Assembly: GCA_946406115.1 (NCBI GenBank)
Contig: OX291557.1
Location: forward strand, 15,098,501 to 15,162,500
Length of the DNA stretch: 64,000 nt
Reading direction: 5' to 3'
Source: Apoda limacodes
Lineage: Eukaryota; Arthropoda; Insecta; Lepidoptera; Limacodidae
Shown here: positions 1-64,000 of the stretch, piece by piece
Layout: every line of letters begins with the position of its first letter
Position numbering within the stretch: the first letter of the stretch is position 1
The notes under the pieces: model-generated
Seen by the model: only the letters and a program-made list of their open reading frames with translations
Databases searched by the model: none
Told to the model about the DNA's origin: nothing
Made by a program: the position numbers and the translations under genes

Positions 1-657
1 ATAATCACTTTTCCCCCTTTCCTCATCCAGATATTTGCTAATTCACTACAATTCTTGTATAGGTGAAAATTTTATATCAAACTGTTCTGCCATTATCCAT
101 ACTATATATGTTGACATAAGTTTCTTTCTTTTTTGTAATTTCTTCACGTCGAATAAACAACGAATAACTATAACTGAATGCAACGCGTACGAACTATTGC
201 TAGCTGTATCAATCTCTTTAAACACAAACTTGAAAATTTCACAATGTTTCGTCAGTAAATGTCAAAGATAAGTGAGAAATTAGTTTGTATGAAGCACGCT
301 GCGAGGCGCCACGTAACGTATTCTCTTAAATCAAGGAGTTGCCGTTAGAATCAACGCTTGGGTTGTGGAATGAGCTCCCTGCCAAGGATTTTTCTAAGGA
401 CTACAGTATGGGGTTCTTCAAGAAAGAAGCTATTGGATTTGTGAAGGGTCGGCAACGCGCGAGTGATACTGGTGTCGCAAGCGTCCATAGGCCACGGTGA
501 CCGCTTACCATCAGGCGGACCGTGTGCTTGTTTGCCACCTTAGTGAAATAAAAACAGATCCCACGCTGATAACAAAATTGAGCGCAGGCGGAGCCGCGGA
601 AAAAAGGTAGTTTAGTTATATAGCCACTAACAAACAAATAATAAGTTCCTAACTCAC
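1..657. other. Probable DNAI2 intron 1 (start of window)
   Basis: No coding exon could be recognised. The stretch holds an AT-rich segment (1-300) and a LINE 3' fragment (353-552). It is read as the 5' part of DNAI2 intron 1 because the exon 1 donor lies at 657. Confidence 0.5.
353..552 (+). repeat. Non-LTR retrotransposon 3'-end fragment
   Basis: Closely matches the 3' end of the LINE at 22027-23089: the WNELPAK-coding segment, then the run through 'cataggccacggtgaccgc' to a short A-rich tail after 'gccaccttagtg'. 5'-truncated, so a dead copy. It lies antisense to DNAI2. Confidence 0.85.
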
Positions 658-869
658 CTTACAGAATTAACCCAGTGCTCCGACATTGTCCCCGTATTCT
701 GTATAGCTACATGCACAGGGTTCCTCAGTATATATTTGTTATAAAACGCTGGGTTGCACGGTATGCTCACACACATTTCTGATTTATCTTCGAATAGTGT
801 TTGTTTGCCAAATTCTTTTCTACGTTTCGTGTATTCGTAAGTGAAATCGGTTTTGTCTTGTTTATCCAT
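658..869 (-). CDS. DNAI2: Axonemal dynein intermediate chain 2, first coding exon (partial gene)
   Basis: Seen: reading leftward from ATG at 869, 70 codons plus two bases run to a strong donor (AAG|GTGAGT, GT at 657-656). The peptide begins MDKQDKTDFTYEYTKRRKEF and ends near MSEHWVNSVR. Family knowledge: DNAI2 proteins start with a short block of the type Y-V-KKR-EFGKQ, followed by RNPV, IQ and MSEH; all four landmarks occur here in order and spacing. DNAI2 is a WD-repeat intermediate chain of the outer dynein arm in cilia and sperm flagella. The WD-repeat exons would lie left of position 1. Upstream of the ATG is only about 500 bp before the MEIOB stop codon, so the promoter must be short or overlap the MEIOB 3' end. 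The main alternative is another ciliary dynein intermediate chain paralogue. Confidence 0.85.
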
Positions 870-1370
870 GTTTTCTTGCTATGAAGTCTAAGTTGGTATT
901 TAATCAATAATAGTGGTTGCTAACTTCCCTAGTTACTAAGCTACTAAGTTTGCAAGTAACAAATTCTGATCTAGGTTATTCATAGCTTTTGATGTATTTT
1001 GAACTCTACTGAATGGACCATAATGTAGGTCCTACTGCATGAATTAGGATCAGTACTTAATAAACTTTATTTTGTTTTATTAAAGTTTTTTATTTTGTTA
1101 TATTAAACTCTAAATGTTAATTTACCAAATCAAATAATTTATTTCTTAATTATGCGTAAAACAAAATTTATATACACAATACTTAAATATACAATACTTT
1201 ATTCAACAATTATTTTAACTATGCCTTTGTGGGATGGTAAATAAAAGCCAATACTAGAGAAATAATAATAACAATTTAATTACTGAAAAGAACTTACAAA
1301 AAATTATGTAGTTGTAAATAAGAGAGTATTTAGTAAGTTAGTATTTACTTAGTAAGCCAGTATTTAGGGT
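870..1370. other. MEIOB 3' UTR and DNAI2 promoter interval
   Basis: No gene seen. Both neighbours are on the minus strand. A minus-strand AATAAA at 1203-1198, 168 bp beyond the MEIOB stop, is a plausible polyadenylation signal. The rest is AT-rich and should contain the DNAI2 transcription start. Confidence 0.5.
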
Positions 1371-1529
1371 TCAATAGAGAGGTATGGGGTCGTGCGGCGA
1401 AGCCCTGCGCAGTGATATCACAAGCAGACGCGGTGGAGACGCAGCCAACTTAACAAAGCATTGTTCCAGGAGAATACGCCACCGGAGCGAAGCTCTTTCC
1501 TCGCTGGACATCACTTTCATCTGTTGGCA
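1371..1529 (-). CDS. MEIOB: MEIOB exon 9 with stop codon
   Basis: Residues 371-422, from CQQMKVMSSEERASLRWRIL to ASPHDPIPLY, then TGA at 1373-1371. The helix with WRILLEQC and the strand LLVISLRR fit the end of an RPA-like OB fold. Acceptor TTACCAG. Third positions are GC-rich, as in exon 7. Confidence 0.86.
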   Translation of the reverse strand, partial: CQQMKVMSSEERASLRWRILLEQCFVKLAASPPRLLVISLRRASPHDPIPLY

Positions 1530-4500
1530 CTGGTAACAGGTATTTTAAATATATTGATAAATTAAGTAAACAACATAAAAAAATTTAAAAAATACTAGCC
1601 AGTGCGCGTATTTTTAACAGAAAATATTTTTTGTCGATGTAGGTCTTCAGATTTATTCCCAGAAGGATGTTGCCAGTGGACAGCCACTTTTTACAAACTT
1701 GGCCAACTGCGAAATGATAATACATCTACAGAAAACCTTTTCTGATTAAATTTTTCGAACTGGCTAGTATTTTTTAAAATGTTATTTGGTTGTTCTTGCA
1801 CTATCTTAGTTAAAGCAAAGTATAATATAATTTAATAGTGGATCACCTCGGCCGTTTAACAAAGCAAAAATGAGCTCTGTAGAGACACAGAATATACCAG
1901 ATATATATGTTGTATGAGCAATGATTATGCGAATTATAGGGATTTACATATATATAATAACATGTGGTTGCATTGAATAACAATCAATGGTATCGCCCCT
2001 GGTATGGTATGGTGGAGTCGCAGCTGTTATAATAATGGTAATTATTATATGTATACACTCAAAAAATATGAGGCTAGCAGAGTACTGTTTTTTGGTATGT
2101 TAAAGGAACTTTGTTACTCATAAATGTTTTTTCTACTAATTCAGCGGCCGTCAATTCGTTACTCATAACAAACCCAAAACCGTTAAGGACAGTAACTACA
2201 TTGCACTGCTACAAATTACAAACAAACTGTTAAATCACATAGCTAACTCTAATTTGCTAGATTAGCTTATTATAGTAGTCTAATATAGAGAATCAAATAG
2301 GTTGTATGAGCAGATTCAGAACAACTAAACGAACCGATTTGACCGTTGTTTAGAATAAACATTTGATGTAAATTAGTTTAACAGACAAGACTGTTGAATG
2401 AGCAGACACATTTATTTAGAATTACTAGCATATTAGCATTCTGATCACCTGAAGTAGCAGAACAGAGCATGTTTCATTGACAGACTAATTAGCAACCGTA
2501 GCTGGGCAGAGTTTGTTTTATTAGCAAGAGGCTGCAGTAGTAATATATTTACTGTTTAACCAGACTGTCACTAGAGGGTGCTACTTGTATTTTAAAACAC
2601 GCTATGGCAAGTTTTAGCAGGGCAGTGATATAGAACGCATATTAATATACGAGTGTGTCTAGTGAAGATTGCGTTTAGTGTATAATAGATGCATTTAAGC
2701 TATTGAAACATCTTATTATACGCTAAATAGACAGCAAGTCCAATCGCTAGTATCAGTCCAGCGTCTCTGCAGAAACGCTAACAGAGCTTTGTTTTTGCTA
2801 CTCAAAGTAAATTGTATATATATCTATAGTTAAAGTTACAAATAAAAGTTGTACTTATACCTATAACGTCGTTTTCTCTCCTGGTTAACACTTAAAAATT
2901 AATTGACTAAATAAGTTACAGTGGCAGAGCAGAATTTGTTTCATTGATGGAGTAAATTAGCTGCTGCAGCAGACCAGACTCTTTCGTTGACAGTTAGAAA
3001 TTGATTAACGTAGCAGGTCACAATTTATTGACTTAACGAAGTAACATTTCTTAAATTTACAGACTAATGTTTGTTAAAAATTTAACAACATTGACTGTCA
3101 GTTTAGGCAATTAATTGTTTAATGTATTAATAAATTTGTGTCTGCTACTAATTACTACTTGAATCTGCTGTCTGTATATTGGCAGAGTTAGTATGTTGTG
3201 AACAACTGAAAGATGGTTAAATATTTTTTGAGTGTATGCTACTAGCTTTGGCCCGCGGCTGTCCCCGCACAGAGTCGCAGTAGCAATTTCTAACTGAACC
3301 ACTTATATACTTATTTTAACGAGATAAAAGTAGTCTGTTGTCTGTCCCTCCAGTTTCGTGTGCAAAAATCAGATTACCCCGTTGATACTTTGCGATGAAA
3401 TCGATCTTGATCGATACAAAAGAATTCTATATCTTTCTGCGTTCGCCAAAAATCGGATCAATAGGTTGCTTCGACCCGAAGCTAAGGAATAATACAGACT
3501 TTCGCATTTCTATATTTTTATCACACTAAGGTGGCAAACAAGTTAACGGTCCCGGACCCGGTGATGGTAAGCGGTCACCGTAGCCTATGGACGCATGCAA
3601 CAGCACGGGTATTACTCGCGAGTTGCCCACCCTTTAAAAATCTAATCACTTCTTAAAGATATATTAAATATTAGTTTGCGTTGCTTGGTAATGAAATGAG
3701 TTGTGGACTAGATCGAACTGACTATATACATCCATACCAAGCCAATTGGACCTGCTTGTCTTTTCTATTTTGCAAAATGTCAGTTGTGTTGTAGTAAAGA
3801 AATAATACTTAGTCAAATTTAGAGCCTAAGTCTTCATTTCGAGTAAGTACTGGGGGTAAGGGATGGGGGAGGTCCCCCAACTAGGTTAAGAAAACCAAAA
3901 ACTTACGGAGTACTTAAGAGTGTCTTCGAGCACATTGATCGGAAGTCGCGCGTTTAACTCTCCAGTGTGGTCCGCGAACTTCACTCGCAGTTCTTCCGCG
4001 TTTTCACTGCACATTAAATGTTCTCGTAAGCACCGAGAGCAACAGCTTAAGCAACATTTTTTATGCGCCTATATACATACACCTCCCCACCGGCCTCCGG
4101 CGAGGGCGATTTCCTGCCCTACCCTCAACCATGGGCGTGGGTGATGTCGCCCATAGTTCAGTCACGCGGGTCCATCCCTGGTTGTGGACTCTATTTAACG
4201 TATCACAATATTTTCTTTTAGTAAATTAAGCCAGTCAGTAGTGTGAACGAAACAACGTTTTTGAGAAATTTGAAAACAGCCTAAATTTGCCTCAGAACAA
4301 AACAAGATGCAAAGTGAATAGCCAGTGGCGGATCCACGAGGGGTTTTGAGTGTAACAAACAAAAAATCATTAGTACCATATTGATTATCAAATATAATAT
4401 GGTTAAAATCACAAGGTATCAAAAATATTCCTACAAAATTAAAAAAAAAAGTTCTGAATCCGCTACTGTGTGAATATCTGATTACTTGGTATTAAGAAGT

Positions 4501-7500
4501 TCGTCGAGGTCTATGCGTGTGAGCAGCGCGTGCAGCGAGGCGCAGAATGGCGCGCCGGTCGCGAGTCGGTCCCGCACCTGCGCCACGGACGCAGCACACG
4601 CGCGTTCACCGCTCCATGCGCTCCATGCTGCCACCTCCCCACCACCTGGTATACATGATCGTGTCATTCATAAGCTCGACAGTTTTATACTACTCAGATG
4701 ACAAACAAGCATACAGTACAATGCATTTGATGTTGGGCGGTTACCGTTAGCCTATGGACTCTTGCAACACCCTAGTGAATAAGTATTGCTCGTGTTGCCA
4801 ACCTTTTGAAAGTCTAATATAACCTTCTTGAAGAACCTCATATTGTCCTAAAAAAACTCGACAAGGACCACATTCCGCAACCTGATCGTTTGTGGAAAAA
4901 AGTTATTTTTGAAATGCTGATGTATGTTTGATATGAAATAAATGATTATTATCAATATGCTATTTTAAAGTGGTTTTTATGTAGGTCATGTGACTCCATG
5001 CCTGTAGAGGACGGATACTATCGCATCTATAAAAGTTGCGTTAGTCAGCTGAAACTGTACACAAAACATTCTAGTAATCGGTGAAATTGTCACATATAAT
5101 AATAGAAAAACCCCGCAGTTTTATCACAAAACCTATTTCTGTGGGTACTGTCGATCGGGGTAAAAGTATTCTTTGACCCTATAGCTACCTCGGTGCTAAA
5201 AATCAAGCTACTTTCTATGCATTGTTCACGGACGTGCGAAAAATTAATCCGCAATATAATTAATATCTGGATTATCATAAAATTTAGAAAAAAAATAAAA
5301 TAAAATAACGCTTAAATTTTAAAAATTATTTTCTTAAAAATGAACTAACGGGTATTGGCTTGATTGCGAGTGTACAACCTCAGTGCTTCTGCGTCAGCGG
5401 TGTGCGGCTGATGAGTGACAACAGTTCTGCAGCAAATCTGCACTTTGGCTGCGTGACTGCGCCAAGATACTCTACCATCCGCTATGAATAAAACGCTATC
5501 TAATGGACGCCACTCTTCTGCCCTGATCAAATATAAGGTAGGCACGTTATTAAGAAGTGTTATTTTCGGTTAGAGGAGGACATTCGAACATAGACATATG
5601 TTGTACTTCGTAAGGACCGGGCCAACAGCGTGTTCAAGTGGACGTAGCTTTTTCATCCGGTGGTTTTAATGACGTACGGGATTCATTCAGTATACGCAAG
5701 TTTATAATGTTCCACGTTGTTTTCAAAACTAATAATAGAAAGAGCTATTTTTTTTGGCCTTCCATATCTTTACTGTTTAGGTATATCAATCGATTCAAAT
5801 TAAATATACATATTTTCGATCCAAAAGACCATAACAGCAAGTACCTATACATAAATAATCAGCTATACCTAAACTTCGAAGTTCCTTTAATTTCACTTTT
5901 TATTCAGTTTAAAGCTGTTTCATTCACAATATTACTGCAACTTTAAAAAAAATCGTATTGGCAGAATCTTATGAAACATAAAACACAGACCTTTCAATTT
6001 TTTTAGCCAAAATACAAAGTGATATTCAGAGAGCTTTGAAGTTTATAGCAAAATACATAGGTAAATGTCGCTCGCTGGGTAAATGTATATTTTTAAACAG
6101 ACTGCACTTTTCTTTGCATCTCCTTTAAAGTCACCTTTGAATCGTGTCAATGTCGAAAATATCTAAGATGAGGGGGGCCGGAGTGGTGTTGTCCACTATT
6201 TCAACGCTCCGTAACGACATATCAGCTCCTGTAACCATAATATCTATAAGTGAATTATTTTTTATATTATTTCTCTTACTAAAGTGGCTTTAATAATTCG
6301 GTTTGTCACCTTCACCGAGTGAATGTAGGTATTTTCCTATTCAGTCAAGACAGATACAAGATATCAAACACACAATGGCATAGCTAGCAGGGGTAGGAGG
6401 TATCTTAACTGAACATTTCATTGGCTTTAATTAAAGATATAATTATTTGGTGAAACCATGATTTTGGCGCAAAAAAAATATTTGTATCTAAGCAAAATTA
6501 TTTTTTGTTTCAAACGAAGAAAAATAATATGTTGCATATATAAATGTATTTATTTTATACAAGAACATTAATTGTCTCAGGGTAATTAAAGTTGGGTAAA
6601 AAAAAATTTGTTGATAAGGAAAGAAGTTTATCAATTCGATTGATTTTTTTTCTAGGAAATAATATTGCTTTTTGTGAACAAAAACTGTCCAAAATGGTTA
6701 GATTTCGGAACTGAATGCAAATTATTTTGGTGGAATAGAACTAGGAAACAATTTTTTGCCCGTGCTACCTATAATTTTATGTTTTTAAATGAAATTGCAA
6801 TTTACTTACCTGTTTTAGTCTTTATGGTTTTAGCAGGTTTCACCGTCTTAACAACCACCAACAGATCCACATATAGATTAGAACTTTGTTCTGAAAATAA
6901 AATTTGAATTCGTTGTTAGGTACTTTTCAAAATATGGGCCAAGTTCGTGTCGTACCTATCTTATATGCCACAGAGTACATTATATATCTATATACGTGTT
7001 TATTTTCGTATTATATTATATATTCTATTTAGGGTTCTGTACTCGAAGGTTCCAAACGGAGCCCTATTTTTGTCTCACGTGTCCGTCCGTCGTCTGTCAC
7101 ACAGGTTTTACAGCCAAACGGTTGGAGCTAGTCTTCAAATAAGCATCTTATTGTATCTTATTATAGGTATGTATAATTAGCATCTTGTTGACCCAAAGCC
7201 ATACAAATGTCAAAAATAATTTAAATGTTTATCCTATAAATATTATAAATGCGAAATTTTGTTTGTCTGTCTATCTGTTTGTTACTTCATAACTCTGTTA
7301 TACATGGATTGATTTAGATGAAATTTGTTATGGAGATAGTTTGAGTCCCGAGGAAGGACATAGGTACCTAGTGAGTTTTTATCCCGAAAAATTCAGAAGT
7401 TTCCGCAGGTATAACTATAAACGAGCTTAAACGAACTTTTTCATTAGTATAAGTAATTAAGGAGTTGTGAATGGCCGCGGGTAAAATTCATTTATTTCCA

Positions 7501-10500
7501 GCTATCCCATTAATATTATAAATGCGAAAGTTTCGATGTTTGGAATAGGACATAGGCTATTTTCACCCCGGAAAATTAAATAGTTCCCACAGGAGTATCT
7601 TTATAACCGAATTCCACGAACGAACCATAGCTGCAGCTATAGCTTGCTATATAGCAAACTTCTTTAGTATATTCAAGGTGATGGCGTAAAAATCCCATAA
7701 ACAAATTTAGGGCGGGCAGAGCCGCGGGCAGAAGCTAGTGTAGTGTGCCATACAGCTTAAGTATGGTGCGAACAAAAAATTGGATCTACCCCATCTAGTG
7801 GGGTATCGTTGTTTAGAGCTAGTCTACTACAAATAGTTTTTTGTTTTAAAAAAAATCGAAAACAAAGGAATGAAAAGCAATTTTAAAAAAGATTACTGCT
7901 TTTTTTAAAAAAAAAAAACCGAAGAATTCATCCAATCAACCCATTGACTTATTACCTTCAAATTTGGTGATAATGTTTATTATTATGTATAACAAATACT
8001 AATTACTAACAAAAAAACAATATTGGGAAATGTGTTTTTACTATTACAAGCAAAAATATTTTGCGGTCAAATGTATAGCTAGAAGGGATTCACTGGGAAG
8101 GGATACTACTCAGGGGCACAGGGGTCCGGCAAAAATCACGTAATATTACAAGGGGGGAGGGTAGGTCGATTAAGTTATCACGTGTATTTACGAGAAATTT
8201 TAAGATTTTTTGTAGGTACTAAAAATACACGTGATTTTGAGAATTATTGCGGATATCTGTTAAACTTGCAAAACAAATTTGGTTTAAAGCCTATTTACCC
8301 ATAAAGCTCTATTTTCGTAATGTTTTCTAGATTTCTAGAACAGGCACTTAGCCGTTTTTAGAGTTCCGTCCGTACCCAAAGGGTAGTAACGGGACCCTAA
8401 AAAAATTACATCGCTATCTGTTTGTCCGTCTGTCACCAGGTTGTATCTCATGAACCGTGATAGTTAGACAGTTTAAATTTTCACAGATGATCAATTTCTG
8501 TTGCCGCTATAACAACAAATACTAAAAAACAGAATAAAATAAATATTTAAGGGGGCTCCCATACAACAAACGTGATGTTTTTGCTCGATCTTACCTGGAA
8601 GTTTGAGCACCTCTGCAATTCCATAGTAACCAGCAGCAGGCTTAGAAGGTATATGAAGTAGTGGTAAGTACATTGCAAATGTGTCACCGCTGTGGATAGT
8701 TACGTCGGAGGCACCTTCATTCAACGAGAGAAAGAACGGAGAAGAAACCTAGGATAAATAAAGAATACTACTGTAATCGAATTGCACAGTAATGGTAAGT
8801 TCAACAATGTATCTATATATCTACATTTTCAGGTCTCCATATGCACTCACGTCTGGCTACTCACCACATAATCCGCATGAATATGTAGTGGGTGGCACTA
8901 GAGTCATGTGCGCGAGATAACTGTACGCGCCGAGAAAGTGTACGCAGTGACCATAGCCGCGATCCTTTTTAATGCTACGCACATGGGTTTTGTAGATGAT
9001 TTAGGAGATTTCCTTAAGACGACGATATACCCTAATATCCCAAAACAGTCTATCTTACTTTTTCTAGGAGATTGAAGAATTTGTACACACTACAAATCAC
9101 AGAAAACTTAAAAGGTTAGGGAAAGAACTAATTTAAAAGAAAAATCAAATCGAATTAAAAGAAAATCATAAATTAAGCAAATAATTCTTAAATAATTACA
9201 AAAAAAAGCTAAAAATTAAGTTTACTTGGCGATCTCGATATTTTGTCAGGTAACCTAATTATTTTTCAATTGATTAGTTAGTTATTGTTTCATATGAAAA
9301 GAAAAACGGCTGGATTTTTTATATAAAGGCTAGTTATTTTTTAATAATTTAAAAACATGAAAAAAACAGCTTAAAACGGAAGCGCTCCACGCGTAAGCGA
9401 CATAAAACGTGACGTGCGAAGTTAAACCTTAAGATGAGTTTAGCTTATTTATACTTGACTTGCTCAACTAGCGTCTATCGTCCTCTTAAGGTGCTGAAAC
9501 AGGTGACGCGTTTAGTTGAATTTGTGGTGTTAATAAAAAGCGCTCAAGTGCGAGTTGGACTCGCGCGCCGAGAGGGTTCCATACTTTAAAAAATTCTAAA
9601 AAGTTTTTTTAATTACCTATAAACAGTTCATTTTGTAAGTTGGTATAAGCACTACGCCTAATTAATATTAAAAGATTTACTACGTGATTTTGAGAATTCA
9701 CATCGGTTTTCTTATACTTAGTAAAGAACTATTTTGTGTATTTTCAAAATATTAGGCTTAGTAGTTTCGGAGATAAGGGGGAAAGGTAAAATTTCATCTA
9801 TTTTCCTCAATTGATTTATTTTAGAATACATCCTCCAGCATGCCTAGTTTCCATTTGATATAACATATTTTTTTTTTAATTATAAGACCCCCATATTCAA
9901 ATTCATTCATTTGCTACACGTCCATGTTTGGGTCACAACAACCCATATGCATACCCAATTTGTTTGGTAACGGGACCCTAACAATTGCCACATGTATCTC
10001 TTGAGAACGGCTCGATCGATTTCGTTGATTTATTTTTGTTGTTGTCGTAATTGTCAGTACTTTCTTTCATAAAAGCGTTTTGTATTAAAGAAGTTTTAGA
10101 AGAGCGACGCCGGGCACGAACAACTAGTATAAAATATCTTTTTATGTATGTATAAAAAAAAACATTTCTGAACTTCTTACTGACTCATCAACACTTGGCT
10201 AGAAAATTCAAATTTTGAACATAAATTCCTTTCATGACGTATAAGAACGTATGGGACGGGTGAATCTTGACTGCGCGGGTAATACCGTGCATATTATTTC
10301 TTCTATTTATGACATTTACTTTTATTGGATTTGAAAATTACCTGCGGCCTAAAAGTTTCAGTTGCTCCACTTTTTACGCATATTTTCGGCGAGGATACTT
10401 CAACTGAAAGAAAAACCTAATTCAATTTAAATATAATGATAACCTACGTATTATAACTATACTAGCTTTTCCAGCGGCTCCGCCCGTGCTATTCGGCCTC

Positions 10501-11044
10501 GTTACTAATTTGTTATAGTTTTTCCTGCGGTAGCACGTACTTGTTACAACCTCTTTGGCGGGAGCTTTTTGGACGTGAAGTATGGTCAAACAAAGTCACT
10601 TTCGCATTTAGAATATTAGTAGGTATGGATAAAGTCCCACGCCGTGTCTGTCTATGTACTAATTTATATATACTAATTTTAGAAACTACCGTGGGAACTT
10701 TTGAATACCGCATGGGTATTGCCCCATGCCAGAAACCCCGCGAAGGCTGCGCCGCTGATTCTTATGGTAAGTAGTATATATTAAAGGGGATAATTACCAA
10801 CATCGCCAACCAAAAACCTTTCGTAAAATGTAATCACAAAGTACTCCGAGCCCCAAACATCAGCATTTATAGTATCTACATCAGAATCTCTGAAGGTGAA
10901 TGAAGTTACTCCTCTGGAGTCACCATTTTTCTTTTTACTGCCAATAGTTCTAGGACTATTTTTAGCTATTATAATGCCGACAATAAGAGCATTTTTTAAA
11001 TTAATATTTAAGTTATTTAATTTAACTCTTTGAACTCCCGCCAT
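1371..11044 (-). CDS. MEIOB: Meiosis-specific OB-fold protein MEIOB (hold'em homologue), complete, 9 exons
   Basis: CDS joins, on the minus strand, 11044-10798, 10403-10342, 8748-8595, 6890-6810, 6228-6135, 5522-5350, 4645-4486, 4045-3907 and 1529-1371: 1,269 nt, 422 aa (human MEIOB is about 440). All eight junctions keep frame and have GT and AG ends. Family knowledge: MEIOB is an RPA1-like ssDNA-binding protein that works with SPATA22 in meiotic recombination. Seen: an N-terminal OB fold with the FTFRDS and VGDV landmarks; a second with the HIPSKPAAGYYG segment, like the human HLPVKESHDYYS stretch; and a C-terminal OB fold with LRVKFADHTGELNARL, like the human LTDHTGTL block, preceded by a cysteine cluster (CCSRC, then a single C after seven residues). 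Human MEIOB has two CxxC pairs there, so the zinc ribbon looks reduced. Introns carry several MITEs. Exons 1-2 exist twice because of the tandem duplication. Confidence 0.93.
1585..1777. mobile_element. MITE with 19-bp perfect terminal inverted repeats
   Basis: Ends 1585-1603 and 1759-1777 are exact reverse complements (ttaaaaaatactagccagt). Total length 193 bp with no coding capacity. It lies in the last MEIOB intron, 55 bp upstream of the exon 9 acceptor on the transcribed strand. The flanks are AT-rich, so I cannot fix the target duplication. Confidence 0.75.
1778..3527. other. MEIOB intron 8, decayed repeat region
   Basis: No coding exon seen. Loosely repeated pieces of about 50 bp recur near 2450, 2503, 2920, 2972 and 3017 (variants of 'gcagagcagagtttgtttcattgacag'). 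A 'ttgtatgagca' motif occurs at about 1910 and 2302. This may be an old LTR or satellite remnant; the copies are too diverged to name. Confidence 0.35.
3528..3657 (-). repeat. Non-LTR retrotransposon 3'-end fragment
   Basis: The signature 'ggtaagcggtcaccgtagcc' and following bases match the LINE tail at 22940-23089 in reverse. 5'-truncated. Confidence 0.85.
3907..4045 (-). CDS. MEIOB: MEIOB exon 8 (cysteine cluster and C-terminal OB strands)
   Basis: Residues 324-370: CCSRCLREHLMC, then ENAEELRVKFADHTGELNAR. Acceptor GCTTAAG, donor TCC|GTAAGT, phase 0. The acceptor was chosen because it is the only AG that keeps frame with exon 7; a T-rich tract is lacking. Confidence 0.88.
4322..4469. mobile_element. 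hAT-type MITE with 8-bp target duplication (7/8 match)
   Basis: The terminal repeats read ccagtggcggatcc (left) and, reverse-complemented, acagtagcggattc (right). They are flanked by gtgaatag (4314-4321) and gtgaatat (4470-4477), as expected for an 8-bp hAT target duplication. It is inserted in MEIOB intron 7 about 16 bp past the exon 7 splice site. Confidence 0.75.
4486..4645 (-). CDS. MEIOB: MEIOB exon 7
   Basis: Residues 271-323 (GGEVAAWSAWSGERACAASV to LTRIDLDELLNT). Unusually GC-rich at third codon positions for this window. Acceptor TACCAG with a poor pyrimidine tract; donor CAA|GTAATC is weak. Without splicing, the frame would end at a TAA straddling this donor (4484-4482), so the last-exon alternative was weighed. 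It was rejected because exons 8 and 9 continue the homology in phase. Confidence 0.85.
4729..4856 (-). repeat. Non-LTR retrotransposon 3'-end fragment
   Basis: A diverged copy of the recurring LINE tail ('cggttaccgttagcctatgg'...'cttgaagaacctcatattgt') in MEIOB intron 6. No open frame remains. Confidence 0.75.
5350..5522 (-). CDS. MEIOB: MEIOB exon 6
   Basis: Residues 213-270, AEEWRPLDSVLFIADGRVSW through LRLYTRNQANT. It aligns with the human AQSWMPRETVIFASDVRI block. Acceptor GATCAG, donor CCC|GTTAGT, phase 1. Confidence 0.92.
6135..6228 (-). CDS. MEIOB: MEIOB exon 5
   Basis: Residues 182-212 (GADMSLRSVEIVDNTTPAPL, then ILDIFDIDTIQ). Acceptor GTTACAG, donor AAG|GTGACT, phase 2. It fits the human strand pair CEVRLYDETESSFAMTCWD. 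The donor is weaker than the others. Confidence 0.88.
6810..6890 (-). CDS. MEIOB: MEIOB exon 4
   Basis: An 81-nt exon coding for residues 155-181 (QSSNLYVDLLVVVKTVKPAK and on). Acceptor TTATTTTCAG, donor ACAG|GTAAGT. It was found by following the required phase from exon 3. It matches the human beta-strand that reads NVLAAVKSVG. Confidence 0.88.
7232..7738. repeat. Lepidopteran-type 'cccgcgg...ctag' dispersed element
   Basis: Runs from 'tattataaatgcgaaattttg' to 'gccgcgggcagaagctag' at 7738, the usual two ends of a repeat common in moths and butterflies. A second internal start ('aatattataaatgcgaaag') near 7512 suggests two nested or tandem copies. In MEIOB intron 3. Confidence 0.65.
8337..8590. 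repeat. 'gggaccctaaaaa' / 'gggggctcccatac' dispersed repeat
   Basis: Contains 'gtagtaacgggaccctaaaa' and 'aagggggctcccatacaaca', landmarks of a dispersed family that also appears at 44205-44320. It reaches to within a few bases of the MEIOB exon 3 donor (8594). Confidence 0.6.
8595..8748 (-). CDS. MEIOB: MEIOB exon 3
   Basis: Residues 104-154, including SLNEGASDVTIHSGDTF and LLHIPSKPAAGYYGIAEVL, which parallels the human stretch with IHLPVKESHDYYSLGDIV. Acceptor TCCTAG, donor CAG|GTAAGA, phase 1. Confidence 0.92.
9530..9605 (+). repeat. 'gtgcgagttggactcgcgcg' dispersed repeat fragment
   Basis: Member of the same family as copies at about 21045, 28798, 36950 and 44280, recognised by 'caagtgcgagt(t/c)ggactcgcgc' followed by a 'gggttcc' block. 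It lies in MEIOB intron 2. Confidence 0.6.
10342..10403 (-). CDS. MEIOB: MEIOB exon 2 (working copy)
   Basis: A 62-nt exon coding for residues 83-103 (VEVSSPKICV... to FRPQ). Acceptor TTTCTTTCAG, donor CAG|GTAATT. It matches the human segment after VGDC, where the chain leaves the first OB fold. Confidence 0.88.
10465..10632. repeat. 'ctagcttttccagcgg...aatattagtagg' dispersed element, copy 1
   Basis: Begins 'ctagcttttccagcggctcc' and ends near 'tttcgcatttagaatattag', the paired ends of the same common element as 7232-7738, reversed. It lies in MEIOB intron 1 and recurs at 15810-15977 in the duplicate. Short open frames here on both strands are incidental. Confidence 0.6.
10798..11044 (-). 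CDS. MEIOB: MEIOB exon 1 (working copy)
   Basis: Codes for residues 1-82, from MAGVQRVKLNNLNINLKN to YERFLVGDV, the first OB fold. Donor G|GTAATT, phase 1. The ATG is the first in a run of open frame, and the peptide aligns with the human protein from the MANLKVIG segment on. Confidence 0.92.
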
Positions 11045-11614
11045 TTTTCAATTTTTACACTTTTTGTTTTCTCCTTGGGACAGGCTAAGATCTAAGACTG
11101 TGCTGCCTGCCTCGTCTTCAGTATTTTTTTTATAACAGTTTTCTGGGAGAAGGATTTCAGTTTTGTTTTCTTAATAAATCTTCATACACCCATAGCCGTA
11201 AAAAAACGACAAAAAAAGACGATATTCTGATTTGCAGCTATCGCGAAGTGCTGTGACGAGGACGATTTTTGGATTACTCATCGGGCGCCGGGTTGTTGAA
11301 GTATGACTGCGGGACGTCCCCTGGAAATCGTAGCATCTAACAAGCAACGTAAGTCAGAGTCAGACAATAAAACACAGTCAGAGTGGTAACTTCCGTTTAC
11401 AAATTTATTTTTCCGTTTACAAATTTATGCTTTTTTTTAATGTAAGTTTAGTAAATTTTTTAACTATGATTATATAGTTCCGCTAATTAAGTTTATTTCG
11501 TGTGAATAGGTATAATATTGTGAAGTAGGTACTTCATCAGGTGAGTAATATAAAATACCGCCATAGCTAATTTATATAATAAAAATAGATTTTTTAATAG
11601 ACAACCGTTGCGCG

Positions 11615-11870
11615 TTGTATGAATTTCTGTTTTAAAACAGTTTTGACTTCAAAGGCCGTAATTTTTTTTTACCGACATAAATTCAGTTCAAGAGGAAATT
11701 ACCTACTGACGAGTACCTACTACATATGTATTGGGAGGATCAGATTGTATGAATTTCTGTTTTAAAACAGTTTTGACTTCAAAGGCCGTAATTTTTTTTT
11801 ACCGACATAAATTCAGTTCAACAGGAAATTACCTACTGACGAGTACCTACTACATATGTATTGGAAGGAT
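11615..11870. repeat. Two tandem 130-bp units
   Basis: Unit 1 (11615-11744) and unit 2 (11745-11870) both start 'ttgtatgaatttctgtttta' and end 'tgtattggRaggatcag'. They differ by a few bases, so this duplication is older than the 5.3-kb one that contains it. The same pair occurs at 16960-17215. Confidence 0.9.
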
Positions 11871-11876
11871 CAGGCA

Positions 11877-11919
11877 TGTATTGGGAGGATCAGATCACGT
11901 GCCTGATCCTCCCAATACA
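11877..11919. repeat. 17-bp-arm palindrome next to the 130-bp repeat
   Basis: Arms tgtattgggaggatcag (11877-11893) and ctgatcctcccaataca (11903-11919) are exact reverse complements around a 9-base loop. Bases after it ('tatgtagtaggta') also pair with the end of unit 2, so the whole cluster can fold back. Duplicated at 17222-17264. Confidence 0.85.
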
Positions 11920-14169
11920 TATGTAGTAGGTAATCGAACTTGAACTGAATCTATGTCGGTTAATTTAGAGAAGTAATCCTCAGGAATGTCTGATTTAGGC
12001 TTTGATGTCCTGTATAACCTCTTTGAAACTGCATGTTTTAAAAATAAAATAACGATAATAGAATATCTATAAATTGTGAATCCTTTTTGCAGAAAATCTT
12101 TCATTTATAAATTCACATTCAGATATCTGCAATAATTCTTATTCTACGGATCGAAAGTTGAAGAACTGACACGCACTTGGTCGGTTCTTTTTTGTATTTT
12201 TATGTTCATAATTTTTGAGTTATTTTCGATGATTACAAGGCAAAAAATCTGAAATAATTTAGTTAGATACAAGTAAATAACTTAATAGCGTTAGGTCCAA
12301 ATTAATATTATATGAATTGAAAAATGTTGTAAGTTTTTTGATTTGGGTATATTTAAGTAATTGACCTGTTTGTTGGCATATGAAAAGTTAGAAAGACGGA
12401 GGACATAGGTTAGGTACTTTTTGTACTCATTGGGAGTTCCCTTCCCTCCCCTTTTTTATGTTGATGGATAGGAAGGAATCCCTCGGCGGCGATGACAGAA
12501 TTTTTCTTGGGTGAAGCAGCGGGCAAAAAGCTAGGTAATCAATATTTAAAAAAACAGGGTTGAGTAATTCTTCTGTGTACATGTGTAAGTCTCTAGCCTC
12601 CTCGTAAACGGCTGCGCTGATTTCGATGTCATTTTTTGAGTATGTTTGAGTGGATGGTTTAGATTCACCAATATTGAACCCTGCACTGCGGTTGGGTTAT
12701 TAAAAAACAATAGGTATAAAATTGAATGTGGGTGAAACCAACGGGAACATCTATCTTAAGATTGGCTATCGCAGATAGATAAAAGCTGCTTATTTTGGTT
12801 TCGTACTTTTTAGTAGGTATAGGTATGTACTCGTAGAATCATACACTTAGATTAGGTACTTTACCGTCTGTTTTCATGACTCATATCCTTTTTCCTCGTT
12901 GTAGCCAGCTGGTTAAAGTAAGTACCTACTCACTCATACATATTTGTAGCTCAAGTAAAGGATATATGGGTAATATTTGGAAACTAGCTATGCTCGCTGC
13001 TTCGTCCGTGCCAAATTTGGTTATGGCCGCGTATATAAGTTTATGTCTTTGCTTTTACATCGCTTGTGTTATGACATCATCAGTTTACTCCGTTGCCACG
13101 TGAAGGAAAAAGTATTTCTGTGGCAACTCTCAATCGGGATTTTTTTTATGACCAGCACAGGGATAGTTAAAGAGCTTAGCCATGTGCCAAAAATGTGGTT
13201 AACTGGAAGCTCCGTTGCGACGTGAAGCAATAACAAATTGACTTGACTTTTGAATTTATATATTACTTAGGATTAGGAATTAGGATGATCATCCGATCAT
13301 AAAACCATTTTTGCGATTAATATAGTAAAAAAGGTCCTGTATCGGCCTGTCTATCGCGCGCCCAGCAGCTTTGAGCGATTGGGCTTGCCCCATTGTATGA
13401 GTCCACGTTTTAGCAGCTTAGAGTTCATGTATGAAAGAAAAGACGCACTGGTCAAAGACCTTCATCTTCAGTCTGTACGGTGTAGGTGAATAAAAGAATA
13501 GACGAAGCTTGTCTAGCTGCCCCTTCCCTAATAGCTAGATGCTTCTATTGGCTTCATATTCATAGTTCTTCCGGCCTAGTTGGATTGTCTGTCCAAGGTA
13601 CAGATAATCCTGGACCTACCCAAGTAAGGTAGGTACTAGTAACGAAACCGGCTTTGGCATAACGTGTTGGAGAACGAAACATGAGTTTTGTCTCGTTCAA
13701 ATTCATGCCAAGCAATAATTACGGGAAACAGGTCTGATTACCATTTTGCACTATATTGGTTATCGTGAAAAATGGACAGACCTGTCCTGAACGTGACGTA
13801 CCTATATATAAATATACATAATTATACCCAAGGAGTACATTTTTGAAGCCTTAAACCTATTCTATCTATATACAATCTAACAGTAGTATGTGTTAAGATG
13901 GTTTAGTTCTCTAAAGATGGTTTTAGTTTAGAGTAAATGTGCTGACAGGGTAAATTTCCTCAAGTCAAAATTTTAAAACCTCTTTTATACCTTTTACCTT
14001 GATAAAGTGTTAATTGTCTGTAGGTCAACGCTTATAAAATCTTATTTCAGGTCCTTTTCTTTTCTTTCTTTTTTTTCTAGATCAACTTGGTTGTCTTTAG
14101 CTAAATTGTTCTATTACAACTTTTTTAAGTATTAACTATCTAAACATTTACTACTAAGTCTTTTTTTTA

Positions 14170-14405
14170 TAACACTAAGGTGGCAAACAAGCTTAGGAGC
14201 CGCCTGATGGTAAGCGGTCACCGTAGCCTATACACGCTTGCAACACCAGGGGTATCACTTGCGCGTTGCCGACCCCTTCAAAAATCTTATAACTTCTTTC
14301 CATTCTTTCAAAGAACCCCATTCTGTAGTCCTTAGAAAAAACCTTGGCAGGGAGCTCATTCCACAACCCAAGCGTTCGCGGGAGGAAGTTTCTCTAAAAC
14401 CGCAC
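14170..14405 (-). repeat. Non-LTR retrotransposon 3'-end fragment (duplication copy 1)
   Basis: Reverse-oriented LINE tail from 'cactaaggtggcaaacaagc' through the 'ttggcagggagctcattcca' segment. 5'-truncated; it sits between MEIOB and the copy 2 join. Confidence 0.85.
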
Positions 14406-15686
14406 TGTGCATAAGAATGAAGTCTTTATTTGAAATCTTTTTGTAGATATACTAAATTATTTATAGCTAAATTGTTTTAGACATATTCAATAAAGTTAAT
14501 TAATTCTCTTTAAATAATGGTTCACAAGTTTATTCTAGACATAATCCTTAAGAAGATAACTTTCAGTGTTATTATCTATTGATTTTACACATGAAGTGCG
14601 TATCCAGTGCTTTTTATTTAAAAAAATGCAGTCATCATTGTGATGTAACAACAAAAACTGTAAGGTTCTCAGATATTTTTTTTATGTGTGCTACATGGCA
14701 TTGCTTCTTGCCAAATTTCATGATTCTAGGTCAACGGGAAGTACCCCATAGGTTTTGATTTATTTGTGTCCTAATATTCGACAAATATAACCGTATTTTG
14801 GGCATATTCTTTTATTGCATTGCTTTGAAACTTGATTTTTTTACAACTTTAAATGACTTCAGTATTTGATATTAATTTCAACTTGATGCCTCCACGCATT
14901 TTTTAGTAAAAGGAGTAAAAATATGTTATAACTACAAATAAATAGATTTCGAATTTTTTCCTATATTTGTGAATTTGGGACCATGCTTCGTGTGTAATTT
15001 CATGATTCTTTTCGATTTTGTTTTTTTATTATGTCTCCCTTACTGCTGTATTTTTTTACATTAGTAGTTTATGCAAGTAGTTTAATATAGAACAAATATT
15101 AAGATAGACCGTTTTGTTATATTAGGGCAGCTGCTATAAGGAGCTGATTGCAAAATTGTACTGTAAACATCTAGTGCGAGTACCTACCTATATATCCATT
15201 TGATATAACATATTTTTTTTTTAATTATAAGACCCCCATATTCAAATTCATTCATTTGCTACACGTCCATGTTTGGGTCACAACAACCCATATGCATACC
15301 CAATTTGTTTGGTAACGGGACCCTAACAATTGCCACATGTATCTCTTGAGAACGGCTCGATCGATTTCGTTGATTTATTTTTGTTGTTGTCGTAATTGTC
15401 AGTACTTTCTTTCATAAAAGCGTTTTGTATTAAAGAAGTTTTAGAAGAGCGACGCCGGGCACGAACAACTAGTATAAAATATCTTTTTATGTATGTATAA
15501 AAAAAAACATTTCTGAACTTCTTACTGACTCATCAACACTTGGCTAGAAAATTCAAATTTTGAACATAAATTCCTTTCATGACGTATAAGAACGTATGGG
15601 ACGGGTGAATCTTGACTGCGCGGGTAATACCGTGCATATTATTTCTTCTATTTATGACATTTACTTTTATTGGATTTGAAAATTAC

Positions 15687-16389
15687 CTGCGGCCTAAAAG
15701 TTTCAGTTGCTCCACTTTTTACGCATATTTTCGGCGAGGATACTTCAACTGAAAGAAAAACCTAATTCAATTTAAATATAATGATAACCTACGTATTATA
15801 ACTATACTAGCTTTTCCAGCGGCTCCGCCCGTGCTATTCGGCCTCGTTACTAATTTGTTATAGTTTTTCCTGCGGTAGCACGTACTTGTTACAACCTCTT
15901 TGGCGGGAGCTTTTTGGACGTGAAGTATGGTCAAACAAAGTCACTTTCGCATTTAGAATATTAGTAGGTATGGATAAAGTCCCACGCCGTGTCTGTCTAT
16001 GTACTAATTTATATATACTAATTTTAGAAACTACCGTGGGAACTTTTGAATACCGCATGGGTATTGCCCCATGCCAGAAGCCCCGCGAAGGCTGCGCCGC
16101 TGATTCTTATGGTAAGTAGTATATATTAAAGGGGATAATTACCAACATCGCCAACCAAAAACCTTTCGTAAAATGTAATCACAAAGTACTCCGAGCCCCA
16201 AACATCAGCATTTATAGTATCTACATCAGAATCTCTGAAGGTGAATGAAGTTACTCCTCTGGAGTCACCATTTTTCTTTTTACTGCCAATAGTTCTAGGA
16301 CTATTTTTAGCTATTATAATGCCGACAATAAGAGCATTTTTTAAATTAATATTTAAGTTATTTAATTTAACTCTTTGAACTCCCGCCAT
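15687..16389 (-). pseudogene. Second copy of MEIOB exons 1 and 2
   Basis: Exon 1 (16389-16143) and exon 2 (15748-15687) are base-for-base copies of those at 11044-10798 and 10403-10342, with intact ATG, donor and acceptor. No exon 3 lies between this copy and copy 1. A transcript starting here would have to splice past or into the downstream exons, either skipping to 8748 or including exons 1-2 twice. It is therefore an extra 5' end or promoter rather than a full gene. If the tandem duplication is an assembly artefact, this copy is not real. Confidence 0.85.
15810..15977. repeat. 'ctagcttttccagcgg...' dispersed element, copy 2
   Basis: Duplicate of 10465-10632, carried along by the 5.3-kb duplication. 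Confidence 0.6.
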
Positions 16390-16959
16390 TTTTCAATTTT
16401 TACACTTTTTGTTTTCTCCTTGGGACAGGCTAAGATCTAAGACTGTGCTGCCTGCCTCGTCTTCAGTATTTTTTTTATAACAGTTTTCTGGGAGAAGGAT
16501 TTCAGTTTTGTTTTCTTAATAAATCTTCATACACCCATAGCCGTAAAAAAACGACAAAAAAAGACGATATTCTGATTTGCAGCTATCGCGAAGTGCTGTG
16601 ACGAGGACGATTTTTGGATTACTCATCGGGCGCCGGGTTGTTGAAGTATGACTGCGGGACGTCCCCTGGAAATCGTAGCATCTAACAAGCAACGTAAGTC
16701 AGAGTCAGACAATAAAACACAGTCAGAGTGGTAACTTCCGTTTACAAATTTATTTTTCCGTTTACAAATTTATGCTTTTTTTTAATGTAAGTTTAGTAAA
16801 TTTTTTAACTATGATTATATAGTTCCGCTAATTAAGTTTATTTCGTGTGAATAGGTATAATATTGTGAAGTAGGTACTTCATCAGGTGAGTAATATAAAA
16901 TACCGCCATAGCTAATTTATATAATAAAAATAGATTTTTTAATAGACAACCGTTGCGCG

Positions 16960-17264
16960 TTGTATGAATTTCTGTTTTAAAACAGTTTTGACTTCAAAGG
17001 CCGTAATTTTTTTTTACCGACATAAATTCAGTTCAAGAGGAAATTACCTACTGACGAGTACCTACTACATATGTATTGGGAGGATCAGATTGTATGAATT
17101 TCTGTTTTAAAACAGTTTTGACTTCAAAGGCCGTAATTTTTTTTTACCGACATAAATTCAGTTCAACAGGAAATTACCTACTGACGAGTACCTACTACAT
17201 ATGTATTGGAAGGATCAGGCATGTATTGGGAGGATCAGATCACGTGCCTGATCCTCCCAATACA
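16960..17264. repeat. 130-bp tandem pair and palindrome, duplication copy 2
   Basis: Offset exactly +5,345 from 11615-11919, with the same sequence features. Confidence 0.9.
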
Positions 17265-19514
17265 TATGTAGTAGGTAATCGAACTTGAACTGAATCTATG
17301 TCGGTTAATTTAGAGAAGTAATCCTCAGGAATGTCTGATTTAGGCTTTGATGTCCTATATAACCTCTTTGAAACTGCATGTTTTAAAAATAAAATAACGA
17401 TAATAGAATATCTATAAATTGTGAATCCTTTTTGCAGAAAATCTTTCATTTATAAATTCACATTCAGATATCTGCAATAATTCTTATTCTACGGATCGAA
17501 AGTTGAAGAACTGACACGCACTTGGTCGGTTCTTTTTTGTATTTTTATGTTCATAATTTTTGAGTTATTTTCGATGATTACAAGGCAAAAAATCTGAAAT
17601 AATTTAGTTAGATACAAGTAAATAACTTAATAGCGTTAGGTCCAAATTAATATTATATGAATTGAAAAATGTTGTAAGTTTTTTGATTTGGGTATATTTA
17701 AGTAATTGACCTGTTTGTTGGCATATGAAAAGTTAGAAAGACGGAGGACATAGGTTAGGTACTTTTTGTACTCATTGGGAGTTCCCTTCCCTCCCCTTTT
17801 TTATGTTGATGGATAGGAAGGAATCCCTCGGCGGCGATGACAGAATTTTTCTTGGGTGAAGCAGCGGGCAAAAAGCTAGGTAATCAATATTTAAAAAAAC
17901 AGGGTTGAGTAATTCTTCTGTGTACATGTGTAAGTCTCTAGCCTCCTCGTAAACGGCTGCGCTGATTTCGATGTCATTTTTTGAGTATGTTTGAGTGGAT
18001 GGTTTAGATTCACCAATATTGAACCCTGCACTGCGGTTGGGTTATTAAAAAACAATAGGTATAAAATTGAATGTGGGTGAAACCAACGGGAACATCTATC
18101 TTAAGATTGGCTATCGCAGATAGATAAAAGCTGCTTATTTTGGTTTCGTACTTTTTAGTAGGTATAGGTATGTACTCGTAGAATCATACACTTAGATTAG
18201 GTACTTTACCGTCTGTTTTCATGACTCATATCCTTTTTCCTCGTTGTAGCCAGCTGGTTAAAGTAAGTACCTACTCACTCATACATATTTGTAGCTCAAG
18301 TAAAGGATATATGGGTAATATTTGGAAACTAGCTATGCTCGCTGCTTCGTCCGTGCCAAATTTGGTTATGGCCGCGTATATAAGTTTATGTCTTTGCTTT
18401 TACATCGCTTGTGTTATGACATCATCAGTTTACTCCGTTGCCACGTGAAGGAAAAAGTATTTCTGTGGCAACTCTCAATCGGGATTTTTTTTATGACCAG
18501 CACAGGGATAGTTAAAGAGCTTAGCCATGTGCCAAAAATGTGGTTAACTGGAAGCTCCGTTGCGACGTGAAGCAATAACAAATTGACTTGACTTTTGAAT
18601 TTATATATTACTTAGGATTAGGAATTAGGATGATCATCCGATCATAAAACCATTTTTGCGATTAATATAGTAAAAAAGGTCCTGTATCGGCCTGTCTATC
18701 GCGCGCCCAGCAGCTTTGAGCGATTGGGCTTGCCCCATTGTAAGAGTCCACGTTTTAGCAGCTTAGAGTTCATGTATGAAAGAAAAGACGCACTGGTCAA
18801 AGACCTTCATCTTCAGTCTGTACGGTGTAGGTGAATAAAAGAATAGACGAAGCTTGTCTAGCTGCCCCTTCCCTAATAGCTAGATGCTTCTATTGGCTTC
18901 ATATTCATAGTTCTTCCGGCCTAGTTGGATTGTCTGTCCAAGGTACAGATAATCCTGGACCTACCCAAGTAAGGTAGGTACTAGTAACGAAACCGGCTTT
19001 GGCATAACGTGTTGGAGAACGAAACATGAGTTTTGTCTCGTTCAAATTCATGCCAAGCAATAATTACGGGAAACAGGTCTGATTACCATTTTGCACTATA
19101 TTGGTTATCGTGAAAAATGGACAGACCTGTCCTGAACGTGACGTACCTATATATAAATATACATAATTATACCCAAGGAGTACATTTTTGAAGCCTTAAA
19201 CCTATTCTATCTATATACAATCTAACAGTAGTATGTGTTAAGATGGTTTAGTTCTCTAAAGATGGTTTTAGTTTAGAGTAAATGTGCTGACAGGGTAAAT
19301 TTCCTCAAGTCAAAATTTTAAAACCTCTTTTATACCTTTTACCTTGATAAAGTGTTAATTGTCTGTAGGTCAACGCTTATAAAATCTTATTTCAGGTCCT
19401 TTTCTTTTCTTTCTTTTTTTTCTAGATCAACTTGGTTGTCTTTAGCTAAATTGTTCTATTACAACTTTTTTAAGTATTAACTATCTAAACATTTACTACT
19501 AAGTCTTTTTTTTA

Positions 19515-19750
19515 TAACACTAAGGTGGCAAACAAGCTTAGGAGCCGCCTGATGGTAAGCGGTCACCGTAGCCTATACACGCTTGCAACACCAGGGGTAT
19601 CACTTGCGCGTTGCCGACCCCTTCAAAAATCTTATAACTTCTTTCCATTCTTTCAAAGAACCCCATTCTGTAGTCCTTAGAAAAAACCTTGGCAGGGAGC
19701 TCATTCCACAACCCAAGCGTTCGCGGGAGGAAGTTTCTCTAAAACCGCAC
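19515..19750 (-). repeat. Non-LTR retrotransposon 3'-end fragment (duplication copy 2)
   Basis: Copy of the fragment at 14170-14405, at the duplication offset. Confidence 0.85.
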
Positions 19751-20564
19751 TGTGCATAAGAATGAAGTCTTTATTTGAAATCTTTTTGTAGATATACTAA
19801 ATTATTTATAGCTAAATTGTTTTAGACATATTCAATAAAGTTAATTAATTCTCTTTAAATAATGGTTCACAAGTTTATTCTAGACATAATCCTTAAGAAG
19901 ATAACTTTCAGTGTTATTATCTATTGATTTTACACATGAAGTGCGTATCCAGTGCTTTTTATTTAAAAAAATGCAGTCATCATTGTGATGTAACAACAAA
20001 AACTGTAAGGTTCTCAGATATTTTTTTTATGTGTGCTACATGGCATTGCTTCTTGCCAAATTTCATGATTCTAGGTCAACGGGAAGTACCCCATAGGTTT
20101 TGATTTATTTGTGTCCTAATATTCGACAAATATAACCGTATTTTGGGCATATTCTTTTATTGCATTGCTTTGAAACTTGATTTTTTTACAACTTTAAATG
20201 ACTTCAGTATTTGATATTAATTTCAACTTGATGCCTCCACGCATTTTTTAGTAAAAGGAGTAAAAATATGTTATAACTACAAATAAATAGATTTCGAATT
20301 TTTTCCTATATTTGTGAATTTGGGACCATGCTTCGTGTGTAATTTCATGATTCTTTTCGATTTTGTTTTTTTATTATGTCTCCCTTACTGCTGTATTTTT
20401 TTACATTAGTAGTTTATGCAAGTAGTTTAATATAGAACAAATATTAAGATAGACCGTTTTGTTATATTAGGGCAGCTGCTATAAGGAGCTGATTGCAAAA
20501 TTGTACTGTAAACATCTAGTGCGAGTACCTACCTATATATTGATATGTTTTTAGGTATCGCAAT

Positions 20565-20653
20565 ATGGAGAAAACGGACAATGTTTTGTATGATACAAAA
20601 ACAGACAACTTGTATCCTGCTCTTTTCCAGGCTTTTGCCATAATTTTCTGTGG
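20565..20653 (+). CDS. GPR155: GPR155 exon 1 (start codon)
   Basis: Codes for MEKTDNVLYDTKTDNLYPAL and on to FCG, the first membrane segment of the PIN-like domain. Donor TGG|GTAATG, phase 2, fits exon 2. The start was chosen because the peptide ends in the family's 'CGY(V/I)AGR' block across the junction. Confidence 0.9.
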
Positions 20654-23600
20654 GTAATGTTCAATTTTTTTTTATGTTTTACACCAATAACCTTCTAAGT
20701 ACACAAACACTTACTATTCAAACTTCATATGTAGGTACCAAGTTTGGATCAAAATAGTGCACACACAGGAAATAGGCAATAGGCCACGGCACAACTAAAT
20801 AGTTGGGCCTTAGGGAATTGTGAAAATTAGTAAAAATTTATTCCCTACGGCACAACATAAACATTAAGTTTTTTATAAGCTACGAATATATCTGCTAGTA
20901 AAATTCGTGAATCTTTTTTAATTTGGTCTTACTCATAATATGTCTGAATCAAAAATTTGTAATGAAATATTGTCTTTGGAAGTGTGTATTATTATTAGTA
21001 ATAATCAAAGGTAAGATTCTAAACCATATAATATAAAAGATATCGGTCAAGCGTGCGTCGGACTCGCGTACCGTGGGTTCCGTACCACCATATATTACGA
21101 ATAATACATTAACGTTATTTACGAACGCAACCAAAAACTATGAAACTATTTCGGTCTACAAGATAGAGCCCTTTAATGGTCGGATAGACAGACAGACAGA
21201 CAGCGCAGGCTGAATAGGTCTCCGTTGACACCATTTGGGTAAAAAATTGGGTAACCATAATGACTTGACATGAAACTGAATCATAAAGGAAATCAGCCAA
21301 ATACTTAGTAAAAGCCGATTTACCTAATCCAGATCACCAATTTTTCGTCTGGGCCGAGCGGGTTTTATTTAAAATATTATTGACAATCATAATCGGTGAA
21401 CTGTAAAAAAAATATTCATGGGCGTAGCCAGGTACGGGTCCCTCACTGCGCGCCTCAACAACGGCGATTCCTGGCAGGGTTCAGCGCGTACGCCATGGAG
21501 CCGTTTAATTTTGAAGTGTACATGACTATATTGGTGTTTCAATTATTGTATTACACCAGTGTATAAAGAAAGTCCTAGTCGTCATCGCCATCCATTTTTA
21601 CAATCGTCAATGCAAATACGATCATATATATGGGAAGGTCCGCTGCGAATTAGCCGTCCAGATTACATTGCGCCCACTCAAAGCGTTCGTCGAAAACCGC
21701 CGACTTTAGGCAGGAACCAACGCGCGCCCTGCGAAAGCACGTAGCGTGGGCGCAGTTAAGTTTTGTGCGTTCGCGAACACATTAAAATGTACGAGAAATG
21801 TTGCATTACATTTTTTTTTTTTTTTTTAAGAGTACTAAGGTGGCGAATAAGCTTACGGTCCGCCTGATGGTAAGCGGTCACCGTAGCCTATGGACGCTTG
21901 CAACACCAGGGTTATCACTTGCGCGTTGCCGACCCTTCAGAAATCTAATAACTTCCTTCTTGAAGAACTCCATACTGTTCAAATGGTTGGCTAGCTTTTT
22001 GTCCGGCAGACGCATACGAACCGTAGTTGACGGTAGTTGCTCTGATAGTATGGACATTAATGCTGGTGTCCCAAGGGTCTGTGCTGTCTCCTACGCTGTT
22101 TCTACTGCATATCAATGACATGTTGGACATCAACAACATACATTGCTATGCAGATGACAGTACTGGAGACGCTTATGACACGGGTCGTGCAAACATCCCT
22201 CGTTTCGTTGTGGAGGAAAACCGCGGAGAACTTGAGTCTCAAATCGAGACCACACTGTCCAAGGTCTCCGACTGGGGACGGGTGAACTTGGTCCGATTCA
22301 ACCCTACAAAGACACAAGTGTGCGCGTTCACTGCTAAGAAAACTCCATTCACTGTAGACCCACAATTCCAGAACACTCCCCTCTCCATCTCCAAGAGCAT
22401 TGGGATCCTTGGTGTCGATATCTCCAGCGATGTTCAGTTCCGAGATCATTTACAAGATAAGGTAAAGCAGGCGACCAAAAAACTTGGTGTACTCAACAGA
22501 GCGAAGCAGTACTTCACGTCGGGGCAAAGGTTGTTACTTTACAAGTCGCAAGTTCGGCCCCATATGGAGTACTGCTGCCATCTCTGGGTATCAGCTGCAC
22601 CCGGATATCAGCTTGGCCCTTTTGACTCGGTTCAACGACGGGCTGTGAGAATTGTCAACGTTTCCAAACTCACTTGCGGTATCGAGCCCTTAAGTCTGAG
22701 GAGAGACTTTGCCTCCCTGTGTATGTTCTACCGATTGTACAATGGGTTGTGTTCTGAGGAATTGTTCGAAATGATGCTCACGGCTACTTTCTACAATCGC
22801 ACCGCTCGGCATCGGCAGGGAATTCATGCTCACACTTTAGAACCAAAATCGTCGCGTACAGTGCGGTTTCAGAGAAACTTTCTCGCGCCCACGCTTAAGT
22901 TGTGGAATGAGCTCCCTGCCAAGGTTTTTTGCAAGGACTACAGTATGGAGTTCTTCAAGAAGGAAGTTATTAGATTTCTGAAGGGTCGGCAACGCGCAAG
23001 TGATAACCCTGGTGTTGCAAGCGTCCATAGGCTACGGTGACCGCTTACCATCAGGCGGACCGTAAGCTTGTTCGCCACCTTAGTGGTCTAAAAAAAAAAT
23101 GTAATGCAACTTTCTCGTACATTTTAATGTGTTCGCGAACGCACAAAACTTAACTGCGCCCACGCTACGTGCTTTTGCAGGGCGCGCGTTGGTTCCTGCC
23201 TAAAGTCGGCGGTTTTCGACGAACGCTTTGAGTGGGCGCAATGTAATCTGGACGGCTGATTCGCAGCGGACCTTCCCATATATATGATCGTATTTGCATT
23301 GACGATTGTAAAAATGGATGGCGATGACGACTAGGACTTTCTTTATACACTGGTGTAATACAATAATTGAAACACCAATGTACACTTCAAAATTAAACGG
23401 CTCCATGGCGTACGCGCTGAACCCTGCCAGGAATCGCCGTTGTTGAGGCGCGCAGTGAGGGACCGTGCACATATATTCTTGTTGCATTGCATCTTGTGTT
23501 TCAAATAATCTGTACCCACTTAACAGTCAACTGTTCGCCAAACCTTTCACGAGTAGAGAAGTAGTTCCTCAGTAGTTGATGATACAAGGCCGTGTTGACA

Positions 23601-26600
23601 CGCGATCATTTTATTTTTTATCTACTAGCTTTTGCCCGCGGTTTCGCCCGCTCGTTATTCGGTTACCTAAAGGTGTTTCCGATTTCAACGGCATCTTAAT
23701 TATAGAAATAAGCCGACTCACGCTTGACGTTTTCAAGTAACCTATGTTCTTCCTATGGACTCAAACTATCTCCATGCCAAATTTTCCCGAGGTTCTACCT
23801 GCCCTAAATTCGATTATCGTTCTAGGATTTACACGGCAACTCCTCAATTATAGAAAAAAACGACTCACACTTGACATTTTTAAGTAGCCTAGGACTACTT
23901 GTCCCAATAAGAGCAGGTAAGAGCACTGCTGTATGGTCAACCTAAAGACGTGACGAAGCTTCCTAAATCCTGCTCAACCTAAATGGACCCTCCTTAGCGG
24001 CTTCTTTTTACGAGCTTTTTATTAGCTTCACCTGTATGTTTGTATGTTTGTTTGTAACCGACTTCTTTGGGCGCGATTTTGACCCACTTTAAACGGCCAG
24101 ATTTCGTTCAAACTTTGTAGATTTATTGAGGACCGATGACAATACACTAATTTGATAAAATTATTCCATTTTTCAATTTGCAAAATATGATTTTTGTTAA
24201 TTTATATAATTTTCATCTATAGTCGATAAGGTAAGAAAATAAAGCACTCTCTGATGCTTCGCATCATGAGTCGTGCAATAGTTTAAAATTAAAAAAACAA
24301 GCTATTATAAATAATCCAAACTAAAAAGTAGAAAATAAGTAATAGTTTAAAAAAACTAAAAAACACGCTTTTTATAGAAAACCGAACTAAAAAATAGAAA
24401 ATAAATTTTAATGAATTTAAATTAAGAAAATAGTGTTAAAAATTTCAATGAATATAAATTAATAATAGTGTGAATAAAAAAAAAAATTTTATTTAAAAAA
24501 AAGCGTGGGGTGCTTTTTAAGATATTATCGAAATGATAATCACTCTACTCATATCTGTCAATAAAATATTTATAACTATTGACACCATGCACCCCACGCT
24601 TTTTTTAAAATAAAATATTTTTTTTTTTTATTCACACTATTATTAATTTATATTCATTGAAATTTTTATCACTATTTTCTTAATTTAAATTCATTAAAAT
24701 TTATTTTCTATTTTTTAGTTCGGTTTTCTATAAAAAGCGTGTTTTTTAGTTTTTTTAAACTATTATTTATTAGAAATGATTTTTACCCAACTGCACTATA
24801 ATATCATGGTCAGAAAATTGAATGTGAGATTTACTCGCTGTTTACATTTACTTATGCCTTGCCCTTTCCAGTTATCAAGACTTAAAGACATCAGTGCGAT
24901 TGTAAACAGTTTCGAGGACATGATAGAACGGGTTCACTCGTTTTTGTAGCTGAGTTTGACTGTTTTGTAGAACTGATTTCGTTGTCGAATCACACAAACA
25001 TCGCAAACACCTCGATGCATTGCTAGTCAACATTCTCATAGTCCACAGAGGCTCGACACATGGGCTGATGTCCGAGGACGTCTTATATTGTCTGCCTCAC
25101 CGTTTGAATGTGCTATAGTGCCGTAACCCCCCTATGCAGATGGTTGAAAATCGTTCAATAAAGGCAAGAATATTTCCAATTTATTTGTGATAATGACCCT
25201 CGAAATAGCTTATAAACGTGGCAAGATCTAGCAATAATTTTTAGCTGGGTGTTATCTCCCGTATCGAAAAATAGGTTCAAAATGTCATGTATAAAAATCA
25301 AGAGCAGAAGTATTATTTTTTTTCGTATTTACTATGCAGTTGGCTGATGCAGCCACTACTGCTCCACCGGGCTTTTTGGGGCGAGACTCTGAAGCAGTCT
25401 CAGCCCATATAGCGCCCAAGGCTCAAGGGCTCCCCGCTGGGGGAGCCTTGGCTTGGGTTGTCGCTCTTGGGGTCGACCCTTCGACCAGTGTGAGCCTCGA
25501 ACCCGAAGGTGAGTCAGCGCCAGGAGGGAAGTTCCCCGTTACGCAGTTGCGATTGCGAGAGAGTGGGGGCGAGAAGCGCCCCAGCACTCTTTGATACCTC
25601 GTGTATCCGTTCGTTCGCCGACGAACCTGGGGACGTCGGCGTCGTGTTAGGGGGGATACCCAATTAGGGGAGGTCGTTGAGACTAATCTCGTTATCCGTA
25701 TAGCAAGATCTTCGTCTGGGGCCGTTAGTACCTACCGAGGCCGCCTAACAATAGTTTTCGACCGTGAGGTCGGTCGGGGTAGAGCAGAAGCAGCTCCACG
25801 CCTTTGGAGTTTTACCATATGAATAATAATGAAGTAAAGTGCCTACAATGCCATTTTTGCCGTATGAAAATAACATTTTATACCTAGTCTGCCCCCCCCC
25901 CCCAGCCTAAAAGCTGGCTACGCCCTTGAAAATATCATGTCTAATTTCTGTACCTACGTAATAGGTTTTAGAAAAACTCATGGAAACCTCTTATGAACAG
26001 AAATAAACTCTTAATAAAAACTAGATTAACTAGAGAAATTCGTTTCTTTCTTTAGCCACCTGCTTTACACTTTTCTTTTTTTTTTTAGGTATGTAGCTGG
26101 GCGGCTCAATTTAATTTCTTCAGTGGAGTCAAAAGGAATTAGCACGTTTGTTGGCACATTTGCCCTGCCCTCACTAATATTCCTGTCACTGGCACGTTTG
26201 GACTTCAGCACAGTGAACTGGATGTTTTTATTGGCAGTCACAGTGGGCAAAGGAATTGTTTTCTTTGCTGTTATAATAGTGACTGTCACAGTATCTAAAC
26301 CGGTGAATTTGGGACGTGCGGGGATATTTGCCATCTTTTGTACCGTAGGCAATGACTTCGCATTGGGATATCCAATAAGTAGGTTAAACTATTTTATCTA
26401 TCTGTGTTTTTTAAATATGAAATTTTCGATTCACAAAAATATTTGTAGCCCTAATATGGCCAGTAAGTATAATTTTAAATCACCTTTCTACCTATTTCGT
26501 TTATAAATACTTATTCTAATTATATCTATCTTAGTTTCATAGTATTGTAGGTAAGTACAAATATTACGAAAACCTTTGTTTTGGTGAATCGGCAACATAG

Positions 26601-29600
26601 ACTGGCGGAATAAAATTCCTTACGACAGCTAACGGCATTTAGTGAAACTATTTGGCACCGGCGCGGCGGCTCGATTCCGTAAAATGACAGCTCACAATTC
26701 TTGTTTGAAATCCATAGAAATAAGATATACATTGCGCATTTGAAATGACGTATGGAATTCATCGATTGCTGCGAAATCGCAATGTATATCTTATTTCTTT
26801 CAAAAAAGGTTATCAATCTTTTACGGAATCGACCCCCGGGTGTTTTTACACTATTTCGACCCCGCTAAACACGATTCTGCCCGGTGTTAACCCCTCCCCG
26901 CTCCCTTCCCCCTCGTTCACCCCAAAACGTCTGCGTTTTTTTCTGAATCTATTATATGTAAAAGAAAACTGTCAATGACAAAAATAATCTACATAAAATT
27001 CTCTATAAAATTGACACATAAATTATTTGACAGACATAATAACTTATAATGCTGGCACTTTACTTGGCTATTTCCACATGTATACATATGTACTCCAAGT
27101 TTTTAAGCAACATCCTCGCGTAAATTCGCCGTACCTTTATTCACCAATGATTACATTTTCTTTATTTTGTTTATACTTAATTCGCCAAAATGAAGATAAA
27201 GTAGATATTTGTAGTACCTATAACCTAATGTTGGTAATTAATTAATTACTTTCAGAATTATTTTGCCAGTGGTGCTGCGAGAAAGCGTGAGTGTATTCAA
27301 TGCGGGTAGCAACGAATCCGAGACAGTTTCATTATCTACATATGCCTTCTTGTACGGAACCATACCTACCACCACTGCTGTCTTCGTGTTCTCTAACTTG
27401 TATCAGCTGAAAATTGATTTGGTTAGTTTTCTTAATTCACTCATTTTAATAGTAATTTTAAAGCGATTTTAACGTTAATCGGCAAATATTTAAGAAATTT
27501 AAGGAGTATAAATTTAATTAAAACTTCACGTTAGCAACTATCATTATTTTTTAGGGTTTCGTACAACCAACAAAAACGATTATAGCACTGCCCATCTTCC
27601 CTGAATCTACTGGATAATAGTAAAAGGTGAATTCTGAATTCAGGGGTCAATCTTGGGAATAGGTGTAGAACCATGGTAGATAAATTAACAAATGAAAAAA
27701 GGTAAAAAACGTGAAGAATCGCTGATCGCCATCGTCACATGGGTTTGGTCTGTCGGTCTGTCGTTTGTGTAGAAGTGTTCTAAATTAGGAAACATTTACA
27801 GTTTGTAAATACTAACTAATACCTCGATAGCTCAATTGGTAGAGCACTTACATAGAATGTAAGCAGTTGCAGGTTCGAGTCCTGGCACGAGGTTCTTTTG
27901 ACTGCACCTTTGCTAAGTACTAAAAATGTAGGTATAATTGTTTCAAAACATTTCAGGTAGCGTCAACAATGGTCATTTGCACATTTCTGTCAGCGCCGAT
28001 GATGTTTATGTCTGCCGAACTGATATCCATTAACAAAGACTTTGCTGATCAGCTAAAGGCATTCTGCTTCGACTTATCGATTGTGTCACTGGTAGCAATC
28101 CTTTGGGTTATAGCTGTTTTCACTGTCACTAAAAAGTACAAGCGGATGCCTCACAGAATGACTTTGTGCTTGGTCGTATCTCAGGTTTGTAAAATATTCT
28201 GTTCATAATAAAACTGTTTCCCTCTTGGACACGGATCCTGACTTACTTTTTATAGTTAGTCTAGAATTAGCAAAGGGGGTTATAATTCTGTCCATGGTCT
28301 TTCATTTAACAGGTTTTCACTATAAAGCTATAGTGTTTACGATTTATGGAGTATATATAAAACCACCTTAGTAACACTGTTGGGTACACACAGGTATTTG
28401 GTAAGCTTCGACAAGTCCCCACATCGGCTATGCTGTAGAGTTAAAGGCAAAAGTATTTGATCAGTGTTTCCTAAGCCCCTGCAGTGGGACTTAGGTACAA
28501 CGGTTGGGGCCGCAGCTGCAACAAACAATTATTAAATTAATACGTGTACCACTATGTTCACTCTTATGAAGGTTCACTTTCAGTTTGGCTGGCCGGACCT
28601 AATCAACCGACCATTTAGCAGCAGCGGCCTTGTTATAAATATATTTTTTTATATTAAAATAATTGTTAGTACATAGAAACCTGTATCCTACACGCTACTT
28701 ACTATTAAGGATAAACGATGTAAAATTTTATACAAAATTAATTTGCCATAATCTTTGAAGTTTCGTGAGTTTCACATTTTAAAAAATAGAACAAAATGAC
28801 CGGCGAAGTGAGAGTCTGACTCACGCACCGAGGGTTCCGCACTTACCACCATTTACGCAATTTACATATACAAACGAAAACAAAAAGTGTAACGCTAAGC
28901 AATCACTCATCCAATGCTTAACTTGGAATATCGTCATCGTGATTTAAGATAGTAAATGGTTCGGGCCCGGTTTTATCTGATTTAACACTACACCGGTTTT
29001 TATTATTTGAGGTTGGACCGCACTAAAGCGGCGCTTCAGTATATTATTTTGAGCATTTAAGACGTTTAGGTCATGTTTATCAAACAATTAAGGCTATGTT
29101 CCAAATCCCGCCGAGTCATTTTCACCCGGTAAAGTTGAAACATCAACCCGTTTCGGAACGGGAGTTTGACAGTTAATTTTTACACTGACAGGAATAAATT
29201 TCAACCTTTTCTAAGGCAGTGTAAAGAATTCAACTTCACATTTGGAAAATTACTCTACCCCGGGCGCCCCAAAACCATTTCTTTAACTTCCTCTATGTGA
29301 TTTGGAACACACCCTTATATAGTGAGTTGCCTGTGAGAGAATATTTTAACGCGCAGCGACGCAAAGCGCTGTGACGCGAGGTATAGTGCGGTATAAGAAG
29401 TTGCTTCATAAAAGAAATTCCGGCAACGTCTTTAAAAATATTGGCTTATTAGAATCTCATGAAATCAAAAACACCGAGCTCTTAAATTATTGTTCTAAAA
29501 AAAATTTAGGGCTTTTCATCTTAATATTACATGCTGTATATAGTCTACTAGCGGTCCCGGCGAACGTTGTTTCATCGCGGACAAACTACGTGACACGTAA

Positions 29601-32600
29601 TTTTTAAATAAAAAGATAGATTTGGTTCTTTTACGGAATTTCTTATTTCATATCATATAGCTCAGAGATGTTCATAGTTGGTATATATATTGATAATATA
29701 GCGCTCAAAGAACGGATAACGATCGTTAAAGATATGATTAAATAATCACTGAGTCTAATCCATACAGTTACTGCTAGCTGTAAGCATCATTTGTGGTGGA
29801 CCAATGCCGAACCACACATCAGCTTGGCCATCTGTCATGCAGCAAACGTTGCGTATCTTCAGCATGTACTCCTGCCTGCTTTGGACTGCCATGCTGTCAG
29901 TCGGACTAGTCATGCTGCAGGTAAACTCTCCCCAAACATAACAAAGTCCCTGAAAACCACTTAAACTGTTTCCAATGGCGCGATAAAAATGCATCTTTAT
30001 GGTATTATTATCAAGCAGCATGTTGTAGACTGTTTGTCATACTGTTATATGTCAGTCCCTCTTGGTCTCATCGTTCAGGATATTATCATGTATCTGTATC
30101 AGCTTCGCGTCAGGTTTTAAGAACTGTACCATGTAGTTAGTTGTGCAACGAACTAAAGGATCGTATCACAATCAAAATATCAAAACAATTCTGGCACAAT
30201 TTTCATAAATTGTCATGAAAATATTATTATTACCTGGAGCCTATTGCACGACGCAACTCTGTAAATCGGGATTCTTCATTCTCCATAACTAAGGAAAGAG
30301 TTGGCAACTGACACTACTATTTAAGTCTTGAAAAGTTTATTGGAACAGAAAACTAACTGAAGCTTAGTGGAACGGGTCCCAGGATGTCTTCTTGTAGACT
30401 GACTTATGAAATGAAGTGAGGTGAACTTATGGCCGCTCCTTATGGGCGACAGCTAATGTTTATGACCAAAATTAGAAGGAACCTAAAACCTCTTGATAGG
30501 TTAAAATTATCATAATATATAAAATCTATAATGATTGTGATTATTTTAGAGTCATGGACCGTGTTTTGTGGTGATTTTATGGCCAGTTCTTGCGTTCGTG
30601 GCGTGGGGTGCGCCTGCAGTCATGATCGCTGTGTTGCTTGTGACGAAGGATGGGGCTGGCAACATTAATAGTAAAGCTATTGATGCCGTTCGACTTTGTA
30701 TACTTGTATTTTGTTTAACTGGTACGTCAAAACTGAAATTGTGTATTTGGCTTGATCTTTCGCCCGTCTTATATTGTTTTGTATTAAACTCTTTTCTATT
30801 TACGATATATGCCCTTATAACTGTCTGGCTAAAAAGTCATTGTAAATACATTTTTCGTAGCAAAAATACATTCAAAGGATTATCCAGGACTTGACTGCAA
30901 CAATCCTTACAGTCCACGTAGGTTCTACCAATTCAGCTATCGTGGCACTAGTCTGATCATTGAAAATTTTAGCTACACCTTTGCTATGAAAATGCGTCCC
31001 TCACGAACGTCACGAACGCCACAAACAACTAAAGATTATTTCTATGAATGCATATTTATAATATTTTTTTAATTCTATGAAGATTTGTGTATTTGTAAGA
31101 TGTATTCGGACTTGATAGGTGAATAGGAGTTGTTTGTATCAAAAACAACGTTTTTTATATTGCATGAACACAAAGTGCAGCACGCAAAATTTTTCTTCGA
31201 TATATTTAGTTTCTTTCTAATAATTTTTATTGCATCCGGGCATCTTACTAAAAAATTATTATGTTCTGAACCAGAACATGAAATATTATGCTCAAAGACG
31301 CAATGAAAAGAGGTGCGTTTTGTTGACTGCTTCAATGCGTTATTGTCATAACCCTGCCAAGTTAAAAAGACATAAATTCTGTACAACACAGTACAAATCT
31401 TGATTCATTCTCTTTGGTAGGATTACCGCATTATGAACATTATGTCGGTCAAAAAAACGCCACTAAGTTCGAATTGCATTCGAAAAAAGAATACGGAAAG
31501 AACACAGATGCTGGATTGCTAATAAAAAAATAAAAAAAACACTTTTCAGCACAGATAAGGCGACAGTAATTTCATATAAGATTTTCTTTGCATGGCGGAT
31601 TAAGCACGCACTCGCGCACGAATAAGTAGTATCTACAAGATTTTTTGCAATATCGAAGTGGCCAGTGTTGATCGAGCCCGCTGCCACAGACGCCGCGGGC
31701 AGCGTTGCCAACTTAGTGGTTTCACCACTAGATCTGGTGGTTTGGGACCCCCTGCTGGTGGGCATAATTTGTATCTGGTGGCTAGTGGATTTTTTAGTGG
31801 GCAATTTTTAGATTGATAGTTTTCAAAACAAAAAAATATTTTGCTAAATAAAGACAATATTGCACTCGGTACACATATCCCTATAATAAATAAAAATGAT
31901 GTGTTGGTATCATTGATTATTATCCTCCATAGATGAACCATAGATGTAGAAATGCCGGTGAACTCACTCCCGTAGCTCGTTAGATAAAGACTAGGACCAC
32001 AAATGATTAGATTATACTATATACGACAGACTTCTAGGTAAGGAAGAGATTCTAGAAACGAAACTTTGTTTTATTTTGGGTTATTAATCAAGTTTCATTA
32101 TCTGGTTGTAAAACTATTTTTACTTTTTATTTAAATTAGGAAAATATGCCGAAACCACAGTACATGCAATAGTTTCAGGAATCGTGGCTTTAAAATGCTT
32201 CTGGCTTCAAAAGCTGGCTTCAAGTATTTTTCTTGTTTTTACAAAATTTACCATCATTGAATATTGACTCAAAATTTCTTTATTTTTCATTAAAAAATAG
32301 TTTTTTATACAAATTCATAATTAAGTGGTTTTTTTAGTGGTTTCATATCATTTTCATATTAAAAGTTAAAAAATCTGGTGGATTTCTGGTGGTTTTCTCC
32401 TTACCACACTTAATACACGTATGTATAAATAGCGCCACATAAGTTGAACCTGCGCAGTAACACATTTTTGGATCGTTAGTACATTTGTCCGTACTGTACC
32501 TGCGCAGACGCCATTTTAGTTCAACTTACGTGGCACTAATTATACTATTATTAATAAAAAATGTTTTCCCTTACAGTAACAGTTGGAAGCTTGATTGTAT

Positions 32601-35600
32601 ACATAAGGTTTCGGCGTCGCAGCGCACGGATCGGCTCACCCACCGAAGCGGACATAAGTCCTTCCGACGAGACGAGACTCATTAACAATTCTCAGCCCAC
32701 TTCTAGCTCATTATCAATAAATGGTTAGTAAAAACCAAGTAAAATTTCAGAAGTTTTAAAATGAAGGTATATTATTACATATCACAAAGTTTTAGCAAAA
32801 AAAAAAAAATCTTTTAAAACAAAAGAAATAAAGGTTCAAGAGCTCTTTTTGACATATATAAATGTATATTTTTTTAGGTAATTACGGCACCATGACTTCT
32901 GTTTCTTCAAACAGCGACAATACAAATGGGAATGGACTTAGCAACTCAGACACAGAAGCTATTGCCATCAATGAAAAGTAAGTTGTTGTAATGTTGTCAA
33001 ATTTGGTACTTATAGGTAAATCTATTTTTAAACTACATGCTCTAAAAATTGTTGTAAGTACAAATAAATGTTAGGAACTCTTTCACTATAGAACTATCTA
33101 TGGTATACAAATAACAAACTGCGCCTGGTAGTCTCTTCCAAAGGAAAAGGGGCCACGTAAATTACACGACAATACGTCATCATTAATTTGTGGTCATCAT
33201 CCGACGATATGGCTGGTTAGTGACAACTTTAATTTACTGAATCCACGAAATGTGGTATCTTAACCCACCAGAAATCACTAAATTTGGCGATACTTCAAAC
33301 CACTAACATATGCCAGACAGACACTTCAAAATATTATTTGGAAATAAAACAACAATTATTGTAATTTACATTATGAAATTATAGTTTTTTTTTGTTAACA
33401 AAAAACGAACCTTTAAAGGCAATAATTAAGATAATCGGCTTCTTCTACAATTTATTTTATTTCTACATTTTCAAATACATAATAATTTTCACACACCGAA
33501 TAAGAAATTAAACAATTTTAGTTCAATATTCAAAAGAACGTTGGGAAGAACTCTTATTTATTTTACTTTGTCTAATTAAGGTACATAGAATAATATAAGT
33601 AAGTCATTTTTGCGAAAAATAATGGTAGATGTATAGATAAGGTACTAGACTTTGCCAGCATCGGAGCCCTAAATTCGGTTATCGGCGTGGGACTCCTTTA
33701 TTTAATCACAGTATTAATACTGTGATTTACTCCTTAATTACACTAATGAACCAAGCTTTAGCTATAGCTATAGTTCGTTTAAGCTCGGGTATAGTTATTC
33801 CCGCAGAAACTTAGCCTAGCCTAGGTAGCCTATGTGCTATTCTAGGACCTAATCTATAGGTGTGCCAAGTTTCATCCCGATCCGTCCAGTGGCTGAATCG
33901 TTATTGAGTAACAAACATTCATCCATACAGACACAGATTATATAATATTATCCTTTATTATCGTTACAGCTCGTAATTTTTTCAACGTTATCGTCAAGTT
34001 ACATACGCTATGTATGTACGAGTATTTAAATTTAATCAATTTTATTATTAATGTATGTAATGGGTTTAAGATCCGTTGTTGATACAATACAAATGTAAGT
34101 ATATACATATTATTTGATTTGGCTTTGAAATCGATTATCCGGATTTTCGATTATACGGAATAAATACCCCTGGTTTTATTTGATCCGGATAATAGGGATT
34201 CCACTGTACTTCGAAAGGTTCATAGACCAAAGCATATAATCACTACATCATCAATAGTCATCATACGGACTATGTATTGAGTGTTGCTTACTGTTGTTTT
34301 TCATTTCAAATATTTTTATATACCTACCGCTAGGGTGGCAAAGAAGCATACGATACCCCTGATGTTAAGCGGTTACCGTAGTCTACATGGGCGCCGGCAG
34401 AAATAATTTCCAGGTGGTGCAGATTTTAGTTTGCTTACAATCTTCGCCGTACTATGATTGTTAATAAAAAATTGAAATTTTAGTCGGAAACATCTGAAGT
34501 CCGGTTTATTTTATGTTCGAGACATTTACAGATTTCTGACTTTTATTAGACTATAATATTTCTGAATATTTTAAATTTATAAATTTATTTAATAGGTACC
34601 CAGTCCTCACGGCTCACACCTATTTGTTCGCGACGATCGAAATTTAAAAATTCTAAATTGGTGGGCCAGTAGTATCGGGATCGATATTATTCGATTTCCA
34701 TTACTTCTCTGAACGCACCCTTTAAAGTACCGCTACTCCACACGAGATAGCACCAGCATAAATGGGATGAACTTAACAAAGAAAGCGCAATACAGTTTCT
34801 AAGCAGTGCGAAAGAGACCGACTCTTGTCAGTGCACAGTGCATTCGTTTGAAAAATTAATAGTTCCCGCCATATTCGTTTCCATAGATTAGTGTTTTTAG
34901 TGTTGTTATTGTGTTGCCGTATTTTAATTTCGAAAATATATAGATAGTTAGTTCATACAGTCCAATAGAATGATTGCTTGACTTGATTACATGTGCAAGA
35001 GCGAGCTAATTAGTCAGTGTCAGTGCGCGCTGTAATTAATTAATCAGTGCAAGCAAGCAGTGGCAAGTTAGCTGACGTGGTTTTCTTTTCTTTATTTACA
35101 AAGTAAAAATAATTATAATTTTGTTTTAAAATATGAGTGACATAAGGCGATTTTTCTGCAAGAGAAAAAAGATTGAAAATGAACAGTTTAATGCTAAAGA
35201 TTGTCCAAGTACTTCGGCACAAAAAAGTACTAGTAAAACTGAATTAACAACACAACATTCTTTAGTTAATATTTATGATGTGGGTTTATATCTGGATTCT
35301 AACGTACCTATCAGTGATGAAATACGGTTTAAAGTGCTCGAAACAGCGTGGAAACCTTCTCAAGATTATGATTTCAAGCAGGACATCGATCATAAAAACG
35401 AAACATAACAACGTGCATTTCGCCACGAGTGGCTCACAGCATACCCTTGGTTAGCCTATTCTGCTCAGGCTAAAGGACCACTTTGCCGTACATGTGTATT
35501 ATTTCCCGCACAAATTCATTGAGGCAGTAATCAGGGGCCATTTATCGTTCGGCCATGCAAAAAATTACAAAAATTTCATGAGTGTGCGAAATCTCATGCA

Positions 35601-38503
35601 ACATTGGCTATTAGCAAATCTCATGCAAATAGCCAGTGGCATCGTGAATCGGTAATACGTTCTAAAAAAATTCTGGAAATCATGAAAAGAAAAAAAATGA
35701 CGTTTATGAACAGATTGATACTGAATATCACAGGGAAATTTCAGAAAACAGAAAAAAACTTTAACCCATTATATCTTCGGTCTTATTTTGTGCTACGCAT
35801 GATTTATCGAGGAAAAACAGAAGATGGGTCAGTTTTCAAAGACTTCCTACATTTCCGAGTTGAGGCAGGAGATACGGTTTTAAAAGACCACTTTGCGACT
35901 GGTTCGAAAAATGCCCTCTATGTACCCCATCAAGTACAAAACGAAATTATTGAAAGCTGTGCTGATGTTCTTCGTGAAACCATTACTGATGAAGCAAAAG
36001 AAGTGGCATACTTTTCAATCTTAGCTGACGAGACAGCGGATATAAGCGGGACTGAACAGCTTTTAATGGGCATAAGATACTTCAAGTTTAACCAAACGAA
36101 ACACAGTTACGTAATACTTGAAGAATTTTTGGGGTACAGACCACTTCAAAGATTAGATGCTGCATCGAAAGGCCTCAGTAAAGGAGAATTTCTTAAAGCT
36201 GCAAAAGACATTGAAAATTTGTATGGCAATCTTTTACCTAATTTTATTTCAGAAATCACGACTTGGTTTGAAATGTGGAATTATCCACAGCCTGCGACAA
36301 ATGATATCAGTAGAGTTGATTGATATGAAAAACATCTTATAGACTACATCGACAAGGCAAAAGATTTCTTTCCTTCGGTAGCAGACGCGATCAAGATTGG
36401 CCTTAGTCTACCCGTCACAACGTGCACACTAGAAAGATCTTTTAGCACACTGAGAAGAGTTAAAACTTTGAATAGTTCCACAACAGGTGACGAGCGACTG
36501 TCTGGATTATGCTTGTTAAGTGTCCACCGAGGCAACATAATCAAGGACAATAAAGATAACTTTAAAGAAAACGTCATTAATAAGTTCGGTCAAAAACCCC
36601 GCCGGCTGCAGTTGCTTTTTAAATGAGAATTGTGTAATTACTGCCTACTAATTATTGTGAATAAAAAAAATATTTCCAACAGACGGCTTTTTATTTCAAT
36701 AATTCCTGTTGATCCCGAGATTCCCAATGGGTGCAAGTGCACCACCTGGCACCCCCCTGCCGGCGCCCATGGTAGTCTATGGCCGCTTAGCCCATGCAGT
36801 TACCAGTATTATCAAAACATATAAAATGCTTTGACCTGAATAACTGACGGATCAACGCACAGCCTAAACCGCTGATCGTAGAAACCTGAAACTTGGAGGG
36901 TGTGTTCTTTGTATGACGTATCCGACATGGAAGGATTTTCCGAAAGGGTGGCGTGCGAGTCGAACTCGCGCAATAATGGTAAACTGATTGTAATGAAATG
37001 TTGGTAAGTTGTTACACACACGACGAGGAATGTTTCTGAGAAATAAAAAAAAGGGTCAAGTGCGAATGAGACAGGGTCAAGTGTGAGTCCGACTCGCGCA
37101 GTAAGGGTAAACTGATTGTAATGAAATTGTGGTAAGTTGTTATGCACGCGTACCTTTTAACAAAAGTGGGTGCGGCAGTTGTTTTAAAGAAAAGAAACAA
37201 CGTTTGTAAGCCTATGTTTAGTGATACTCACTGTCGTTTCTCCTTTTTGAACCACAAAATAATGTAGCAAGATAAATTCAGTCCGAATTTGTTTTTACGT
37301 TGGATGTACAGAGAATCGTCCCAGAAGCAGCGTTGTTCGTGCTGCGGGCCGTGCAGCTACCTGGTAGAGCTGGAGGTAGCGGCGGGCCAGCTGGGTTTGT
37401 TGCCTGCCGAGCAGAGTCGAGGCCGTGGCTCACAGCTACTGCGGCACACCGGACTCATCATAATCAATAGCCTTACTATGTTCCTCGTAAGTCTCTACTG
37501 ATGATACAGCTACCGACGCTGCATTTACGACTATGATAGCTATGTGGCGAAATAAAAGTAGCTGCTAGTTTACTGAAATCTAGTTATTCATTATTCACGT
37601 CAATGTATGAATGTATGTGAAACGTTACGGTTTAAATTCTCCGGAAGCTGGATTGGATTAGATGTGTTAATGTAGCAGACACCCTCTTTTTACTTTAGTT
37701 GTGCGTGACAGCTGGTGAGCCCATCGCCCGCGGCAACACTGTTTCTAATTAATTAATAGTTTTGGGACTAAGGTAATTGTAAATAAGTATTTCTAATATA
37801 TTGTGAATCGCCGGCTTTAGAGAAAAGGTAAAATGAAAAACCAGGGACAGAATAATATATGTTCCTCCTTTGCCAGTTTATGACGAATAGGGAAATAGTT
37901 GCAATACTACATGTATTGTTTCTCTGCCTTTTTATTCCTTAACTATTTCTTGCATCTCTTTTCTTTTACTGTATCAGCATTTAAATCCAAATTGATAGTA
38001 GTTAAGCAAACTTTTTTTTTTAGGGTATCACATACACGACATGGATAATGACTACAAAGGACCAGAGTGGGGTTTTTGTTGAAATTGAGTTTTTGGACGT
38101 TGCTGCTATTTACGGACAGGGACTCGTTATGTTTATCTTATTTGGACTCGACCCTCAAGAAATCTTCCTACCAGCTATCAGATTTCTCAAGAAGAAATGG
38201 TACTTTGTATTATAGTTTTGGTATAGTACCTGAAAGACCGAGCTTTGCTCATTTTTTATAAGTACGACATCTATTGTCAAGTAGCTTTAAGGTTGCATAA
38301 CAACGCCATCTTTTGTCAAGTAGCTTTATGGATGCTTAACAACGCCATCTATTGTCAAGCTGCTTTAGTGTTGCTGTGTCGGTAAAAATAATAGTATTAC
38401 TACTCGCCAATAGATGTCAGAAAGAGTGATATTTTTCAGTTTATTATTGCCTAAAAACACATAAAAAATTTCATGAAAACCGTTTCCGAGCTTCTTATAT
38501 ATA

Positions 38504-38534
<31 letters not shown>

Positions 38535-41370
38535 AATATATATATAGGTATATATATATAAGAATTGCTCTCTTAAAGATATTATATTAGATGTATGTGT
38601 AAAGATAAATTGAATATAAATAAAAACTAGGTATTTTGAGAGGGTAGCTAATATTGACTCCTAAAAAATTCTATTTACTTATTGATAAAAGTCTAATAAA
38701 CTAAGTATAAAGTTTAAGGTAAGGAAATCGGAATTGCTGAAAATTGTGTTTTCTTTACGTTAGGTCTCGCCTAGGAAATTATTTGCGACTTTGTCAGGAT
38801 TTTGCACATTTTATAAAAGTTGGTACTGAGCGGATGGGTTATTTTTTTTTGTATATTAATGACAATAAAATATATATATATACAGGTATGGAACCGACAC
38901 TTTAGTGTTAACAGCTGTAGAGGATTTGGGATTTGAAACGAAACATGTGTGTGACCAGTTTATAACTTATCATCTGGAACGCTGCAAAGAAGCTATTGCT
39001 GAAGATAAAAGGTAAAATCGAACTAAAATAACAAAAACAATTTCTTTTATGTATATACAGACTATTTTAATAGACTGTAATATTCTTTAAAAATTTCAAA
39101 TTTATACTTCTATTGTCAATTATTATTATAATGATCATTGTATAGGTACATGTGGATAGACGTTATGGTAACCTTCCTTCCTCATGGATCATTGATTCTG
39201 GTTGTTCTGCGAACTATATGATCTACCCATTGCCACTGCTTATTAATCCTTGAGCTATGTCGGTAAAAGGAGCTTTAAAAATTAGCACACAGGACTATTA
39301 TAAAAATGTATTTATGCCGTAACTTGGTAGGTGTATCCTGGAACCCTGTTGGACAAAGGTCGGCATTAGAGACCAGCTTGGTACTCCAATCACGACCAAT
39401 GTCACATCCTGCTTTTTTGCCATTATCATCTCGGATCTGGTGTCCGTTTCTCAAGCAAAGTAGTGCGTGAAAATTGGTAGCAAGGAAGAAAAGGAATTTA
39501 AAAATACAAACTTTATCGAAATTAAATACTTAAAATTCGCGGATTCGACCCTTAAGGCTCGAATACGTGACATCGGTTATTCGACTTCTTCTACTTATTT
39601 TCTCGTTACTGCATCTGTTACTGCTAGAAACTTTGAGCATATTGGCCCGCTCAGTGACTCTGAGCTTATGCCATTGCCATGGTCATGAGGCCATTTGTTT
39701 TGGACCAGTTCTTAGAACCATAAGTCGTCACTGGCAACACACACTTTAGTCTTTAAGTACTGAGATATTTTATGTGATCATGATGATATATGGTGTAATA
39801 TTCCTAACGCTACCCATCCGAGTTGGATTCATCAATTGAAGTTGGACATATATAACTAAAAAAAAATCCTAGGTGTAAAAAATGATCAACATCTTCAATG
39901 CAATAGCTTCTAGATGAGAACAGGTAATGGTGCAACAATGTTACATGGATATTTTATTTTAGGACGTGCCTGTTAGGATGCTTTGCTAAGTCTACTGAGC
40001 ATTTCGCCAAGATTTACCAGTGTATCTGCTATGCCAATATATATCTGCTTGATATATTCGCCATTAATGCTGATTCTATAACTAAACTTAAAAGTATCTA
40101 CCAAATCTGCCCTTGTAAGTATTTGGACTGGCAGTGCAGTCTTCTGTAAGTATGTAAACACTTCGATGTGCCAATAGTCGATACAGCTTCGCCAGAGAAG
40201 GCCATTAAAATATAGTGCTGCTGACTGCTTTCAGAAGCTCTGACTTAATACCACCGTTATCTAGGGTCTTGTTGTTTTTTAAGAGGCGTACTAATATCGT
40301 AGAGTCTGATGACCGGAATATCCTCGGTGTAGGCAGGGTCGGGTTAGCTTAGCTTTAGAGCTTAACAAGATTCTGCTAAGATATGTGTAGCTGTCCATTT
40401 AGCGAATCTTTCAGCTTGCTGCCATACTGTAATAGACAATATATGAGAACCAGATATTGTTTATTACGGAATTCGGTATAGATCTCTACCAGATGTTCTT
40501 TGGACGCCGTGCACTGCAGTTACTGAAAACGTTACCGTTTTATGGTTGTGTTCCCAAAGGGTGGCAACAAAGCTAAGCCTATTACTAAGCCTGCACTGTC
40601 TGTCTGTCTATCTGTCTTTTAGTCTGACTTATATTGTGCTCTATCCTTTAGCATTAAATTTACATTGAATATTTGTTGTTGTGGTGGATTTTCTAATAAA
40701 TGTTATAAAATACAAAATTGTTGAAATTTATAGAGGTTTGCTGTTTTTACTCTATCGTAAAAACTGTAATACATACAAGCTATAGTGAAAGCTCCATAGA
40801 ATATAATAATAGAATAGCGAATAATAAATACCGGTCAAGTACCACCTTGGTACTTAGCCTGTTTTTTTTATTGTGTCAATAGTTTGAAGGTATTTGCCAT
40901 GACATAATAATAAAAGGACAAAGTAAAGATTCCATTTAGCAACTTACTCATAATCATTTGTATTTCAATGACATTAGGTATCTTTAAATAAATTGACAAT
41001 ATTCATAAACAAGTCTGGAACCTTCTTTTCTTAGCTAAGCGCCGTAAAGAGGATCTTATATAAGTAATAAAAGAAATATAATTTAAATTAATATCAATTC
41101 ACAAAATGTTGGTGATAAAAAATTGTCTTTGTTTTTCTAACTAGATATGGCATGCGTTTATACTGCGTGTTTCGTGGTTCGTGTTTGGTGCGATGGCTGG
41201 TGAGCTGCGGCTTGGCGAAGGATGACTTCGAGGCGATACAATACGGGCGACACTTACTGGAAGGACGAATCATCGCACACATCAATAACGCACACCACTT
41301 CACTAACTCCGCAGTTCTGTATACTTTTAACATACCAAGTACAAGACATAACACTCCTCCCATCTCATAG
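20565..41370 (+). CDS. GPR155: GPR155 / LYCHOS (Drosophila anchor) lysosomal cholesterol-sensing protein; internal exon(s) not found
   Basis: Exons found: 20565-20653, 26089-26378, 27256-27421, 27957-28184, 29768-29920, 30550-30721, 32577-32723, 32878-32977, 37312-37486, 38024-38199, 38886-39011 and 41145-41370 (TAG). Family knowledge: GPR155 joins a PIN-like transporter domain to a GPCR-like bundle and a C-terminal DEP domain; in mammals it senses cholesterol at lysosomes and acts on GATOR1/mTORC1. Seen: N-terminal LYPALFQAFAIIFCGYVAGR; GIFAIFCTVGNDFALGYPI, the hallmark of the transporter half; TYAFLYGTIPTTTAV; a DLSIVSL helix; and a DEP domain in the last two exons. All junctions keep frame except exon 2 to exon 3. 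Exon 2 ends in phase 1 while exon 3 needs phase 2, and about 130 residues present in relatives are absent. Found exons code for about 680 aa. Confidence 0.93.
21437..21978. repeat. Left arm of a ~0.54-kb inverted repeat
   Basis: Reverse complement of 22940-23464, with a 7-8 base extra piece near 21525 and a longer T-run. The outer 380 bp is not LINE sequence. The inner part (from a T-run at about 21811) is a reversed LINE 3' end, so the LINE tail faces outward. Confidence 0.95.
22027..23089 (+). mobile_element. Non-LTR (Jockey/CR1-like) retrotransposon, 3' half with reverse transcriptase fragment
   Basis: Open frame 22027-23040 (337 codons) carries the reverse transcriptase palm: QGSVLSPTLFLLHINDM and the catalytic box as YADD (residues 41-44). 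It continues into the usual C-terminal region (LYKSQVRPHMEYC, LWNELPAK) and ends at TGA before a 3' tail with a poly-A run. The N-terminal RT fingers and the endonuclease are missing, and the frame is broken just before QGSV, so it is inactive. The ATG at 22027 is only where the frame opens. This is the longest copy of the family whose tails recur across the window. Confidence 0.9.
22940..23464. repeat. Right arm of the ~0.54-kb inverted repeat
   Basis: Pairs with 21437-21978. It starts inside the LINE coding region (cagtatggagttcttcaaga), crosses the LINE poly-A run at about 23090-23100 and extends some 360 bp into flanking non-LINE sequence, ending at 'gtgagggacc'. Confidence 0.95.
23627..23900. 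repeat. 'ctagcttttgcccgcggttt' dispersed element
   Basis: Starts with the diagnostic end and contains an internal repeat of 'attatagaaa(t/a)aa(g/a)ccgactcac' (near 23698 and 23848). Same broad family as 7232-7738. Confidence 0.6.
24341..24766. mobile_element. Foldback element with ~175-bp inverted arms
   Basis: Arms 24341-24513 and 24589-24766 are near-exact reverse complements, each running from 'aatagtttaaaaaaactaaa' to 'gcgtggggtgc', around a 75-bp loop. AT-rich and non-coding. The transcript of this intron could form a long hairpin. Confidence 0.9.
25334..25822 (+). repeat. GC-rich element with open frame, related inverted copy at 54311-54480
   Basis: Two stretches (25334-25594, 25601-25822) share one frame separated by a single TGA. 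The peptide is Gly/Arg/Pro-rich and has no domain I recognise. The first part resembles the reverse complement of 54311-54480 (a 'gcagccattactgctccacc' block and a 'cttgggttgtcgctcttggg' block). Far higher in GC than its surroundings; probably a transposon coding or 5' region. Confidence 0.55.
26089..26378 (+). CDS. GPR155: GPR155 exon 2
   Basis: YVAGRLNLISSVESKGISTF through FCTVGNDFALGYPI: membrane helices 2-4 of the transporter-like half. Acceptor is a long T-tract then TAG; donor ATAA|GTAGGT, phase 1. Confidence 0.93.
26671..26832. mobile_element. MITE with nested inverted repeats
   Basis: Outer arms tcgattccgtaaaa (26671-26684) and 26817-26832; inner arms 26717-26736 and 26778-26797 (gaaataagatatacattgcg). 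It lies in the GPR155 intron from which coding sequence appears to be missing. Confidence 0.75.
27256..27421 (+). CDS. GPR155: GPR155 exon after the missing segment
   Basis: IILPVVLRESVSVFNAGSNE through LSTYAFLYGTIPTT to NLYQLKIDL, matching the human stretch with SLSNYAFLYGVFP. It starts by completing a codon with one base, so the preceding exon must end in phase 2. Acceptor CTTTCAG, donor TTG|GTTAGT. Confidence 0.92.
27821..27893 (+). tRNA. tRNA-like gene, AGA at anticodon position, in GPR155 intron
   Basis: The 73 bases fold as a class I tRNA: acceptor ACCTCG/CGAGGT with an A-A mismatch at the seventh pair, D stem GCTC/GAGC, anticodon stem CTTAC/GTAAG, loop ATAGAAT, five-base variable loop and T arm around TTCGAGT. 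Pol III A box (TAGCTCAATTGG) and B box (GGTTCGAGTCC) are present, and TTTT follows at 27896. AGA would read serine, but serine tRNAs need a long variable arm, which is absent; T-stem pair 49-65 is G-G. It may therefore be a tRNA-derived element or pseudogene rather than a working tRNA. Confidence 0.6.
27957..28184 (+). CDS. GPR155: GPR155 exon (end of transporter half)
   Basis: 76 codons: VASTMVICTFLSAPMMFMSA, then FDLSIVSLVAILWVIAVFTV and the KKYKRMPH loop, as in the human KKYKQLPH. In phase on both sides; donor CAG|GTTTGT. Confidence 0.95.
28798..28870 (+). repeat. 'gagtctgactcacgcaccgagggttcc' family fragment
   Basis: Diverged copy of the same dispersed repeat as at 9530 and 44280, in the intron after 28184. 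Confidence 0.6.
29097..29309. mobile_element. MITE with 'tgttccaaatc' ends
   Basis: The left end tgttccaaatc and right end gatttggaaca are inverted copies about 213 bp apart; the interior is non-coding. It lies in the intron before the exon at 29768. Confidence 0.6.
29768..29920 (+). CDS. GPR155: GPR155 exon (GPCR-like helices)
   Basis: 51 codons: LLLAVSIICGGPMPNHTSAW to MYSCLLWTAMLSVGLVMLQ. The last helix matches the human YLWTGLLAISLFLL. The opposite strand also has an open frame here, which is a shadow. Confidence 0.9.
30550..30721 (+). CDS. GPR155: GPR155 exon (GPCR-like helices)
   Basis: SHGPCFVVILWPVLAFVAWG APAVMIAVLLV, then AIDAVRLCILVFCLTG. It aligns with the human IIIISGWGIPALLVGVLL. 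Acceptor ATTTTAG, donor CTG|GTACGT, phase 1. Confidence 0.92.
32431..32536. mobile_element. Hairpin element upstream of a GPR155 exon
   Basis: 'agcgccacataagttgaac' (32431-32449) pairs imperfectly with 'gttcaacttacgtggcact', and 'cctgcgcag' occurs directly repeated inside. It ends about 40 bp before the exon at 32577, so it overlaps the likely branch-point region. Confidence 0.65.
32577..32723 (+). CDS. GPR155: GPR155 exon (helix end and cytosolic loop)
   Basis: VTVGSLIVYIRFRRRSARIG and a polar, Ser/Asp-rich segment (SPSDETRLINNSQPTSSS). Acceptor CCTTACAG, donor ATG|GTTAGT, phase 1. A hairpin element ends about 40 bp upstream. Confidence 0.88.
32878..32977 (+). CDS. GPR155: GPR155 exon (disordered loop)
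   Basis: A short, Asn/Ser-rich exon (NYGTMTSVSSNSDNTNGNGL and on to INE). Little conservation is expected here, so support comes from splice sites (TTTTTAG, AAA|GTAAGT) and correct phase. Confidence 0.82.
33640..33960. repeat. Decayed 'cataggctacct...catccatacagac' dispersed element
   Basis: Contains 'gtgccaagtttcatcccgat', 'ccgtccagtggctgaatcgt' and 'acagacacagattatataat', the internal and 3' landmarks of the common lepidopteran element seen elsewhere in the window. Confidence 0.5.
34125..34208 (-). mobile_element. pogo/Tigger-like terminal fragment
   Basis: Read on the minus strand it begins 'tacagtggaatccctattat' and 'ccggat' and ends with further 'atccggataatcg' motifs, a pattern typical of pogo/Tigger ends. 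No transposase remains. Confidence 0.5.
34386..36771 (+). mobile_element. hAT-superfamily DNA transposon, 2,386 bp, with 8-bp target duplication
   Basis: Both ends carry catgggcgccggcag and a subterminal ccaggtggtgca in inverted orientation. The element is bounded by gtagtcta at 34378-34385 and 36772-36779. Inside is one damaged transposase frame. The intact target duplication and near-perfect ends suggest a fairly recent insertion into GPR155, in sense with the host gene. Confidence 0.92.
35133..36626 (+). pseudogene. hAT transposase (DUF4371 / ZMYM1-like), broken
   Basis: A 498-codon frame interrupted by in-frame stops at 35406 (TAA), 35520 (TGA) and 36321 (TGA), with no frameshift. Seen in order: a basic N-terminus (MSDIRRFFCKRKK); a TTF-type zinc finger region (LCRTCVLF and later QWH); the start of DUF4371 with ADETADISGTEQL, holding the first catalytic Asp; and the C-terminal hAT dimerisation block (TLERSFSTLRRVKTL). 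The central part between the EEFLGYRPL segment and ISEITTWFEMW, where the family has its second catalytic Asp and much of the RNase H fold, is missing. The copy therefore cannot make an active enzyme. Confidence 0.88.
36945..37150. repeat. Two tandem copies of a 'cgagtcSRACTCGCGCA' repeat, ~127 bp apart
   Basis: 'gtaaactgattgtaatgaaa' occurs at 36979 and 37106, each after an 'actcgcgca(a/g)ta' block and followed by 'ggtaagttgtta'. A partial tandem duplication of one dispersed element, ending about 160 bp before a GPR155 exon. Confidence 0.75.
37312..37486 (+). CDS. GPR155: GPR155 exon (Cys-rich loop and helix)
   Basis: SSQKQRCSCCGPCSYLVELE, a Gly/Gln-rich stretch, then LLRHTGLIIINSLTMFL, matching the human RHVLLCLLLIIGLF helix. 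It follows a 4.3-kb intron swollen by a hAT element. GC-rich third positions. Confidence 0.9.
38024..38199 (+). CDS. GPR155: GPR155 exon (last helices)
   Basis: GITYTTWIMTTKDQSGVFVE, then IYGQGLVMFILFGLDPQEIF, like the human NFGQGFISFGIFGLDKHLI. Donor ATG|GTACTT, phase 2. Confidence 0.94.
38265..38380 (+). repeat. 39-bp minisatellite, three units
   Basis: Units begin at 38265, 38304 and 38343 with 'cgMcatctWttgtcaag' and end 'ttgcataacaa' or similar. They start 65 bp past a GPR155 donor. Confidence 0.85.
38505..38562. repeat. (TA)n microsatellite
   Basis: An interrupted TA/ATA run of about 58 bases in the same intron; likely length-variable. A shorter TA run precedes the acceptor at 38885. 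Confidence 0.9.
38886..39011 (+). CDS. GPR155: GPR155 exon (linker to DEP domain)
   Basis: YGTDTLVLTAVEDLGFETKH, then CDQFITYHLERCKEAIAEDK. The human protein has CQQFIHYHRDLC at this place. Acceptor TATACAG, donor AAG|GTAAAA, phase 2. Confidence 0.93.
41145..41370 (+). CDS. GPR155: GPR155 last exon, DEP domain and stop
   Basis: MRLYCVFRGSCLVRWLVSCG LAKDDFEAIQYGRHLLEG, then IIAHINNAHHFTNSAVLYTF: a typical DEP core (hydrophobic helix, GR-LL-G turn, I-HI). TAG stop at 41368-41370; a MITE begins 17 bp later. Confidence 0.94.
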
Positions 41371-41386
41371 TATAAGAAATAAGTCT

Positions 41387-41498
41387 TATAGTGCAGCAAT
41401 CTTTTCTGCGCCGGTGGGTAAAAAACGAAACTACAGTCGCCATATTAAAATGCGATAGACTTACAGACCACTGGCCCAGAACGATTTGCTGCACTATA
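41387..41498. mobile_element. Short MITE ('tatagtgcagcaa...' ends) in GPR155 3' UTR
   Basis: Ends tatagtgcagcaat and gatttgctgcactata are inverted. It begins 17 bp after the GPR155 stop codon, so it is probably part of the mRNA 3' UTR. Confidence 0.75.
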
Positions 41499-42417
41499 TG
41501 TAGTTCCTAACTAACATTTAATCTGTGATAACGACAACATGCAGACTTCCTCTATTATTTCGTGATGGTAATAAGTGAACCTGTCCGGCAGAACGCGCTA
41601 AAGGATACGCTATATATAAGTCGCAGCCTTTTGGTTAAATTAGTCAGTTAATTGGGCGCCTATGCAGATAGTTAAGTATGGAAACGAAATGATCATATCA
41701 CTTACCAGATTATTATATGAATATAATATGTATAGTATATTAATTTATAATTATATAGAGTAAAAGATAAAAAAAAGACTTTCAACATTCCTGTAAATTT
41801 AGAATACCAAAACAACCTTCTATAGATTTCCTGAAATATTTTCAGATTTGTTCATTATTATTGTTGTCTTAAAATCGTTTTCCTAAAAAGGTCCCTACAT
41901 CTTGGGCTCACCTGCACACCATTCCCAAGGCCAATTCTGGACTAAACACTTGTCTAGCCTTTTCCAGAACCACAGCCTTTTTCAGCGAACTAACCTCACT
42001 AATTTCTAAACTAAAAGTTTCAAATCATCAAACAAATTTCATCTCATAGGAATAGGTTTGCTTTAAATATTGGGAACTGATACGGGACGCTTAAGGTCAT
42101 ATCTCACGAGATTAGTAATGCGTCTCAAAAAGCTATTATCGTGCCATTTAATGCAATTTTTCATTAAATTTATGATTTGACGGGACCAAATAGCAATACG
42201 GGACAAAGTTCTCAAATAGGGTGACAGTCTCGTATATACGGGACGTATGGCAACCCTACATAGGAATCACATCGGGACACATTCTCCATAATATTACAAA
42301 ATAAGGTATAGGTAGATATTATACGAGCTACCTAATGTAGGTATATTAACTGTGGGGAGCCATTGTAGTTATGTAAGCCTTTGTTATAATAAAAATACTG
42401 AGTCTGCCTGGTAATTC

Positions 42418-42514
42418 ACAGTGCAGGAAACTATTCTGAGCCGGTCGGTGGTTAAAAATCGAAATTACTGCCGCCAGCGACTGTTACAAGCTCAGAAAAG
42501 TTTGCTGCACTATA
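42418..42514. mobile_element. Second copy of the same MITE
   Basis: 'cagtgcaggaaactattctg' to 'aaaagtttgctgcactatag', the same ends and interior signature (ccggt...cgaaa...ta...cgcca) as 41387-41498, about 1 kb downstream. Confidence 0.7.
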
Positions 42515-43199
42515 GTTAAAGTCTTTGTATTCGATTTGACCTGTTGTTTTACCGTAAATATTTAAAAAGAAAAATTAGAAAATCGTCATTTTATTTTTTG
42601 TGTCTATGGTTGAACCATACATACGTACTACGTACATTAAATTAAAAGAAAGATAGATTGTGGATATTAAAAGAAATTAAGAAACTAACTACTAAACATG
42701 TTTTTTTTATTTTGAAGATTAAAAACCTACTTACCTACAAGATATGAAACATTTACTTAGACGTATTACGAATCTGGACTATTCCGAACACAAATGTCTT
42801 ACTGAGGTTACGTACAATTGTATCCAATAAAAACTTGTGAATCCATTTTGTACAAAACAATTTTGATTAAAAAGTTAGAGTGGGCGGAATGGAGAGAGTG
42901 GAGGAGAAGAAAAAATAATTTCAATCGAAATTAGAGAGCTAACCTTAACAACTTTTTTTTTAATTTTATAACAAGTTTTACATAAGACACCTTTTTATAA
43001 TTCGGCTACGGAACCCTTAAAATGATTTTAAAATGTAATTTAATAAATTTTGACGTCACATAATAAAATCCACATTTTCAACACAGCGACTTTCAAATGA
43101 CTGGCTTTTGGCTAGGTGTAATGTAATGGAATAGGTAGCATTCACCACCGAAGAGACTACGACTACGCCGCTGAAATTTGATAGCTTTTCACCTATGAT

Positions 43200-43620
43200 T
43201 GTGTAAAAATGAAGCGCTACTCAAGAGAACACCGCGATCATTACGAAACTCATTTCGAAAATAGGTAAAGTTACGCTGAGACCGCTCGCAAACATTGCTG
43301 CTGTTATTGTAAACCAGTCTCGACGAAAACCCAAAAACATCAATTCGGCATCACTGTCAACAAAATAAAATTTGACGTAGCGCTACGCAGCGAATTTTGA
43401 TAAAAGACCTTCACCTTCACCCGTACAAGATTAAGCTTACTCAGGAACTTAAACCAACAGACCACGCAACGCGCCGACAATATTTTGGAGCGAAGGGAAG
43501 TAAGGCATTCACTTTACTTCGAAAAAAGTCATGTTCACCGATGAAGCGCATTTCCATCTGTATGGCTACGTAAATGAACAAAATTGTCGAATTGGGGCTT
43601 ATCATGAAGTCCTCACGCGA
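43200..43620 (+). pseudogene. Tc1/mariner-like DDE transposase fragment
   Basis: The peptide pieces LHLHPYKIKLTQELKPTDHA and TDEAHFHLYGYVNEQNCRI match the region around the second catalytic Asp in insect Tc-like transposases. A frameshift near 43525 separates them. Upstream, weaker similarity (ANIAAVIVNQSRRKPKTSIR) is interrupted by a stop. The copy ends where a dispersed repeat begins. Confidence 0.75.
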
Positions 43621-43639
43621 TTCATGAGAAACAAATGCA

Positions 43640-43985
43640 TTTTTAGGGTTAGTCAACAAGGAACCCTTATAGTTTCGCCATGTCCGTCCATCCGTCCGTC
43701 TGTCGGCGGCTTAGTTCAAAAACTGCTAATACGAGAAAGCTGCAATTTGGCAGGGATATACACATTGATCAAGGTACCTCCCCTACACGTGAAGAGGGGA
43801 CGTAATTTTTTTTCTCGTCTACCCCATTGTGTGGTATCGTTGGATAGGAATTCCAAAAACATTGGTGGTATGCAAATATCATTTTTTGATTTAGGGCTCC
43901 GTTTGCCCGTTTTAAGTGTCTCCCCCCCTCTACCAGCAAAAGTGTAGTATTTGGAAATGTAAAAAAAAATTACGGTGGTAGTGCA
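43640..43985 (+). repeat. 'ccgtccgtctgtc ... gtctaccccat' dispersed repeat
   Basis: Contains 'gaacccttatagtttcgcca', repeated 'tccgtcc' words and 'gtctaccccattgtgtggta'. Related pieces occur at 7784-7815 and 61020-61100. The open frames over it are incidental. Confidence 0.5.
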
Positions 43986-44204
43986 TATAATCAATTTAAA
44001 AGGAAAACTGTCACGGGTAAGGACACTTTACAGGTAACGAGTAATAGTCGACCAAGTAATAAAATGTACTTACGTAGTGAAATTTTCGTACAAATTTCAT
44101 TAAAAGTTACTTAAATGAAGTGGTACATCTGTAAAACGCTTGAAATATTCACAGAATATTTAGTTATATGTTCACTTTAAAAATTAATTGAATTAAAATA
44201 AAAC

Positions 44205-44318
44205 AAACATTTAAGGGGGGCTCCCATACCACAAACGTGATTTTTTTGCCGTTTTTATTGACAATGGGACGGAACCCTTCGTGCGCGAGTCCGACTCGCA
44301 CTTGGCCGGTTTTTTTAT
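44205..44318 (-). repeat. 'ccggccaagtgcgagtcgga' dispersed repeat
   Basis: The best-preserved copy of this family here: read on the minus strand it starts 'aaccggccaagtgcgagtcg' and ends near 'gtatgggagccccccttaaa'. Confidence 0.75.
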
Positions 44319-44319
44319 A

Positions 44320-44785
44320 CCACTAAGGTGGCCTAATGTAAGCGGTCACCGTAGCCTATGAACGCTTGCAACACCAGGGATATCACTCGCTTCAAAAATC
44401 TAATAACTTCTTTTAGTCCCGATACTGTCCTTATAGAAAACCTTGGCAGGGAGCTCATTCCACAACCCAAGCTTTCTCTGAAACCGCACTGTACGCGACC
44501 ATATCGGTTCTAAAGTGCGAGAATGAATTGATGCCGATGACGAGCGGTGCGATGATAAAGAGTAGCCGTGGGCATCATTTCAAACAATTCCTCAGAACAC
44601 ATCCCATTTTAGAAGCGGTAGAACACACACAGGGAGACAAATAGTGTGGAGTGTAATAAGCGTCTCCAGTACTGTCATTTGCATAGGAATGTATGTTGTT
44701 GATGTCCAACATGTCATTGATATGCAGTATAAGCGTAGGAGACAGCACAGAGCCTTGCAGGACACCAGCATTATTAATTATTATC
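44320..44785 (-). repeat. Non-LTR retrotransposon 3' fragment with internal deletions
   Basis: On the minus strand it runs from just after QGSV ('ctgcaaggctctgtgctgtc') through 'gttggacatcaacaacatac' to the 3' tail at 44330, but misses most of the RT C-terminal region present in 22027-23089. Confidence 0.85.
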
Positions 44786-45019
44786 GGCTAAACTGACAAG
44801 CTTTTTTCATACTGTGACCAAACGGCTCAATACCAGTACGTTTCCATCGCCGCCTGATTATGTATTTTGTAGCAACCAATACCTACGCGCGCAGCAATGG
44901 TAACGCCCAGTGACGCTTAAAACCGTTTTTAATTCCCAGTGGAGTTACAAAATCACTCGGCAGTTCCGACTGGTTGTCGTCACACCAATTTCTCACACCG
45001 CTCCTGTGACTATAAGGAT

Positions 45020-45365
45020 TTTTGAAATGGAAACTTCTTTAGCGACGTTGTGCACTTTTCTTGTGATAGGTAAAATTGTTAAACTCGCTTCAGGATCACG
45101 TAACCTTTATTTACATTAGGTTAGGTTTATTTTTAGTTTATGGCGATTATGAATAGTACGAGGAGGTTGGATATGGGATTTTATCGAAAATTCGTAAGAC
45201 GGAACTCGCGTAGGATACGTGACCTTTATTTACATAACGTTAGGTTTATTTTTAGTTTATAGCGATTATGAGTAGTACAAGGAGGTTGGATATGGTATTT
45301 TGATTCTATGACAGATTGAGATGTCAAATATCATACGTCAAAAATGTAAATAAACATACATTATT
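45020..45365 (+). repeat. 119-bp tandem repeat, two units, shared with 59365-59640
   Basis: 'acctttatttacat' starts at 45103 and 45222; each unit carries 'gttaggtttatttttagttt' and 'aggaggttggatatgg'. The upstream 'aacttctttagcgacgttgt' and downstream 'attgagatgtcaaatat' also occur at the second locus, in the same orientation. Confidence 0.85.
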
Positions 45366-46281
45366 AGCGCCCCTTGCGATAGAAGAGTTACTAACTGGCA
45401 ACAACTTACAATAGGAACACTGTTAACTAGGATGAGTACGAGCGCAGTTTTCCAGCGATGCGTCGGATAAAAAATTGGCTCAGAGCATCAATGGATCATA
45501 TAAGATCAATAAGCATAGATAACTATTAAGAATTGCTCTTGATTAAAATAAATATGTGATTAGAGAAGTTTATTTTTTTAATAAATCTCATTTTAATAGC
45601 CGTGAGGAGTATGCGGTCAAACCTACAAGAACTTTCCAAGAAACATAAGGATTTTATCAGGGAATCTACAGGCATTCATATTGTTTTTTCGAGAATATAT
45701 ATCGTTTTTGTTGACTGATCAATGCTACTAGTGGGCATTTTTTTATTCTAACAATAAAATTATCAGAACCAGAAAACATCAGAAATAACTCCTGAATGTA
45801 AATAGATAGTAAAAAACAAATAACCGGACTGAAAAAATATTAAGAACTAACCAGAAATTAAACATACCAAATATTTCAGTATAAACAGGTTTAACTGATT
45901 AGTGTGAGCAATCTGTTCACTATTTGAACTTGCATTGAAATAAGTCCCGCCTGCTTATAATTATTTGGTTTGTTTAAATTTCTGTTTAGTGCTTAATTCT
46001 TTTGCATTCGGGTTATTGTATTTTTTTATTCACAACTTTTTAGTATTATATTCATTTTTTTTTTACCTGTACTTGACTATTTAATAATAGGTTTCATATT
46101 TTTAAAGCCTTTTATTTTAATACCTAACTCGAGGATCTTGAAAATAAAAAAAATTGCATCATACAATCATATAAATCGCAACATAAACTCCGCCAATTTG
46201 ATTTATTACGAATTTTATGTTTACAAGGCAGCACATCCACATACACACCAGTACATAACTGTAGCTGCAACTTTAAGCTAT

Positions 46282-46383
46282 AGATAATTTTCGACAAGGG
46301 ACTAAATATTTCACGGCCCGCCAATAGCTTCCGCGTAGTATTGTTGGACCGAGAAATATTTAGTCCCTTTTCCACAATTATCT
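46282..46383. mobile_element. Hairpin MITE, ~33-bp arms
   Basis: Arms at 46282-46314 and 46349-46383 share 'aagggactaaatatttc' and outer 'agataatt' in inverted order. It lies 0.6 kb upstream of POLD2. Confidence 0.75.
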
Positions 46384-46998
46384 TTGTGCTGTCTCTTACT
46401 GTTTTGTTAAAAAAAATTATTTGCTATCCTGTTGCCTTTTGCCAAATTTGCTTAATTTGCGACAAAATGGCAAACTAAAAAAAACAAGCTTTATACAGTA
46501 CACGAAACTGACTAGACATCGGATTATGTGCACTAACTGAATGCCAAATATGCAATAAAAACTCTTTACAAAGGCCGAAATATGCACAATGTAAAACATT
46601 ATTTTTATTTCTACATATTTCAATTGAAGACGGTATAAAAAGATCATATGCATAATTTTTTTAAATAATGAATAGTTTTCATGACAAAATACAATTACTT
46701 AAGTATTTTTCCATGTTTTCGAAAGTCATTGGACGGAGATTTCTGGGTTTAGGCAGGGTCTGGCATGGATCGCAAATAGATAGACAGCACGAAAGTAAAT
46801 GCAATCGCAAAAACTAAAATATCGTAAGCTGATGGTTGATGGTCAGAGTTTTTTTAATTATAAAAATAAAACAAAAGTGGCGCGAATCGAATGGTCAGTT
46901 TTTTTTTTAATTTTGTAATGTGTTGCAATGCTTGTGTGACTGTTTAGTGTTTATCTGATGAATACATATTATAAAAGATTGACTGACTAATTTGTAAG

Positions 46999-47357
46999 AT
47001 GTTATTCAAAGGAGACTGTAATTCCTCTGCCACAACCACAAATTTTCAACCCCTTGATTTGGAAAGGTGCTGTTTGGAGTATGCTGATAAATCAAAACGA
47101 TTTTATCAAGTGGCCCGTGATTTTTCTAAACAGTACGCACATATATATTCTGCACGATTAAATACCTTTAGAAATATATTGGATACCGTCATCTACAAGA
47201 AATGGCCTAAAAGCTACAAGGTTTTAAAATTATGTGATCTACGCGAAAAGGGATCAACTTGTATCATTGTAGGAACACTTTTTAAACTTCAGGAACTAAA
47301 GCCCAGTATTTTGAGGGAATTGTCAGATCAACTAGAAATTATTCCTCAAGCTCTGAG
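46999..47357 (+). CDS. POLD2: POLD2 exon 1
   Basis: Residues 1-119. It contains the [20 protein letters not shown] helix and [14 protein letters not shown], typical of the family's N-terminus, and [20 protein letters not shown]. Donor GAG|GTAAGT, phase 2. Confidence 0.95.
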
Positions 47358-50300
47358 GTAAGTGTATATTGACTTGAATTTTATTGAACTGTTAATTGAG
47401 GTGAATGTACACAAGGAGGCACAAAAAAAGTATTTACTTCTTGCACTTACTTTAATTACTCTGACTGAATTTCATATCTCTGACACAGTTTGTCTATGAA
47501 TAGCTTAAATCATTGATGTTTACCATTTGCATGCTGACACAAGCACTGGAGTTCTAAAGTTGTTGCTTACTTATAACTTGACATGGACAGTGCTGAACAT
47601 AGGTGACTCCTCTCCACTAAATTAACATTAAGGCTCACACTACATGCATATCCATCTCTCCATCCTAAAAAAAATTAGCCTGCATCAAATTTCGATGTAA
47701 TATCAACTACATGCAGCTGGTTTGGATGTAGGCATCCAGGCGTCCGGAGGAATAAGAGCATGCTCTAATTGCATCCAGGTAAAATTCAAAATCGGCTGAT
47801 TCCGGATGAATGTAGTTAGCCTAATATAATTTATTTGTGTTTAATGTATGGTTGGTTTAACAGCAGTAGTTCATCTTCACTATGTGAGCAAAGCTAGATG
47901 GTAAACTTGTGTCTCAAATCGAGACAACACTGTCTAAGGACTCTGACTGGGGACAGGTAAACTTGGTCCGATTCAACCCACAAAGACACAAGATCATTGG
48001 GATCCTTGGTGTAGACATCTCCAGCGATGTTCAGTTCCGAGATCATTTGCAAGACAAGATTAGCGTTAAAAAAACTAGGTGTAATCAACAGAGCGAGGCA
48101 GTACTTCACTGGCAGTGCTAGTTTGCCACCTTAGTAGTATAAAAAAAAATCTTATAGTAGATCCTTCTTTGGTCCTGGTAAATTTTTAGGGACATGCCAT
48201 CCTATTAAGATTTCCTCTGCTTAGCCTGTTGCAAATGTAATGTCAACAATGGCTTGGTACCTTGAGGTCACAAACGGTGGTTTGAATCCTGCTGTCAAAT
48301 CAAAAAATCAAAATCAAAATTCTTTTTATTCCAATGGGTTACTTAGAACACTTTTGAATCATCAAGTCACAAAATCACAAACAAAACATAATATTATAGT
48401 GTATCAACTAATAAATACATGATTTGTCTTGAAACACATAATAAACAAGATTTACAATGTAAAATGTTTAAATAAAAAAAAAATCAATATTCAAAAAAAA
48501 AATCAATATTTAGGTAATATTTCAATTGCCTATTGTGTTTCAGATTGCATAGGGGGGGCACCATGTGATACGTTAAAAGTCTTCAATTATTCTGTGACAG
48601 GATTTAAAGTAACTCCCGAGAAAAATATATTCATATAAGATATAATATTACACAGCAGACGTACATATACATATATATTAAGAATACAAAGAATTTTGCA
48701 AGAGCGGACCCGCCTCCACAGGCGGCACCCGTTCACAAGTATGACACATGAACCAGCCATCGCATCGCTCAACCATATTTTAGGGAATGTAACGACCCGA
48801 CGCACATGCCACCACCGCAGAAACACTTTAAGAGCGCATGACACACTCAAGCAACTCCAATAAAACTTTGATTGTACTATATTCATATAATATATAATTT
48901 TACACAGCAGACATACATATACATACATACATATTTACATTTTACAAACATATAAATAAATAGGTATTCATATACATATTAAAGATAATATAAAATACAC
49001 ATATATGCACATATTCATACAGACATATATTAATATATGTATATAAATATACAAATACATATAAAAGATATTAAAAAAAACTATATGTAAATTAACTTAT
49101 AGGTCCTATCTGATTCAATCCTCGTTCGGCCGCCCGACAGCGGCAGGGCTCCGAACACGAGCGGGTGCTACACACAAACACGCACATATACATATATGCA
49201 CATACTCATTCAAACAGACATTGCACACCCTAAAGTGGCCCAGCCCCTACACAACAGCCCGGCAACAAATGCACATCATTTAAACTACCATCACTTCGGA
49301 AACTAGCCTAAGGGGAGAAGAAGTGACAAGAAACTCCTGGATGTACACCTGTTACCAATCAGTCATGCAGGAACCAAGCCATAAAGTACACAATATCTAT
49401 CCAAATATGCATATACACACATACACCCCCACACATCCAAAACCCCACCGAAACCAGGCAACCAAAAGCGAATTGCACATGATGCATCCCCTGGTAGCTC
49501 GCCACCAACCACTATAAGCTAAAAAAAAATAGAGACATAACATTTAAATTACTTAGCTTGGTCTTTAGAGTGCTAACATTAATTTTGTGTAATACTAGGC
49601 CATACAATTTTGTCATTCAAATATTCATCTACATTATAGTATGCTTTATTACATAGCAGATGTTTAATATAAAATTTAAACTGTTTGTCACCTAAGTTAA
49701 GAATTTCTTCATTTAACTTATTATAAAATTTTATATTTTATAATTTTATATTGTCATATAACAACAGCCAGTACCGATTTTATTGTGATTTACAATGAGT
49801 GGAGGAGCTCAGAAAAATGTGACAATAGGCTGTCACTCATTCTGGTACTGACTATGCCACTATGTACGTAACTTTGAATATCTTTTAAAGAATCTCAAGA
49901 ATATGTATACATTTGTTAAAAGCTTATTAAATACACATAATATTATGTGGTAAGATTTCTATCTGTGAAGAACTACTGTTTTACATTACTTATTGCAGAA
50001 CTCATTTTGTTCATGATTCTGATAGTTTGGTATTAGAAGATGAACTTCAAAGGATCAAGCTTGTTGGAGATGTGATTGATGTACACCAAGTTGTAACTGG
50101 TGTTGTGTGTGCTATTTTAGGTATGTTTTATTGGTATTTTTATTTTATATGGTTCAGGTAAATCTGACACAAATTATTCCAAATAAACTTCAATATATGC
50201 AATATCTATAAATATAAACAGTGCACTTCTCAACATAGATTAACTTAGCTGTTTATAAAAGATGTAAAAAGCACAGTCTCTTTTAAAATGCCAGTGAACT

Positions 50301-53300
50301 AATAAATATGTGTTTTTGGTGTTTTGATCAAATTATTTGAATTAATGACTTCAATAAATCCCCTGGTTATTTATTAATATGTCAGCATTTAGAAAATACA
50401 TGGTTTTGCACCTACAATAAATAGTAATTTATGGTATTGATCCATTTTGAAGATGTTGTTTAAATAGATATTTAATGTAGGTAACTAAGTTTGGAGGGGT
50501 AAAAAATTGAATTAGATTCACTTTAAACCAAAAATTGACACTTGAATATTTAAGTATTATAATTTTTATCTGGAAACACAGTAATTGTAGATTAAACTAA
50601 AAAACAGTTTTGACTTTGGATTCCTGTCCCTAAGTAAAGTATTTTAAGTGGATGTTGATTTTCAAATATACATTTTGTTACAGGATCAGAAGATGAAGAT
50701 GGATTATTTACTGTAAAAGATGTATGCTATGCTGGCTGTAACATCCAGAAACCATTGCCGCAACTTGATAGTGATAGGTATGAGTATATGAAGTAATTTA
50801 AATGTATAATTTTCAATGGTATAGACATCACCTGAGCCGCCTTGCATTAGATCTAGATGAGTCAAAAGTCAAAGGCCTTATTATATGAACCTTTTTGTAC
50901 TTATTGGCACATTCCTAATATATCCATAGAATTAATATGAATAAATTTTTGTTATTTAGGGTTGCAAAATATTTACTAGATTCTGCCTATAAGTTTACAT
51001 TGGGCTTATTTGGCTGGTTTGATAGGGCAAAGATTAGGTGTGACTTAAAGGAACAAGCACCATCCCCCTTTTTACTGACTGAAGAATGATTCTGGTTTAA
51101 AAATGTTAGAAAGTACTAGTTCATGAGATTTTCTATGCCTGCCCGTCCCATGCTATCAATTTAGCTATTTTAATGTATTTGGCCTTAAAAACAGCAGTGT
51201 TTTTAAGGCCGTCATACAATCTGGGAAATTGTCTACCTCCATTTTGTTTTTCCATTTCTAGGGTTCCAGTCTGTAACATCTTTTGCCCGTATGTTTAATT
51301 TTGACGTGACAACGTCTTATAAATTGGTTTGCCGGGTGACACTTCAAGAAACTGCGTTACGCTCCGCTCACGTTATGCGCTCACAATGAGAGCGAGTGAG
51401 AGGCACGCGCCCGCCTAAGAGCGAGAGAGACAGACATAAAATCATTGTCACGTAAAACTTTCGCCCGTATACCGACTTTACAGGCAACCAGTTTTTCTCT
51501 GTGCATATATCCAACCCATCTCCAATTCAGTTTTTTTATAGTTTTTTTCATAACATTCGAATTTTGTTATGTTTAGTATGCTCCTTTCCATATTGTGCTG
51601 ATATACTTTAAGCTTTTTGATATCTTACATTGTTCATTCCCATGTATGGCTACCGTAGTTTGAACATGGTAGGACACATGGATTAAGAAATTTATTTTAC
51701 AATGTTAGTTGGACATCATCATTCTTAATAATTTCTTAAATGCCTAGTAGCTTTTCCAAGAGCAACTTTCTTTTCTTCTTCTTTCAATCTCTTTGGTTCT
51801 CTGATTCTGATTAGAGATTATTTAGTTAAGATTATGTCTTTAAATTTGCTTACATACTCTAAGATGTTAGATTTCATCCATGAGTCTTTGATTTCTATTG
51901 AATCACAGCCATTGTGTAAGGATTTTGTCAAATAATTTGGATAATGGGGACAGATCGGTATTTTATATAACAAACTGGTTAGAAATCGTTGACGCAGTGC
52001 CACTTAGTTATTTTTGGTTTCAAATGATCTTGTTTTATTTGGGATAGTAAGTCTGTCTACATCATTAAATATTTGGGATTTGTTTGCCCTCATAAGTCCA
52101 TCTCATTCTTTATTAGAGATAATCCAGGTTGATGTTCTGTTTTTGTGTTTTTATAATACCTATGTCATTACCATCAATATGTCTTGTAAAGCAAAATCTA
52201 TTGATCACCGAGCATTATTGTTTTTTTTGCCAGTATTGTAGTTTCCAATCAATGGCACTGTTGAGTTTTTATCTTTACTGATTTAGCCATTGAAGTCACC
52301 AATTACTATAACGTTATTGTGTGGCTTTCAATCAATAACATTTATTCAATTTAGGCTACAATAATTGAGCACTTATGAATGTTACTACGCTATCGGTTTG
52401 TAAGTCTGTAGGGCGGGAGACCTTGTACTGGAAGAACTGGCAAGAAACTCAGCAAGGGCAATTAAAATATTTGAAAATGCCCTCCCTATCATAGAAGGAC
52501 ACTTTCCATTACAAACATAAAAAACATGAAATATAAAGCACAAGCACAACATAAAAAAAGTATCTAATTGCAAAAAATAAAAAAAAATGACAGTTTATGT
52601 ATTTATCACTTAGAAATAATCAATGTCTTACAGTATTGATAAACAAAACAAAGAATAAGACTAAATACTAAGAATACAAAGAAGTTTGTAAGAGCAGACC
52701 AGCCTCCACAGGCGGCATCCGATCACGAGTATGACACATGAATCAGCTATGGCTTCGCTTAGCCATGTTTTAGGGAACGTAACGACCCGTTTATTAACAC
52801 TGTTCCCAGTAGTATGTAAAAGGAATCTATTCCTTCCTGTTTTGGTGCATTAGTAAGTGCATACACTTGTACTATTATTGATGCCATGGTTCCTGCAGTT
52901 TGATTTTAAGTTTTGCAATTTTTTCTAATATGCCTGTAAATCTCTCTATGTCACCCATGCTCTATAAAAAGAGTTTATAGAACAAAGTTTGACACTGATA
53001 TTGTGCGATCTAAGATAAGAAGTTTACTTACAATCATTATCTGACAAAGAAGTTAACTGAGAAAAATAAAAAGAGTTCAATGTTTAAAAATAATACACTA
53101 ATTTTATCTTAGTTTTGCATGTGTTCTAATAAATTCTTTTATGTTGTCTTTTTAGATATGTAGTACTTATATCCGGACTGAATATGGCCTCAACAACTGC
53201 AGAGCACTTGTTTTCTTTACAATTATTTTTGGAATGGATATCTGGTATGGCGGGTACCGCAGTATATCAAGAAGAGATTACAAAGATTGTCAGAGTTATT

Positions 53301-56300
53301 GTTGCAGGTGCTACTTTAATTAATTTTTTTTTTTGGAATTAACTTCCTTATGGCATGTTATAGTTTGATTTGAGAATGTAGGCTAGACCGAAAAAAATAC
53401 GTTTGTTATCCGTGGTACCACCAGTCGTACCACTCCTGACCCTGGTACCACTGATCTTGTGTTGCATGTAAGCGATAAATAAAGGTGTTTTCTTTCTATT
53501 TTTAACCGACTTCAAAAAAAGGAGGTTCTCAGTTTGACCTGTATGTATGTATGTCCGCGATTATCAAATCCGCATCAAAATCGGTTCAGCCAAACGCGAG
53601 ATAATCTCTGACAAATATCGATACATACATACACACATAGGTATGTAGGCAAGGGTGAAAATTTTTAACAATTCGAAATTTAATCTAATCTAAAATAAGA
53701 AATAACTTTTAATCTAAAATAAATTATAAAAATATGCCACATTAAATACACGTTGTTCGTTTAATATTTTAAACTAAAGAGAAATCCTGACCTTGGGCCT
53801 GAATATATCTATGACTTTTGACATTTTTGATGCTTGCAGAAATAATATCAAAAATGCAAGTATGTATGTCTGTCTGTCTGTTAACTTTTCACGGCTAACC
53901 AATCTGCATTACTCATCTAGATAACATTAAAATGAAACCTAGGGGAGGTTAATACTCATAAGCTACTGAAAAACTTCAGGCTTTTGTGGAATTAGCACAC
54001 AGAGGGTTAAAAGAATTGGGCTTCACCTTTTATTAACTATAAAAGTTAAACAACAAAAAATTATGATGACTAAACTACATATATATTACATATATGTATG
54101 TATCATCATCATCATATCATCTTCACGGTCTTGTTCCCCAGTAGGGGGGTAACCAGTGGCTCTACACATCATTATGTGGAATTAGACAGTGTAAAATTGT
54201 CTCATTATTTTGCCTTGAAAATTGACGACTCTTAATGTAACTGCGCCTGCTACTGTTGTAAGTTTTAACATCGCTAAAAGGTGGTGATTTATCCACTATT
54301 TTGACTGACGTTTACATTAGCTGTCGACGCGCCTGTCGAAAGGACGGACCCAAGAGCGACAACCCAAGCCGAGGCTCCCCGCGGGAAGGCCTTGTGCGTT
54401 GGGCGCTACATGGGCTGAGACTCCTTAGAGGCTCGCCCCAAAATTCTGGTGGAGCAGTAATGGCTGCTTCAGCCACACTGTACTAGTCATACAGAAAAAA
54501 AGCTGTCGTTAATATCGGCCAATCAGGCTAATATTTTCGTATCCAATATGTCTCAGTAATGACCGCTGAATGTAAGTTCTCTTTGGCTCGATATAGCTGG
54601 AGACTGGAAACCTTAAGTAAGTCTTAATTATATTCGAGGGTGACATCTTCTGTGTCTTCATCTTTTTTTGCCAGTTTATGGGAATATGATATGGCCCATG
54701 AGCATTATTTGATAACAATCTAATTACATTACAGGAGGAGTATTTTCAAGTCACTCAAATGAAATTGCGTTGAACGAATCTAACCTGATTTCCGCAGCAG
54801 AATCCGTAGATTCATTATGCGGGGCTCTCAGCGCTGTTGCGCCTTTAGACCTAATGCCAGGTTGTAATGATCCAAGCGGCATCATGTTGCCGCAAAAACC
54901 ATTTCATTACTGTAAGTACATATTTTTGTATCTTTCATATTTTTTAGTGGAGTAATAATATGGGTTTTGATGCAGTGTCTGTAAGTGCTGGTTGTGCGAG
55001 TTAGTGTCGCTACCTTGTCGTATCATCGATATGTCGTATACGTTACAGTACTTGCTACTTTCTTACTACTACTTTTATTGGTGTAGTAAGTACTTTTATA
55101 AAATTTTCGATAGAAAAGTTCTCGTACGCGCCGGATGGGCATACATTTTGTCACGAGAAAGTTTCTTACAGTGTCCGGGGTCCAGTACAAAATGTATGCA
55201 CGAAGTGTGCGTCCGCCGCGCGCGAGAATTTTTCTATCGGAAATTACGTGTAATGTGCACTCGGCCTAAACATGTACATGGACGCTGTCGTAGTGTGCGT
55301 GCCTTGAGGGTTTTTATGCGCAAACACATTATTGCGTATACAGATAGACTACTAAAACAGTGATTGTTGCTTTTGCATAGCTCCTATCTTTTTTTGATTC
55401 TTATCTCTGATTACATTTCAGGTCTATTTCCAAAAGCAATTGAATATAAATCATTCAACAGGGTTTCCAATCCATATGAATCTAATATTGGAGGTATGTT
55501 TATTTTTGTGTATTTGACTACTTTAACCCTTATGGTGCCTGGTGGGTCTGTCGGACCCGTAAGGTTTTTTTGTGTTATTTAATAGTCAAAACGCTAAATA
55601 ACAAGTTTATATTTATTTTGAATCTTGTTTTTAAATGATGTAATTTAAAAATAAAACTTTACTGTTGTTGCAAAGTTTTATTAAATAAATGAAAAACCTC
55701 TAATTTTTGGACTAACAATTATAATTAAATCAACAATATTAAACTTTTTTTTTAAATAGATCAAAAATCAGACTTCTGTTATCTTCGGATATAAAAATAA
55801 AGAATATTGCTTACAACTACTCAGTATTTATGCGACAATTTTTGCAAATAAAATTCGCGTGTTCCAAGCAAATGTGACTCTATCTATTTCTAAAGCTTGG
55901 CTTATTTTAGTGTTAGTTAATGGTCTGGCCATTTTAACTGCAACAATATTATTCACATCAATAATTTACCACAAAAAATATATATATAATAAGAAACAAA
56001 AATAATTACTGACCCATTAAAAGTTTCGCCGCGTGCCTGGTTAGGTCCGTCAGACCCGAGTGCACTTAAAATGCATGTTACTTGGACGCGTTCATGTTGC
56101 AGATAGCGGGAGGGGCGACGAAATGGCGGATAGTTTATATCGCGAGGCTTCGGTAAAATATTGTCGATCTCATTAAATGACGGGTCTGTGAGACCCACCA
56201 GGTAACCCAAGGGTTAAACAAATAAACCAATTGCGTAGTTGACAAAGTTTGAGTATGTACTAAAAGAACATGCGTAAACATTCATTTCATTCATACAGTT

Positions 56301-58659
56301 AGTCATCGCCTTTAATAAACCCGACAATATCGAGACAGTCATGACGCTTCGACAGAATGTAAAACTGGCTTTACACCACCTGACTGACCATATGTAACGC
56401 CAGGCTAGCATAGGCGCACATTACCTCACGATTGCTTTGTCTCAACGCCTTTGATTGCCGACTGAATGAAATTATTGTTTAGTCTGTGATCCTGTCACCG
56501 CTGCTCACATACAACACTCACACATGTGCGTGTGTATACACATGCCATTTGTTTTTTAGTGTTACTAGCCAAGAATAACGTAGTTTTTGTATAAAGAAGC
56601 CAGTGTGTGACAAACAATCTATGTGAACACTGAATGTGTTAATGCTTATTTTAATAAAAGGGTCTACAATAAGATTTTAACTTTCCATTAGGCATAATAA
56701 TAATACAAGCTACACAAATATTGCCAAATATTAGTGTATAATAGAACTATTCTAAAGAGACATGTGTTTCCAGATTTATATTTCTATGTAATGCCTATAC
56801 CTACTTGCTATTTATAAATTTATCGTTTAAGGCGTTGTAAAAAATAATTTTCCTAATAATCTCAAACACAAAATTTCTAGTCAAAAGTTTACAGATTCCT
56901 CATAGTTTGTCAAAATAAAACTTTCACTTCCTGTATTAATAAAATATTGGACATGTGTTTAGTTAAAAAAAAAATTTGCAACCTTACATTGATTTGTTTC
57001 GTTTCTGACCGAACAGGCTCGTATGGACCTTTTTCCTTGACGATAGTTTTAAACTTAAGTTTTTTTTTGTCTTTCAGGATTTGTTTGTCTAGGAACAGCG
57101 GGTGAGCCGTTAAAAGATATCAAGCGCTATAGTAAATTGGATGATGATATTACAATAATGAAGAAAACTCTCGAATGGCGCCATTTGGCTCCAACGTGCC
57201 CGGACACCGTGCCGTGCACACCTTGCGTAGATACTGATCCATTTATTGTCTACGATTGTCCTGCTGTATACTTTAGTGGGAATTCCAGCGAATTTGCTAC
57301 TGATATGTATGAAGGTCAGATATTTTTGTTGATATAGGTACATTTATTGATGTCACTGTTACTGACACAAACAAACCACCATGCCACAGACACCACAAAG
57401 TAGAAAATCTCCAAAACTTTTATTTTTAGAGTTTAGTTTCCCGCGTTTCTAGTGCTTTCCTAACGTGCCGCGTTACACGCGTCAGTGCGGAGGGAGCAGG
57501 CGCGGAAGACACACGTAAGCGTGTATTTGCTAATTTTGAATTTTGTCAACAAAAATTGTAACACTTTGAGGCTGTATAACTTTAGATGTCACGGTAAAAT
57601 TTTATGAATTTTTATTTTTATATGTTAAGTAATTAATGTTTATTCAGGGTTTTATAAAAAAAAAAAAAAAAATTGTTATGGCAATTTTTGAGATGAAGAC
57701 TGAAATTTCTGTTTGTTTTATGCCACTTGTAATAAAGGTTGTGATTATGCATACACGAGTTTTGTTTCGTTTATTGTTTATTGATTTTATTTTTTGACAT
57801 TCAAGTTTCATTTTTAATCAAAAAAAAAAGGTCTACATGTCAAATTGTAATAAGTACTTTAATGTAAAATATGTCTGCCAGACTACCACGTCAGCAAAAT
57901 TGAGAAAATAAGTCCACGTCAGTTGCAGAGGGTTAAAGTTTAATTCTTTGTGAGCATGTTAGTATTAGTTATCATATAGTAAGATATAAATAAGCAACTA
58001 GCAATGATCTCGAATCCTAAAATGTCTTTCTATAAATTAAAACTGTCTTAAGTGAACCGTCAACAATTTTATAATGACAAAAAAAATTAATTTTAGCGCC
58101 CCTTACATAAGACTGAGGAATGAGAAACATTTTTTTGGTGAATCTTTATATAAGGAATCTATATTATCTATGTAATCTAAAATGGATTAAAGGTTCCTTC
58201 GCAACTTTTTTTTTAAATATAATATGCAAATTAGTTATGTACTTTGGATAAGTGGCAATTTTTTTTTTCTGAAACATTTTTATACACAGTGTATTCTAAA
58301 AAAACGTGAAGAGTTGGTAAGCGCAGCGTGGCTCTCTCCAGCCAGGACGACCCATAACCTGAAAGAGGCAGCCGGAATTTAATGGATGGGAACGGCGAAG
58401 GACCGGGTGTGGGGGCGTTTATCAGGATAGGCCACACAATAGGTTCTTGTTTAGGTTTTTTATTCTAGTACCGCAAAATAAATATACGATAGAACTTAAC
58501 TTGCCCGGTTTTTTCTGTCACTGCTTTAGTTTTTTAACTTTTTCAGGTGGTGATGGACAACGCGTACGATTGGTGTGTGTTCCCGACTTCTGTTCAACAA
58601 AAACCGTGGCTGTTGTCAACTTAGCTAATTTGGAATGTTATAGCATGACGTTTATGTGA
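46999..58659 (+). CDS. POLD2: DNA polymerase delta subunit 2, complete, 8 exons
   Basis: Exons: 46999-47357, 49999-50120, 50684-50777, 53156-53307, 54735-54911, 55422-55493, 57078-57314 and 58547-58659 (TGA): 1,326 nt, 441 aa (human 469). All junctions are GT-AG and in phase. Family knowledge: POLD2 is the B subunit that bridges the catalytic and other subunits of the replicative polymerase; it has an OB fold and an inactive calcineurin-like phosphoesterase fold. Seen: the N-terminal helix region ([12 protein letters not shown]), OB strands ([20 protein letters not shown]), LISGLNMAS at the phosphoesterase start, [47 protein letters not shown]...[16 protein letters not shown], and the ending [15 protein letters not shown]. 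An ATTAAA at 58699 lies 40 bp past the stop. Confidence 0.97.
47908..48150 (+). repeat. Non-LTR retrotransposon fragment in POLD2 intron 1
   Basis: Matches 22239-22510 of the longest copy (the TLSKVSDWG and [16 protein letters not shown] segments) with deletions, then jumps to the 3' tail ('gccaccttagtagtat') and an A-run. Confidence 0.85.
48295..49560. repeat. Mixed repeats in POLD2 intron 1
   Basis: Includes an 'aaaatcaaaattctttttat' start (48308), a 'gcctccacaggcggcacccg' block at 48710-48800 whose relative lies at 52671-52800, and AT/CA-rich 'acatatacatacatacat' runs at 48900-49060. No open frame of note. Confidence 0.55.
49999..50120 (+). CDS. POLD2: POLD2 exon 2
   Basis: Residues 120-160: [20 protein letters not shown], then the OB-fold strand [20 protein letters not shown]. 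Acceptor TATTGCAG, donor TAG|GTATGT, phase 1. Confidence 0.96.
50684..50777 (+). CDS. POLD2: POLD2 exon 3
   Basis: Residues 161-191: an acidic turn ([18 protein letters not shown]), end of the OB fold. Donor TAG|GTATGA, phase 2. Confidence 0.95.
50778..53155. other. POLD2 intron 3 (2.4 kb)
   Basis: No exon seen. It holds a GC-richer element at 51285-51480 with 'acgtgacaa'/'ttgtcacgt' inverted pieces, and a second copy of the 'cctccacaggcggcatccg' repeat at 52671-52800. Confidence 0.6.
52671..52800 (+). repeat. 'cctccacaggcggcatccg' dispersed repeat
   Basis: Same order of blocks as 48640-48800: 'aagaatacaaagaa', 'gtatgacacatgaa', 'ttttagggaa(c/t)gtaacgacccg'. The family is not named here. 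Confidence 0.75.
53156..53307 (+). CDS. POLD2: POLD2 exon 4
   Basis: Residues 192-242: [20 protein letters not shown] through [11 protein letters not shown], the start of the phosphoesterase fold. Acceptor CTTTTTAG, donor CAG|GTGCTA, phase 1. Confidence 0.96.
53500..53680 (+). repeat. 'aaccgacttcaaaaaaagga' dispersed repeat
   Basis: A widely known lepidopteran sequence: 'ccgacttcaaaaaaaggagg', 'gacctgtatgtatgtatgtc', 'gcatcaaaatcggttcagcc'. Probable end of a non-autonomous element; in POLD2 intron 4. Confidence 0.65.
54311..54480 (-). repeat. GC-rich element, inverted relative of 25334-25500
   Basis: Read on the minus strand: 'gcagccattactgctccacc', 'gagcctctaaggagtctcag' and 'cttgggttgtcgctcttggg', in the same order as in 25351-25475. 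In POLD2 intron 4. Confidence 0.7.
54735..54911 (+). CDS. POLD2: POLD2 exon 5
   Basis: Residues 243-301: [20 protein letters not shown] through [20 protein letters not shown]. The MPG-x-DP element replaces the catalytic loop of active phosphoesterases. Phase 1 end. Confidence 0.96.
54990..55363. repeat. Inverted-repeat element in POLD2 intron 5
   Basis: 'cgatagaaaagttctcg' (55108 on) pairs with 'cgagaatttttctatcg', and 'gcatacattttgt' with 'acaaaatgtatgc'. The 123-codon open frame across it shows no protein family signal and is probably incidental. Confidence 0.6.
55422..55493 (+). CDS. POLD2: POLD2 exon 6
   Basis: Residues 302-325: [20 protein letters not shown], matching the human block ending VTNPYQATIDG. 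A 72-nt exon; the piggyBac-like element begins 33 bp after it. Confidence 0.95.
55527..56213. mobile_element. Non-autonomous piggyBac-like element at a TTAA site, 687 bp
   Basis: TTAA lies at 55523-55526 and 56214-56217. The left end reads CCCTTATGGTGCCTGGTGGG; the right end, reverse-complemented, reads CCCTTGGGTTACCTGGTGGG. Each is followed by a small palindrome (GGGTCTGTCGGACCC and a relative). A CCC terminus within TTAA duplications is the piggyBac signature. There is no transposase, so it must rely on a partner elsewhere. Confidence 0.85.
57078..57314 (+). CDS. POLD2: POLD2 exon 7
   Basis: Residues 326-404: [60 protein letters not shown]. It is the most conserved stretch of the gene. Confidence 0.97.
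57315..58546. other. POLD2 intron 7 (1.2 kb)
   Basis: AT-rich, with no exon. A GC-richer patch at 58310-58430 ('ggctctctccagccaggacg') on the minus strand looks like a decayed transposon coding piece. Confidence 0.5.
58547..58659 (+). CDS. POLD2: POLD2 exon 8 and stop
   Basis: Residues 405-441: [20 protein letters not shown] to LECYSMTFM, then TGA. The C-terminus stops soon after the core fold, without the Gly/Asp tail of the human protein. Confidence 0.96.
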
Positions 58660-59364
58660 TATAATTTAGTATAATAATATTGTACCTATTTGTAAAGAAT
58701 TAAAAAGAACTACTTTCATGTCTTTGTTTCAATCGTAATATATGTATGGTCAAATTAGTCAAACCCATCTGCGTAGTAAAATTTTTGCATGAGACTAAAG
58801 CCAAAATACAAGGAAGTAATTTGCACTATTCTCCACTACATTAATCGACGGGAAATTGCGTACTTTGTCAACTAGTATTGAATTTGTCTTCGTTGGAAAT
58901 ACTATCCTCGCAATTATTGATCAGTACCTATATCCTATACTAAGGAGAAATCTTTCAGTTCAGTAGATCCAAATTCGTGACAGCGGTAGACCGACAAATA
59001 TAATACGGATGGGCAGTATTAGATAAACTCCATCAGTACTTAAAGACTTCAAGCAGTAGACATGGTCCACAGAAGAACTTATTGGCTTCATACATTAGCT
59101 GAAAGTCACTTGGCGGTCTATACAGAGTAATGCTCTAAGTTTATTTACGTGACTGAATTCGTAATTAAGAAATAGGCAGAAATATTTAAATAATCAAACA
59201 TAGCTCGAAGGATTAGTAAGCTGTAGTGGCAATCTTGTTCTTCTTGCCAGCTTTCATACGTCCCCACTGTCGGGGCAAGGTCCTCCCCTTATAAATCGAA
59301 GATGATTTGGGCCATATTCCACCAGTGCGGATTGTGGAGTTCACATTCACAAATGTATTTTTTA

Positions 59365-59640
59365 TTAAAGTGAAAACTTCTTTAGCGGCGTTGTGCACTT
59401 TTTTTTAATGGGTAAAAAATGTTAACTTGCGTCAGGTTACGTGTCCTGATCGAAAATGCGTAAGATGCAACTCGCGTCAGGACACGTGACCTTTATGTAC
59501 ATTAGGTTAGTTTTTATTTTGAGTATTTGGCGATTATGAGTAGTACAGAGAGGTTGGATATGGGATTTTAATTCTTTGACGGATTGAGATGTCAAATATA
59601 CTACGTCGAAAAGTAAATAAACAAACATTATTATTAAATA
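59365..59640 (+). repeat. Second locus of the 45020-45365 repeat (single unit)
   Basis: 'aacttctttagcggcgttgt', 'acctttatgtacattaggtt', 'gagaggttggatatgggatt' and 'ttgagatgtcaaatatacta' in the same order and orientation as at 45020-45365, without the tandem duplication. Confidence 0.85.
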
Positions 59641-60019
59641 GCTAGTATGTTTTCACTTCTGCCGGCACTACCAGAGTGCAACATGTTTTTTTTTTCTTAA
59701 CGTATGTAGGTTTCCTCACGATGTCTGTGTACTTGAGAAATAACGTATTATGTTATTAATTAGGTTTAATTTTATGGGCTCAGTTGACCGAAACTTTACC
59801 ATATCTACTCTACACCACAATGGACCTAATAAACTTCCGTGAGAAAGGAAAATAGGGGCATCAACTGAATAAGTGACCACTAAATAAGCAGAATTACAGG
59901 AATGGGTAATTTGCTATTATCCAGAGCATTAGGATCCTTAAGTCTGGGAAGAGACTGCCTACCGTTAATATAATGGGCTGTGTTTTCAGTAATTGTTTGA
60001 AATCATGACCATGACTGCT

Positions 60020-60100
60020 TTTTACCATCGCACCGCTCGCCATCGGCAGGGTGCATACCTTAGAACCTAAATGGTCGTGCATAGTGTTTTTGCAGTGACT
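60020..60100 (+). repeat. Small LINE fragment
   Basis: 'taccatcgcaccgctcgcca' and 'tcggcagg' match the YNRTARHRQG-coding part of the LINE at 22795-22830; the rest is decayed. Confidence 0.7.
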
Positions 60101-60494
60101 AAAGGCTAACGTTGGATCTGTTGTGGTAGCTAACAAGCTAATAAAGATGCTAGCATCGCAATCACGTATTATTGACAGCAGTATAAAACTACAGGCAAAC
60201 CCCAAGGCGCACCGCGCATTAAGGAATCTAGGAGGCTTTCTCTACCAGTACTATTCAGTATACAACAATGTACTCTGTGTCCTCGACACACATGCCTGCC
60301 GTTCAGTGTGAGAGTGAGTGAACGTGTTGTGGAACACCGTGTTGTTACACATGCTATCGAAACACCATAAAATCGGTAAAGTCTTCACTGTTTTCGTTGT
60401 TCATATATTGTACGTATAGTACTACTATCACAGAAAAGGAAAACACTTGTTAAAGAAGACAAGTGTCAACAAAAACTAAAAAAAAATATGCCAC

Positions 60495-60704
60495 ATGAAC
60501 GTTATGCATAAATTGGAAGGAGATGATCGTAACGACTATTTTAAAAACTTCATGCTCTATTCATTTTCCATTTTATTTTTCTTATTCATCACAGCGAGCT
60601 ACATAGAATACCAATTCCGCACAGCAGTCTCCAACAAACCGACGAAAAAATTGCCCTTATCACGCATGACACGCTATAGTAGTGGCAGGGTGGCAACAAT
60701 CTAG
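60495..60704 (+). CDS. Small single-pass membrane protein candidate (69 aa), unknown
   Basis: The intronless frame begins MNVMHKLEGDDRNDYFKNF, has one hydrophobic segment (MLYSFSILFFLFITASYI, about residues 20-37) and ends in a basic tail (KPTKKLPLSRMTRYSSGR). Codon third positions are mixed and not simply AT-rich, and no known repeat overlaps it. I do not recognise the family. The layout (acidic N-terminus, helix, basic C-terminal tail) would suit a small membrane protein, but a chance frame of this length is possible. No clear promoter or poly-A signal was assigned. Confidence 0.35.
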   Translation: MNVMHKLEGDDRNDYFKNFMLYSFSILFFLFITASYIEYQFRTAVSNKPTKKLPLSRMTRYSSGRVATI

Positions 60705-61242
60705 GGAGGTAGGAATCCCCTGCCGCGATACTGCTCTGCTAGAAAGGAAAATTAGGATACTACCCCTGGTTGCCTACGCACATCAAAATTAAGGAGGCCA
60801 CTCAGGGTCATCCCCATCCCTACGTCCTAGATTGCAGTATTACCTATACGTACACACGTGTCGAGAACGCATTTTGAACGCAGCCTGAGTAGTGTTGCCA
60901 GTACTATAGTTTTTTCCACTGAACCTTTTTTTCATAATAATGTAATTTGGCATAAGTAAATATTAATCACGCCGTCGAAGTGGTAAAATAAAAGCTTGAA
61001 AAAAATTTTTTTAGGTTCTCCCCCACAATAGGGAAGATTCCTTTTTTTTTCTTGCCTATCCCATTCTGCGTGTCGTTGAATAGGTCATTTAAAATATAAA
61101 GGAAGGGTCATAGAGTGGGAAGAGTGAATCCCCTCATCTCTGACACCATTCCTGTTAAAAGGTAATGCACCATTTATAGAAAAAGGGTAAGACGTTCAAT
61201 TTAAATAAAATTCCACTGCTAAACGGTCACTTGGCTAGTATT

Positions 61243-61539
61243 CCGGGCCGGATTTAGAGGTCTGGAGGCCTCAGGGCAACAAAGGAATGGAGGCCCCCTG
61301 GCCCCAAATTATTTTCCAAATAAAATGATATTTTTTTTTTCAGTCGAATATTTCAATAAATAATTTATTTTGAAACCAAGTAGATTCTTTTAGTATTTAA
61401 CAGACATATATAAATATAATCAGAAACAAGAATAATCTGAAATTAATTTTTTGCGTAAACGAACGGAACCTTTCGAGCTTCAAAGGAAAAGATTTTTTCC
61501 CAAGTCTACTGTCGTTGCCCTCCCCTAAATCCAGCCCTG
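61243..61539. mobile_element. hAT-like MITE ('c-gggc-ggatttag' ends)
   Basis: Left end ccgggccggatttagagg; right end, reverse-complemented, cagggctggatttagggg. The interior is AT-rich and non-coding. A clean 8-bp target duplication could not be shown. Confidence 0.6.
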
Positions 61540-61746
61540 AGGCTATACAAGAAGCCAACCTATCAGCTCTTCGCATTGCTCCTCGCCACTGCACTTTATT
61601 TTGTGCTAAAACCAGCCTCAGTCACTTACTCCGTTTGACAACGCCTCGCCACATTTTTCAACGTAGTTAACTAAACTGTTTTCGGCACCAACCTCAGACA
61701 TTCTTGTTAAAAATTTAACTTTGAATATTAACATTTTTCTAACCTG

Positions 61747-61775
61747 AGGTGGCAAACAAGCTTACGGTCCCAAGG
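61747..61775 (-). repeat. Minimal LINE tail remnant
   Basis: Only 'ggtggcaaacaagcttacgg' and a few more bases of the recurring tail remain. Confidence 0.6.
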
Positions 61776-63499
61776 TTAAGCTCATAATATTTCGTTCTCA
61801 AATTCGCATTTTTTGAGGTTATAATAATATTTTGTTTCGTTTTCTCACTAAACGAACTTTTAAAAAGAGTGCTATAAATATGCACCAACTACAGCCGATT
61901 TGATGCCAAATTTCTGCTAAATTATTGGAAATCCAACCTTTTAATTTATATAACTTGAATCAATTTGGTTTTTATTTGAATCTCAGAAATGACCTTTACT
62001 GCCTATCTAGTTTTCTATGGTAATAAAGATTTGACATCTTTACAGTTATAATGGACTTTAGAATAAAGACTTGGCAACATTTTTTGTATTCTTCTTTCAC
62101 TCATTTTTATAAATTAATAGAAGTTAAAGGACGTACTTGTTTTGAATCCGTGCTATAATTGCGTAAAAGATGGGTTTCTAGTTAACCAAGCGTTTGCACA
62201 CCAACGTGTGCCGTTTCACACGTTCGTAATTAAAATGATGTGAGTATTTGCAAGTCTTCCAATATTTTTATCATACTGACTTATGCTTTAACATAACTCA
62301 TTTCCTATCGTGCATTCCAGCCATGTTGTCAGATTATTTGATTTGTTGTTTATCCTTTGATGAAAGCTATCGCTGTAGGTGAGAGTAAAGGTCTGAGTAA
62401 ATAAAAAGGGGCGCAAGGGAATAAGGTGGTATTTTTTTTATAAAGGACCCTGTGTTTACTTGATATTATACTTATCTTACCTATTGTGATTATATTTTAG
62501 AACGCTCATAGTAACTGTAGTGCGTACAGAAGGTGCTACCGGGTTGTAATAAAAGTACAGACCTGTCAAAATAATCGTCAGTCCTCTGTTTTCGGTCAAT
62601 AGCTTTCACTAAGGAGCGTTTTTTTGCACTCTGTACAGTTTCCGAACAGTGCTACCCTCTTGCTGGCTATGTCGTCATATTGACATATGCTTTGACAGTG
62701 TTATGATCCATAGAATTGTGAATACAAATATGCCTGAAACCCAATGTAGACTTGAATAGACTAAATTATATTATTCTTACCCATCTCTTATTGGGTCTCA
62801 CTGTTAAAATGATTCCAGCTGGTTTTACAATGTTTTCAATGGATTGTGTACAACAACAGCTGTCTCACACCCTCGTTCAAGAATTCAATATCTATGAACC
62901 AGCCCCTTAAATTCTGACTTCATACATGATAGTATAAATAGGTAAAGGTGAAGAAGCCTATAAGTCAAAATGATATATGTGAAGTCTACAATCCGCTTGT
63001 GGGCTATGGCCCAACTCACCCACACCCTAGGTGGAGGGTAGCTTGTGCTCAACAGTGGGGATGTATGAGGCAATCAAAGAAGGATAGATAATTAAATTTG
63101 CAAAGCATTACACAGTTTGAGTTTGCTGGCAAAGTTTGCAGCCAGCATATTTCCTCAGCAAAGTCTGCATTGCCTTTGCAAATTAAGCAACCTTTGGACA
63201 CTTATACAATAATCACCTTATTCTAGACTACTATCATTTATTCATTTTGTAGTCTACTACTAACTATTAAATAAAAAAAAAAGGTTGGAAGATATTGCAT
63301 ATTAGCAATAAGATCTATTTTTATTTTCTGTTTTCATTGTGCAATAAGTATATTACTAAAACTCAGAAAAAATTAGTGTTCCATAAAAGCTATAACAGGA
63401 TAATATAAACTCTATCAAATCAAATGACTGTGTGAGTTCTATATGAGCTGTTACAGGATTGTAATAGAGGGGAGGTTTTTTTTATAACGCTATGCTTGT

Positions 63500-63705
63500 A
63501 TAAATAAAGGCTTACCTTATGGTAAGCAGTCAGCGTAGCCTATGGAGGCTTGCACCACCAAGGGCATTACTTGTGCATTGCCAACTCTTTGAAAAACTAA
63601 TTATTTCTCTCTTGAAGAACCTCATATGGTAGTCCTTAGAGAAAACCTTGGCAGGATGCTTGTTCCCAACCTAAGCATTCGTGGGTAAAAGTTAGTATAA
63701 TTATT
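63500..63705 (-). repeat. Non-LTR retrotransposon 3'-end fragment
   Basis: Diverged reverse-oriented tail: 'ggtaagcagtcagcgtagcc', 'cttgaagaacctcatatggt', 'agaaaaccttggcagg'. Confidence 0.8.
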
Positions 63706-63909
63706 CTTTAATACTGACAGTTTTAACCTTTGGATGAAGATTGTGGCTTGCAACCAATGCCAAGTATTTTCAATGTTTCTGAATGCCATCAACTTTCTTC
63801 ATTTTATCTGCAATCAGCTCCCTAATCCATAATCAAATAAGTTCCAAGGTTTCTTAGTTGTGTGACACCTATTTGGTTATTAGAATTTATATTCTCTAAT
63901 GTAGTGGAC

Positions 63910-64000
63910 CTACGTTGTGGTAAACAATCTAATGGTCTGCCTGATGTAAAGCTGTCACCTCAGCCTATATTATGGATGCTTGCAACACCAGGGGCATTAC
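63910..64000 (-). repeat. Non-LTR retrotransposon 3'-end fragment, runs off the window
   Basis: 'ggtctgcctgatgtaaagct' to 'gcttgcaacaccaggggcat', the same tail, continuing past the right edge. Confidence 0.75.

What the first reader, a model, noticed from the sequence alone, without database searches (positions are those of the whole stretch)
9851..20540. Near-identical 5.3-kb tandem duplication gives MEIOB a second promoter and first two exons
Seen: 5,345 bp repeated head to tail with only three differences found. The unit includes MEIOB exons 1-2 and ends 14 bp before the acceptor preceding the GPR155 ATG. Inference: either a very young duplication that could give two MEIOB start sites or exon-repeat transcripts, or two haplotypes joined by the assembler. 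Both copies keep an intact ATG and splice sites.
Basis: partly seen in the sequence, partly recalled or inferred. Interest (0 to 1): 0.75.

Follow-up and report, generated by a model that had tools for sequence, protein, structure and literature searches.

The report
Young tandem repeat of MEIOB start
In a moth or butterfly genome, a 5.3-kilobase stretch holding the start of a meiosis gene (MEIOB) and the DNA between it and its neighbour is present twice in a row, nearly identical; it is most likely an ordinary, very recent duplication that leaves both genes intact, though sequencing reads are needed to rule out an assembly error.

Summary
Bases 9851-15195 are repeated head to tail at 15196-20540 with 3 substitutions, no indels and no N in the window. 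The DNA is lepidopteran: the minus-strand gene is MEIOB (Pfam OB_MEIOB_N, E 2e-45; 50 homologues). The plus-strand gene is GPR155/LYCHOS. Copy A carries exons 1-2 of the full-length MEIOB gene, which runs down to 1374. Copy B is a second 5' fragment upstream of it, in the same orientation. Both genes keep 4.15 kb of native upstream DNA, so neither looks broken. Exon 2 is 62 nt, so joining exon 2 of copy B to exon 2 of copy A shifts frame and stops after nine codons: an exon-repeat message would be dead, and skipping one exon 2 gives the unchanged protein. The gap-free join and 1-bp junction overlap favour a real young duplication (about 0.1 million generations) over joined haplotypes. Near-identity alone does not exclude the latter; reads, RNA and the rest of the assembly could not be examined. 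The size is near the median of Heliconius duplications. Low interest.

The parts
9851..15195 (.). Repeat unit, copy A (attached to the full-length MEIOB gene)
   Evidence: self-BLASTN, 3 mismatches and 0 gaps against copy B
15196..20540 (.). Repeat unit, copy B (attached to GPR155)
   Evidence: self-BLASTN
15195..15196 (.). Gap-free A/B join; in-register overlap of 1 bp (T) with the outer flanks
10798..11044 (-). MEIOB coding exon 1, copy A (ATG at 11044)
10342..10403 (-). MEIOB exon 2, copy A, 62 nt (not a multiple of 3)
16143..16389 (-). MEIOB coding exon 1, copy B
15687..15748 (-). MEIOB exon 2, copy B
8595..8748 (-). MEIOB exon 3, outside the repeat, single copy
1374..6891 (-). Remaining six MEIOB coding segments, single copy in the window, ending ...DPIPLY as in relatives
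   Evidence: tblastn with 4 lepidopteran MEIOB proteins; exact splice ends only partly resolved
20555..20653 (+). First coding exon of GPR155/LYCHOS (ATG at 20565), 14 nt beyond copy B
   Evidence: sequence; gene identity (the matched parts lie mostly in the next exon, 26030-26506)
14161..14408 (.). Repeat-family segment inside copy A (twin at 19506-19753), related to segments at 353-554, 22858-23097 and others; probably transposon-derived
   Evidence: origin inferred

Best explanation
This is a recent, simple head-to-tail tandem duplication of 5,345 bp in a lepidopteran. It formed by end joining or a replication error with almost no microhomology at the junction, rather than by recombination between repeats. 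It spans the head-to-head interval between MEIOB (leftward) and GPR155 (rightward), plus MEIOB exons 1-2. Because the breakpoints lie in MEIOB intron 2 and just upstream of the first GPR155 coding exon, both genes stay whole: copy A plus exons 3 onward is a complete MEIOB with 4,151 bp of its own upstream DNA, and copy B gives GPR155 the same interval. What is extra is a MEIOB 5' fragment (copy B, exons 1-2 and upstream DNA) lying upstream of the real gene. If it is transcribed, it would splice mostly into exon 2A and yield a frameshifted message, or, by skipping one exon 2, the normal protein. Expected effect: neutral or nearly so, perhaps still segregating. Shown: structure, gene identities, reading frames. 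Inferred: physical reality, origin, expression, fitness effect.
For: Exact structure with 3 substitutions, 0 indels and 0 N, although the unit holds 10 homopolymer runs of 8 or more. In-register junction overlap is only 1 bp. MEIOB: Pfam OB_MEIOB_N 153.9 bits; top six homologues 65-68% identical over 92-95% of the query; single-copy remainder present. GPR155: 12 of 12 PDB sequences listed are LYCHOS/GPR155 constructs, both with the joined query and with one exon read straight from the window (best E 1.6e-25). Both genes keep 4,151 bp of upstream DNA. Frame: e1B-e2B-e2A-e3 stops at residue 113. Gaps between copies are listed as a main mark of false duplications (PMC9516828, passages); none is here. 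Duplications in Heliconius have a median length of 5,693 bp (744 duplications, PMC5176112, passages), close to this one. Three differences give about 97,000 generations (20,000-283,000) at 2.9e-9 and 68,000 (14,000-200,000) at 4.1e-9 per site per generation, without gene conversion (rates from PMC6672018, and PMC10048334).
Against: No reads, depth, RNA or second individual were available, so physical reality is not shown. Near-identity is also what a mis-assembled stretch from a low-diversity or inbred animal would give: at diversity 0.001-0.002, two simulated haplotypes show 3 or fewer differences in 8-49% of runs. Whether the assembly holds other such repeats could not be tested (genome search did not complete). 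A 7-bp word, TTGATAT, is shared within 12 bp of both breakpoints (2.8% of 3,000 random position pairs do as well or better), so a microhomology role is possible, but it is weak, out of register and was noticed after the fact. The two outer flanks also carry a short piece of one repeat family in the same orientation (9535-9580 and 21032-21087, both matching 44265-44319; 44 bp at 75% when compared directly). These lie 270 and about 490 bp outside the breakpoints and not at the junction, so they do not fit simple exchange between repeats, but they are there.
Confidence: 0.78

Rival explanations
1. Assembly artefact: two alleles (or one allele twice) of a single-copy 5.3-kb interval were laid end to end in the contig.
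For: Such errors remain even in curated long-read assemblies (0.3-2.3% of the sequence of three VGP genomes, PMC9516828, table passage). Simulated haplotypes show 3 or fewer differences with probability 0.03-0.16 at diversity 0.004, and more often at lower diversity.
Against: No gap between the copies, whereas gaps are listed as a main mark of false duplications. The main class of false duplication is of relatively divergent haplotypes; here divergence is 0.056%, against neutral diversity of 0.44-4.3% at 4-fold sites in 38 butterflies (PMC6672018, section 6). With 1 bp of junction overlap an overlap-based assembler would need a read that really crosses the join (inference).
Confidence: 0.18
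2. An older duplication kept near-identical by gene conversion or unequal exchange between the copies.
For: Tandem copies in direct orientation can be homogenised (general knowledge). Three differences give a minimum age only.
Against: No graded or patchy identity is visible, only three scattered differences over 5.3 kb, which is weak evidence. No relative's DNA was available to test it.
Confidence: 0.04
3. A functional dual-promoter allele (a special case of a real duplication, so its odds are not additional): copy B is an active second MEIOB promoter, kept because it alters MEIOB dosage in male meiosis.
For: Copy B keeps ATG, donor and acceptor sites and 200 bp upstream, identical to copy A. 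[quoted passage not shown]
Against: No RNA data. The first modelled acceptor met after exon 2B is exon 2A, which shifts frame. In the same Drosophila study whole-gene duplications rarely changed expression.
Confidence: 0.06

Closest known systems
Duplications of Heliconius melpomene and H. cydno (PMC5176112)
   Same: Lepidoptera; size class (744 duplications, 228 bp to 207,510 bp, median 5,693 bp; passages seen).
   Different: Those were called from resequencing of 34 butterflies (start of abstract); here only one assembled sequence is seen, so polymorphism is not known.
Partial tandem duplications, 'dual promoter genes' and recruited non-coding sequence of Drosophila (PMC4503668, PMC5460883)
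   Same: Breakpoints inside or beside genes, so that a 5' gene end is copied (passages seen).
   Different: Here the extra 5' end lies upstream of the same intact gene, same orientation, and the repeat of exon 2 is out of frame; no expression data. I recall the exact definition of 'dual promoter' from Rogers et al. 2014, which is not held, and did not check it.
False duplications in genome assemblies (PMC9516828)
   Same: Two near-identical copies in one scaffold.
   Different: No gap between copies, lower divergence than typical butterfly alleles, single-base junction overlap.

Membership tests
Recent tandem segmental duplication | Two adjacent copies, same orientation, high identity over kilobases | tested here: met
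   5,345 bp, 99.94%, no gaps
Recent tandem segmental duplication | Physically present in the genome (reads cross the join; raised depth) | not testable with these tools
   No reads held; genome search unanswered
False (assembly) duplication | Gap between the duplicated copies | tested here: not met
   0 N in the window; the feature is listed in PMC9516828. It is a common mark, not a strict requirement
False (assembly) duplication | Haploid or lower read depth; single-copy k-mers | not testable with these tools
   No reads
False (assembly) duplication | Divergence like that between alleles of the species | tested here: inconclusive
   0.056% is below the 0.44-4.3% neutral diversity of 38 butterflies, but the species' own diversity is unknown and low-diversity species allow it
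Dual-promoter / partial 5' gene duplication | Extra copy of upstream DNA, start codon and first exons with intact splice sites | tested here: met
   (the transcription start site is not mapped)
Dual-promoter / partial 5' gene duplication | Transcription from the extra 5' end | not testable with these tools
   No RNA data
Exon-repeat gene with an altered protein | Repeated exon leaves the reading frame open | tested here: not met
   62-nt exon 2; e1B-e2B-e2A-e3 stops at residue 113

The most novel reading that the evidence does not exclude
The duplication is a young, still segregating allele that adds a second working MEIOB promoter. Competition between productive splicing (exon 2B to 3, or 1B to 2A) and poison splicing (2B to 2A) tunes MEIOB level, and with it crossover formation, in male meiosis, the only sex with crossing over in Lepidoptera.
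Probability: 0.04. Interest if true: 0.5.

Novelty: new member of a known kind. Interest (0 to 1): 0.18.

Why it matters
If real, it is a clean example of a very young duplication over a divergent promoter interval that leaves both genes whole, and it gives exact, testable splice junctions. If an artefact, it is a warning against reading near-identical tandem copies in a single assembly as biology. Either way no known rule is broken.

Tried and rejected
Recombination between flanking repeats as the origin: the outer flanks share only a 44-bp, 75% identical piece of one repeat family in the same orientation as their best match (E 0.012 in a direct 2-kb by 2-kb comparison; both pieces also match 44265-44319). 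It lies 270 and about 490 bp outside the breakpoints, so the junction is not inside it; rejected as the main origin. Microhomology origin: TTGATAT lies near both breakpoints, but 2.8% of 3,000 random position pairs do as well or better and it is out of register; kept as weak. Exclusion of the haplotype explanation by divergence alone: rejected as too strong after simulation. Exon 2 to exon 1 junction as the main product: not favoured, since exon 1 as modelled has no known acceptor, although candidates at 11142 and 11073 have a pyrimidine count equal to that of the real exon 2 acceptor (11 of 15 each), so inclusion of exon 1A is not excluded.

MEIOB in Lepidoptera in print: one search (33 papers hold both terms, 10 listed) where, from their titles, the 10 seem to match words such as meiobenthos (my inference); no claim of absence is built on it. 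A search with MEIOB, SPATA22, meiotic recombination and insect (86 papers, 6 listed) and one for partial duplication with exon repetition (4 listed) gave no close precedent among the titles listed. PDB search of the MEIOB N-terminal part found 0 matches.

Full report
What is there. The window (64,000 bases, 0 N; 36% GC) contains one long direct repeat: 9851-15195 and 15196-20540, 5,345 bp each, abutting, with three substitutions and no indels. BLAST extends the match by one base because a T precedes each copy, so the breakpoint is uncertain by 1 bp. Each copy also holds a smaller 130-bp tandem repeat (11615-11873 and its twin) and a repeat-family segment (14161-14408 and its twin).

Genes. On the minus strand, exons at 10798-11044, 10342-10403 and 8595-8748 join in frame to a 154-aa product that matches Pfam OB_MEIOB_N with 153.9 bits against a cut-off of 27. 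A protein search returned 50 hits; 50 of 50 bear names of genera that I recognise as Lepidoptera (Helicoverpa, Loxostege, Pectinophora, Bombyx, Plutella, Papilio and others), and many are named meiosis-specific with OB domain-containing protein. The top six are 65-68% identical, so they do not name the species. tblastn with four of these proteins places nine coding segments between 11044 and 1374, ending in DPIPLY as do 6 of the 7 aligned relatives. Only the first two segments (exons 1 and 2) are found a second time, at 16389-16144 and 15749-15684; three further hits elsewhere in the window are weak (E 0.19-0.70). The alignment with seven relatives has no gap at the exon 1/2 and 2/3 joins. On the plus strand, a coding exon starts at 20555 with ATG at 20565. 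Joined by hand with later exons, it matches LYCHOS/GPR155 entries of the PDB (12 of 12 listed, best E 1.2e-55); the next exon alone, read straight from the window, does so too (12 of 12, best E 1.6e-25) and matches Pfam Mem_trans.

Geometry and consequence. The two genes stand head to head. The duplicated piece runs from MEIOB intron 2 across exons 2 and 1 and the intergenic DNA to just short of the first GPR155 coding exon. Each gene therefore keeps an unbroken copy with 4,151 bp of the native interval: MEIOB through copy A, GPR155 through copy B. The surplus is a MEIOB 5' fragment in copy B, upstream of the whole gene and in the same orientation, and, if GPR155 has a 5' untranslated exon in the unit (not known), a surplus of that in copy A without its acceptor.

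A transcript starting in copy B would meet the exon 2A acceptor first (5,283-nt intron) and the exon 3 acceptor later (6,938 nt). Exon 2 is 62 nt; the order 1B-2B-2A-3 shifts frame and stops at residue 113, after nine codons of exon 2A. 1B-2B-3 or 1B-2A-3 restores the normal protein, which is identical because neither copied coding exon carries a difference. So the duplication does not make a longer MEIOB by repeating exon 2; at most it adds transcripts, productive or not. Candidate acceptors at 11142 and 11073, upstream of exon 1A, leave room for inclusion of exon 1A. These are predictions from sequence; no RNA was seen.

Origin. The junction has 1 bp of in-register overlap. TTGATAT occurs within 12 bp of both breakpoints, out of register; 2.8% of 3,000 random position pairs do as well or better. 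The outer flanks share one short repeat-family piece in the same orientation, 270 and about 490 bp outside the breakpoints. None of this points to exchange between repeats at the breakpoints; end joining or a replication error is the simplest reading (inference).

Real or artefact. For a real event: no gap at the join; 1 bp of overlap, so no shared sequence could by itself have led an assembler astray (inference); no indel although the unit holds 10 homopolymer runs of 8 or more; and a size near the Heliconius median of 5,693 bp for 744 duplications (PMC5176112, passages). Published false duplications come mainly from relatively divergent haplotypes, and gaps between the copies are listed among their main marks (PMC9516828, passages, abstract passage included). 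Against, or not decisive: a two-haplotype coalescent simulation with recombination gives 3 or fewer differences in 5,345 bp with probability 0.32-0.49 at diversity 0.001, 0.08-0.30 at 0.002, 0.03-0.16 at 0.004, 0.005-0.07 at 0.01, 0.004-0.035 at 0.02 and 0-0.022 at 0.03, the range being over recombination/mutation ratios 5, 1 and 0; indels were not modelled. Butterflies lie at 0.0044-0.0428 at 4-fold sites (38 species, PMC6672018, section 6 read); Leptidea at 0.0011-0.0038 over all sites (same paper, passage). So low divergence favours a duplication by a moderate factor only, and less if the animal was inbred. I put a real duplication, young or old, at about 0.8.

Age. Three differences, Poisson range 0.6-8.8, give about 97,000 generations (20,000-283,000) at 2.9e-9 and 68,000 (14,000-200,000) at 4.1e-9 (rates from PMC6672018, section 6, and PMC10048334, passages, abstract passage included). 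This assumes no gene conversion. At such an age in a species with an effective size of 1e5 to 1e6, as given for butterflies in PMC6672018, the allele may still be polymorphic (inference).

Comparison. [quoted passage not shown] It differs in nothing fundamental. That crossing over is lacking in female meiosis of Lepidoptera is stated in PMC6672018 (passage); [quoted passage not shown]

Limits.

Noticed in passing
window 21437-23464: Large inverted repeat (three arm pairs of 87, 272 and 160 nt, 98-100% complementary) enclosing most of a 337-aa reverse-transcriptase-like open frame (22027-23040, RVT_1 E 4e-6, 27.1 bits, below the cut-off of 29.6), downstream of the first GPR155 coding exon.
   Followed up: partly
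window 24334-24771: Foldback palindrome: two 160-nt arms, 97% complementary, 118 nt apart.
   Followed up: no
window 35130-36626: Pieces of a hAT-type transposase on the plus strand: Dimer_Tnp_hAT E 2.5e-9 at 36324-36626, DUF4371-like stretch at 35523-36323 (18.5 bits, below the cut-off of 32.1), no match at 35130-35408.
   Followed up: partly
window 11615-11873 and 16960-17218: A 130-bp unit repeated twice in tandem at 98% identity inside each 5.3-kb copy, a smaller tandem duplication carried along and so presumably older.
   Followed up: no
window 9535-9580, 21032-21087 and 44265-44319: Short pieces of one repeat family, two of them in the same orientation just outside the two ends of the duplication.
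   Followed up: partly
window 27821-27893: One Rfam tRNA match (35.4 bits, cut-off 29) on the plus strand within the GPR155 region; could be a real tRNA gene or a tRNA-derived repeat.
   Followed up: no
proteins P0033 and P0041 (not in the window): Two MEIOB protein clusters, both labelled Papilio machaon and with longest contigs of different length, are only 93% identical to each other, so MEIOB may have a second full copy in that butterfly, or one label is wrong.
   Followed up: partly
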